Shown: positions 1 through 41,542 of the stretch, piece by piece
Layout of the letters: every line of letters begins with the position of its first letter
Numbering within the stretch: position 1 is the stretch's first letter
DNA from: Verrucomicrobiia bacterium
GTDB lineage: Bacteria > Verrucomicrobiota > Verrucomicrobiia > Limisphaerales > AAA164-E04
Direction: 5' to 3'
Length of the DNA stretch: 41,542 nt
Assembly (NCBI GenBank): GCA_014239995.1
Contig: JAAZXX010000001.1
Coordinates: 1-41,542, forward strand
Program-made: the position numbers and the translations under genes
Notes under the pieces: model-generated
The model's database searches: none
What the model saw: the letters and a program-made list of their open reading frames with translations, nothing else
What the model was told of the DNA's origin: nothing

Positions 1-3000
1 AGGCAATGCGCAGCAGCGTAGAGGGATGGCATGACATCTTCCTCCAGTTCCTCGTCGAGATAAATGATCTCAGGGCTATCGACGCGCGCCTGCAGGGCTT
101 TGACCTGTTCCTGCATCGTTTGTCCCGCATACACATGGCCTGATCCAAAATCCTTGATGACAAGGCAAACATCATCCTCTGCGGTAAAGGCACTCTCATA
201 GGCCTCAAGCAGCAGATCAACGCCCTTACGAGGCAGGGTGCCTCCCACAAAAAGAAACTTGAAGGATTTACGTGTGGGAAGTGCCATGGGTTGTACTTTC
301 GGATGAAAGCGCTTGGGATCAAATCCCAGATGCATGGTTTTCACCTTGTGTGAAGGGATACCTGAACGCAGATAAACGGAGCGGACATATTCGGTATAGG
401 CCCAGAATTCGTCCACTTGTTCGTGGTTTTCCACCCATGCCTTTGGCAGGCTCCCGAATTCCCACGGTTGCATGACAACGAGTTTTCCATGGGATGGGCG
501 TTTGAAATTGGGAGGCCACTGGTGTCGAACAACGAGATCTGTCGTTTTACCCTGATCCGTCTCTGAGGCCTCGTGGATCCTTGTGCCTTTCTCGGTCAAT
601 TCACAAGTGGAGACGGGTTCGACATCCACCGTATTCCCTTGATTCAGCTTCTCGACGAGGTGACGGTTGACATGGGCCAGACTGCTTGATCCCTTGAAGG
701 GTCCTTCCCATCGTACGGAAAAGTCTGCCGGTATGGTCTCAGCATGCTCTGAGGGCTTCCGTGCAGTTGCCGATTCTTTTTCCTCCGGCAGTAAGGATGA
801 GGCACCGTGTTGATGCTGCAGGTTTTCCAGTTTCTCGGCGAGTAGGTTTGATACATGCTGAGAGGAGAAGTTGGCTGTTACGTGTGCCCTGGCTGCCTCG
901 CCCTTTTGCTGTGCCTCATCGCGATGTTCAAACACATGACGCATCTGTTTCCGCAGGTGTTGCCCGCAAGGTTCGGCCCATTGATGTCCCTGGTAGAATT
1001 CAAAACCGGGATCGGTGGTTTCGATTTCTTTTAAGGTATATTCAAGCGGGTAGGCATTGGATGCCTTGAGGAATTCCGTGGTCCCGCTCCAGTTTGTCGC
1101 GATGACCGGCAGTCCCATCATCATCGCTTCGTGCTGCGGGCGTCCCCAGCCTTCACCGCGACTGGGTGCCACCAGGCACTGGGATGCCAGATACATCGAA
1201 GGCAGTTCCTGCCACGGCACCGCCTCGGGCAACAGCTCGATGCGGGGAAGGTCTTCTGGATTGATTTCCAGATGTCTTGCCATGCGGATGATGCACGATT
1301 GGATGGCTTTTGCGCTTCCTTGCTCGGGATGGTTGGACAGGGAAGCTCTCAGGGTGAGGACCACATTGTCCGAGGCTTTGAATTCCTGCATGTAGGCCTT
1401 TAATAAAACATCCCATCCCTTGCGCTGGATCCACTCAAAGACACTCAGGAATCGAAAACCCGCCTCAGACGGCATTTTCATCGGTGTGTGTCTGGCTGGA
1501 TCAAACCATGTGGCGTCGACACCTGCCGGTAGGATGCTGCATTTGTCGGGATTGACGCCGCTTTGAATAAAAGTCTCCCGATTGAACGTTGAGGGCACCC
1601 ATATCTCGTCCATGGTGTCCATGAACGGCAACCAGCTCTCCGGCAATCGATCCGTTTCAAACATGGTCCTACCCACGTGATGTTTGAATCCGTTGAGTCG
1701 TTCAAAGCAGGGGCCAGGGCCATGGCAGACCGAAATGCATCCTTCAGTTTCATTCTCAGCGGGAATCATTTTTTTAAGGGCCCGTTTTTCCCTTTTGCCG
1801 AGTCCTTCAACAAAATCGTTCGAGACGATGCTGCTGTTGTGATGGATGCGTATTGGCAGTCGATCTGCCAGCGGTACCACATACTGCATGGCTTCACTGC
1901 CGTAACCGCTTGCATTAAAGAAAGGTGCTCGCCAATGGATGCTCTTTGGCAACGATGCTGTTTCCTCTTTGATGGTAGGCGGTAGCGCTGTTCCAGGGGA
2001 TGCTTGTCCGGTTTCCCCAGACGCAGCCTTGTCTGATTCATCTGTCTTTTGGGATTCAACGGTGGCGTTCCAGTGGGTAGACACCTTTTGAAGCTCATCC
2101 AGACGATCAGGTGTCCAGAATTTTGAACACTTGGCAATGAAATCTTTTGCGGCATCCTGGCGCCCGTACTGACTCAGCAAGCAAAGGAGATTGGATGCAG
2201 CCGTCTCGTTCTCGGGTAGTTCCTGAAGGGATTGCTGGAGGCAGTGGATGGCAAAGGCGTGATCGCCCCCCCTTGTGTCGTGCCAGGGAATGGAAATATG
2301 GAAAGCGAGGTCGGCGAGGTCGGCCCACGCAACAGCCTTCATGGAGGCCTCCGTCGTATCCAAGGCATAGAGCTTGTTGATATCCACGCGCTTTCTGAAC
2401 TCACCTCGCACCTGCTCCTCTTCACGTGAGGAAAGGTTCGATTGCTGAGTGATTCCCTCGGTATTCTGGAAAAACAAGGAGAGCAGCTCTGGAACATGCA
2501 ACACACGAATACCTGCTTCTGCTGCACGCATCAGGATCTCGTAATCACCCACTGCCTTCCAGTGCTCATCAAACAGTTCAAGTTCCATCAAGCGGGACTT
2601 GCGCCAAAACTGAAGGCATCCGGTATAGCAGTAAAAAAGACTCAAGCCCGGATGATAATCGGGGTAGCGGACTTCCTTGATTACGTGGCTGGAGGGAAAC
2701 GCATCATTGGGCTTGGATGTCCACAGGCAATCCGCATAAGCCAGCCCCGTTTCGGGCTCCTTCTCCATGGCCTGTGCCAGGCGTTCAAAGGCATCGTTTC
2801 GGTGGGCATCGTCTGTATTGGCATTGACCACATATGTTCCACGAGCCTCTCGGACGCCGCGATTCCAGGCCTCATAGAGGGTTTCGCGTGTTTCGGTGCG
2901 TATGTAGCGCACATTGGCATGGTTTTTCTGAAAACGCTTGACGATGGCACCTTCATTCTCTGGTGATGCGCTGTCGATCACCAGGATTTCAAGTCGATTT

Positions 3001-5297
3001 CCGAGCGTCTGGTCCAGAAGGTTTTTAAGGCATCCTTCGATAAATCGCTCACTGGCGTAGGTCGATACCAACGCGGTCACCCATGGTTCCTCGACATCGT
3101 TTGTCACCTCTGATTTGACGACTGAGGATCCTTCCTTATTGACGTCATGATCCTCAACGACACGCTCACGTGTACTTTCTGTTGAGGCCTGCTGAACCCG
3201 TTTGATTTCTTCATGTGTCAGTTTTTCGGACTCCCATTCACCGGCCTGATGAAAGCAATTTGCAAGCTGGCTCAAGGTGGAGATATGATTGGGTTCTGAT
3301 TGCAGGCTACGTGCAAGGAATTGTGCGGCCTGCAGGTGATTCCCCTCACGCATGTGCCATTGTGCCATTTGACGATGCAGTGTGGCGTTCTCGGGATCCG
3401 CCAGAAGGGCGCGTTCCATCAGGTTCAGGAATGCTTCTTTCTGCAGGGTCTTGAATGCCGATTCAATGCCCTGTTTCAGGATTTCTGTATGGGTCTTGAT
3501 CGTGTCATCTGAGGCCATGGCCGCGGTGATGACCCATGCATGTTGCTCCAGGCTGAAGGCATGCTTCAGTGCCTGCAGGACATGTTTGGATTCGAGCATG
3601 TCCTCAGGTGCCTGCTTGGTAAATAATTCCTTTGCCTTTGCACCGTCGTTTTGATCGATTGCGGCTTCCACGGCCCTTATGAATGCCGTGGGTGTCATCT
3701 GCATGGCAGAGTTTGCAACCTGTGGATGGGATGCATTGCATGGCAATTTTTCCCGAAGACGTTCAGCTTCCTCAAAGTCAGGTTGTTCTTGCTTCAATTC
3801 ATCCAGGTATTGTTCCGCCAAATCCCATTGCTGACAGAGTGCCGCTGCCCGTGCCACGTGCCATGGCAGGCGCTGATGCTTGCATCCGTCCGTCTTGGCC
3901 TTGGCGAATTCCGATAAAGCCATCGCTCCATTCCCTTGTCCCAGGAAGGCGAGGCCAGACCAGAAACGTAGCCAAGGGTCGTTGGGATGCAGGTTCAAAT
4001 GCTCAAGAACGCCACCGATGTGCGCCAGGGGGCTCATTTCCGCCAGGAATGCATCAGCCTCCAATCCTTGTTGAAAATCGGTGCTGCTCAGGCTGAGACG
4101 GTAGGGGCGTCCCAGGTCTCCAAGTGAATTGACATAATCCGCAGCAGCAGATTGCTTGTGGGCCTGCTCCAGCCGCAAAGCTGAACCACGCATTTTCAAA
4201 TGGTGTTTGCGCTTGGGTTTTTGAAGGAGGTTTTCATACAGCGGATTGAGTTTGCGGGCTGCATTCTCGGCACCGTAAAGCTGGCGGCAGACGGTCTGGG
4301 CATTTTGTCCGATGCGTTTCCGCTCCTCAGGATGATGATAAAGGAATTCAATGGCCTCCTGGTAAGCTTTTTCCGATTGTACAACCAGGCCTGAAAAATG
4401 GTCCACCACAAGGCCCTTGATGCCACCATAGGGGAAGACGACCGGGGGAATGCCTGCATGCATGATTTCCTGCAGGTTGAGTTCTCCTGAGGCATAGGTA
4501 TCCTCGCAAAGCGGGTAGCCGTAGACATCCAATTGCTCCACAATGGAATCGATGCTTTCGACGTGTCCCAGGAAGGAAAAACGATCTTCTGTCTTGAGCA
4601 GTTTGGTTTGCTGCCTGAGCTCGCGTTCAATGCCAGAGCCGCAGACCATGAAATGGATTTTAGGCACGTCCACGCCAGAGCTCATTCGGACGAAATGGGG
4701 ATGCATTTTGTAGCGATGCACCGTACCAATGTATCCCACGTTAAAAGTCTCATGCTCCTTGGGCTTGACCTGGGCCACTCGGTCGAAGTCGGCAGGATCC
4801 ACGATCATGGCCGTTTTTTGGATTTTTTCCTCAACAGAGAGGTTTTGGAAGGCGGGAACTTCCGCATGTGTCGTGGGATTGGTCGCCACCGTCAGGTCGG
4901 CATACTGGATGAGTTCCGGAACAATAACCTGGGGCACGTGCTTTCCAGCAACGTGGCACCAGACCAGCATCCGTGTCTCCACCAGGTCCATGGCCATAAA
5001 CGCCCGCATGGCAGGAGAGTTCCACCAGTGCAGATGCACGAGATCGGCCTGTTGTATCTGGTAATTTAAAAAGGGTTTGCCGCAACCATGGTCCACCTCG
5101 TAGCCATAACTCTCTGCCAGGCGCATGCCCTCTGGTGTGGGGCGTTGAAGCGAAAGTATACGATGGTTGAATTGTGATTCCTGACTTGTGGAATGCTTGG
5201 ACAGGGCCAAGGCCACGCGTGATGCGCCTCCATTGGTCAGACGCTCGATGATGTGAAGGATGGTGTGTTTTCCGTCCCTGGAAATGGAGGCACTCAT
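1..5297 (-). CDS. Giant multi-domain glycosyltransferase (GT4-helical repeat-GT2-GT4-GT4), 3' end outside window
   Basis: Reading the minus strand from an ATG at 5297 gives an unbroken frame of about 1,765 codons to the left edge, where it is cut. I see four transferase modules. Residues about 1-380 form a GT-B/GT4 domain with an early GGASR motif and an EX7E-type acceptor region (SGELNLQEIMHAG, near 4470). Residues about 385-715 look like helical TPR-type repeats. Residues about 735-960 form a GT2/GT-A domain beginning WVTALVSTYASERF, with NANTDD as the DxD-like metal site near 2820. Residues about 1115-1500 form a second GT4 with GEGWGRPQHEAMMMG near 1150. From about 1520 a third GT4 starts (FVGGTLPRKG near 220) and is truncated. 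No signal peptide or membrane segment is visible, so the protein is probably cytosolic. Its position beside fliC suggests flagellin or surface glycan modification; this is inference, and donor and acceptor are unknown. Confidence 0.85.
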   Translation of the reverse strand, partial: MSASISRDGKHTILHIIERLTNGGASRVALALSKHSTSQESQFNHRILSLQRPTPEGMRLAESYGYEVDHGCGKPFLNYQIQQADLVHLHWWNSPAMRAFMAMDLVETRMLVWCHVAGKHVPQVIVPELIQYADLTVATNPTTHAEVPAFQNLSVEEKIQKTAMIVDPADFDRVAQVKPKEHETFNVGYIGTVHRYKMHPHFVRMSSGVDVPKIHFMVCGSGIERELRQQTKLLKTEDRFSFLGHVESIDSIVEQLDVYGYPLCEDTYASGELNLQEIMHAGIPPVVFPYGGIKGLVVDHFSGLVVQSEKAYQEAIEFLYHHPEERKRIGQNAQTVCRQLYGAENAARKLNPLYENLLQKPKRKHHLKMRGSALRLEQAHKQSAAADYVNSLGDLGRPYRLSLSSTDFQQGLEADAFLAEMSPLAHIGGVLEHLNLHPNDPWLRFWSGLAFLGQGNGAMALSEFAKAKTDGCKHQRLPWHVARAAALCQQWDLAEQYLDELKQEQPDFEEAERLREKLPCNASHPQVANSAMQMTPTAFIRAVEAAIDQNDGAKAKELFTKQAPEDMLESKHVLQALKHAFSLEQHAWVITAAMASDDTIKTHTEILKQGIESAFKTLQKEAFLNLMERALLADPENATLHRQMAQWHMREGNHLQAAQFLARSLQSEPNHISTLSQLANCFHQAGEWESEKLTHEEIKRVQQASTESTRERVVEDHDVNKEGSSVVKSEVTNDVEEPWVTALVSTYASERFIEGCLKNLLDQTLGNRLEILVIDSASPENEGAIVKRFQKNHANVRYIRTETRETLYEAWNRGVREARGTYVVNANTDDAHRNDAFERLAQAMEKEPETGLAYADCLWTSKPNDAFPSSHVIKEVRYPDYHPGLSLFYCYTGCLQFWRKSRLMELELFDEHWKAVGDYEILMRAAEAGIRVLHVPELLSLFFQNTEGITQQSNLSSREEEQVRGEFRKRVDINKLYALDTTEASMKAVAWADLADLAFHISIPWHDTRGGDHAFAIHCLQQSLQELPENETAASNLLCLLSQYGRQDAAKDFIAKCSKFWTPDRLDELQKVSTHWNATVESQKTDESDKAASGETGQASPGTALPPTIKEETASLPKSIHWRAPFFNASGYGSEAMQYVVPLADRLPIRIHHNSSIVSNDFVEGLGKREKRALKKMIPAENETEGCISVCHGPGPCFERLNGFKHHVGRTMFETDRLPESWLPFMDTMDEIWVPSTFNRETFIQSGVNPDKCSILPAGVDATWFDPARHTPMKMPSEAGFRFLSVFEWIQRKGWDVLLKAYMQEFKASDNVVLTLRASLSNHPEQGSAKAIQSCIIRMARHLEINPEDLPRIELLPEAVPWQELPSMYLASQCLVAPSRGEGWGRPQHEAMMMGLPVIATNWSGTTEFLKASNAYPLEYTLKEIETTDPGFEFYQGHQWAEPCGQHLRKQMRHVFEHRDEAQQKGEAARAHVTANFSSQHVSNLLAEKLENLQHQHGASSLLPEEKESATARKPSEHAETIPADFSVRWEGPFKGSSSLAHVNRHLVEKLNQGNTVDVEPVSTCELTEKGTRIHEASETDQGKTTDLVVRHQWPPNFKRPSHGKLVVMQPWEFGSLPKAWVENHEQVDEFWAYTEYVRSVYLRSGIPSHKVKTMHLGFDPKRFHPKVQPMALPTRKSFKFLFVGGTLPRKGVDLLLEAYESAFTAEDDVCLVIKDFGSGHVYAGQTMQEQVKALQARVDSPEIIYLDEELEEDVMPSLYAAAHC

Positions 5298-5641
5298 TGG
5301 CTGCGCTTTAAGGTCATTTGCCGTTACCGGCCGGTTGGCATGATTTTTTGTTCGAAAAGATCCTCTTGCTCTCTTTGCCATTTACATCACATGGTCTCAA
5401 AGGTGTCGTGTTGGTTTCAACGCAGGATCCGGAGTTCAAGGACTTGAGGGATGAAGACGATATCCATTTTTCTCTAGTTTCACGGGCGGTTACTTTGAAC
5501 ATTTTGCACCATCAACGCCAGGGGAGGATGACTGTGGTCTCCTGAATCAATGAGGGTAACTATTGTTGTGCGAATGAAACACCTCACTCCAACTCCATGG
5601 CCCCTGAAAAGGGAGAATAACGCTTCGGATGAAATACAGGC
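5298..5641. other. Intergenic gap between glycosyltransferase start and flagellin stop
   Basis: This 344-base stretch holds no convincing gene; short frames on both strands look like chance. Transcription from fliC should run leftward through it. A weak CCCT-GAAA-AGGG stem lies about 35-45 bases beyond the fliC stop (near 5602), but it has no clear T tract on the minus strand, so it is not a confident terminator. A perfect 10-base palindrome ACCGGCCGGT lies at 5326-5335, about 30 bases before the glycosyltransferase start. No sigma-54 promoter and no strong ribosome binding site were found for the glycosyltransferase, which may be read through from fliC. Confidence 0.5.
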
Positions 5642-6457
5642 CTACTGGAGAAGTCTCAGGACATTTTGTGGCAATTGATTGGCTTGGGCCAACATCGCTG
5701 TTCCTGATTGAACGAGGATGTTATACCTGGCGAATTCACTCGACTCCTTGGCCACATCGACATCCTGTATGCGCGACCTGGCCGCTGTCAGGTTTTCGCT
5801 TGCGATGGTTATTTGATCTGAAATCGCGTTCAGCCTGGACTGATAGGCACCTACTTGGGCACGGGATGTTGCAAGGCTTTTTGTGACTGTATCGATCTGA
5901 TCGAGGGCAGCATTGGCGTCTCCGGTGGTTAGCAAGTTACCTGCTGCAAGCACCGTTCTTATATCGGCGTCGAGATCGATCGCTTCCATGGTCATCGTGG
6001 CACCATCGGAATTCACCGTGACATTCATATCCGTACCGTCTGGGGCGAAAAGGGCTACTCCATTAAACTGTTTATCTATCATCCCATCGACATGGGTTTT
6101 AAGTTGTTGGTATTCTTGGTCATACAGCCCTAGATCGCTGGTCTGTCTGGTGGTGTCCATGGCCAGGAGTGACAGTTCACCCATGCGCTCCAGGGCGGTG
6201 GCGATGTTTTGCATGTAACCATCCTGCACCTGGGTGAAGGACGTTGCGTTGGCCACGTTGCCTTTCACCGCATCATGACGCTGAATCTGGGCGCTCATTT
6301 TCATTGAAACGGCGGTCCCACTTGCATCGTCAGAGATGGAAGTAATTCTGGATCCCGAACTCAATCGTGACAGGGATTTTTGTAGCTGCCCCTGATTGAC
6401 GTTCAGGTTGTTCGTGGTCGACTGCGCTGCGAGGTTTGTATTAATTACCAATGGCAT
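5642..6457 (-). CDS. fliC: Flagellin FliC, short form (271 aa)
   Basis: Flagellin forms the external filament and is exported unfolded through the flagellar type III apparatus. The N terminus (MPLVINTNLAAQSTTNNL) and following LSRLSSGSRITSISDDASG are classical D0/D1 sequence. The C terminus (SGTAMLAQANQLPQNVLRLL) is the conserved D0 polymerisation and export end. Only about 100 residues separate the conserved ends, so the variable D2/D3 domains are essentially missing and the filament surface is formed by D1. The start at 6457 has an AAGAAAGGA ribosome site on the minus strand. The gene follows fliW and csrA in the same direction, the arrangement in which CsrA represses flagellin translation and FliW relieves it. 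No fliD or fliS is present nearby. Confidence 0.97.
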   Translation of the reverse strand: MPLVINTNLAAQSTTNNLNVNQGQLQKSLSRLSSGSRITSISDDASGTAVSMKMSAQIQRHDAVKGNVANATSFTQVQDGYMQNIATALERMGELSLLAMDTTRQTSDLGLYDQEYQQLKTHVDGMIDKQFNGVALFAPDGTDMNVTVNSDGATMTMEAIDLDADIRTVLAAGNLLTTGDANAALDQIDTVTKSLATSRAQVGAYQSRLNAISDQITIASENLTAARSRIQDVDVAKESSEFARYNILVQSGTAMLAQANQLPQNVLRLLQ

Positions 6458-6539
6458 TGTATGATTCCTTTCTTGTTTTTTTATAAACGACTATTATACG
6501 ACTAAAAAACTACAACATGCAGGATGTATCCTGGTTCTC
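6458..6539 (-). promoter_or_regulatory. fliC leader with GGA motifs and a -10-like box
   Basis: The 82 bases between csrA and fliC read, on the minus strand, two GGA triplets just after the csrA stop. One sits in a small inverted repeat CAGGA-TACA-TCCTG (6520-6533). Further down is a perfect TATAAT (6498 to 6493) with no good -35 element, then the AAAGGA ribosome site, itself a GGA. Several GGA motifs including one in the ribosome site resemble CsrA-controlled flagellin leaders, but here the upstream GGA lies in the stem rather than the loop. If TATAAT is a real promoter, the upstream GGA would be absent from the short transcript. Confidence 0.35.
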
Positions 6540-6770
6540 CTACTTTGCCATGACTGGCGTTTTTAATTTTGTAAGGTCAGTATCTGGAGCCGTGGCTGCC
6601 TTCTGATTACTGAACCTGATCTCATCATGGATTTCCTTGCGGAAAATGGGTATGTCCTTGGGCGCATCAACCCCGATTTTCACCGTCTCCTTATCCGATT
6701 TCAGGATATGGACTGTGATTTGGCCATCAATGATGATGCTTTCTCCTGTCTTGCGTGATAAAACTAACAT
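6540..6770 (-). CDS. csrA: Carbon storage/flagellin translational regulator CsrA
   Basis: CsrA is a small homodimeric RNA-binding protein that blocks ribosome access at GGA motifs in mRNA leaders. The 76-residue protein starts MLVLSRKTGESIIIDG, with the invariant Leu4 and Arg6 of the RNA-binding surface, and continues to IPIFRKEIHDEI, which holds the second conserved Arg. After that comes a loose polar tail of about 25 residues (SNQKAATAPDTDL...), somewhat longer than in the shortest CsrA proteins. I chose the ATG at 6770 because it gives the canonical MLVLSR start; an in-frame TTG two codons upstream is less likely. It lies between fliW (36-base gap) and fliC, so FliW is expected to sequester it until flagellin is exported. 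Confidence 0.96.
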   Translation of the reverse strand: MLVLSRKTGESIIIDGQITVHILKSDKETVKIGVDAPKDIPIFRKEIHDEIRFSNQKAATAPDTDLTKLKTPVMAK

Positions 6771-6806
6771 AATCAATTTATTCTATATAAAATATGCTAC
6801 AGGTTT

Positions 6807-7262
6807 TTATTCACCCAGAGGGGCATCAACGGCATATTCAACGGCATTTTTGACGACGAATTGAGCACCCATTTGGTTGTCTCTATTCAAGATGATAGGA
6901 CCCTTCAAGTTGGCTGTGGCTCTGCCGTCTGGATGTACGGTTACTACCTGAAACAACATCAGGCTTTCCAAGTTCTCGATCTTAAGCAAGTCCAGATCCT
7001 CACGGGAAAAGTCGGGCTTGTAGTTCGGGAAACCTACTTGGGAGGGAATCAAGAGAAATGATAATTCAGGGTCTTCAAGCATTTGTAACCACCAGAAAGG
7101 TCCATCCTCCTCTTTGTCGAGGAGGCAATAGTTCTTGATGTTTTCAAACCCCATGATTCCGTGTGGGAATCGGAATGTTTGTTTTGATACCACCCCGTTC
7201 TTAGGTTTATTCTCTGTTTGCACAGCGTCCATGATGGCAGGGCTCAGCAATTGGTATGCCAT
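6807..7262 (-). CDS. fliW: Flagellar assembly factor FliW
   Basis: FliW binds flagellin and CsrA alternately, so that flagellin synthesis is coupled to its export. The conserved FRFPHGIMGFENIKNYCLL block (residues about 30-50) and the C-terminal NLKGPIILNRDNQMGAQFV motif are typical; 151 residues is close to the family norm. The ATG at 7262 has a good ribosome site (AGGAG, 6-base spacer). A second in-frame ATG at 7232 would give the N-terminal length seen in most FliW proteins. The first codons (7261-7246) also spell a sigma-54-like sequence, which leaves some doubt about which start is used. Likely cotranscribed with csrA and perhaps fliC. Confidence 0.93.
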   Translation of the reverse strand: MAYQLLSPAIMDAVQTENKPKNGVVSKQTFRFPHGIMGFENIKNYCLLDKEEDGPFWWLQMLEDPELSFLLIPSQVGFPNYKPDFSREDLDLLKIENLESLMLFQVVTVHPDGRATANLKGPIILNRDNQMGAQFVVKNAVEYAVDAPLGE

Positions 7263-7797
7263 TGCATGCTCCTTTTCTTTTCAGGCACTTTAATCAAATT
7301 CCAGCAGTGCCCTTCCGGCTTAAGATCTAAATACATCGTAAACTACAGCAAAGTAACACGTTAAAAAAATTAAACCCATACAACATGGCGGTAACTTATG
7401 AGTCTAACTTTTTTACAAACAAAATATAAAAGGTGTTCCAGTTCTCCTCAAATTCGTGACGCTTAGGCAGAAATTGCCCATCTTAAAGGCAGTATTGGCC
7501 CTGTTCTCTTATCGCCGGGAACTGGGCAAACGATGCCTCTTCTTTCCAATTTCAAATGAGCAAGGTGGGGGGGGAAAAAATTACCCCATGGAACCGTCTA
7601 GTAAATCGATCCAACCCGGGTAAGTGCTGCTTGGTAGCGCATGTGGTCCGTTTATAGAATAAAATAAAAACTCCATAACCAGATGTACTGGAAGTAAAAG
7701 CATAAATATTAAAACCTTAAATTACGTTCTCGGCGTGAGGCTCTCCATCTAGTGGCATACCTTTTGCTTCCAGGCTTTCGACTTAATCAAAATCGTT
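7263..7797. other. Divergent regulatory gap between fliW and flgB
   Basis: This 535-base stretch has no convincing coding frame and is AT-rich compared with the genes. It must carry the control regions of the leftward fliW-csrA-fliC genes and of the long rightward flgB operon. Visible elements are the fliW ribosome site (near 7269-7273), a G8A6 homopolymer tract (7567-7580) followed by CCCC, and the sigma-54 promoter at 7753-7768. I found no clear dyad that would mark an enhancer site for the sigma-54 activator and no terminator. Confidence 0.6.
7753..7768 (+). promoter_or_regulatory. Sigma-54 promoter of the flgB-flhF operon
   Basis: The sequence TGGCAT-ACCTT-TTGCT matches the sigma-54 consensus TGGCAC-N5-TTGCW, with GG (7754-7755) and GC (7766-7767) exactly 10 bases apart. 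Transcription should start near 7779, about 19 bases before the flgB ATG. The same motif recurs before the small membrane gene upstream of fliA and before flgF, and a sigma-54 activator is encoded at 37014-38486, so the assignment is well supported by context. Confidence 0.9.
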
Positions 7798-8181
7798 ATG
7801 ATCGAAGGCTTATTCAATCAATCCAACTACATTGCGACCAAAAAAATGATGGACGCAACGACCTTACGCCAGGAGGCCATCGCCAGCAACATCGGTAACG
7901 TCCAGACGCCGGGCTACAAGCGGATAGACGTCGCAAATGACTTCAAGGATGCATTTGCCAAGGCACTCAATGGTGGAGGTACTGAAGCACTGAAACAACT
8001 TGCTCCCGGTATTGAGGTCGACAGTGATGCTACCGAGCGTGATGAAACTGGAAACACAGTGGATCTTGAAAAGGAAATTCTCCACCTCAGTGAAAATCAA
8101 ATTGCCCACCATCTGGAGGTCAAGATTGTGACGGGCACCCTCTCCAAGCTGCGACTTGCGATTACCGGTAGACCTTCGTAA
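7798..8181 (+). CDS. flgB: Flagellar proximal rod protein FlgB
   Basis: FlgB is a component of the proximal part of the periplasmic rod. The N-terminal helix carries the rod-family signature RQEAIASNIGNVQTPGYKR (residues about 24-42), followed by VANDFKDAF. The C-terminal helix ends LEVKIVTGTLSKLRLAITG. At 127 residues it is of ordinary length. No ribosome binding site is visible in the short leader. It is the first gene of the long flgB-flhF operon behind a sigma-54 promoter and is followed 23 bases later by flgC, the standard order. Confidence 0.96.
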   Translation: MIEGLFNQSNYIATKKMMDATTLRQEAIASNIGNVQTPGYKRIDVANDFKDAFAKALNGGGTEALKQLAPGIEVDSDATERDETGNTVDLEKEILHLSENQIAHHLEVKIVTGTLSKLRLAITGRPS

Positions 8182-8204
8182 ACAATTTACCCTAAAGATT
8201 TAAT

Positions 8205-8648
8205 ATGAATAATATGATACGCATCATGCCAGGAGCTGACACCGCCGTTTCCGCCTTGAATGCGGAGCGGATGAAGCTCGAAATCATTTCTCAGAACATT
8301 GCCAACGCCAATGTGACCAGGACCGAGGAAGGAGGGCCATACCAGCGTAAAGAAGTGGTGTTTGAATCCTTTCTCCACGAGTCGCTGAACAAGGAAGGCT
8401 CGCAGTCCGATGCACCCATGATGGTCAAGGTAGGGGGCATTGAGACGGACGAAACACCTGGCGTTACCATTCATGACCCCAGCCACCCGGACGCAGATGA
8501 CGATGGTAACGTGCAACTCCCCAACATGAACATCCATAAGGAAATGGTGGATATGATCCAGGCGTCACGCGCCTATGAGGCAAATCTTTCCTCTATCAAG
8601 TTCGCACGAAGCATGGCCGTTCAAACCCTGAATATTGGCCGCTCCTGA
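8205..8648 (+). CDS. flgC: Flagellar proximal rod protein FlgC
   Basis: FlgC is a rod component next to FlgB. The N terminus has AERMKLEIISQNIANANVTR (residues about 23-42), then GGPYQRKEVVFESF, both characteristic. The C terminus has NMNIHKEMVDMIQASRAYEANLS (near residues 105-128), the conserved C-terminal rod helix. Length is 147 residues. An alternative ATG lies three codons downstream. In most bacteria fliE follows flgC; here the next gene starts 29 bases later and is fliF with an N-terminal extension. Confidence 0.96.
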   Translation: MNNMIRIMPGADTAVSALNAERMKLEIISQNIANANVTRTEEGGPYQRKEVVFESFLHESLNKEGSQSDAPMMVKVGGIETDETPGVTIHDPSHPDADDDGNVQLPNMNIHKEMVDMIQASRAYEANLSSIKFARSMAVQTLNIGRS

Positions 8649-8677
8649 TTCATCAGGCATAGAAGGGTATACTGATT

Positions 8678-10474
8678 TTGGAACCGATCACACAGGCCAG
8701 TGGATTCATGGAATCCGCCATGAATATCGCCAACCAGGCTGCACAAAAGCAGGCTGACAACCCCAACAGCTTCCTGCCTGAGGCTTTCCTGGAACAGGCC
8801 GGGAAATTCCAAGAGGCACAAAGTGCCATCGGTAGTTTTGATACCGTGGCGACCGGCTCGGCTGGAACAGGCTTTGCCAACATGCTACAGCAACTCATAC
8901 AGCTTAGGGATCAACTGATCGGCATCTGGAAACAGCTTGGTCTGAACCAGCGCATCATTGTTTCCGCCGCCGGTATTGGTATTTTCGCCGGATTGATGGG
9001 TATTGCCTACTGGTCTGGGCAGACACAGTACGCCCTGCTTTACGGCAACCTTTCACTCAAGGAACTGGATACCATCCGTAACCAGTTGGACTCGGCAACC
9101 ATTTCCCATAAAGTGGGTGCACGTGGCAACTCCATACTGGTACCTTCCGATCAGGTTCACGATGCACGCATCTATCTTGCAGGCAAAGGATTGCCCAATA
9201 AGGGGGATAAGGTCGGACTAGAAATTTTTGATCGCCCTTCTTTTGGTTTGAGTAACATGCAACAACGGGTCAATCACACCCGCGCCATCCAGGGCGAACT
9301 TTCAAAAACCATCACCCAGATGGCTGGTGTTGAGGCTGCGCATGTCATGGTGGTCATGCCCGAGAGCAGGCTCTTTGTCGACAATCAGTCCCAGGCCTCT
9401 TCTTCAGTGTTCCTTGAGATCATGGGGATGAATCAAATTCCCAAAGAACAGGTGCGGGCCATTCAGTTTCTCGTTTCAAGTGCGGTTGAGGGATTGGTGC
9501 CTGACCGGGTTTCGGTCACGGATTCGAGGGGACAATTGCTGAGTGATGAGCCCGGGGACGATACCTTGACATTTCTCTCTGATCGCCAACTGGAATCCCG
9601 TCAGCAGCTGGAGTCCTACCTCTCGCGCAAGGCAGAGGACATGCTCACCAGGGTGCTTGGGCCTGGTCAGGCCATCGTGCGGGTATCTGCGGAGATCAAC
9701 CGGGAAACCATCACGCGTTCGGATATCATTTACGACCCGGAAACCGTGCCACGTACCACCTCCGAGATCACGGAAACCACCATCACCCAGGCCCCTTCCC
9801 TTGTGAGCACCAATAACCCCCCCAGTCTTGCCAGTGGAAAAACGATGGATCGTACCACCAAGGACAACGAGTTCGCCGTTGGATCTCAAACCAACGACTT
9901 TGTCCAGGTTGCCGGAGGGTTGAAGCGCATCACCGCGGCTGTCTTCGTGGCGATGAAGAAAGATGCAGAAAAGGTTTCCATCAGCAGGACTGCGGAGGAA
10001 CTCCAAAGCATCGAACGTATCGTCAGTCGTGCCTTGGGCATCACCAACAGTGTGGAGAACCTCACGGTAGAAGAAATTGAATTTCATGCGGACGGTAGTC
10101 TTCAGCAACCGTTGGCCCTTCAGGAGAAGCCGAGTTTCAGTGTTTGGAGAAATCACAGTGAGTGGGTGACACTTGGCAAGCAGATCGGGCTCCTGCTTCT
10201 GACCCTGGGGGTTCTCTGGGTCTTTGTGCGGACCTTTAAGAAAACCCCGGTGGAGACCATTCCCATTGGTGTTCCACTGGATTCCATGGACGATTTCATG
10301 GGGGGCCGTGGTGGCAATGGAGGTGGGCGTGGGCATTCCAATTTTTCAATCCATGAACCCATGCCACCCGATGAACGCATTGAAGCCATGAATCGGTTGA
10401 TCAAGGAAAACCCCGAGAACATGACGCATGCCATCCAGTCGTGGCTCCAGGAGGACACCGCTAACAGTAATTAG
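8678..10474 (+). CDS. fliF: Flagellar MS-ring protein FliF with N-terminal extension
   Basis: FliF assembles the MS ring in the inner membrane. Residues about 94-113 are the first membrane segment, then the ring-building domains (for example FDRPSFGLSNMQQRVNHTRA and RAIQGELSKTI). The second membrane segment is near 497-517 (GLLLLTLGVLWVFV). The C-terminal tail ends ENMTHAIQSWLQED, the FliG-binding region. The TTG start at 8678 is backed by AGAAGGG with a 10-base spacer. It places about 68 extra residues before the usual FliF beginning (MLQQLIQLRDQLIGIWKQ, at the ATG 8882, which has only a weak ribosome site). The extension is polar and helical-looking. It occupies the position where fliE is normally encoded, but I cannot align it with FliE by eye. 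Confidence 0.95.
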   Translation: MEPITQASGFMESAMNIANQAAQKQADNPNSFLPEAFLEQAGKFQEAQSAIGSFDTVATGSAGTGFANMLQQLIQLRDQLIGIWKQLGLNQRIIVSAAGIGIFAGLMGIAYWSGQTQYALLYGNLSLKELDTIRNQLDSATISHKVGARGNSILVPSDQVHDARIYLAGKGLPNKGDKVGLEIFDRPSFGLSNMQQRVNHTRAIQGELSKTITQMAGVEAAHVMVVMPESRLFVDNQSQASSSVFLEIMGMNQIPKEQVRAIQFLVSSAVEGLVPDRVSVTDSRGQLLSDEPGDDTLTFLSDRQLESRQQLESYLSRKAEDMLTRVLGPGQAIVRVSAEINRETITRSDIIYDPETVPRTTSEITETTITQAPSLVSTNNPPSLASGKTMDRTTKDNEFAVGSQTNDFVQVAGGLKRITAAVFVAMKKDAEKVSISRTAEELQSIERIVSRALGITNSVENLTVEEIEFHADGSLQQPLALQEKPSFSVWRNHSEWVTLGKQIGLLLLTLGVLWVFVRTFKKTPVETIPIGVPLDSMDDFMGGRGGNGGGRGHSNFSIHEPMPPDERIEAMNRLIKENPENMTHAIQSWLQEDTANSN

Positions 10475-10489
10475 CCCAAGACTTGCGAT

Positions 10490-11539
10490 ATGCCAGTGAG
10501 TGAAGAAATACAGTCACGAAACCCCGCCGCACGATCGCGCGTTGAGGGGATGAATAAGTTTCAAAAGCTGGCCGCTTTGCTGGTGATCCTGGGCCCTGAC
10601 AATGCATCTGGCATCCTGAAAAGTCTGGATGATGCAACCGTGGAGTCCGTCGTCTCGGAGATATCCAGCATGCGTCTCCTGAGTTCCCGTGAGCAGGAGG
10701 ATATCCTGAAGGAATTTTCTCGTCTCATCAACCATGCCAGTTCATCGGTTTCCGGTGGCATGGATATTGCCAGAGAAACCCTTGAACGCTCGGTGGGACA
10801 TTACAAGGCGGCCAATGTATTGGGTAAAATAGCACCCAAGACCTCCGAGTCCGAGGCCTTGAGTCACTTGTTGGATATGGATCCCGGGCAGCTCTTCAAC
10901 TTGATCAAGGACGAGCAGGATCAGACCATCGCATTGATCCTCAGTTATTTCCCGGCAGATCAGGCTGCCAGTATTTCAGAACGTCTGGATGACGACAAGC
11001 GGGTGCATGTGTTGGAGCGCCTTGCAACCCTTGCTCCCACCCCGGTTGCCATTGTTGAAAAGGTGGTCAAGGTTGTACTCTCCAAGGCCAAGCGAGCGGT
11101 GCCGCAGACGGTCAGTCACTCCGGTGGCGTGCGGGCAGCGGCTGCCATGCTCAACGCAATGGGTAAGGAAGTCAGTCAAAGTATTCTTGCTGTCATGGAT
11201 GAAAAAAATGCCGAACTCGGAGCAGCCATCCAGCAGAAAATGTTTACCTTTGAGGATTTTATTCACCTGGATGCGCAGGATGTACAGAAAATCCTGCGCG
11301 ATGTGGACATGAAGGACCTCTCTCTGGCACTGAAGAATGTCTCTGAGGCCCTGAGCAATTTTGTGCTTTCCTGCATGTCCAGGCGTGCGGCTGAGTCTGT
11401 TACCGAGGAAATGGAATTCATGACCTCCACCAAACCCAAGGAAGTCGAGGCTGCCCAGCTCCGGATTGTCGAGTGTGCCCGCAACCTGGAGAGCCAGGAG
11501 GAAATTGATCTCTCCAATGCCATGGGAGGTTCTTCATGA
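10490..11539 (+). CDS. fliG: Flagellar motor switch protein FliG
   Basis: FliG is the rotor protein of the C ring that binds the FliF tail and contacts the MotA stator. The frame starts at ATG 10490; a start at 10550 (MNKFQKLAALLVILGPD) would give the more typical N terminus. The middle domain has DEQDQTIALILSYFPADQA where the family has EHPQTIALIL. The C-terminal torque domain has FEDFIHLDAQDVQKILRDVD (residues about 251-270) and then MSRRAAESVTEEMEFM, with the charged residues expected for stator contact. At 349 residues it is full length. It overlaps fliH by four bases (ATGA), indicating translational coupling. Confidence 0.96.
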   Translation: MPVSEEIQSRNPAARSRVEGMNKFQKLAALLVILGPDNASGILKSLDDATVESVVSEISSMRLLSSREQEDILKEFSRLINHASSSVSGGMDIARETLERSVGHYKAANVLGKIAPKTSESEALSHLLDMDPGQLFNLIKDEQDQTIALILSYFPADQAASISERLDDDKRVHVLERLATLAPTPVAIVEKVVKVVLSKAKRAVPQTVSHSGGVRAAAAMLNAMGKEVSQSILAVMDEKNAELGAAIQQKMFTFEDFIHLDAQDVQKILRDVDMKDLSLALKNVSEALSNFVLSCMSRRAAESVTEEMEFMTSTKPKEVEAAQLRIVECARNLESQEEIDLSNAMGGSS

Positions 11540-12216
11540 ACCCTTCGCATGTGGTCCTTGAATGTCCGGGTTCCTTTCCCTTGCGGGAAGTGACACTTTC
11601 CATGAAGGAATCCCATTGGGATTCTATCAAGGCACATTTCAAGGGGCAGCAGGAACGGGATTTCGAGTGCAATCGGCGCGATCTGGAATTGGAAATACGC
11701 GGTCAAGTGGAGCGGGAGCATCACGAGTCGGCCATGCAGATTCGTGACATGATCCAGTCTTTTCAGGAGGCTATTCCCAATGCCTTTCTGGAAATGGAGC
11801 AGGCACTCTCGCACATGGCACTGACCCTGACCCGTAAACTGGTGGCCGACATCCCATTGGATGCGGTACGTGTGCGTGCTGTCATTGCTCAAGCACTCAA
11901 GGAGCTTGAAAAAGACGTTGATACCCAGATTCAACTCCATCCCGAGGACCTTGCATTGCTTGGTGACGCCCTTGGGGAAAATCCCGCTGCTACCTTTGAG
12001 CATCAGGCAAAAATACAGTTTATTTCCGATACATCCATTACCCGTGGAGGTTGTTATGTAAAGACTCCCTTTGGGGACTTTGATTCCACGGTAGAGTCAA
12101 AGTGGGAACAGATAGAAGCTTTGATTGAGCAGCAGATGAAACAAACCGCCCAGTTGAAGCAAGAGACCTCGGAAAGGATTCTTCCTACGAACCTTCCTGG
12201 AAAAACAGATACATGA
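11536..12216 (+). CDS. fliH: Flagellar export stator protein FliH
   Basis: FliH is the peripheral stalk that anchors and regulates the export ATPase FliI. Residues about 25-110 are a charged, coiled-coil-like stretch (ERDFECNRRDLELEIRGQ, QVEREHHESAMQIRDMIQS), followed by the conserved C-terminal part with LAL-type helices and QIQLHPEDLALL (about 134-145), which resembles the FliH/YscL C-terminal domain. The gene shares four-base overlaps with fliG upstream and fliI downstream, and its place between them is diagnostic. Sequence conservation in this family is low, so position carries much of the weight. Confidence 0.9.
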   Translation: MNPSHVVLECPGSFPLREVTLSMKESHWDSIKAHFKGQQERDFECNRRDLELEIRGQVEREHHESAMQIRDMIQSFQEAIPNAFLEMEQALSHMALTLTRKLVADIPLDAVRVRAVIAQALKELEKDVDTQIQLHPEDLALLGDALGENPAATFEHQAKIQFISDTSITRGGCYVKTPFGDFDSTVESKWEQIEALIEQQMKQTAQLKQETSERILPTNLPGKTDT

Positions 12217-13583
12217 GCACAGCACTTTCAGTTCCAAAACTAAATCTGGCACGTTTCCTTTACTCGATGAGCCAAGTGGATTCCTTCAACCCGGTGGCGC
12301 GACGAGGCAAGGTGGTCAAGGTGACCGGATCGGTGGTACAATCCTCCGGCCCCCTTGCTTCCATCGGTGACCTTTGCCGTATTCGAGGAAGGCACAGCGA
12401 GAAAGAAATCCTTGCCGAGGTCGTGGGTTTTCATGATCAAAGCGTTCTGCTTATGCCATTTTCCGACATGCAAGGGGTGCGTCCCGGGAGTGTCGTGATC
12501 AGTGAGGGCAGTCCCCTCCAGGTTCGAACCGGGTTTGACCTCATGGGGCGTGTGCTCAACGGCCTGGGCCAACCTATCGACGGCAAGGGCCCCGTATGTG
12601 GGGATGGATTCGCATCACTCAAGGCTTCCCCTCCGCATCCTCTACGGCGCCAACGGATTCAACAGCGTTTCACGACCGGGATCAAGGTTCTGGATACGTT
12701 TGTTCCCTGTGGCGTAGGTCAACGTCTTGGTATTTTTGCCGGAAGTGGTGTGGGTAAATCCACATTGCTTGGAATGATTGCCGGGCAGGCCGAGGCCGAC
12801 ATCAACGTCATCGCTCTGATTGGAGAACGTGGACGGGAACTGAGGGAGTTCCTTGAGAGGGACATGTCTCCAGAGGCTCGCAAAAAATCGGTGGTCGTGG
12901 TGGCTACATCTGACGAGACCCCCATCATGCGGCTCAAAGGTGCCCACACTGCCATGGCCATATCCGAATATTTCCGAGACCAGGGACTCAATGTTTTATT
13001 GATGATGGATTCCGTCACGCGCTTTGCGATGGCCCAGCGCGAGGTGGGCTTGTCCGTTGGAGAACTTCCGGCGACCAAGGGCTATCCGCCGTCCGTATTT
13101 GCCATGCTTCCACAATTGCTGGAGCGGGCTGGAGCGGGCGAAAACGGGGCCATCACCGGGCTTTTTACCGTTCTGGTTGAGGGGGATGACATGAACGATC
13201 CGGTTGCGGACCACGTTCGTTCCGTATTGGATGGCCACATTGTGCTGAGCCGAGAACTTGCTTTCCGAAACCACTACCCTGCCGTTGACGTGCTTCACAG
13301 TGTCAGCCGCCTCTTTGAGGATCTCAGTGAAGGAAAAACACAGCAGTGGATTCACAAGGCCCGTGAGGCCATGGCGGAATTCCATGAGCACCGTGACATC
13401 ATCTCCCTCGGGGCCTACAAGCAAGGGTCAAATCCAAGCTTGGACCGGGCTATTCGTCTGCGACCTGCTTTGAACGCGTTTCTCATGCAATCCGTTCATG
13501 AAGGGTTTTCGATCGATGAAAGCCTGACATTACTGAAGGAGGCCCTGGAAGATAAGGAACCTGTTGCCGCCGATAAACGCTGA
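12213..13583 (+). CDS. fliI: Flagellum-specific export ATPase FliI
   Basis: FliI is the hexameric F1-type ATPase that energises loading of export substrates at the flagellar type III gate. The Walker A motif GSGVGKST lies at residues 177-184, preceded by the family phrase TTGIKVLDTFVPCGVGQRLG. The Walker B strand is NVLLMMDSVTRFAMAQRE (about 267-284), followed by the GLSVGELPATKGYPPSVFA motif specific to type III ATPases. At 456 residues it is full length. It starts at an ATG overlapping the fliH stop (ATGA). Confidence 0.98.
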   Translation: MSTALSVPKLNLARFLYSMSQVDSFNPVARRGKVVKVTGSVVQSSGPLASIGDLCRIRGRHSEKEILAEVVGFHDQSVLLMPFSDMQGVRPGSVVISEGSPLQVRTGFDLMGRVLNGLGQPIDGKGPVCGDGFASLKASPPHPLRRQRIQQRFTTGIKVLDTFVPCGVGQRLGIFAGSGVGKSTLLGMIAGQAEADINVIALIGERGRELREFLERDMSPEARKKSVVVVATSDETPIMRLKGAHTAMAISEYFRDQGLNVLLMMDSVTRFAMAQREVGLSVGELPATKGYPPSVFAMLPQLLERAGAGENGAITGLFTVLVEGDDMNDPVADHVRSVLDGHIVLSRELAFRNHYPAVDVLHSVSRLFEDLSEGKTQQWIHKAREAMAEFHEHRDIISLGAYKQGSNPSLDRAIRLRPALNAFLMQSVHEGFSIDESLTLLKEALEDKEPVAADKR

Positions 13584-13599
13584 ATCTCAAGGAGTCTGA

Positions 13600-14040
13600 A
13601 TGAAACGATTTGTCTTTAAGTTGGATACGGTCCTGCAGTTGCGAAATCAACACGAACGCAAGGCGATTAACCAGCATGCGCAGGCCCTCCATCGTGTCCA
13701 GGCCCTCCGGCAGAAGCTGGATGCCCTTCAGATGGGACTGCAGGCCGAGCATCGACGTTATCAGGAGGCCCTGACCCGCTCTCAATCCATCTCCACCGTG
13801 CAGGGCTTTCGTTCTGGCTTTGAATATTTTGAGCAGCGCCTCTCCGAAACGCAGGGGCACCTGTCGGAGGCAGAGGCCATTCTGGAGAAGCACAAGGACC
13901 TCCTGACCTCCGCCCGGCGTGAGCGGGAGGTGTTGGAAAAGTATAAGGACAGGCTTGCCGGTGTGCACGCACAGACGGTCAATAAGCATGACCAGTTGTT
14001 CCTGGACGAGTTGTCCCTGCGGGCTGGCTCCGTGACCTAG
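13600..14040 (+). CDS. fliJ: Flagellar export protein FliJ
   Basis: FliJ is the coiled-coil central stalk that links the FliI hexamer to the FlhA gate. The N terminus (MKRFVFKLDTVLQLRNQHE) is a typical FliJ opening, and the rest is an almost continuous charged helix with heptad-like spacing through KHKDLLTSARREREVLEKYKD. At 146 residues it has the usual length. The start at 13600 follows AAGGAGT with an appropriate spacer. It lies 16 bases after fliI, its expected neighbour. Confidence 0.93.
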   Translation: MKRFVFKLDTVLQLRNQHERKAINQHAQALHRVQALRQKLDALQMGLQAEHRRYQEALTRSQSISTVQGFRSGFEYFEQRLSETQGHLSEAEAILEKHKDLLTSARREREVLEKYKDRLAGVHAQTVNKHDQLFLDELSLRAGSVT

Positions 14041-14048
14041 GGTTTCGT

Positions 14049-14651
14049 ATGAAAAAACTGCTGCAATCCAGCCTGTTCGCCGTGCTCCTCGGTGGATTTC
14101 TCTTCTTTGGGGTAACCTTTTGGATGCTAGACGGGGAGATCTCAAATTCGAGCCCAGGTGTGCGTGCCGCTATCGAAAAAATCCAAAAAAAGAATACCTC
14201 TGAGGATCCCGAACAGGGCTCTTCCATCGACGCGCCTTCCTGGGCATATGACAACCCTGAATGGGACCAGATTTATACGGAAATAGTATACTTGAGGAGT
14301 GATTTGAAAGAAAGGGCGGCGAAGGTCAAGAAGCAGGAAGACAATCTCAAGGTGACGTTTGCAGAACTCAAGAAAATGACCAATCTCGTTAACAAATCCA
14401 TCATCACCATTTCAGAGAATGAAAAAAAGAACATTGCCAAGATGCAGGCCTTGTTCAAGACCCTCGAACCGGCACAAACCGCTGAGATTCTCGATCCCAA
14501 GAGCCCTGAAGAGGTTGCCAAGGTGTTTGCCATGATGAAACCCAGTGAATTCGGGGAGGTCGTGCAGGTCTGGCTTGGCGGTACACCTGATCAAAAGAAG
14601 AAAGTCATGAAGATTCTCGATGAATACGAGAAGATAAATCCTGAAAAATAA
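14049..14651 (+). CDS. MotE-like flagellar protein (MgtE N-domain-like, COG3334 type)
   Basis: A 200-residue protein with an N-terminal membrane anchor (residues about 9-27, AVLLGGFLFFGVTFW). Next come a polar linker, a coiled coil (about 80-130, with KKQEDNLKVTFAELKKM) and a C-terminal alpha-helical domain. That domain carries LEPAQTAEILDPKSPEEVAK and VFAMMKPSEFGEVVQVW, the repeated pattern seen in MgtE N-terminal domains and in MotE. In other bacteria proteins of this type sit between fliJ and fliK and act as periplasmic chaperones or stator partners. Position here matches exactly. The precise role in this organism is inferred. Confidence 0.82.
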   Translation: MKKLLQSSLFAVLLGGFLFFGVTFWMLDGEISNSSPGVRAAIEKIQKKNTSEDPEQGSSIDAPSWAYDNPEWDQIYTEIVYLRSDLKERAAKVKKQEDNLKVTFAELKKMTNLVNKSIITISENEKKNIAKMQALFKTLEPAQTAEILDPKSPEEVAKVFAMMKPSEFGEVVQVWLGGTPDQKKKVMKILDEYEKINPEK

Positions 14652-14754
14652 ATCCTGAAAAAACGCACTGAACCATTTTTCTTCCCAGTGCTTGGCACTT
14701 CTTGACGCCTCAACCAGCCCCATCCATCGCAACGAACCATATGCTTTTTATGAC

Positions 14755-16098
14755 ATGAATGCTTCACTGATACAGGAATTTCCAAAGCTTGAGTCACGGG
14801 AAAAATCCCGGCGTGCCAAGCAAGATACGGCAGCGGATACCGATGAATCCTTTCGCGAGCAGCTCGATTGTGAATTGCTGCACCTGGCGGCTCATCCGCG
14901 GGTAGAAGGGGTGAATCAGGGGGATGAACCGTGGTTTGCCCCCACCGGTGCCTTGAGCCATCCGTCAAAACCCTCCGAACCTTCCCTTGCTCAAGTAACA
15001 GGGCAGGTTCCGGGTTCGCCGAAAACCCCGGCCAGGGGTATTTCGGAACCTTTTGCCGACCGAGGGCAAGCCGCCTCGTCATTCGAAGCAGCAAAAGCCA
15101 CCAACAAAGCCGATCCACAGGGAAGTCATGCCAAAACAGATGCCACCAGGCAAAGCACAGGCGGCAAAAATGACTCTGCTGCAGATGGGAATCAACAGGA
15201 AGGGGCAAAAATTGCCCCTCGTCCTGTCGCTTCCTCGACGGCTCCCCTGACATCGGGTGCGGTCAAATCCGTCGAAAACGCACTTGCCAGCGCCAGTAGC
15301 GCCGCTTCCGCAGCGGCACAGGCAGTACCTGTCTATCATGGCACGCCTCATGCTTCGGGTGCAAATCGCTCAGGAAATGTATCCCTGCAGCAGGCAACAC
15401 AGGATCAAGCAGCCATGACAGCACAGGTGGGCAAAAATCAATCGCAAGCCAAGGGTGAATCACTCCCGGAGGGGCAACGTGCCGCATCCGTGGCGACGGT
15501 AACCCGTGTGGCTGGGGTGGAAACAAGCTCGAGTGGTTCCTCCTCCACGGGAGGAGGATTCGACCCGGCCCATCAATTTGGTCGTCAGGATTTTGGGGGT
15601 GAATGGCAAGTGCATTCCAGTGCCAAGTCATCGATTGCGGCCACCCAGGCCATTGCCACGGTGGATTCCATCCGGAAAATCCAGTCCATGATTCAGGAGC
15701 AGGCCATCGTGATGAAGCAAAGTCCAGGGCAGCCCATGCAGGTGCTCGTGCGTCCGGATGCGAATATGGCGCTTTACCTCACGCTGCAGCAGCATGAATC
15801 GGATGTCATGGTGGCTGTTCGCATGGACCAGGCGACCTCCGGCTTGCTGAAACCTCACTGGGCGGAACTTCAGAAAGAATTGGGGCAGCAAGGCATTCAA
15901 CTTGGAGACCCTGAGCTGGATTCAGACCACGGCATGTCGGGCGGTAACGCCGATACGGATCAGGAAACCGGAACGCCATCGAATTCCATGCATCCGCAGG
16001 GGAGTCCCCTGAAAACTTCCGCTGCGGGCTTGGCAGCCGAGCCATCGGAAGGCGTGGAAGAGGAACGCGCCGAGGGGAGCTTGCTCTCCTGGGCTTGA
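14755..16098 (+). CDS. fliK: Flagellar hook-length control protein FliK
   Basis: FliK is a secreted ruler that measures the hook and switches FlhB export specificity. The first 300 residues are low-complexity, rich in Ala, Ser, Gly, Gln and Pro, as in other FliK proteins. The conserved C-terminal domain holds GQPMQVLVRPDANMALYLTL and MVAVRMDQATSGLLKPHW, matching the family's Leu-x-Pro-type core and helix. The start is uncertain: I use the ATG at 14755 (447 aa); an in-frame TTG at 14692 would add 21 residues, and neither has a good ribosome site. It lies before flgD and flgE, whose hook it controls. Confidence 0.9.
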   Translation: MNASLIQEFPKLESREKSRRAKQDTAADTDESFREQLDCELLHLAAHPRVEGVNQGDEPWFAPTGALSHPSKPSEPSLAQVTGQVPGSPKTPARGISEPFADRGQAASSFEAAKATNKADPQGSHAKTDATRQSTGGKNDSAADGNQQEGAKIAPRPVASSTAPLTSGAVKSVENALASASSAASAAAQAVPVYHGTPHASGANRSGNVSLQQATQDQAAMTAQVGKNQSQAKGESLPEGQRAASVATVTRVAGVETSSSGSSSTGGGFDPAHQFGRQDFGGEWQVHSSAKSSIAATQAIATVDSIRKIQSMIQEQAIVMKQSPGQPMQVLVRPDANMALYLTLQQHESDVMVAVRMDQATSGLLKPHWAELQKELGQQGIQLGDPELDSDHGMSGGNADTDQETGTPSNSMHPQGSPLKTSAAGLAAEPSEGVEEERAEGSLLSWA

Positions 16099-16130
16099 AT
16101 GATTTTAACAGATTTTATGATACCCAAAAA

Positions 16131-16616
16131 ATGAGTGCCATCACTTCAAACGTCACGGCAGGGGCCAATGGACAATTTGGAAACCTGTCACAGGTTTCCA
16201 ATGGCCTGAACGAGGTAAATCAGGAGGATTTCTTTAAATTATTAACCGTGGAGCTTTCTTCACAGGACCCGCTTGAGCCGAAAAAAGACTCGGAGTTTCT
16301 TTCCCAGGTCATGCAGATCTCCAGCCTTGAGCAGGCCAGGGCCATGCAGTCGGATTTGGCTGCCATGAGATTGGAGCAGCAGATCACACAGGCCAACGGC
16401 ATGCTGGGTCGTGAGGTTGATTTCGGGGAGTCGCTCGATGGTAAAGTCTCCGCCGTGAAATTCCAGGATGGTCGGCCCATGATCGAGGTAGACGGAGAAC
16501 TTTACGATCTGCAGGAGCTGCTCTCCATTAATTTACCAGAGGAAACTGTCGGTCCCAAGGATGGGTTTTTTAACTACTCACATCCCATGATTAAACAGGA
16601 AAAACACGATGCTTAA
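16131..16616 (+). CDS. flgD: Flagellar hook capping/assembly protein FlgD
   Basis: FlgD is the scaffold cap that allows hook subunits to polymerise. The motif VNQEDFFKLLTVELSSQDPLEPKKDSEFL, found in the first third, is the FlgD signature. It is followed by QISSLEQARAMQSDL and a short C-terminal part (LGREVDFGESLDGKV). At about 161 residues it is a short FlgD, without the larger Ig-like C-terminal domain of enteric versions. The ATG at 16131 is used; a TTG at 16095 overlapping the fliK stop (TTGA) would add 12 residues and is a realistic alternative. It overlaps flgE by 8 bases. Confidence 0.94.
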   Translation: MSAITSNVTAGANGQFGNLSQVSNGLNEVNQEDFFKLLTVELSSQDPLEPKKDSEFLSQVMQISSLEQARAMQSDLAAMRLEQQITQANGMLGREVDFGESLDGKVSAVKFQDGRPMIEVDGELYDLQELLSINLPEETVGPKDGFFNYSHPMIKQEKHDA

Positions 16617-17466
16617 TTCACTCAATACCGGGGTCAGTGGACTCCAGCAATTTCAAAGTCAGATCGACTTGATTGGTAACAACATTGCCAACGTCAACAC
16701 CACGGGCTACAAAAGCGCCCGTCTGAACTTTGCCGATACTTTCGGGGAAGCGATGGTTTCAGGATCGGGAGGAAACGTTGCCTCGCAATTTGGAAATGGC
16801 GTTGTCAGTGCCGGTGTGACCACCTCTTATGCCGGAGGCGGGATTACCGAGACGGGTCACGGAAGCGACCTGGCCATCGAAAACGGTAAGGGCTTTTTCA
16901 TCGTCAAGAACGCTGCAAATGAAGAGTCATTTGCCACCCGTGCGGGCAATTTCAGGGAGGACAATCAGGGCTACCTCGTCAACTCGCAGGGATACCGTGT
17001 TCAGGGCGCGCTCGGAGACGGTAACGGCGGTGAGGGGGATCTTCTCTTCCGTGATGATCCATCCATCCGTGGTGGTTTCGATCCCGGCAACGCGGGTTTC
17101 GTCGGTGCGGAAGTGACCATGGACGGGCGTATCCTGATGCATTTTGATGACCAGCGGAGTTATCAAGGTGGCCAGATCCTGCTCCAGAGCTTTGCCGCTC
17201 CGCAGGAACTCAACAAGCTGGGTGGCAATCTGTATTCCAACCTTGAAGCGGCCACCCCGGTGAACGATGCCGGGCAGGCCTTTGGGTCCACACCCGGCTC
17301 GGGGCATGTGGGGCATATCCGCTCGCGTGCCCTGGAAACATCCAACGTGGATCTTACCGGAGAATTTTCCTCCCTGATCATGGCACAGCGTGCTTTCCAG
17401 GCCAACGCACGCATGATTTCCACCAGCGACCAGTTGCTCCAGGAACTGGTCAACCTGCCGCGCTGA
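16609..17466 (+). CDS. flgE: Flagellar hook protein FlgE, short form
   Basis: FlgE builds the flexible hook. The N terminus has the rod/hook signature DLIGNNIANVNTTGYKSARLN without its usual long middle domains. The C terminus ends ETSNVDLTGEFSSLIMAQRAFQANARMIS, the conserved C-terminal helix. At 285 residues it is much shorter than enteric FlgE (about 400), so the outer D2 domain is probably missing. Its place after flgD argues for hook rather than distal rod; flgG and flgF are separate genes at 29592-31181. The ATG lies inside the flgD end, after ACAGGA with a suitable spacer. Confidence 0.93.
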   Translation: MLNSLNTGVSGLQQFQSQIDLIGNNIANVNTTGYKSARLNFADTFGEAMVSGSGGNVASQFGNGVVSAGVTTSYAGGGITETGHGSDLAIENGKGFFIVKNAANEESFATRAGNFREDNQGYLVNSQGYRVQGALGDGNGGEGDLLFRDDPSIRGGFDPGNAGFVGAEVTMDGRILMHFDDQRSYQGGQILLQSFAAPQELNKLGGNLYSNLEAATPVNDAGQAFGSTPGSGHVGHIRSRALETSNVDLTGEFSSLIMAQRAFQANARMISTSDQLLQELVNLPR

Positions 17467-17505
17467 AGTATGCGCTGATCGCCTTCGGAAAACCCCCTTG
17501 AATTG

Positions 17506-18114
17506 ATGAAAGAAAAAGAAAAAGACAAAGACCAGGAAGAAGGCCAGGAAACGTCCAAAGCCTCCATCAAGGCCTGGCTTCCCTTGATTGCCGCGTTGGT
17601 GATCATGCCGGCCACGGCGTGGGCTCTGACACACTTTGTGCTTGTCAAAAATATCAAGGAGACAATTGCGGCAGCAACTGGAAATCCTGTGGGTGCATCC
17701 CAAACGAGCCTCACGAACACTACCGCGCCCGCCATTGAGGAATCAGAGAAAGAGAAGGGCGGTGAGTCCAGTGCAAAAGAAGACAAGGATGCAGATCCTG
17801 CGGAAAATTCTCTCACGACCGTCTTCGACAATCTAGATGTCCCGGTCAAGGGCAGCAAGGGGACCCGTCGCTTGTTCGTCTCCATTGCAGTTCAGGCAAA
17901 AGACAAAAAGGCCCAGACCATTATAACAGAAAACAAGTATGTCATTCAGGAGAAGGCAGTTGAAATGATATCGAGCCTGTCCATGGAGCAGATTGACGAT
18001 CTGCCGAATCAAACCAAACAAAACTTAAAAAAGATGTTAAAAGAAGCCTGTAACAAGGAGCTCAATGGAGATTTCGTGAAGCGGGTTAACATTATTAAAT
18101 GGAGTAATTTTTAG
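17506..18114 (+). CDS. fliL: Flagellar basal body-associated protein FliL
   Basis: FliL is a single-pass inner-membrane protein that surrounds the stator units and supports torque. After a highly charged cytoplasmic start (MKEKEKDKDQEEGQETSK) there is one membrane segment (residues about 25-45, WLPLIAALVIMPATAWALTHF). Then comes a charged linker and a C-terminal periplasmic domain ending LKKMLKEACNKELNGDFVKR and INIIKWSNF-like sequence, as in FliL proteins. Length 202 residues. The ATG at 17506 directly follows an in-frame TTG. It lies between flgE and fliM, its usual place. Confidence 0.9.
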   Translation: MKEKEKDKDQEEGQETSKASIKAWLPLIAALVIMPATAWALTHFVLVKNIKETIAAATGNPVGASQTSLTNTTAPAIEESEKEKGGESSAKEDKDADPAENSLTTVFDNLDVPVKGSKGTRRLFVSIAVQAKDKKAQTIITENKYVIQEKAVEMISSLSMEQIDDLPNQTKQNLKKMLKEACNKELNGDFVKRVNIIKWSNF

Positions 18115-18156
18115 GCTCGAAAAACCTCCTCAACAGGGAATCCCTTATTCAAAGTC

Positions 18157-19146
18157 ATGGAAGAAACACCAGATCCCAAGCCCACAGGAGATGAGGAAAC
18201 CACCCAGCCCGTATCCGAGACGCTCACGGTGCTGGGCAAGGGGGGGCGTTTGCGAACCGCAGGGGCGGACACTGTCCAGGCGTTTGATTTTGAGGGTTCC
18301 TCCTTTCTGACTCCCAGGGAAATGCGCAAGCTGCGAAATGTACATGAACGTTTCGTGCGCAGTCTCGCGGCTCGCTTGAGCCTCTACCTGCGGATCGAGA
18401 TGGACATGGAGCTGGAAAGCCTGGAGTCCATCATCATGCGGCAGGGCCTCAATGAGATGGAGGAACATACCCACCTTTCCATGATCAGCATGGCGCCTTT
18501 GCGTAAACATTCCCTGATTGAATTGCCACTTTCGACGGCACTTTCCATTGTCGACCGGCTCCTGGGGGGACCTGCCAAGACGGCGGGGCCCGTTGAAAAA
18601 TTAAATGACGTGGAGATTTCGCTGCTGGATGACGTCATTGGAATCATTACCTCTGAATGGTCCAACCTCTGGGGAGAAACAACCGACATCCAGCCCTCCA
18701 TCGTGACTCATGAGTCCAATCCAAAGCATGTGCGATCCTCGTCCCTTGACGCCAAGGCGTTTCAAATAATCATCAAGACCCGCTTTGCCGAGTCTGAGGG
18801 TCGTATACGAATACTTATCCCGCATCTCACGCTGGAACCTCTCATTGGCAATCTCAGCGGAGTGGATCCTGAAGTGGAGGGAACATCGGGTGGTGCGCTG
18901 GGGCGCGTACCCGACTGGAGTGATCGATTTGATCATATCCCGGTTCGACTTTCAGCATGGTGTCATGGGGCCAAGATCACCCTCAAGGAGATGTCAGGCC
19001 TTAGAGTGGGGCAGTTCCTGCCTTTTCCCTCTGCCTTTTTCGAGAAGGCCGAGTTACGCATGGCAGAGAGGGCAGCCTTCAAGGGAACCATGGGTAAATT
19101 AAATGAAAAATGGGCCTTCAAGATCACCCATAAAATTGAACAATAG
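18157..19146 (+). CDS. fliM: Flagellar motor switch protein FliM lacking the CheY-binding motif
   Basis: FliM forms the middle of the C ring and normally receives CheY-P. The core is present: FLTPREMRKLRNVHERFVRS (residues about 50-69), the middle domain with LIELPLSTALSIVDRLLGG, and a C-terminal SpoA-type domain from about 265 (IPVRLSAWCHGAKITLKEM). The N terminus (MEETPDPKPTGDEETTQPVS) has no LSQxEIDALL-type peptide. The 14 codons upstream back to an in-frame stop contain no start codon, so the motif has not simply been missed. Full length is 329 residues. No che genes lie in the window. Confidence 0.93.
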   Translation: MEETPDPKPTGDEETTQPVSETLTVLGKGGRLRTAGADTVQAFDFEGSSFLTPREMRKLRNVHERFVRSLAARLSLYLRIEMDMELESLESIIMRQGLNEMEEHTHLSMISMAPLRKHSLIELPLSTALSIVDRLLGGPAKTAGPVEKLNDVEISLLDDVIGIITSEWSNLWGETTDIQPSIVTHESNPKHVRSSSLDAKAFQIIIKTRFAESEGRIRILIPHLTLEPLIGNLSGVDPEVEGTSGGALGRVPDWSDRFDHIPVRLSAWCHGAKITLKEMSGLRVGQFLPFPSAFFEKAELRMAERAAFKGTMGKLNEKWAFKITHKIEQ

Positions 19147-19158
19147 ACAAGGAATGTT

Positions 19159-19419
19159 ATGGATGATGCGGCAGAAGAGAATGAATCTACAAACAATCTG
19201 GAAATGCTTTATGATGTTCCAGTGGAACTTTCGGTGGAATTGGGTTCCTGCATGATGCCAATGAAGAGTGTGCTGGAACTGACGCCAGGCAAGGTGGTTC
19301 AGCTGGATAAAAAATCTGATCAACCGGCAGATCTGTACGTCAATGATAAACTGATCGGCCAGGGCGAAGTGGTCGTGGTTGACAACCGTTTCGGGATCAA
19401 GCTTACCAAGCTCTTCTAA
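19159..19419 (+). CDS. fliN: Flagellar motor switch protein FliN, minimal form
   Basis: FliN forms the bottom of the C ring and helps dock export substrates. The 86-residue protein is little more than one SpoA domain: LYDVPVELSVELGSCMMPMK, then VLELTPGKVVQLDKKSDQPA and DLYVNDKLIGQGEVVVVDNRFGIKL split across the typical beta strands. The short acidic N-terminal tail is only about 15 residues. It starts 12 bases after fliM, with an AAGGAATG ribosome site, and is separated from fliO by one base. Confidence 0.96.
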   Translation: MDDAAEENESTNNLEMLYDVPVELSVELGSCMMPMKSVLELTPGKVVQLDKKSDQPADLYVNDKLIGQGEVVVVDNRFGIKLTKLF

Positions 19420-19420
19420 C

Positions 19421-19891
19421 ATGGCGCGACCCCTACATGTCCAACGGGCCGTTTTGGTCTGGACCTTCGTTACCGTTTTGATCGGGACCTGCCTGGGGGC
19501 AGAACCGGTCACGGAAACGCCCTCCATGGAGTCAGTAGATGATCTGCTGGCCTCGTGGCTGCGCATGTTTGGGGCACTGATCACCGTGTTGGCCATTTTT
19601 TTTGGTGGAGTGATGATCTTTCGAAAATACGGGGGCCTGCTTCAAAATAAAAATGCGCAGGGGCATCTTAAAATTCTTGAATGCCGAGCACTCAACCAGA
19701 GGAATGCCCTCTATGTGGTCGATTACCAGGGGGAGCGTTTCCTGGTGACCAGTGGACAGCAGGGAACACCTGCTGTCACTCCATTGAAAGAGACGGTTGC
19801 TGCGTCGATGCCTTCGCAGGAAGGTAATCAGGTGAGCAAGAAGGACGACTTTGAGGGCGAGATAAGGAAGGCCATGCATGCATCCACCTGA
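19421..19891 (+). CDS. fliO: Flagellar export apparatus protein FliO
   Basis: FliO is a small membrane protein that assists assembly of the FliP pore ring. It begins with a signal-like segment (residues about 10-26, VLVWTFVTVLIGTCLGAE), then a membrane segment near 50-66 (GALITVLAIFFGGVMIF). The cytoplasmic part carries the typical LKILECRALNQRNALYVVDY and GERFLVTSG strands. At 156 residues it has ordinary length. The ATG at 19421 follows the fliN stop by one base, and the 3' end overlaps the fliP start. Order fliN-fliO-fliP is standard. Confidence 0.9.
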   Translation: MARPLHVQRAVLVWTFVTVLIGTCLGAEPVTETPSMESVDDLLASWLRMFGALITVLAIFFGGVMIFRKYGGLLQNKNAQGHLKILECRALNQRNALYVVDYQGERFLVTSGQQGTPAVTPLKETVAASMPSQEGNQVSKKDDFEGEIRKAMHAST

Positions 19892-20675
19892 GCTCCGTTT
19901 CCCCATGATCCGCTGGCTCTGGCCTCTGGTCTCATGGCTGATGCTGACGACCATGTGCCCCTCCACGCTGGCGCAGGCAACGGATGGTACAGGAGGAGCC
20001 TTGCCTTTTAGCTTCAACCTTGGTTTCAACCCGTCCGGGGACCCTGCCAATGTGGATATGGGTGTCCAGATTCTCTTTATCATCACACTATTGACGTTGA
20101 CGCCATCCATCATCCTGCTGATGACAAGCTTTACCCGGATCGTCATTGTGCTTTCTTTCATTCGATCTGCCCTGTCGCTTCAGGGTGCGCCCTCCAACCA
20201 GATCATCATTGGGTTGGCTTTTTTCATGAGCATGTTTGTGATGTCCCCCACATGGTCCAAGATTCAAGTCAACGCCATTGATCCCTATTCCCAAAAGCAG
20301 ATTAACGGCCAGCAGGCACTGGAGGGGGCCTCCGTGGCCATCAAGGAATTCATGCTGGGGCAGACTCGCCCGAAGGACATGGAGTTATTCACTAGAATGG
20401 CGGGTGTGCAGGCCTCGAGCAGCGGGGAGATACCCCTGAATATTGTCATTCCTGCATTTGTCATCAGTGAACTTAAGACAGCCTTTCAAATCGGGTTTCT
20501 GCTTTTTGTACCTTTCATCATGATTGACCTGATCGTAGCGACCGTCCTGATGAGTATGGGTATGATGATGATGCCTCCCGTGACGGTCTCTCTTCCCCTG
20601 AAAATCCTGTTATTCGTCCTGGTAGACGGGTGGAACCTTATTGTGACCTCCCTTCTGCAAAGCTTTGCCACTTAA
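19878..20675 (+). CDS. fliP: Flagellar export gate protein FliP
   Basis: FliP forms the core of the export pore with FliQ and FliR. It has a cleavable signal segment (WLWPLVSWLMLTTM ... TLAQA), then the conserved motifs TSFTRIVIVLSFIRSALSLQ (residues about 87-106), LAFFMSMFVMSP and NIVIPAFVISELKTAFQIGF. The C-terminal membrane hairpin holds VATVLMSMGMMMMPPVTVSL and PLKILLFVLVDGW. Length is 265 residues. I use the ATG at 19878, which has AAGGAAGG six bases upstream and overlaps fliO; an ATG at 19905 is the alternative. Confidence 0.97.
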   Translation: MHPPELRFPMIRWLWPLVSWLMLTTMCPSTLAQATDGTGGALPFSFNLGFNPSGDPANVDMGVQILFIITLLTLTPSIILLMTSFTRIVIVLSFIRSALSLQGAPSNQIIIGLAFFMSMFVMSPTWSKIQVNAIDPYSQKQINGQQALEGASVAIKEFMLGQTRPKDMELFTRMAGVQASSSGEIPLNIVIPAFVISELKTAFQIGFLLFVPFIMIDLIVATVLMSMGMMMMPPVTVSLPLKILLFVLVDGWNLIVTSLLQSFAT

Positions 20676-20700
20676 TCCCAATAGACGCGGAAACAAAACC

Positions 20701-20970
20701 ATGAATCCTGATTTTGCTGTTGAACTGATTCGAATGATGCTTCTCAAGGCCACCCAGCTTGCCTCGCCGATCCTTTTCACCGGTATGCTGATAGGGGTGA
20801 GCATCAGTGTTATCCAAACCGTGACTTCGGTTAATGAACAGACTTTGACATTTGTCCCCAAAACCATCGGGATTGCGGCTTTTCTTCTTATAGCATCTCC
20901 ATGGATCCTGCGTACCCTGATTGAGTATACCACTTGGATGATTCAGCTTACCCCCGAGATGGTAAAGTGA
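20701..20970 (+). CDS. fliQ: Flagellar export gate protein FliQ
   Basis: FliQ is a small two-helix membrane subunit of the export gate. The 89-residue protein has two hydrophobic segments, about residues 18-40 and 52-75, with the conserved GVSISVIQTVTSVNEQTLTF loop between them and KTIGIAAFLLIASPW in the second helix. This agrees with the family in length and pattern. It follows fliP by 25 bases and precedes fliR. Confidence 0.96.
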   Translation: MNPDFAVELIRMMLLKATQLASPILFTGMLIGVSISVIQTVTSVNEQTLTFVPKTIGIAAFLLIASPWILRTLIEYTTWMIQLTPEMVK

Positions 20971-21033
20971 TTCTCGCGTTGAGGATGCCACCATTTTCGT
21001 TCCCTTTTCCTGCTTGGTACACTTGCTGCTTCG

Positions 21034-21810
21034 GTGGTCCTTAAGGTGATATCGGCACTTTTTACCACATGGCTTTTGGTGATGATGCGTACGTCCGCAC
21101 TCTTTGCGACCTTACCAGCATTCTCCGCGACAAGCGTTCCTGTGAAAATCAGGATTGCGCTGGGTGCCATGGCGGCCTTCTTTGTCGCTTCGAGCCAGCC
21201 CCAGGTGACGCTGGACGGGTGGCCGCTGACACAGTTGATCCTCCTCATGGGCAGCGAAATTTGCGTGGGCCTGTTGCTCGGTTTTGCCAGTAAACTTTTC
21301 TTTTATGCCCTGGACGTGGCCGGATCACTGGTATCCATCCAGATTGGTCTCATGATGAGCATGGACATCAACCCATTTCAATCCAACCAGTCTGCACTTC
21401 CTACCAACATCATGTATCAGTTGGCCATCGTGATTTTTTTTGCCACCGACATGCATCACTGGTTTTTTGTAGGCCTCTCCAAAAGTTTCGAGGTCCTACC
21501 CATGGGGCAGGCGCAATTCAACGGTAATTTTCTCAGAGACATCATTGCCATGACGGCCAGCATCTTTTCGGTAGGACTCCTCATTGCAGGACCCATCATG
21601 ACGGTTTCCTTTGTGCTACTGCTGATGTTTTCGTTTCTTGGTCGCGCGGTGCCCCAGATGAACGTGTTTTCCGAGAGTTTCTCATTTCGCATCCTTGCAG
21701 GGATCATCGTTTTCGGGATGACCTGTGATTTGATGGCCGAGCACATTGTGCACTTCGTGAAGGGCATTCCCCTGGACTTGATGAAAGCGGCCGCGTCACT
21801 GCGGGGATAG
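21034..21810 (+). CDS. fliR: Flagellar export gate protein FliR
   Basis: FliR caps the FliP5FliQ4FliR1 export pore. The protein is about 258 residues, hydrophobic throughout, with RTSALFATLPAFSATSVPVK and IRIALGAMAAFF (residues about 19-50), SKLFFYALDVAGSLVSIQIG (about 85-104) and a C-terminal segment FSFLGRAVPQMNVFSESF, all typical. The start is uncertain: GTG at 21034 gives the expected N-terminal length but no clear ribosome site is seen, and GTG 21046 is possible. An in-frame stop at 20980 limits how far upstream it could begin. Confidence 0.94.
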   Translation: MVLKVISALFTTWLLVMMRTSALFATLPAFSATSVPVKIRIALGAMAAFFVASSQPQVTLDGWPLTQLILLMGSEICVGLLLGFASKLFFYALDVAGSLVSIQIGLMMSMDINPFQSNQSALPTNIMYQLAIVIFFATDMHHWFFVGLSKSFEVLPMGQAQFNGNFLRDIIAMTASIFSVGLLIAGPIMTVSFVLLLMFSFLGRAVPQMNVFSESFSFRILAGIIVFGMTCDLMAEHIVHFVKGIPLDLMKAAASLRG

Positions 21811-21855
21811 TGATCATGCAAATCATCATGCACATAGCCATCGAAAGGCCTTCCC

Positions 21856-22941
21856 GTGAGTGAGCATGTCGGGGAAAAGACAGAGCAGGCGTCCCCCAAG
21901 AAAATGCAGGATGCCTTCAACAATGGTCAGTTTGCCAAGAGTGCCGAAATCCAGACCCTCTTTGTGACCGGCGCTGGCGTCATGTCCTTGGTCGTTGTTG
22001 GGCCCAGTATATGGCAGGAATCCTCCATGATCATGTCCGGCATGTTTACCCAGATGGGAGGTGTGGTGCTCAAGCAGGAATTCATGCAGGAATACTTTTC
22101 GAACTCCAGCGTCACGTTTGGGAAAATGGTGGCTCCCGTGGTTGGCTCTGCCGCCCTGGGTGGGGTGTTGGCAGGGTTGTCGCAGACTAAAGGCAAGCTC
22201 ACACTGGAGGCTGCGAATTTTAAGTGGAGCAAGCTGAATCCAGCCACTGGCTGGAAGAAAATTATTTCCACCAATGCCCTGGTCACCGCTTTTTTTTCCA
22301 TCGGGAAAATCAGTATCCTTGGAGGAGCCCTTTTCACTGAAGCACGTAAGGCCATTCAATCTCCTATTTTCACTTCCACGGTTGGGGTTGGCGATTTTAT
22401 CAAGTTTGTGTCCTCGACGACGATCTCCGTGCTTGTGAAGTGCCTGCTCATGATGTTCCTCTTTGCCATCCTGGACTATGCCTATCAGCTCTGGAAGAAC
22501 CAGCAGGACCTGATGATGACCAAGGAGGAGGTCAAGGAGGAACACAAGAATCAGGAGGGTGATCCCAAGATGAAGGGACGTCGTCATCAGATGCGCATTG
22601 CGCTTCGGCAGCGCAAGATGATGCAGGATGTTCCTGAGGCCGATGTGATCCTTACCAACCCGACCCACTACGCGGTGGCCTTGAAGTATCATCCCGGAAA
22701 AATGACGGCACCGCGGGTGATTGCCAAGGGAGAACGCCTTTTTGCTGCAAAGATCAAGGAGATCGCCCGTGCGCACCAGATTCCCATCATGGAAAACAAG
22801 CCGCTCGCAAGATCGCTCTATAAATCCACGCCGGTGGGGCACGAAGTGCCGGCACCTCTTTATGCCGCGATTGCAGAAATTCTCGCCGCGGTCTATCGCC
22901 TGAACCCTTACAAATACCGTCTCCGCGGGCAAGAGGCCTGA
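21856..22941 (+). CDS. flhB: Flagellar export switch protein FlhB
   Basis: FlhB is the export-gate component that switches from rod/hook to filament substrates after self-cleavage. The cytoplasmic N terminus has GEKTEQASPKKMQDAF, the family opening. Four membrane segments follow. The cleavage motif NPTH is at residues 268-271 inside EADVILTNPTHYAVALKY, and the C-terminal domain ends IPIMENKPLARSLYKS and YAAIAEILAAVYRL. All catalytic features are intact, so hook-to-filament switching with FliK is expected. The GTG start at 21856 has GAAAGG seven bases upstream. Length 361 residues. Confidence 0.98.
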   Translation: MSEHVGEKTEQASPKKMQDAFNNGQFAKSAEIQTLFVTGAGVMSLVVVGPSIWQESSMIMSGMFTQMGGVVLKQEFMQEYFSNSSVTFGKMVAPVVGSAALGGVLAGLSQTKGKLTLEAANFKWSKLNPATGWKKIISTNALVTAFFSIGKISILGGALFTEARKAIQSPIFTSTVGVGDFIKFVSSTTISVLVKCLLMMFLFAILDYAYQLWKNQQDLMMTKEEVKEEHKNQEGDPKMKGRRHQMRIALRQRKMMQDVPEADVILTNPTHYAVALKYHPGKMTAPRVIAKGERLFAAKIKEIARAHQIPIMENKPLARSLYKSTPVGHEVPAPLYAAIAEILAAVYRLNPYKYRLRGQEA

Positions 22942-22952
22942 GGATCAACCGT

Positions 22953-25085
22953 ATGAACATCGAAAATATACTCGGGAAGAATTACCGAAAAAAGCTCGTC
23001 TACGGGCTGGATATGTGGCTGCCACTGGCATTGTTTGGCATTGTCATGTTCCTGATTCTGCCCATGCCCATCCTGCTTTTGGATGGTGCGTTGGCATTGA
23101 GTATTGCGCTCTCGCTGCTCATGCTCCTGGTCATCCTGTATCTCAAGGACTCTGCTGACTTCACAGGGTTTCCGACCATGCTGCTGATGGCGACATTGTT
23201 TCGCCTTTCCCTGAATGTGGCTTCTACCCGCTTGATCCTGTTGAACGGGTATGCAGGCAATATCATCGAGGCTTTCGGTAACTTTGTCGTACGTGGCAAT
23301 TTTATCGTGGGACTGGTGGTTTTCATCATTCTCGTACTCGTGAACTTCATTGTCATCACCAAGGGTGCGGGTCGTATCGCTGAAGTGGCTGCACGCTTTA
23401 CCCTGGATGCGATGCCTGGCAAACAAATGGCCATTGATGCGGAGCTCAATGCGGGGGTGATTGATGAATTGCAGGCGAGGAAGCGGCGTAAAAAGGTGGA
23501 AGCTGAGGCCGATTTTTATGGTGCGATGGATGGTGCCAGTAAATTTGTGCGAGGTGATGCCATTGCCGGCATCCTGATTACCGTCATCAATATCATAGGT
23601 GGCTTCGGGATCGGCATTTTTCAGAGGCAGATGACCATGCCGGATGCCCTGGAACTTTATACACTCCTTTCCATTGGTGATGGCCTTGTCTCGCAGATTC
23701 CCGCCCTGATCACCTCGGCTGCCACCGGTATTCTGGTGACTCGGGCCACGGCCAAGAATAACCTGGGAAGGGAATTGACCGGGCAGCTGTTTTTTTCCTT
23801 CAAGGCCATCTGGATTCTATCCGGGATGCTGGGTGTCATGATGTTCATCCCAGGTTTTCCTTTCCTGCCCTTTTTTACCCTGGCAGTTCTTTTCGGTTCT
23901 GCGGCCTACTTTCTTCCCAAGCTCCAGGATTCATTTAACGACGTCATGAACGAGGATGACTCGACGGACGCCAAGGGACCCAAGGCGGCTCAACAGGTGG
24001 CAAATACTCCAGAGCAGCAGGAGCAATCCATTGAGCAAATGCTTAAGCTGGACCCGATTCAACTGGAGCTTGGTTATGGACTCGTGCACCTTGCCGACCA
24101 GTCCAAGAATGGTGATCTTCTCACACGGATCACCGGTATCCGTAAGAATTTTGCCCGTGAAATGGGCTTGGTTGTCCCTCCCATCAAGGTGAAGGACAAC
24201 CTCCAAATGCAGGCCAACGAATATCGTTTGCTGCTCAAGGGACAGGAATATACCAAGGGCGAAATTCAACCGGGTCAATGGCTCGCCATGAATGCCTCGG
24301 ACAGCAAGGAAATCCTCCAGGGCATCCCGACCAAGGAACCGGTCTACCAGTTGCCGGCTACATGGATCAACGCCGTTGAAAAAAAGAAAGCGGAGATGAA
24401 GGGCTTCACCGTGGTGGATGCCCCCACGGTCCTGGTGACTCACTTGTCCGAGATTATCAAGCGCAACGCATTTGAAATCCTGACGCGCCAGGATGTTCAA
24501 AATCTGTTGGACCATTTGAAAGATTCGCATTCTGCGGTGATCAATGAATTGATTCCCGCGCACCTGACCGTCGGGCATGTACACCGCATCCTGCAGAACC
24601 TGCTTGCTGAGGGACTCTCGATTCGGAACCTGCCTGAAATCCTGGAACGAATCAGTGACATGGCGCCCCATACCAAGAACCCGGACGAATTATCCGAGCA
24701 GGCCAGGCAGGCCCTTGCCTCATCCATCGTGCATCCCTGGAAAAGCGAGGACGGTCATATTCACACGCTTTCCCTGGATCCAGCGGTCGAGCACACCATC
24801 TCGGAGGGGATTCGTAAATCAGTCAATGAAGTGGCCCTTGTGCTTGAGCCTAATTTTGCCTGGAAACTGGTGGATGCCTTTTCCGCCTCGATCCAGAAAA
24901 TGACTGCCAGCGGGCTTCATCCGGTATTGGTCTGTGGTCCCCAGGTGCGTATTGCCCTGTATCGATTCCTGAAGTCCACGTTCTCGGACCTTGCTGTGAT
25001 TGGTTTCACAGAGATTCCGCAAAACATCCCCCTTAAAACATTTGCCGTGGTTACCTTGCCCAAGGAAGACGAGGTTGCCACCTAG
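22953..25085 (+). CDS. flhA: Flagellar export gate protein FlhA
   Basis: FlhA is the large gate protein that uses the proton gradient and receives chaperone-substrate complexes. The N-terminal half is a multi-pass membrane domain. The FHIPEP signature ITKGAGRIAEVAARFTLDAM is at about residues 135-154, preceded by FTGFPTMLLMATLFRLSLN. The cytoplasmic nonameric-ring domain occupies roughly residues 340-710. At 710 residues it is full length and intact. It starts 11 bases after flhB and is followed by flhF. Confidence 0.98.
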   Translation: MNIENILGKNYRKKLVYGLDMWLPLALFGIVMFLILPMPILLLDGALALSIALSLLMLLVILYLKDSADFTGFPTMLLMATLFRLSLNVASTRLILLNGYAGNIIEAFGNFVVRGNFIVGLVVFIILVLVNFIVITKGAGRIAEVAARFTLDAMPGKQMAIDAELNAGVIDELQARKRRKKVEAEADFYGAMDGASKFVRGDAIAGILITVINIIGGFGIGIFQRQMTMPDALELYTLLSIGDGLVSQIPALITSAATGILVTRATAKNNLGRELTGQLFFSFKAIWILSGMLGVMMFIPGFPFLPFFTLAVLFGSAAYFLPKLQDSFNDVMNEDDSTDAKGPKAAQQVANTPEQQEQSIEQMLKLDPIQLELGYGLVHLADQSKNGDLLTRITGIRKNFAREMGLVVPPIKVKDNLQMQANEYRLLLKGQEYTKGEIQPGQWLAMNASDSKEILQGIPTKEPVYQLPATWINAVEKKKAEMKGFTVVDAPTVLVTHLSEIIKRNAFEILTRQDVQNLLDHLKDSHSAVINELIPAHLTVGHVHRILQNLLAEGLSIRNLPEILERISDMAPHTKNPDELSEQARQALASSIVHPWKSEDGHIHTLSLDPAVEHTISEGIRKSVNEVALVLEPNFAWKLVDAFSASIQKMTASGLHPVLVCGPQVRIALYRFLKSTFSDLAVIGFTEIPQNIPLKTFAVVTLPKEDEVAT

Positions 25086-25138
25086 ATTTTCTTGTAAGGA
25101 AATCAAGTTACCATGATTCACTCTGAAAGGATATCTGC

Positions 25139-26230
25139 GTGAAAACAGTCACCATGCTTGCGGACTCACCGCAGGATGCCGTGCGTAAAGCCAGACAGCA
25201 GTACGGCCCCCGGGCCGTGATCCAGGAAGTGCGGCAACATGCTGCCCAGGGTCTTGCGCGCATCTGGCGTAAGCCGCAGCTTGAACTGGTCATCCAGGTT
25301 CCCAGCCAGGATAATCCACCCCCGGTGGACCGGACACCCGGCGATCACCAGGAGGAAACGGCTCCCCCCTTTTTCAAGGTCTACCAGCAGGAACTTCAAA
25401 AAACGGTTGAACCGGAGGATCCACCCGTCCCAGCTCCCAGAACAAGGGGGCAGGCAGGGGGGCAGGGCCAATGGCGCGTGGAACCCATCCTCAAAAGCAT
25501 GGGCCTGAGTGATTACTGGATCTCGGAGATGCTGGAACGACTGGCCCTTCGATTTCAAGGTGGTATGCCTGATTATGTCCGGGACGAACTGGCCTTTTGC
25601 CGCAGTCTCGTGATGGAACTACTGCCTTCGCCCACCGAGGACCCCAGGACGGGTGAACGACCCCTTGTTTTCCTTGGCCCCGCAGGCTGCGGTAAAACGA
25701 CGGTATTGTGTAAATGGATGGCGCACCTGGTGTTTCAGCGCAATCTGACACCATCGGTATGGCGTCTGGATGGTATTCAACCCAACACGACGGAAATGCT
25801 CGATGTCTACGCTGAAATGCTTCAGGCATCCATCTCACGATTTCCTGAGGATCGTCAAGGTGATCTTGCAGCATCCCCGCTTTTCATCGACCTGCCTGGC
25901 ATTGCAACGCATTTTTCAGACCAGTGTCTAGCCCTGGAGCCCCAATTGGAGTCATTGCCGGCGTGTGATCGATACCTGGTGCTCAATGCGTGTTATGCCA
26001 CCTCGAACCTCAACGAGCAGATCAGGGCCTTTGAGCGTTTCAAGCTCAAGGGAATCGTTTTAACGCACATTGACGAGCAGCCACACTGGGGGAACTTGAT
26101 GAATGTCCTGCTAGGCACAAATTGCCCAGTTGTCTTATTGAGTGGTGGGCAAAAAATACCTGGAACCTTTGAATTATTCAGATCCTCAAGTGTTATTTCA
26201 AGTGTATTTCCTTCCAACCTAGATACTTAA
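25139..26230 (+). CDS. flhF: Divergent flagellar SRP-type GTPase FlhF
   Basis: FlhF normally marks the pole and controls flagellar position and number. The GTG start at 25139 has GAAAGGA at a suitable distance. The N terminus (DSPQDAVRKARQQYGPRAVI) is a typical FlhF opening, followed by a Pro/Gln-rich linker. The G1 loop GPAGCGKTT is at residues 180-188. The usual DxxRxAAxEQL segment reads DGIQPNTTEML (211-221), the DTAGR motif reads DLPGI (251-255), and the TKxD motif reads THID. The fold therefore looks preserved but the SRP-GTPase catalytic signatures are degraded. No flhG follows. Assignment rests on order after flhA plus N-terminal and P-loop sequence. Confidence 0.85.
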   Translation: MKTVTMLADSPQDAVRKARQQYGPRAVIQEVRQHAAQGLARIWRKPQLELVIQVPSQDNPPPVDRTPGDHQEETAPPFFKVYQQELQKTVEPEDPPVPAPRTRGQAGGQGQWRVEPILKSMGLSDYWISEMLERLALRFQGGMPDYVRDELAFCRSLVMELLPSPTEDPRTGERPLVFLGPAGCGKTTVLCKWMAHLVFQRNLTPSVWRLDGIQPNTTEMLDVYAEMLQASISRFPEDRQGDLAASPLFIDLPGIATHFSDQCLALEPQLESLPACDRYLVLNACYATSNLNEQIRAFERFKLKGIVLTHIDEQPHWGNLMNVLLGTNCPVVLLSGGQKIPGTFELFRSSSVISSVFPSNLDT

Positions 26231-26258
26231 AAAAATCATGATATTCCTTATATCTTCT

Positions 26259-26274
26259 TGGCAAGCCATTTGCT
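26259..26274 (+). promoter_or_regulatory. Sigma-54 promoter upstream of the fliA-motAB unit
   Basis: TGGCAA-GCCAT-TTGCT matches TGGCAC-N5-TTGCW with GG (26260-26261) and GC (26272-26273) separated by ten bases. Predicted transcription start is near 26285, right at the AAGGAC ribosome site and 18 bases before the ATG of the small membrane protein. It would place sigma factor FliA under sigma-54 control, the order seen in other polar-flagella cascades. Confidence 0.85.
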
Positions 26275-26302
26275 CCCTTGTTTTAAGGACACGCGACGAC
26301 CT

Positions 26303-26551
26303 ATGAAAAAAATGATGATACTTGGGGGCTTGCTTGGCTTCTTGATCGGGTTGGGATTCGGTTTCTCCACCGAAGGAGACGGATTGAGTGTCCTGTGGAA
26401 GTCATGTGTGGCGGCCTACGCGGCCGGCCTGCTGATGCGTTGGTGGGGCCGTATCTGGATCCGATGTCTGAAGGATGCGCTTCGGGAAAAAATCGGCAAG
26501 GAAGATACGCTCGCCGGGTTGTCCCCTGAAATGAAAGGGAAAGAGGCATGA
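26303..26551 (+). CDS. Small two-pass membrane protein in the usual flhG position (82 aa)
   Basis: I do not recognise this family. The protein opens MKKMMILGGLLGFLIGLGFGF, a glycine-zipper-like membrane helix (residues about 5-21). A short loop STEGDG follows, then a second helix (about 28-48, LWKSCVAAYAAGLLMRWWG) and a basic, then charged cytoplasmic tail. The ATG at 26303 is preceded by AAGGA with a longish spacer, and the gene overlaps fliA by four bases (ATGA). It lies first behind a sigma-54 promoter, between flhF and fliA, where many genomes have flhG. It shows no ATPase motif, so it is not a shortened FlhG. A role in flagellar placement or in the motor is possible but only by position. 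Confidence 0.75.
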   Translation: MKKMMILGGLLGFLIGLGFGFSTEGDGLSVLWKSCVAAYAAGLLMRWWGRIWIRCLKDALREKIGKEDTLAGLSPEMKGKEA

Positions 26552-27354
26552 ATGCCGAATGTACAGTCGCCGATACAGCCACCCTTGAGGCCGTGCACAC
26601 CGCGCCCCTCTTGAGGAAGGCGTGGGCCTCCTATTCGAGTCAAGACCAGGGAGGTGAATCTGAAAACGCCCTGGTCAAGGAATACCTGCCGCTGGTGCGC
26701 GGTGTGGTGGGGCGCTTGGCCATGTCACTCCCGGCGCACGTGCATCAGGAGGATCTTTACAGCCCCGGTCTGCTGGGGCTCCTGAACGCGATCCGGAATT
26801 TTGACCCTTCCCAGAAAGCCAGTTTTGAAGGTTATGCGAAGCACCGGATCCGTGGTGCCGTCCTGGACGAGTTACGCCGCATGGACTGGGTGCCTCGTTC
26901 CATCCATGAGAAAGCCAAAAAGGTGGAGCGCGCCATCACCGAGCTTGAATCCGTGCTCCAGCGCATGCCGGAAGAGGACGAGGTCGCAGCCGCGCTCCAG
27001 ATATCCCTCAAGGATTATCGCAAGCTGATGGAGACCATCCGTCCCGCTACTTTTGTGTCCATCCACGACTGCAATGACGGCTCTGGCTCGGAAGGAGGCT
27101 TTGTGGGGGTGCATCTGGAGGATGCGGATACACCGGGTCCGGATGAAGTCACTTCGCGCCAGGAACTGGCTGAGAAAATCAAGGAGAAGATCAACGAGCT
27201 GCCCGACCGCATGAAGAAGGTCCTGGCATTCTACTATTACGAGAACATGCGTCTCAAGGAGATCGCAGCCATCCTGGGGGTCACCGAGTCGCGGGTCTGC
27301 CAGATTCATTCCGAGGCCATCCTCCTGATCCGGGGGCTCGCAAGAGACCTCTGA
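26548..27354 (+). CDS. fliA: Flagellar sigma factor FliA (sigma-28)
   Basis: FliA directs transcription of late flagellar genes. Region 2 has VHQEDLYSPGLLGLLNAIRNF (residues about 66-86, given here with its first residues) and SFEGYAKHRIRGAVLDELRR, region 3 the MDWVPRSIHEKAKK motif, and region 4 the helix-turn-helix KEIAAILGVTESRVCQIHSE near the C terminus. At 268 residues it is of usual length. It is translationally coupled to the small gene upstream and is followed by motA. I found no convincing TAAA/GCCGATAA promoter in the window for it to act on. No flgM is evident. Confidence 0.96.
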   Translation: MNAECTVADTATLEAVHTAPLLRKAWASYSSQDQGGESENALVKEYLPLVRGVVGRLAMSLPAHVHQEDLYSPGLLGLLNAIRNFDPSQKASFEGYAKHRIRGAVLDELRRMDWVPRSIHEKAKKVERAITELESVLQRMPEEDEVAAALQISLKDYRKLMETIRPATFVSIHDCNDGSGSEGGFVGVHLEDADTPGPDEVTSRQELAEKIKEKINELPDRMKKVLAFYYYENMRLKEIAAILGVTESRVCQIHSEAILLIRGLARDL

Positions 27355-27387
27355 GAACGTCCCGTATCCCCTGCGAAAGGAATCGTC

Positions 27388-28257
27388 ATGGTTGTCATTT
27401 TTGGTGCCATTATTGTTTTTGCCTCGATCATTGTCGGTTATTTGGGTTCAAGCCACTGGGAAGCGGATCTTTGGAAATTATGGGCTCCCTATGAATATCT
27501 AGTCATCTGCGGGGGGGCTTTCGGTGGGATGGTGATCATGGCCCCGTGGAATGTCCTGATGCGTCTCTTCAAGGGCGCCTTTGCGACCCTCAAGGGAACA
27601 CCCTATACCCGGCAATCCTATGACGAACTCTTCCAGGCCATGTATGAGTTGTTCATGCTGGCCCGCAAGAACGGCATGATCGCCCTCGAGGAACATGTCA
27701 ACGATCCGGAATCCAGTGCCATCCTGAGCAAGTATCCCAACTTCCTGGCCAACAAGGAGGGGATCTCTTTCCTCTGTGAGGGCTTGCGTCCGGTGATTGA
27801 TGGCAAGGTAAAGGGGGAACAGCTGCACAGCCTGCTGGAGGTGCAGCTGGACACCATGAAGCGGGAAGGACAACAACCCATTGACGTAATCAATAAAACC
27901 GGGGATGCCCTGCCCGGCTTCGGGATCGTGGCTGCGGTGCTGGGCATCGTTCTCACCATGGGGATCATTGACCAAAAAATCACGTTGATCGGCAAGGCCG
28001 TGGGGCACGCCCTGGTGGGGACCTTTACCGGGATTCTGGTGGCCTATGGCTTTGTGAACCCCCTTGGCAACAACATGGCCCTGATGCAGAGCGCCTCGCT
28101 GGATTACCTGCGTTGCATGGCCGCTGCGATGGTCAGCTTCACCACCGGCTCGGCCCCGGCCCTGGCCATGGAGATTTCCAGGCGTCGAGTTGCCGAGGCG
28201 TTTCGCTGCTCGGCTGATGAGATGGAGGAACTCCTGAAGGCGGCCCGACCCAAGTGA
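27388..28257 (+). CDS. motA: Flagellar stator protein MotA
   Basis: MotA is the pentameric stator subunit that rotates around MotB during ion flow. The 289-residue protein has four membrane segments: two at the N terminus (FGAIIVFASIIVGYLG and LVICGGAFGGMVIMAPW) and two near 170-215 (GFGIVAAVLGIVLTMGII and LVGTFTGILVAYGFV). The cytoplasmic loop includes LARKNGMIALEEHVNDP, which holds the conserved Arg and Glu that contact FliG. GDALPGFGIVAAVLG carries the channel-lining proline. The start has AAAGGA upstream. motB follows after 60 bases. Confidence 0.97.
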   Translation: MVVIFGAIIVFASIIVGYLGSSHWEADLWKLWAPYEYLVICGGAFGGMVIMAPWNVLMRLFKGAFATLKGTPYTRQSYDELFQAMYELFMLARKNGMIALEEHVNDPESSAILSKYPNFLANKEGISFLCEGLRPVIDGKVKGEQLHSLLEVQLDTMKREGQQPIDVINKTGDALPGFGIVAAVLGIVLTMGIIDQKITLIGKAVGHALVGTFTGILVAYGFVNPLGNNMALMQSASLDYLRCMAAAMVSFTTGSAPALAMEISRRRVAEAFRCSADEMEELLKAARPK

Positions 28258-28317
28258 TGGAATCGGTATATTACCATACCCATGAGGGGATGACTGCTGC
28301 GGGGAGGGGGCTGTAAC

Positions 28318-29037
28318 ATGGCGAGTGGATCCTGGAAGGTTGCCTACGCGGATTTCACCACGGCCATGATGGCCTTCTTCATGGTGCTCTGGCTGGTCAA
28401 TGCCGATCCCAAGGTCAAGGAAGCCGTGGCCAAGTATTTCAATGAAGGTACCTCGCAGGCACGGTATCATCCTGTCTCGAGCCGTTCCTCCGGCCTGCTG
28501 CCCAATGAAATCATACAACAGGCCAAGGGGGAGGGTAACTTCACCTCGGCTGACGCAACGGAACTGCTCCTGCTGCGTAAAATGAACCAGGACCTGATAA
28601 GGGCGCTGGAGGAGGACCCGGCCCTGGCCGCCAACAAGGATCTCTTCAAGTTGAAGTTCACACCCGATGGCGTGCGCCTGACCGTTTTCAATCAATCCAC
28701 CCAGCCCATTTTCAAGGCGGACACTACCGAGTTTACCGAGCAAGGGGACTGGATCCTCGGCAACCTTGCCTTCACGATCGACCAGTACAGGCAGTTTGAC
28801 CTTGAGATAGAAGGGCATACCCACCAGTCTGCTGCCGGAGCGCCGGATGGAAGTGACACGTGGGCCTTGTCCGCACAGCGTGCGATCGTCACGCGTAAGA
28901 AGTTGATCGATGAAGGGATTGTTGCGCGGAAGGTTGTCAAGATCGGGGGTTTTGGAGATTCCAAGCCTCTGGATGACCAGGAACCCACCAATGAATTGAA
29001 CAACCGGGTCGACCTCTGGTTTCGCAGCAAACCATGA
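28318..29037 (+). CDS. motB: Flagellar stator protein MotB with very short N terminus
   Basis: MotB anchors the stator to peptidoglycan. The single membrane helix and its ion-carrying aspartate are clear: WKVAYADFTTAMMAFFMVLW, with Asp12 as the expected proton-binding residue. The C-terminal OmpA-like domain has IEGHTHQSAAG, WALSAQRAIVTRK and NELNNRVDLWF. Unusually, only about 11 residues come before the aspartate (32nd in the enteric protein), so the basic cytoplasmic tail is nearly absent. The ATG follows a strong GGGGAGGGGG ribosome site, and an in-frame stop at 28291 excludes a longer form. Length 239 residues. Confidence 0.95.
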   Translation: MASGSWKVAYADFTTAMMAFFMVLWLVNADPKVKEAVAKYFNEGTSQARYHPVSSRSSGLLPNEIIQQAKGEGNFTSADATELLLLRKMNQDLIRALEEDPALAANKDLFKLKFTPDGVRLTVFNQSTQPIFKADTTEFTEQGDWILGNLAFTIDQYRQFDLEIEGHTHQSAAGAPDGSDTWALSAQRAIVTRKKLIDEGIVARKVVKIGGFGDSKPLDDQEPTNELNNRVDLWFRSKP

Positions 29038-29062
29038 TGCCCAAGTGATTGGAGATAGCCCA

Positions 29063-29359
29063 ATGAGTCATGATTTTATTCCACTAAGTTCGCTGGCCGA
29101 AAGCTTGAAAACATCTTCCTTTGAAGATCTTTCCACTGAAAAGCCGCCCGGGAGCCCCTCATCATCCCCGGTCAAGGAGCCGGATTCCAATCCGGGTTCG
29201 GTAGCAGCGCCACCTCCGGCTGCGAAGACAGAGGCGCATGAATCCACCTGCCAGGAGCCGCGCATCCTGCTGGACCGGGAGGGTGAAAAAATCACCCAGA
29301 TCCGTGTCCTTTGTTCCTGTGGTCAAAGCATTGTGCTGGACTGCAAGTATCCCTCCTGA
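29063..29359 (+). CDS. Small Pro/Ser-rich protein with C-terminal CSCG motif (98 aa)
   Basis: I do not recognise this family. The ATG at 29063 has a GGAGA ribosome site (an in-frame GTG at 29045 is the alternative). Residues 1-60 are Pro/Ser/Glu-rich and probably disordered (TEKPPGSPSSSPVKEP). The C-terminal 35 residues look folded, with LDREGEKITQIRVLCSCGQS followed by IVLDCKYPS. Cysteines at 63, 84, 86 and 94, with the CxC pair and CG turn, suggest a metal site or a small zinc-ribbon-like fold. No signal peptide is seen. It is the last gene of the fliA-motAB unit, directly before a terminator, so it may act with the stator or as a regulator; this is inference. Confidence 0.7.
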   Translation: MSHDFIPLSSLAESLKTSSFEDLSTEKPPGSPSSSPVKEPDSNPGSVAAPPPAAKTEAHESTCQEPRILLDREGEKITQIRVLCSCGQSIVLDCKYPS

Positions 29360-29448
29360 TGCGATCACCCTGCCATCCTTTGGGAATCTTCCCATCAGCG
29401 ACGGCAATTGGTTTTTCCCCTGTGTCTGGTGCCTGCTGTTGATCCGCT

Positions 29449-29483
29449 CCCCCGGCAAGCCTCCTGGGGGTGGGCATTTTTTT
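29449..29483 (+). terminator. Rho-independent terminator after the fliA-motAB unit
   Basis: CCCCC (29449-29453) can pair with GGGGG (29466-29470) across a 12-base loop that itself contains a short GGC/GCC stem; six bases later a run of seven T follows (29477-29483). It lies 90 bases after the CSCG-protein stop and before the flgF sigma-54 promoter, so it separates the two transcription units. The distance from stem to T tract is a little long. Confidence 0.65.
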
Positions 29484-29560
29484 CTTACCCCGTAGACATA
29501 CTTGCCGCCCTGTTGTTTTGATTGATTCATAAGTCGTTGATAATAAGCATAAAAAAGGCT

Positions 29561-29576
29561 TGGCACATCTTTTGCT
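29561..29576 (+). promoter_or_regulatory. Sigma-54 promoter of the flgF-flgL operon
   Basis: TGGCAC-ATCTT-TTGCT is a perfect match to the sigma-54 consensus, with GG (29562-29563) and GC (29574-29575) ten bases apart. The predicted transcription start is near 29587, only about five bases before the flgF ATG at 29592. That implies an almost leaderless message, or that the true start lies slightly elsewhere. Confidence 0.92.
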
Positions 29577-29591
29577 TTGTTTGAAGTCGGT

Positions 29592-30362
29592 ATGAATATC
29601 AGTATCCACCAGGCAGCTTCGGCAATGCAGGCTTATGAGCAATGGCACGCAACCATTGCTGATAACATGAGTGCTGCCGGTGTGCCTGGTTTCAGGAAGA
29701 CGGTGTTCACACTCAAGGCCGAGGATACGGGGCTTCCCGCCCCGATGGTTTCCACGGATGAGAGTGTCGTGTCTACCAACTACCTCATGCCAGCGGGCGT
29801 AAGCACCGTGGACCACGAGACACGGGGCTTCATCAAGCAAACCGGGATTGCAACGGACCTGGCCCTGGGCGTGGAGGGTTTCTTTGAACTCCAGATGGAC
29901 GATGGCTCCACCGCCTACACGCGGGATGGAGAGTTTAAATTGAATGAGCTCGGGGACCTTGTCACCAAAAAGGATGGATATCCACTCATAGGGCGGAACG
30001 GCCCGGTGAACATCGACCAGGACACCGGTCTTGATTTCGATGTGGCCCCCAACGGTTCCTTGAGTGAAAGAGGTGTCGATACGGGGCAGCAAATCACGGC
30101 CGTGACCTTTGATGACATGACCCAGATTCAATCCATTGGGGGCGGAATTTATGTCCCGGTGGACCCTGATGACGTGGCTCCCGTTGCCGTAGATTCCCCT
30201 AATTTTCAGCACAAGCATCTGGAACAGAGTAATGTTTCAGCCTTGGAAGAGATGACTCGGATGATCCAGGTCATGCGCGGGCATGAGGCCAACCACCGCG
30301 TGATTCAACAGCATGACCAGCGCCTGGGCCAGCTCATCAGCGAGCTCGGAAAACCCATCTAA
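29592..30362 (+). CDS. flgF: Flagellar proximal rod protein FlgF
   Basis: FlgF is a rod protein just below FlgG. The N terminus MNISIHQAASAMQAYEQWHA followed by TIADNMSAAGVPGFRK is the rod signature in a divergent form (most rod proteins have NNLANxxTxGFK). The middle has GFFELQMDDGSTAYTRDGEF, and the C terminus EQSNVSALEEMTRMIQVMRG is the conserved helix. I use ATG 29592 because it aligns with the family N terminus; the upstream in-frame TTG at 29577 lies within or just before the expected transcript start. FlgF is preferred over FlgG by position and divergence. Length 256 residues. Confidence 0.9.
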   Translation: MNISIHQAASAMQAYEQWHATIADNMSAAGVPGFRKTVFTLKAEDTGLPAPMVSTDESVVSTNYLMPAGVSTVDHETRGFIKQTGIATDLALGVEGFFELQMDDGSTAYTRDGEFKLNELGDLVTKKDGYPLIGRNGPVNIDQDTGLDFDVAPNGSLSERGVDTGQQITAVTFDDMTQIQSIGGGIYVPVDPDDVAPVAVDSPNFQHKHLEQSNVSALEEMTRMIQVMRGHEANHRVIQQHDQRLGQLISELGKPI

Positions 30363-30392
30363 TAGTAACGCATTTAATTTTTTTCGACGATT

Positions 30393-31181
30393 ATGATCAG
30401 AGCCTTACATTCCTCCGCCGCTGGCATGCAGAGTCAGCAGATGAGCCTCGATGTCATTGCCAATAACCTTGCCAATGTCCAGACAACCGGTTTCAAGAAA
30501 AGCAAGATCGAGTTTCAGGATCTTCTCTATCAGTCTACCCGTAATGCCGGATCCGCGCAGGGCGATGGAAATGAGTTGCCCACGGGCATCCAGGTGGGAC
30601 ACGGCTCCCAGGCGGTAGCCACTGCCAAGATTTTTACAACCGGTGAAATGGTGCAAACCGGGGACATGTACAATGTAGCGATTCAGGGGGACGGGTTTTT
30701 CCGTGTCAACTTGCCCGGGGGACAATATGCCTACACCCGGGACGGTGCCTTCAAGGTTACCGCCGAGGGTAACGTGGTGACCAGCGATGGCCTTGAAATT
30801 GATATGCCGTTCCTGGTTCCAGAAGGCACTCTCAGACTCGAGATATCTCCCAATGGAAATGTTTCCGCCCTGGTCGGTGATGCCGAACTGGTGGAGGAAC
30901 TGGGGCAGATCAATCTCTTCCGCTTTCGCAATCCCGCTGGGCTTGAGAACATGGGGCGCAATCTCTACAGGGAAAACCAGGCCTCGGGTGAGGGGATTGC
31001 CGGCATTCCCAATGAGAATGGTTTTGGTGGACTGAATCAGGGTGCTCTGGAGAAATCCAATGTCAAGGTCATCGAGGAAATGGTGAACATGATCATTGCC
31101 CAGCGGGCCTTTGAGGTGAATTCCAAGGCGGTGAAGACTGCCGATGAGATGATGAACATGACCAACAACCTCAGGAGATAA
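30393..31181 (+). CDS. flgG: Flagellar distal rod protein FlgG
   Basis: FlgG forms the distal rod that passes through the P and L rings. It is very well conserved: MIRALHSSAAGMQSQQMSLD, then VIANNLANVQTTGFKKSKIE, then FQDLLYQSTRNAG (an FlgG-specific insertion). The middle has GDGFFRVNLPGGQYAYTRDG, and the C terminus EKSNVKVIEEMVNMIIAQRA. At 262 residues it has the exact family length. It lies 30 bases after flgF. Confidence 0.98.
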   Translation: MIRALHSSAAGMQSQQMSLDVIANNLANVQTTGFKKSKIEFQDLLYQSTRNAGSAQGDGNELPTGIQVGHGSQAVATAKIFTTGEMVQTGDMYNVAIQGDGFFRVNLPGGQYAYTRDGAFKVTAEGNVVTSDGLEIDMPFLVPEGTLRLEISPNGNVSALVGDAELVEELGQINLFRFRNPAGLENMGRNLYRENQASGEGIAGIPNENGFGGLNQGALEKSNVKVIEEMVNMIIAQRAFEVNSKAVKTADEMMNMTNNLRR

Positions 31182-31194
31182 GTAGATTTTTGAT

Positions 31195-31926
31195 ATGATC
31201 CGACAGAACTTCAGTATGATCTTGTTGCTGACCGTCATGGCGATTTGCCCACTCAGGTCCGCAGAGGTGGTGGCCCCGGCAGCAAAATCAGTGGTCTTTA
31301 CCGGGGAACACCTGGGTCAGTATCTGGCCGAGGCCCTGGCGGTGGAATATCCCAGGGAAAAGGGTGTATTCAAGGTGTCATTGCTCCGTCCATTTACCGA
31401 TCTTCGCATTCCTGATGGGGTGAGCGAGCTGGTCTTGGCCACGCCTCCGGCCACTGGTTTGCGCTCACGTCTCATGTTGCGATATACCTTGAGCGTCAAT
31501 GGTGAGCTCATACAGACGGCTTCCGTTCCCGTGGAGATCCAGATTTTGCGCGAGGTGCTCGTTTCATCGAGGCGCCTGAATCGGGGACAGCAGGTGACTC
31601 TGGATGATCTCTCTCTCGAGATACGCGATGTGCTTTCGGAAAATGCCATGCCTCTGGATCCTGCGGCAGACGTCTCGATTTATGAGGTGCACTACACTCT
31701 TTTGAGGGGACATATTCTTACCGAGCGCCATGTGAGGCTCATGCCCGTTGTGAAACGTGGCGACCTTGTCACGGCATACCTCAGACGCGGACTTCTCCAG
31801 ATCAACCTCAAGGTGGAGGTGATGGAAGAAGCGGCACCCGGACAGACGGTGCGCCTTCGAAATCTCGAATCCAAAAAACCCCTCAGGGGAGTTGTCTATG
31901 ACGAAAATTCAGTTTTTATTCAATAG
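31195..31926 (+). CDS. flgA: P-ring assembly chaperone FlgA
   Basis: FlgA is a periplasmic chaperone that helps FlgI form the P ring. It has a signal peptide (MIRQNFSMILLLTVMAICPL, cleavage probably after the SA of RSA) and a C-terminal SAF-type domain: VLVSSRRLNRGQQVTLDDLS, then LTERHVRLMPVVKRGDLVTA, and VRLRNLESKKPLRGVVYDEN at the end, as expected. Length 243 residues. The 3' end overlaps flgH by 29 bases. Its location directly before flgH and flgI suits the function. Confidence 0.94.
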   Translation: MIRQNFSMILLLTVMAICPLRSAEVVAPAAKSVVFTGEHLGQYLAEALAVEYPREKGVFKVSLLRPFTDLRIPDGVSELVLATPPATGLRSRLMLRYTLSVNGELIQTASVPVEIQILREVLVSSRRLNRGQQVTLDDLSLEIRDVLSENAMPLDPAADVSIYEVHYTLLRGHILTERHVRLMPVVKRGDLVTAYLRRGLLQINLKVEVMEEAAPGQTVRLRNLESKKPLRGVVYDENSVFIQ

Positions 31927-32539
31927 GAGCCTCGTTGTCCTTGGGGCAGTGCTGTTGGTGCTTCCGCAAGCCACATGGAGGGCTGGGGCCCAGGCTGCCT
32001 GGAATGACCAGGTTGCCTCACTCATTTCCGATGTGCGTGCACGCCAGATAGGAGATATCCTGACGGTGATCATTCAGGAAAACAAGACGGCCAGCAAGAA
32101 CACCTCCAGCAAGAGCAGCAAAAAGACCGGGGTGGATGCCGGCATCGATGCCTTTCTCTTCAATCCGGCCGCCAGTGGATTGCTCACTAAACGGGGTCAG
32201 ATGCCCTCCATGAAACTCAATGCATCCAGTGATTTTGAGGGTGGTGGCAATGTGAGCAGCACCGAAAAGATCACGACACGGCTCTCTGTGCGTGTGGTGG
32301 ATATGTTGCCCAACCGTCAATATCTCGTGGAGGGGGCTCAGAAAACCTCCTTCAGCGGAGAGTCCCAGGATGTCGTGCTGCGAGGCGTGGTGCGCGAAGC
32401 AGATATCACCTCGGGAAATACCGTTTACAGTTACAGCCTTGCCGATGTGACCATCCAATTTGCGTCCAAGGGTTCCTTGACTGACAACACCAAGCGAGGC
32501 TGGTTCACCAAGGTCTGGGACAAGGTCAATCCATTTTAA
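31898..32539 (+). CDS. flgH: Flagellar L-ring protein FlgH without lipobox
   Basis: FlgH forms the outer-membrane L ring. The core is clear: SDVRARQIGDILTVIIQENK, the SSDFEGGGNVSSTEKITTRL region and RVVDMLPNRQYLVEGAQKTS. The C terminus ITSGNTVYSYSLADVTIQFA is also typical. The ATG at 31898 has AGGGGAG six bases upstream. The signal peptide (LVVLGAVLLVLPQATWRAGA) ends in an AxA-type site, and the protein contains no cysteine at all. It therefore cannot carry the N-terminal lipid that FlgH normally has. Length 213 residues. Confidence 0.95.
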   Translation: MTKIQFLFNRSLVVLGAVLLVLPQATWRAGAQAAWNDQVASLISDVRARQIGDILTVIIQENKTASKNTSSKSSKKTGVDAGIDAFLFNPAASGLLTKRGQMPSMKLNASSDFEGGGNVSSTEKITTRLSVRVVDMLPNRQYLVEGAQKTSFSGESQDVVLRGVVREADITSGNTVYSYSLADVTIQFASKGSLTDNTKRGWFTKVWDKVNPF

Positions 32540-32562
32540 TGCTGTTTTTTTAATTTCAAGGT

Positions 32563-33690
32563 ATGCACTTTTATCACTGGATAATCATTGGTTTGTTGAT
32601 GGGCGAGACACTTCTAGGTGCCGTCACGACCCGTATCAAGGACGTCACGCATGTGCGTGGAATTTCCGATTACGGTGTTTCTGGCATTGGCTTGGTTGTG
32701 GGCCTTGCTGGCGACGGGGATCGCAGCCAGATTTACACCCTTCAGGCTTTTTCGAATTTATTGAAACGAAACAACATCCTGGTGCCGCCCGACTCCATCC
32801 AGTCCAAGAACGTTGCCATTGTGGAAGTTCAGGCCTTGATTTCCTCCAGCGAGAAGGTCGGATCCATGGTGGATGTCACCATTTCCTCCATGGGTGATGC
32901 CAAGTCCCTGCGTGGAGGCACTTTGTTACGGACGCTGCTTTATGGACCTGACCAGATCACTGCTTATGCAACGGTGCAGGGGCCTATTTCTGTGGGCGGC
33001 TTCAGCGCAGGTTCCTCAGGTGCCGGCGGGGCTTCCATTACCAAAAACCATCCATTGGTGGGGCAGATTATCAAGGGCGCCCGCGTGGTTACCGAGGTGC
33101 CTGAACAGACGGTGGTCAAGCAATCCCCGGAGGGTGCCTATTTTGAGCTTGAGCTTGCCCAGCCAGACTATGCCAATGCTTTTCGCATTGCCAATGCCAT
33201 CAACGCCGAGTATGAAGATAATCCCGCCTCCCCTGAGAATGCACGCTATGTGCGTGTCAATATTCCCAATAAGAACATGTCCAATTTCGTGGGTTATCTC
33301 GCACAGATCGAGCCCCTTACATTCACACCCGATCTGCGGGCACGTGTCCTGATCAGCGAGAAAACAGGCATCATTCTGGCGACCTCCGCGGTCAAGATAT
33401 CCAGCTGTGCCATTGCAGTCGGGGAAGTCACCATCAGTATTGCGAACCAACAGAATGTGGCCATGCCCGGAGCACTGGCACCGGCTGGCGCTGAAGCCGT
33501 CGTGACCAACGCAACGGATGCTACGGTCGACACAAAGGATACTGGGCTTGTACCAATGGATGATATGCCAACCATCCAGGAAGTGGCCCAGTCCCTGAAC
33601 TCACTGGGTATTGATAGCCCTGCCATCATATCCATTTTCCAGGCGATGGAGAAAATCGGTGCCCTCCAGGCCGAGATTGTCTATCAGTGA
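32563..33690 (+). CDS. flgI: Flagellar P-ring protein FlgI
   Basis: FlgI forms the periplasmic P ring around the rod. A signal peptide (MHFYHWIIIGLLMGETLLGA) precedes the conserved TRIKDVTHVRGISDYGVSGI and then GLVVGLAGDGDRSQIYTLQA. Further motifs are KNVAIVEVQALISSSEKVGS and GDAKSLRGGTLLRTLLYGPD. The C-terminal part has TIQEVAQSLNSLGIDSPAI, which positions the last helix. At 375 residues it is of normal length. The stop overlaps the flgJ GTG by four bases. Confidence 0.97.
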   Translation: MHFYHWIIIGLLMGETLLGAVTTRIKDVTHVRGISDYGVSGIGLVVGLAGDGDRSQIYTLQAFSNLLKRNNILVPPDSIQSKNVAIVEVQALISSSEKVGSMVDVTISSMGDAKSLRGGTLLRTLLYGPDQITAYATVQGPISVGGFSAGSSGAGGASITKNHPLVGQIIKGARVVTEVPEQTVVKQSPEGAYFELELAQPDYANAFRIANAINAEYEDNPASPENARYVRVNIPNKNMSNFVGYLAQIEPLTFTPDLRARVLISEKTGIILATSAVKISSCAIAVGEVTISIANQQNVAMPGALAPAGAEAVVTNATDATVDTKDTGLVPMDDMPTIQEVAQSLNSLGIDSPAIISIFQAMEKIGALQAEIVYQ

Positions 33691-34106
33691 GCATCGCCGA
33701 TCTTTTCAAGATATTAAAATCCATGAATCCTTTGTCTTCGATAGCGCCACATCACTCCGCGAGTCACTTAAGTGAGTCCTTCGGTATGCAGGCGAACCTT
33801 GCAGGCATCGCCTCGGACAGCACCAAGACGGAAGCTGAAAAAGTGGCGGAACTTTCCAAGGAATTTGAGGCCATGCTGGTCAAGCAGGTGATCAAGGGCA
33901 TGCAGCAATCCTTGGGTGGCTCCAGCCTGTTTCCCTCCAAGGGTCCCTCTGCCATCTACGGCGATATGATGATGGATTCCCTGGCTCACACGATCAGTGC
34001 CTCTAATCAGGTGGATTTTGCAACCATGTTTCAACATCAGGTTTCCAACCAACCCGTGGCACCGAGCGCCGTCGATGACACGTCCGTAACGGAGGAGGAT
34101 GCATGA
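33687..34106 (+). CDS. flgJ: Rod-binding protein FlgJ, without muramidase domain
   Basis: This FlgJ is the rod cap/binding domain only. The conserved block is KVAELSKEFEAMLVKQVIKG (residues about 51-70), followed by MQQSLGGSSLFPSKGPSAIY and GDMMMDSLAHTISASNQVDF. At 139 residues there is no room for the C-terminal peptidoglycan hydrolase found in enteric FlgJ, so another enzyme must open the cell wall. The GTG at 33687 overlaps the flgI stop (GTGA); an ATG at 33723 is possible. It overlaps flgN by four bases. Confidence 0.92.
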   Translation: MSIADLFKILKSMNPLSSIAPHHSASHLSESFGMQANLAGIASDSTKTEAEKVAELSKEFEAMLVKQVIKGMQQSLGGSSLFPSKGPSAIYGDMMMDSLAHTISASNQVDFATMFQHQVSNQPVAPSAVDDTSVTEEDA

Positions 34107-34600
34107 TAGATCAGGTGGAGCTATTGGTCGAAAGGTTGAGAGACGAGCTCAAACAGTATGGTGAGTTGCTTGCGCTCCTCGATCGTCAGCAGGAGCTTGT
34201 CCTCTTGCGGGATGCCGAGGGGATTCAGGGCACCGCCAAACAGATTGACCATCAGGCGTCCGTTCTCGAGGAAATCAAGGTTGCTCGTGGAGAAATGCAG
34301 GCGCAACTTTCAAAAACATTGGGACTTGCAAGCGAGATGACTTTCGAGGAACTGACTCCCAGGCTGCCGTTGGACTATCAACCCCTGGTGAAGGCATTGG
34401 TGGAGGACAACAACGGCTCAGTTCAACGTATTGCTCGACTTGCGCGTCAGAATCACATGCTGCTGAGCCGATCCATTGAAATGATGGGAGGCCTTCTTCG
34501 CAGCGTGTGCCCCGACCAGACACCGAATGTCTACAATGGCCGGGGAGCGATGCAGGCAAACTCCCTGTCGGGTGGTTTTTCCTGCGAACATTTTTGCTGA
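34103..34600 (+). CDS. flgN: FlgK/FlgL export chaperone FlgN
   Basis: FlgN is the cytoplasmic chaperone for the hook-filament junction proteins. The 165-residue protein is mostly helical, with VELLVERLRDELKQYGELLA at the start, LDRQQELVLLRDAEGIQGTA next and a second long helix around RIARLARQNHMLLSRSIEMM. The C-terminal tail contains VYNGRGAMQ, a short motif often seen at the end of FlgN proteins. It lies directly before flgK and flgL, its clients. The ATG overlaps the flgJ stop. Confidence 0.9.
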   Translation: MIDQVELLVERLRDELKQYGELLALLDRQQELVLLRDAEGIQGTAKQIDHQASVLEEIKVARGEMQAQLSKTLGLASEMTFEELTPRLPLDYQPLVKALVEDNNGSVQRIARLARQNHMLLSRSIEMMGGLLRSVCPDQTPNVYNGRGAMQANSLSGGFSCEHFC

Positions 34601-34648
34601 ACTTGGATACCCGGAACGAAGGATCGGGAAACCGAAAGAAAGGATAGT

Positions 34649-36061
34649 ATGTCAGGATTGATGGGAACATTAGGGATGGGACAACGGGCTCTGCAGACCC
34701 AAATGAAAGGTTTGGAGTTGACGGGCCATAATCTGGCCAACGTCAACAACCCAAACTTCTCCCGCCAGAGGATCGAGGTGGCTTCCACCTACCAGGTCGA
34801 GGCCGGCCAGGATTCTCAGGGCACCGGTGTGGGAATGGTTTCGGTGCAACAGGTTCGTGACCAGATTCTGGATGCACAGATTCGATCTGAAAAATCAGTG
34901 ACGGGTTTTCTTGAATCACGCCTGACCGGTCTCGAGTACATCCAGGCTGGCATGGGCTCCGTTTTGAATCCCTTTGGTCAGGGAGCTGCAGAAAATGGTG
35001 GGGCATCGGGATTAAATGCCCTCTTCTCAGATCTTATTGGAACCATGCATGACGTATCAGGAGACCCGACTTCAAGGACTTCACGCCATATGTTCCTGGA
35101 CGCCGCTGACGCACTTACTTCTCAATTAAGGAACATGGATGGTCAGATCTCGGACCTTGAAGTGCGGTGGGACGAGGAATTGTCTTCACGTGTTGACGAG
35201 ACCAATCAGGTGATAAGTCAGATTGCAGCGCTCAATCAGTCGATCCAAAAGGCGGAGCGCGGGGGTTCACATTCCGCCAACGACTTGAGGGATCAGCGCG
35301 TCAAAGCCCTGGAGACCCTGAGTACCATGCTGCCGACCAACGTGAGCACCGATGCCAATGGTCGATTATTGCTCCAGGTCAATGGCATTTCCGTTGTTGA
35401 AGGAGAGACGCTCATTTCGAATCTGACGGTTCAATCCGGCGCACAGGGTGCTCCTTCCCTGAACTGGCAACCCGGTGGCGATGCATTCGTCCCTGCCGAG
35501 GGGCGTCTGGGAGGTATTCTTGAAGTCAGGGGCAGCGTGCTCAGTGAGATGCGCTCTGACATCAATGCCCTGGCAGAGGATCTCATGCAGACGCTGAACC
35601 AGATACATGACCAGGGTTTTGCCCTTGATGACTCCAACGGGCGCTCCCTTTTTCAGGGAAACAACGCCTCGGATATTCGTGTGAATAAGGAACTTTTGGA
35701 TCATCCAGAGTGGCTTCAAGCCTCCAACAGCGTGGGTGAACCTGGCAATAACGAGACGATTGCTGCGATGATTTCAGCCATTGAGTCCCCCAGGGAGGCT
35801 CTTGGTGAACGCACCTACATTGAGGCTCATGCCGATATGGTAGCGCGCGTTGGAAGAACCCTGCAAAGCACACGTACTGCTTTGGAGGATCAACAGGCCA
35901 TGGAATCGTTGATGGAACGACAACGTGATTCGATCAGTGGCGTTTCACTGGATGAAGAAATGACTCAACTTGTCAAGTATCAGCGGGCTTTCGAGGCCTC
36001 TGCTCGCCTGGTGACCATCGTGGATGACATGCTTTCCACGGTCCTGACCATGGGTCGATGA
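34649..36061 (+). CDS. flgK: Hook-filament junction protein FlgK (HAP1)
   Basis: FlgK is the first junction protein between hook and filament. The N terminus has LMGTLGMGQRALQTQMKGLE then LTGHNLANVNNPNFSRQRIE, the HAP1 signature. A D1-type helical region contains ISQIAALNQSIQKAERGGSH and SANDLRDQRVKALETLSTML. The C terminus ends SLDEEMTQLVKYQRAFEASA. At 470 residues it is slightly short but complete. The ATG has GAAAGAAAGGATAG upstream. flgL follows after 12 bases. Confidence 0.97.
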   Translation: MSGLMGTLGMGQRALQTQMKGLELTGHNLANVNNPNFSRQRIEVASTYQVEAGQDSQGTGVGMVSVQQVRDQILDAQIRSEKSVTGFLESRLTGLEYIQAGMGSVLNPFGQGAAENGGASGLNALFSDLIGTMHDVSGDPTSRTSRHMFLDAADALTSQLRNMDGQISDLEVRWDEELSSRVDETNQVISQIAALNQSIQKAERGGSHSANDLRDQRVKALETLSTMLPTNVSTDANGRLLLQVNGISVVEGETLISNLTVQSGAQGAPSLNWQPGGDAFVPAEGRLGGILEVRGSVLSEMRSDINALAEDLMQTLNQIHDQGFALDDSNGRSLFQGNNASDIRVNKELLDHPEWLQASNSVGEPGNNETIAAMISAIESPREALGERTYIEAHADMVARVGRTLQSTRTALEDQQAMESLMERQRDSISGVSLDEEMTQLVKYQRAFEASARLVTIVDDMLSTVLTMGR

Positions 36062-36073
36062 CGTAAATTCATT

Positions 36074-37009
36074 ATGAGAGTAAGCACACAGATGTATCCC
36101 CAGGCCTTGTTGGGCCAACTTGGGAAATTGACGGAACAGCAGCAGAAGCTTCAGAACCAGGTTTCCACCGGACTGCGGTTGAACGAGGTTTCGGATGATC
36201 CTGGTGCCGCGCGCAAGGTCATGCTGTGGCAAGCGGAGAAATCGGCTCTCAACCAGTACAGGAATAATATCGAGACACAACAGGATATCGCCACAAGCAA
36301 CACGGGCCTGCTGCAATCGCTCAAGACACTTTCCAATCGCGCCAATGAGATTGCCGTTCAGGCGGATGGCACGTGGTCCGAGGAATCGCTCAATGTTTAT
36401 GCTACCGAGCTTGATGGTCTCATCGAGCAGGCCGTATCCCTTGGAAACACGCGATTCAGCGGCAAGTACCTTCTTTCAGGGACGGCATCAGACACCCTGC
36501 CTTTTGAAGTGACTCGGGATGCCTCTGACCGTATCACGGGCGTTTCCTTCAATGGCAATGCCAGCACTTCCTCCATCGAGGTGGCTCCCGGGACCACTCT
36601 CTCGGCTCAATGGGTCGGTGGCAATGATGGTACCGGCAGTGAGACGGGGCTTCTGCAGGATGCTGGCCAGGACGTGGATCTTTTTCGTGACCTGATCAGC
36701 CTGCGCGATCATCTCCTGACAGCGGATGTCCAGGCCATTCAGGAAACCGATATCCAACGGCTTCAGGCCGATGAGGATCACTTGATCCATTTCATGGGGA
36801 TATCAGGTACCATGCAGGCCCGCATGGAGACGTATCTTGCCACTCTCAACGACCAGGAATTCGCGATCTCGGGCATGATATCCAAGGAAGGTGACGCCGA
36901 CATTGCAGCGACCATCGTGCGTCTCAATGAAGTGCAGTATGCCTATCAGGCAGCTCTGCAGAGTGGTGCGAAGATCATGAATCGTTCCCTCATGGACTTT
37001 CTTCGATAG
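36074..37009 (+). CDS. flgL: Hook-filament junction protein FlgL (HAP3)
   Basis: FlgL is the second junction protein and a flagellin homologue. The N terminus has MRVSTQMYPQALLGQLGKLT, then QNQVSTGLRLNEVSDDPGAA, the typical start. QAVSLGNTRFSGKYLLSGTA is also characteristic. The C terminus carries VRLNEVQYAYQAALQSGAKI then MNRSLMDFLR, similar to flagellin D0. Length 311 residues. It is the last gene of the flgF operon. Its stop lies only four bases from the stop of the convergent response-regulator gene, and no terminator fits between them. Confidence 0.96.
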   Translation: MRVSTQMYPQALLGQLGKLTEQQQKLQNQVSTGLRLNEVSDDPGAARKVMLWQAEKSALNQYRNNIETQQDIATSNTGLLQSLKTLSNRANEIAVQADGTWSEESLNVYATELDGLIEQAVSLGNTRFSGKYLLSGTASDTLPFEVTRDASDRITGVSFNGNASTSSIEVAPGTTLSAQWVGGNDGTGSETGLLQDAGQDVDLFRDLISLRDHLLTADVQAIQETDIQRLQADEDHLIHFMGISGTMQARMETYLATLNDQEFAISGMISKEGDADIAATIVRLNEVQYAYQAALQSGAKIMNRSLMDFLR

Positions 37010-37013
37010 GTGA

Positions 37014-38486
37014 CTAGCACTCCGCTGATTTCTGGTATTCGTTCAGTTTGTTGCGAAGGGTGCGGATACTGATCCCCAGATGCTTGGCCGTTCGAGTTCG
37101 ATTCTGCTCAAATGCCTGCAGGGTTGAAAGGATGTGCTGCTTCTCTAATTCGTCCAGAGGGAGGATCTGATCGTTTTTGTCCAAGGTGGAGGCGGTGGGC
37201 GAACTTACCATGGGGGAATCCCCTCGGATCGGCATTTCCACCACTGCCGATGGGCTTACTTCAGAGGCTTGACTTTTCCGGGTTAATGGAATGTGGATCT
37301 GACCCAAAGGCACTTGGCTGTGCGGCAGCCCGAGCAGCTCGGGCTCGATGTATCCTCCCTCTGGCGTCAGGATAACGGCACGTTCAACAACGTTCTGCAA
37401 TTCGCGAATATTTCCAGGCCAGCTGTGTTTTCCCAAGGCTTCCAGGCTGGACTTTGCAAACCCGCAGACGGGGCAGCCATGCTTCTTGGCGTAACGTTGC
37501 ATGAATGTTTCCGCAAGCAGGGCAATGTCACTCTTACGTTCGCGCAGGGTCGGGACATAAATGGGGACCACATTCAGCCGGAAGAACAAGTCCTGGCGGA
37601 ACTCTTTCTTTTCAACGCTCTGTTCGAGATCACGGTTGGTCGTGGCGATCACCCTTGTATCTACCTTGATGGTTCGGCTGCCGCCCACCCGTTCAAGTTC
37701 CCGTTCCTGGAGGACGCGCAGAAGCTTGGATTGAACCACGGGGGAGATTTCACTGATTTCATCCAGCAGGATAGTTCCGTTGTGTGCCAGCTCGAAGCGT
37801 CCTTCACGTCGAGAAACGGCTCCCGTAAAGGAACCCTTCTCGTGTCCGAAGAATTCACTCTCGACAAGGTTTTCAGGAATGGCTGCGCAGTTTACGGTGA
37901 TAAAGGGTTGGCGTGAGCGTGTGCTGTTCCTGAAGATGGATCGGGCGACCAGTTCCTTACCTGTTCCACTTTCGCCCTGGATGAGTACCGTCGCCTGTGT
38001 GCGTGCGACCTTGCGGATGAGATCGTTCAGTTTTTGGATGGGCGGCGAATTACCAAGGATTTCCTGGTCTGTGTCGCTGTGGCTGCCTTGGTTGAGGTGT
38101 TGGTTGACCTTGACGAGTTGATGGAAGTCAGCCGCTTTTTTCAGGAGCACATCAACCTGGTCATCGGAAAAGGGCTTGATGATATAATCGAAGGCACCTT
38201 TTTTCATGCATTCCACTGCGGATTCCACACTTGCATAGGCCGTCATGATGGCGACCAGTGGGGGAGTGGATTTCAGTTGGCAATATTCCAGCATGTCACT
38301 TCCATCACCATCCGGCAGTCGAACATCCGCACAGATCAGGTCGAAATCATCCTTGTCCACAAGCTCCTTGGCTTTGGCCAGACCGTCGGCCTGTGCTACC
38401 AGTAAATTTTTTCTCTGAAAAATTTCGGTCAGATGTTTCCTGATCACGGGTTGATCGTCCAGGACGATGATCTTTTCGATAGCCAT
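37014..38486 (-). CDS. Sigma-54-dependent response regulator (FlrC/FleR/FlgR type)
   Basis: An NtrC-family activator of 490 residues. The receiver domain (about 1-120) has the acidic pair LDD near residue 10, the phospho-acceptor in ICADVRLPDGDG (Asp54 region) and the lysine in IIKPFS. The AAA+ domain (about 142-380) has Walker A GESGTGKE, the sigma-54-contact loop GSFTGA (the common GAFTGA variant) and Walker B GTILLDEI. A Fis-type HTH closes it (ILSTLQAFEQNRTRTAKHLG). It lies at the end of the flagellar cluster in the presence of three sigma-54 promoters, so it is the likely activator of the flgB, fliA and flgF units. Its sensor kinase is not complete here; the gene starting at 41402 is a candidate. 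Confidence 0.92.
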   Translation of the reverse strand: MAIEKIIVLDDQPVIRKHLTEIFQRKNLLVAQADGLAKAKELVDKDDFDLICADVRLPDGDGSDMLEYCQLKSTPPLVAIMTAYASVESAVECMKKGAFDYIIKPFSDDQVDVLLKKAADFHQLVKVNQHLNQGSHSDTDQEILGNSPPIQKLNDLIRKVARTQATVLIQGESGTGKELVARSIFRNSTRSRQPFITVNCAAIPENLVESEFFGHEKGSFTGAVSRREGRFELAHNGTILLDEISEISPVVQSKLLRVLQERELERVGGSRTIKVDTRVIATTNRDLEQSVEKKEFRQDLFFRLNVVPIYVPTLRERKSDIALLAETFMQRYAKKHGCPVCGFAKSSLEALGKHSWPGNIRELQNVVERAVILTPEGGYIEPELLGLPHSQVPLGQIHIPLTRKSQASEVSPSAVVEMPIRGDSPMVSSPTASTLDKNDQILPLDELEKQHILSTLQAFEQNRTRTAKHLGISIRTLRNKLNEYQKSAEC

Positions 38487-38500
38487 GATGGGGGGATGCC

Positions 38501-38929
38501 TCAGGAGGGGCTTTTTACATAGGCCCTGAGCGCCTCACTCGGGCGATATTGGTAGGAGGAGGGGATCTTCTCCCTGGGGACCATGCCTTTCTTCATCAGG
38601 AGTTTCTCATTTTCACGGTCGAGGACAACGATCTTCATGATCATATCCGTCGCTCCTTCAATGGCTGACTGAATGTCTGGATGCCTGTTTCCTCCGGGAT
38701 CCTTCTCGGCAGCGTCCTGCAGGGAAGCTCGGTGTACTTGAATTTTCTCCACTACTTGAGTCAGGGACTTGGAGAGAGAGGCCTTGAGCGTTTGATCCGG
38801 TGCTTCCCGTGATTCATCTGCGGGATCACCTGAAAGCCACCTGTTTTCCTGTTGGACAATCTCAAGCAGCTGTCGACAAATGTCGTTATGTGTTTGAATG
38901 TCCCTCAAGATATTGCCCAAATCAATCAT
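38501..38929 (-). CDS. Small helical protein of unknown function, flagellar-linked (142 aa)
   Basis: I do not recognise this protein. From the ATG at 38929 it reads MIDLGNILRDIQTHNDICRQ, a helical start, with a charged, coiled-coil-like body (LLEIVQQENRWLSGD; SLTQVVEKIQVHRASLQDA). The end is IVVLDRENEKLLMKKGMVP and then a basic tail. The size, helical content and a RENEKLLMKKG segment resemble FlgN/FliT-type export chaperones, and the window has no fliT or fliS, but the match is too weak to name it. A longer start at 38974 adds 15 residues (MRRLLFKSWNKKLGH). It lies 14 bases upstream of the response regulator in the same direction, so it is likely cotranscribed. Confidence 0.65.
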   Translation of the reverse strand: MIDLGNILRDIQTHNDICRQLLEIVQQENRWLSGDPADESREAPDQTLKASLSKSLTQVVEKIQVHRASLQDAAEKDPGGNRHPDIQSAIEGATDMIMKIVVLDRENEKLLMKKGMVPREKIPSSYQYRPSEALRAYVKSPS

Positions 38930-39003
38930 ATGCCCAAGTTTTTTGTTCCAAGATTTGAACAACAACCGCCGCAAACAGTGCGGGTCAGTCAGTGGCCCAA
39001 CTA

Positions 39004-40395
39004 CTACAGCTGTTTCAGCGTATCAGCTCGCCACTGCGCCATCTCGATGATCAAATCTATTGTTTCTTTATCTTTTGGATCTGAAACAACGTCAATAATT
39101 TGTTGATAAAAATCAAGTGCTTTCTCAGGTTGCTTTCTCTCTTCATGCAGGTTGCCCAACTGATAAAGGGTTTCCATTCGGTCTTCTTTTTTCAAATCGA
39201 GCTGCAGCAGGCCTAAATGGATCTGAATGGCGCTCAATGAGTCTCCCTGATTGGCCATGAGCTGGGCAATTTCCTTGCCCACGCGCAATTTCACATGCAC
39301 CTGATCTTGTGGGGAAATCTTGTCCATTTGCGCGGGCTCTTTCAATATGTCGTACAGATGCTTGAGTGCGTCTGGATTCCGCTGGTTGCTAATGAATGTT
39401 TTGGCAAGAAGGTAGCGCACCTCAATGGACATTGGATGGTCCGAGTGATTCTTGAGAAACTCCTCACTTGCCGTTTCCACCATGAGGTGGTTTTGATCCA
39501 AATAATGCGCATGGATAAGCTTGTAATGTACGACAGGGCGATTGATACCCACCAGTTTGCTATTGGAATGTTTTTGAACAAGCAGGCGTCGATACAGGCG
39601 TGCCGCCTGTTTGTAATCACCGCGCTTGAAGTGGGTGTCGGCAATTGCCACCTTTGCCTTGACTGTCAGTCTTTGGATCACCGGCTGATACCTGCCTTGC
39701 AGTTCCTGCATTTTCATGGTCTTGCTGATGACCAAGTGGTATTTTTGAAGGGCCGATTCCACGGCCCCCATCTGGCTTAGCAGCTCGCCCTGCTTAAGGT
39801 AGATGAGTGCCAGATTGTTGTCATCAGGGTAAAGGGTATCAAAGTGGTTGTATATGGTATGCGCCCTTGGAAGGTTGTTTCTTTTTTCTGCAATCAAGGC
39901 AAGTTGCAAAAGGGACTTTTTACGAAATTCAGTGGGTGGGCTTGCCAATATGAGCTTGATGAAATAATCCCTTGCACCCTCATATTCTTCAGCTTTTCGC
40001 ATCAGGATGCCTGATTCGTACATGTTTTGGTATTCATCGAGTTTTTCGTTCCGGTAATCCTCCACCGAGCCAGTGTCAATTTCAGGTGCTGAGAAGAGTT
40101 CTGGAAATTCCAGGAACATGGGGTCCAGATGGAATTCCTTGGGCAGGCCTGTATCAAATAAACTATATGGCTTCTGCAGCTGAGGCAGGAGATTCTGGGT
40201 GTCGTAAGATGGTTTGTCCCCCTTGGATTCGCTGCTTGAAGCAGCTGGGTTGGTGATGGGTTCAGCCCCTGCACCGAGAGCCTGTGTGATGTGGCCCAGT
40301 GATCCCGCTGAGACTGCGTAGAACGCCAGGAGAGTCAGGCATCCCAGCCCTCTACGGGCCTTGTGCAAGGTGAAGTCATGTACGTACTTTACCAT
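39004..40395 (-). CDS. Exported TPR-repeat protein (463 aa)
   Basis: The N terminus (MVKYVHDFTLHKARRGLGCL then TLLAFYAVSAGSLGHITQAL) looks like a signal peptide with cleavage after GAGA, so the protein is probably periplasmic. From about residue 120 to the end it is a series of TPR-like helical pairs, for example KAEEYEGARDYFIKLILASP, HFKRGDYKQAARLYRRLLVQ and NLHEERKQPEKALDFYQQII. No enzyme motif is seen. The start overlaps the end of the upstream lipoprotein gene (GTGA at 40401 is an alternative start). Secreted TPR proteins such as PflA act as motor scaffolds in Campylobacter and Helicobacter, so a periplasmic motor-scaffold role is a reasonable guess; sequence alone does not prove it. Confidence 0.75.
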   Translation of the reverse strand: MVKYVHDFTLHKARRGLGCLTLLAFYAVSAGSLGHITQALGAGAEPITNPAASSSESKGDKPSYDTQNLLPQLQKPYSLFDTGLPKEFHLDPMFLEFPELFSAPEIDTGSVEDYRNEKLDEYQNMYESGILMRKAEEYEGARDYFIKLILASPPTEFRKKSLLQLALIAEKRNNLPRAHTIYNHFDTLYPDDNNLALIYLKQGELLSQMGAVESALQKYHLVISKTMKMQELQGRYQPVIQRLTVKAKVAIADTHFKRGDYKQAARLYRRLLVQKHSNSKLVGINRPVVHYKLIHAHYLDQNHLMVETASEEFLKNHSDHPMSIEVRYLLAKTFISNQRNPDALKHLYDILKEPAQMDKISPQDQVHVKLRVGKEIAQLMANQGDSLSAIQIHLGLLQLDLKKEDRMETLYQLGNLHEERKQPEKALDFYQQIIDVVSDPKDKETIDLIIEMAQWRADTLKQL

Positions 40396-40397
40396 GC

Positions 40398-40967
40398 TCA
40401 CTCTTTGAGAGTAGGTGTTGGTGTGCCCTCGGTTGAATCGGATAATGCCGGCCTTGAGACCGGGGTTGATTCAGGTGTTTTCTGGATTTGCTTGGTGGCG
40501 GGCGTGTTTCCTGCAGGGGAATTCTGAGGCTGAGTGGTTTGAAAAAAACGTAGAAACGTCGCGAGCTTGACGATGTCGTTCTCCGAACTTTCGTTAAGGA
40601 TATCCGGCGCCCAGTCCTCCTGGAAGAATTCATAGGTCCTTTGATTCAGGCTCTGTGGAGATAACACCTCAGACGGTGGCTGGTCTTGGCCGCTGGAAAC
40701 AGAGATGCTTGTCTGCTTGATGCTATTGGTCGTGGTGGTCTTCGACATGGGGGAGTGGCTCTGCTCTTTGGAGGGTGGCGACGTAGGGTATTTAAAGTCC
40801 TCGGTGGCCTGTCTCGGCGATTCCATGCGTACCCTGACAGGTCCGGTAAATGGCAGATAGCCCGGATGTTGGGTGCGATGCCCAGCTCCGCAGCTCAGGA
40901 TACCCACACCCATGATGGACCATCCAATCTGCTTCCAATTACCTCTGATACAATGCTTCCTTGCCAT
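40398..40967 (-). CDS. Putative lipoprotein upstream of the TPR protein (189 aa)
   Basis: I do not recognise the family. From the ATG at 40967 the protein has a lipoprotein signal: basic start MARKHCIRGNWK, hydrophobic GWSIMGVGILS and the lipobox ILSC with Cys26. The mature part is Pro/Ser/Thr/Gln-rich and low in complexity (SPPSKEQSHSPMSKTTTTNS), with one more ordered stretch near LNQRTYEFFQEDWAPDILNE, and a Pro/Thr-rich end. The frame is open upstream to 41099, but the signal peptide and the AGAAAGG ribosome site fix the ATG at 40967. It is the first gene of the minus-strand operon with the TPR, helical and regulator genes. Confidence 0.72.
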   Translation of the reverse strand: MARKHCIRGNWKQIGWSIMGVGILSCGAGHRTQHPGYLPFTGPVRVRMESPRQATEDFKYPTSPPSKEQSHSPMSKTTTTNSIKQTSISVSSGQDQPPSEVLSPQSLNQRTYEFFQEDWAPDILNESSENDIVKLATFLRFFQTTQPQNSPAGNTPATKQIQKTPESTPVSRPALSDSTEGTPTPTLKE

Positions 40968-40984
40968 ATTCGCGACGCCTTTCT

Positions 40985-41007
40985 CGATCGCCAGTCCTTG
41001 GCGATCG
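40985..41007 (-). promoter_or_regulatory. Candidate CsrA-binding hairpin in the lipoprotein leader
   Basis: On the minus strand CGATCGCCA (41007-40999) and TGGCGATCG (40993-40985) form a perfect 9-bp stem with the 5-base loop AGGAC. Including the closing A, the apex reads AAGGAC, an exact ANGGAN, the loop motif preferred by CsrA. The ribosome site AGAAAGG begins immediately after the stem and the ATG is at 40967. CsrA bound here would cover the ribosome site. csrA itself is at 6540-6770 in the window. Confidence 0.6.
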
Positions 41008-41401
41008 TGTTTCTGCGAGGGTGAATCATGCTCTTTTTCGGCCAAATAAGCGACCTGCCTGATCAACCTGTCCACCGCAGTATCCCCATGCACATGCAAA
41101 CGGACCTTCTGTTAAATCGGATACTTCATGGAACAACTTGAGCTTTCAATATGCTTAAAATCATTTCATATCAAATCGTCTTAGGTGCGTCTTTTTTCGG
41201 ATCAAGACCATTTTCTCCGATCCAAATGGTCCTGGATGAGCTCTGCGGGGCCCATAGGGATACTTACAGCCAATGTCCAAGGATCCTTATACATGTCGAG
41301 CCCAACCTCGCTTTGTGTTTTTGATGATCCAGGTAAGGTCATCATTAATGAATGATCCGGTTTGACAAACATTCCCTTAAAGCGCTGAATCGTGGTGACT
41401 G
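41008..41401. other. Upstream gap between the lipoprotein operon and the rightmost gene
   Basis: This stretch must hold the promoter of the minus-strand lipoprotein operon and that of the plus-strand gene at 41402. I found no sigma-54 motif in it. An 8-bp perfect inverted repeat GACCATTT/AAATGGTC lies at 41206-41213 and 41224-41231 with a 10-base loop and no T tract in either direction. A weak minus-strand reading frame covers 41202-41414. Confidence 0.5.
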
Positions 41402-41414
41402 ATGAATTCCTCAT
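41202..41414 (-). CDS. Possible small protein (70 aa), doubtful
   Basis: A minus-strand frame of 70 codons, opening MRNSSVTTIQRFKGMFVKPD and ending VSIPMGPAELIQDHLDRRKW plus one residue. Composition is protein-like and not obviously a chance frame, but I recognise no family. Its 5' end overlaps by 13 bases the start of the plus-strand gene at 41402, and no clear ribosome site supports it. A later start at MFVKPDHSLMM is possible and would remove the overlap. It lies in the same direction as the lipoprotein operon. Confidence 0.3.
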   Translation of the reverse strand: MRNSSVTTIQRFKGMFVKPDHSLMMTLPGSSKTQSEVGLDMYKDPWTLAVSIPMGPAELIQDHLDRRKWS

Positions 41415-41542
41415 TTATCATAGATCAACATCTGGGGTTCCTGCAATTAAATGATGCAGGTGAAATAACCTCATTGGAGCCAGTCCTCCTCGAAAGTCTT
41501 TCGGAGGAACTCAAGGATTGGGTGGGTTTGCCATTTGAGCAG
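41402..41542 (+). CDS. Partial gene start, possibly a PAS-domain sensor
   Basis: An ATG at 41402 opens a frame that runs off the right edge (47 codons seen), bounded upstream by an in-frame stop at 41396. The visible protein has LGFLQLNDAGEITSLEPVLL then ESLSEELKDWVGLPFEQ. The pattern of a beta strand, a short DAGEI turn and a later VGLPF is reminiscent of the start of a PAS domain. A PAS sensor kinase next to a sigma-54 response regulator operon would complete a two-component pair, but the fragment is too short to confirm it. Confidence 0.5.
   Translation, partial: MNSSFIIDQHLGFLQLNDAGEITSLEPVLLESLSEELKDWVGLPFEQ

Follow-up and report, generated by a model that had tools for sequence, protein, structure and literature searches.

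The peptide S-glycosyltransferases SunS and ThuS glycosylate a cysteine residue of a small bacteriocin. GmaR of Listeria monocytogenes transfers GlcNAc to flagellin (PMC9638930) and also serves as the anti-repressor of MogR. In Clostridioides difficile type B, three transferases encoded beside fliC (GT1, GT2 and GT3) attach GlcNAc followed by two rhamnoses (PMC5207246), and the Caulobacter protein FlmG joins an N-terminal flagellin-binding TPR domain to a glycosyltransferase (GT) domain (PMC7591256). These flagellin glycosylation systems use separate enzymes, whereas the locus described here belongs to an order, the Limisphaerales, that as a whole seems to fuse the priming enzyme with several extending ones. 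We read its giant gene as encoding a flagellin glycosylation enzyme of about 2,584 residues and five modules, A to E, in which module E would prime and the other modules would extend the glycan on the same chain, and we regard this reading as probable. It would represent what seems to be a new, order-wide and modular variant of flagellin O-glycosylation. A search of the open-licence literature returned no described multi-domain flagellin transferase fusion, which points weakly to novelty, and no report of glycosylated flagella in Verrucomicrobiota.

The window, that is the whole stretch of DNA analysed (41,542 nucleotides), is the entire contig C142 of a MAG comprised of 1,030 contigs, with a completeness of 80.8%. 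Its relevant features are:

3..5381, minus strand: giant multi-glycosyltransferase gene, 5' 1,793 codons (ORF; 3' end on contig C499)
4233..5270, minus strand: module A, GT4, residues 38-383 (Pfam and module profile)
3102..4232, minus strand: helical/TPR region between A and B, residues 384-760 (Pfam TPR_19 at 677-717)
2331..3101, minus strand: module B, GT2, residues 761-1017 (Pfam and module profile)
786..1967, minus strand: module C, GT4, residues 1139-1532 (module profile, EX7E motif and structural model)
3..716, minus strand: module D, GT4, residues 1556-1793, truncated where the contig ends (module profile)
5642..6457, minus strand: flagellin, 271 aa, the proposed acceptor (Pfam Flagellin_N and Flagellin_C)
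6540..6770, minus strand: CsrA-like protein, 76 aa, between fliW and flagellin (translation, sequence MLVLSRKTGESIIID)
6807..7262, minus strand: FliW, 151 aa (Pfam)
7798..37009, plus strand: flagellar structural and export cluster (rod, FliF, FliG, FliI, FliM, FlhA, sigma factor, MotB, FlgA, FlgI, FlgN, FlgK and FlgL-like)

Structure and completion of the giant gene

The ATG-started reading frame of 1,793 codons is truncated at the contig edge. Given the local GC, the probability that it is free of stops by chance is about 2e-34, and the remaining two minus-strand frames across it contain 41 and 74 stops. The rest of the gene, which an earlier note made from the window sequence had placed to the left of the window, was located by a homology search of the same genome on contig C499 (L053), as a frame of 786 aa that starts with RAEGFGLPVLEAMACG and takes in the last base of the contig. 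On the module D profile the window ends at position 244 and C499 picks up at position 250, with about five residues absent in between; C499 then supplies the remainder of module D, a fifth transferase (GT2, module E) and TPRs. Joined by homology, with no overlapping sequence between the contig ends, the two parts give a protein of about 2,584 aa, of which about 791 codons lie beyond the window. This length fits that of the complete relative L033 (genome G010), a protein of 2,565 aa with modules A-B-C-D-E and a flagellin beside it, with which the window protein aligns collinearly over 1,791 residues.

Pfam matches on the window protein comprise Glycos_transf_1 (203-362), TPR_19 (677-717), Glycos_transf_2 (771-879) and a GT4-type match (1397-1510), and module boundaries were taken from profiles built on relatives. 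Together they bear out the single long minus-strand frame and the order GT4-helical-GT2-GT4-GT4 that the earlier note had read from the letters; its claim of four transferases on one polypeptide stands as regards the single chain but undercounts, the complete gene having five (C499 and L033).

Catalytic motifs are intact in modules B, C, D and E. Module B retains VIDSAS, NANTDD and GDYE, and its nearest solved relative is chondroitin synthase, GmaR scoring only 1e-6. Modules C and D belong to the GT4 family by their Glycos_transf_1/GT-B fold and EX7E motif (EGWGRPQHE at 1410 in C; EGFGLPVLE, encoded on C499, in D). The model of the C-D tandem displays two GT-B-like domains whose Foldseek matches are GT4 enzymes (pLDDT 88.6, pTM 0.57), and, because the mutual arrangement of the two domains is of low confidence, no channelling between them is claimed. 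Module A keeps the C-terminal Glu of the GT4 motif and gives a strong Glycos_transf_1 match despite an incomplete EX7E, but since the first Glu is replaced (YASGELNLQE) its activity is uncertain. A copy of module B in L034 (7492-8262, minus strand) has NTRD for NTDD and GHHE for GDYE, with loss of the DXD-like and base residues, and is probably inactive. A Maf-type or SPINDLY-type identity was dropped, as the window protein and L033 gave no Pfam match to a Maf domain or to Glyco_transf_41 (SPINDLY/OGT, GT41); Glyco_transf_41 is present in a neighbouring protein of L106.

Module E resembles enzymes acting on proteins and peptides

The C-terminal module of the giant protein consists of a GT2 domain and a TPR tail. 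When its profile was compared with PDB sequences, the best enzyme match was the GT domain of GmaR (22ao, 8e-65), followed by SunS (4e-44), while a designed TPR protein outranked GmaR through its repeats only. Residues D39, D86 and D88 are invariant in alignment A2, and C499 has VVDTGS and LDADE. The AlphaFold2 model (GT2 plus TPR, pLDDT 93.5) is closest to ThuS/SunS (7e-17) and also matches the TPR structure of GmaR, including the helical part of structure 7x9r. Module E is therefore of the GmaR type, a GT2 domain with intact Asp and DXD residues followed by TPRs, with GmaR as its closest solved enzyme; it remains below the curated SunS cut-off (TIGR04195; 75.1 bits versus 350). It groups with enzymes that have protein or peptide acceptors and, because it is GmaR/SunS-like in both sequence and fold and GmaR acts on flagellin, it is the likeliest priming enzyme, the one that would place the first sugar on flagellin.

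The 34 fused E modules of Verrucomicrobiota form one clade in the E tree (support 100/100), and the fusion is therefore probably ancestral in this phylum; G017 and G043, of the same order, have module E as a shorter, separate protein. The giant-gene family is also contained in records titled Akkermansia muciniphila (L059, L064, L066, L072 and L075). Module E of L066, L072 and L075 is nested in the Limisphaerales clade, and these titles are probably wrong.

Gain and loss of modules

Across the order the C-terminal D-E pair, often as C-D-E, is nearly constant, while the N-terminal modules vary and include, besides GT4 and GT2, FkbM methyltransferase, pyruvyl transferase, GT9, GT11 and WbsX. A profile search with the C-D alignment revealed that the C-D tandem is widespread beyond Verrucomicrobiota, whereas the homologue scan of genome contigs with the whole window protein as query gave no matches. 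Among the C-D loci, flagellin is encoded in L078 and L098 (from genomes labelled Chlorobi or Melioribacteraceae), L083 and L106 (labelled Chloroflexi), L087 and L088 (labelled Desulfacinum or Deltaproteobacteria) and L128; five of these loci (L078, L083, L087, L098 and L106) carry a separate E-type GT2-TPR gene within the same flagellin locus, that of L087 (Desulfacinum infernum DSM 9756) being a split form of the system. Even larger arrays occur: an Ignavibacteriae-labelled contig (L081, 2-12712, plus strand) has an open frame of 4,236 aa with eight GT-like modules, and L110 encodes a protein of 3,577 aa with five GT4 modules.

Three genomes (G002, on contig C32, G005 and G007) are missing C-D and have kept A-B-E or B-E. 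The E tree joins the window to G002, then to G005/G007, then to G010, and the C-D tree makes G010 (L033) the sister of the window (support 98). The simplest reading of these few genomes would be two independent losses of C-D, one in the G002 and one in the G005/G007 lineage.

These losses bear on a reading to which we give a little less than an even chance, namely that flagellin is glycosylated, but that the modules are independent transferases, some of them inactive, on TPR scaffolds, that fusion provides co-expression or localisation only, and that the order of the glycan is independent of the order of the modules. It is compatible with priming by module E and competes with our reading only over the cooperation of the modules. 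In its favour are the incomplete EX7E of module A, the degenerate module B of L034, and the retention of B and E where C-D was apparently lost, which argues against a strict chain of dependence; the intact motifs of B, C, D and E in the window protein and the D-E order conserved throughout the order argue against it.

The flagellin neighbourhood

The window flagellin, which has N- and C-terminal helical domains and a short middle, is located 260 bp upstream of the giant gene on the same strand. The gene order is fliW-csrA-flagellin-giant, all on the minus strand with the giant gene last, and the plus-strand flagellar cluster adjoins. The position of the CsrA-like gene between fliW and flagellin suggests that FliW/CsrA regulate the translation of flagellin and perhaps that of the giant gene as well. 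The order fliW-flagellin-giant was also found in L034 and L042. For 12 of the 22 loci of the order, a flagellin-like gene lies no more than 8 kb away, many of the others being on contigs too short to judge, and one paralogue (G002:C5) lies among sugar-nucleotide genes; the earlier note had considered that homologues might be located consistently in LPS or capsule loci, and this is not the pattern found. The same genome as the window encodes a second flagellin on contig C72. In L039 (9715-15275, minus strand), three consecutive flagellins of 423-680 aa adjoin the giant gene, compared with 271 aa in the window.

The G002:C5 paralogue (L035, G002:C5:34000-53000) has the modules C-D-E, with a GDP-mannose dehydratase, an epimerase and a pyruvyl transferase as neighbours. 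No flagellin was found on its 185-kb contig, and it may serve a different acceptor.

An acceptor other than flagellin in motile cells, such as a hook, sheath, adhesin or S-layer protein, is improbable. Co-occurrence with flagella does not by itself identify the acceptor, and in the G046 and G054 loci flagellin is 7 and 14 kb away, but the giant gene of the window, like those of L033, L034 and L042, has flagellin as its immediate neighbour, and flagellin is the substrate of the known relative GmaR.

Co-occurrence with flagella in the Limisphaerales

The survey covered 58 Limisphaerales genomes from 48 families, 31 with and 27 without flagellin. Module E was present in 25 of the 31 flagellin-positive and none of the 27 flagellin-free genomes (p = 5e-11), or, with one count per family, in 21/24 versus 0/24 (p = 2e-10). 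Relatives of the window protein, counted at E < 1e-50, showed the same restriction (21/31 versus 0/27, p = 2e-8). Flagellin-free genomes gave weaker or partial matches only, to the window protein in G051 (8e-31) and to module E in G020 (9e-31) and G055 (9e-43). Six flagellin-positive genomes, some of them incomplete MAGs, have no module E, which is therefore not required for flagella. The restriction to flagellin-bearing genomes, together with the linkage to flagellin, fits a flagellin glycosylation system.

The same distribution makes it unlikely that the protein is a general surface polysaccharide enzyme (LPS, capsule or exopolysaccharide) for which the proximity of flagellin is incidental. 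The GT2 and GT4 modules are of generic kinds, chondroitin synthase is the closest solved relative of module B, and the G002:C5 paralogue has sugar-nucleotide neighbours and no flagellin; but the giant-gene family is carried by none of the 27 flagellin-free genomes, adjacency to flagellin is repeated in several phyla, and module E groups with protein- and peptide-acceptor enzymes. Synthesis of a lipid-linked polysaccharide was dropped, as Pfam scans of the window protein and L033 showed no lipid-carrier or export domain. That the long frame is an artefact of assembly or annotation, a mis-join of several transferase genes, can practically be dismissed: the MAG is fragmented and the gene divided between two contigs, but, rather than the several separate genes that the earlier note had allowed for, unbroken giant frames of 1,757-3,734 aa and fusions in the same order recur in many independently assembled genomes, and L033 is collinear.

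Proposed mechanism

Under the five-module enzyme reading, a soluble protein with the order GT4(A)-TPR-GT2(B)-GT4(C)-GT4(D)-GT2+TPR(E) would bind newly made flagellin in the cytoplasm through module E, which would attach the first sugar directly to a flagellin side chain, presumably in O-linkage, judging from GmaR. Extension of the chain prior to flagellin export would fall to the GT4 tandem D/C and then to B, with A contributing if it is active. The constant C-terminal D-E or C-D-E part would make a conserved glycan core, and the variable N-terminal modules would set an outer, species-specific part. The modules, their fusion, gain and loss, the fold and family of module E and the link to flagella can be read from the sequences, whereas the acceptor, the sugars, the sequence of steps and channelling, if there is any, are inferred. 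Flagellin as target, proposed by the earlier note from location, gains support from the co-occurrence with flagella, the neighbourhood conserved in several phyla and the GmaR-like module E.

The assembly-line synthesis of a defined oligosaccharide that the note suggested appears plausible. The stricter form, in which the order and number of modules would fix the length and composition of the flagellin glycan, E priming, upstream modules extending or tailoring it (methyl, pyruvyl) and species diversifying by gain and loss of modules at linkers, as in modular polyketide synthases, is offered only tentatively and seems doubtful. The apparently independent loss of C-D in two lineages, based on the E and C-D trees and few genomes, suggests that no obligatory co-linear chain operates. 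If the fusion of priming and extending transferases works as we propose, the order of the modules could reveal the structure of the glycan and allow it to be redesigned, so that protein O-glycosylation would have its counterpart of the polyketide synthases. The proposal also predicts glycosylated flagella in Verrucomicrobiota.

Comparison with known systems

GmaR, the best solved enzyme match, shares with module E a GT2 domain and, behind it, a TPR superhelix; it possesses a single GT plus an anti-repressor domain, whereas module E is the last module of a five-GT protein. SunS and ThuS, with a GT2 domain and a helical tail, have the closest fold, but their acceptor residue is a bacteriocin Cys and module E is far below the SunS model cut-off. 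The C. difficile system is a precedent for transferases encoded beside flagellin and for sequential addition of sugars, but its enzymes are separate proteins whose only Pfam GT domains are of the GT2 type, one of them also carrying a methyltransferase. FlmG is likewise a modular flagellin transferase with TPR and GT parts, though with a single GT domain, an N-terminal TPR and a pseudaminic acid pathway. Chondroitin and heparosan synthases and Cps3D-type capsule multienzymes also carry several catalytic domains per polypeptide; they make repeating polysaccharides, have no link to flagellin and possess fewer GT modules than the giant protein described here.
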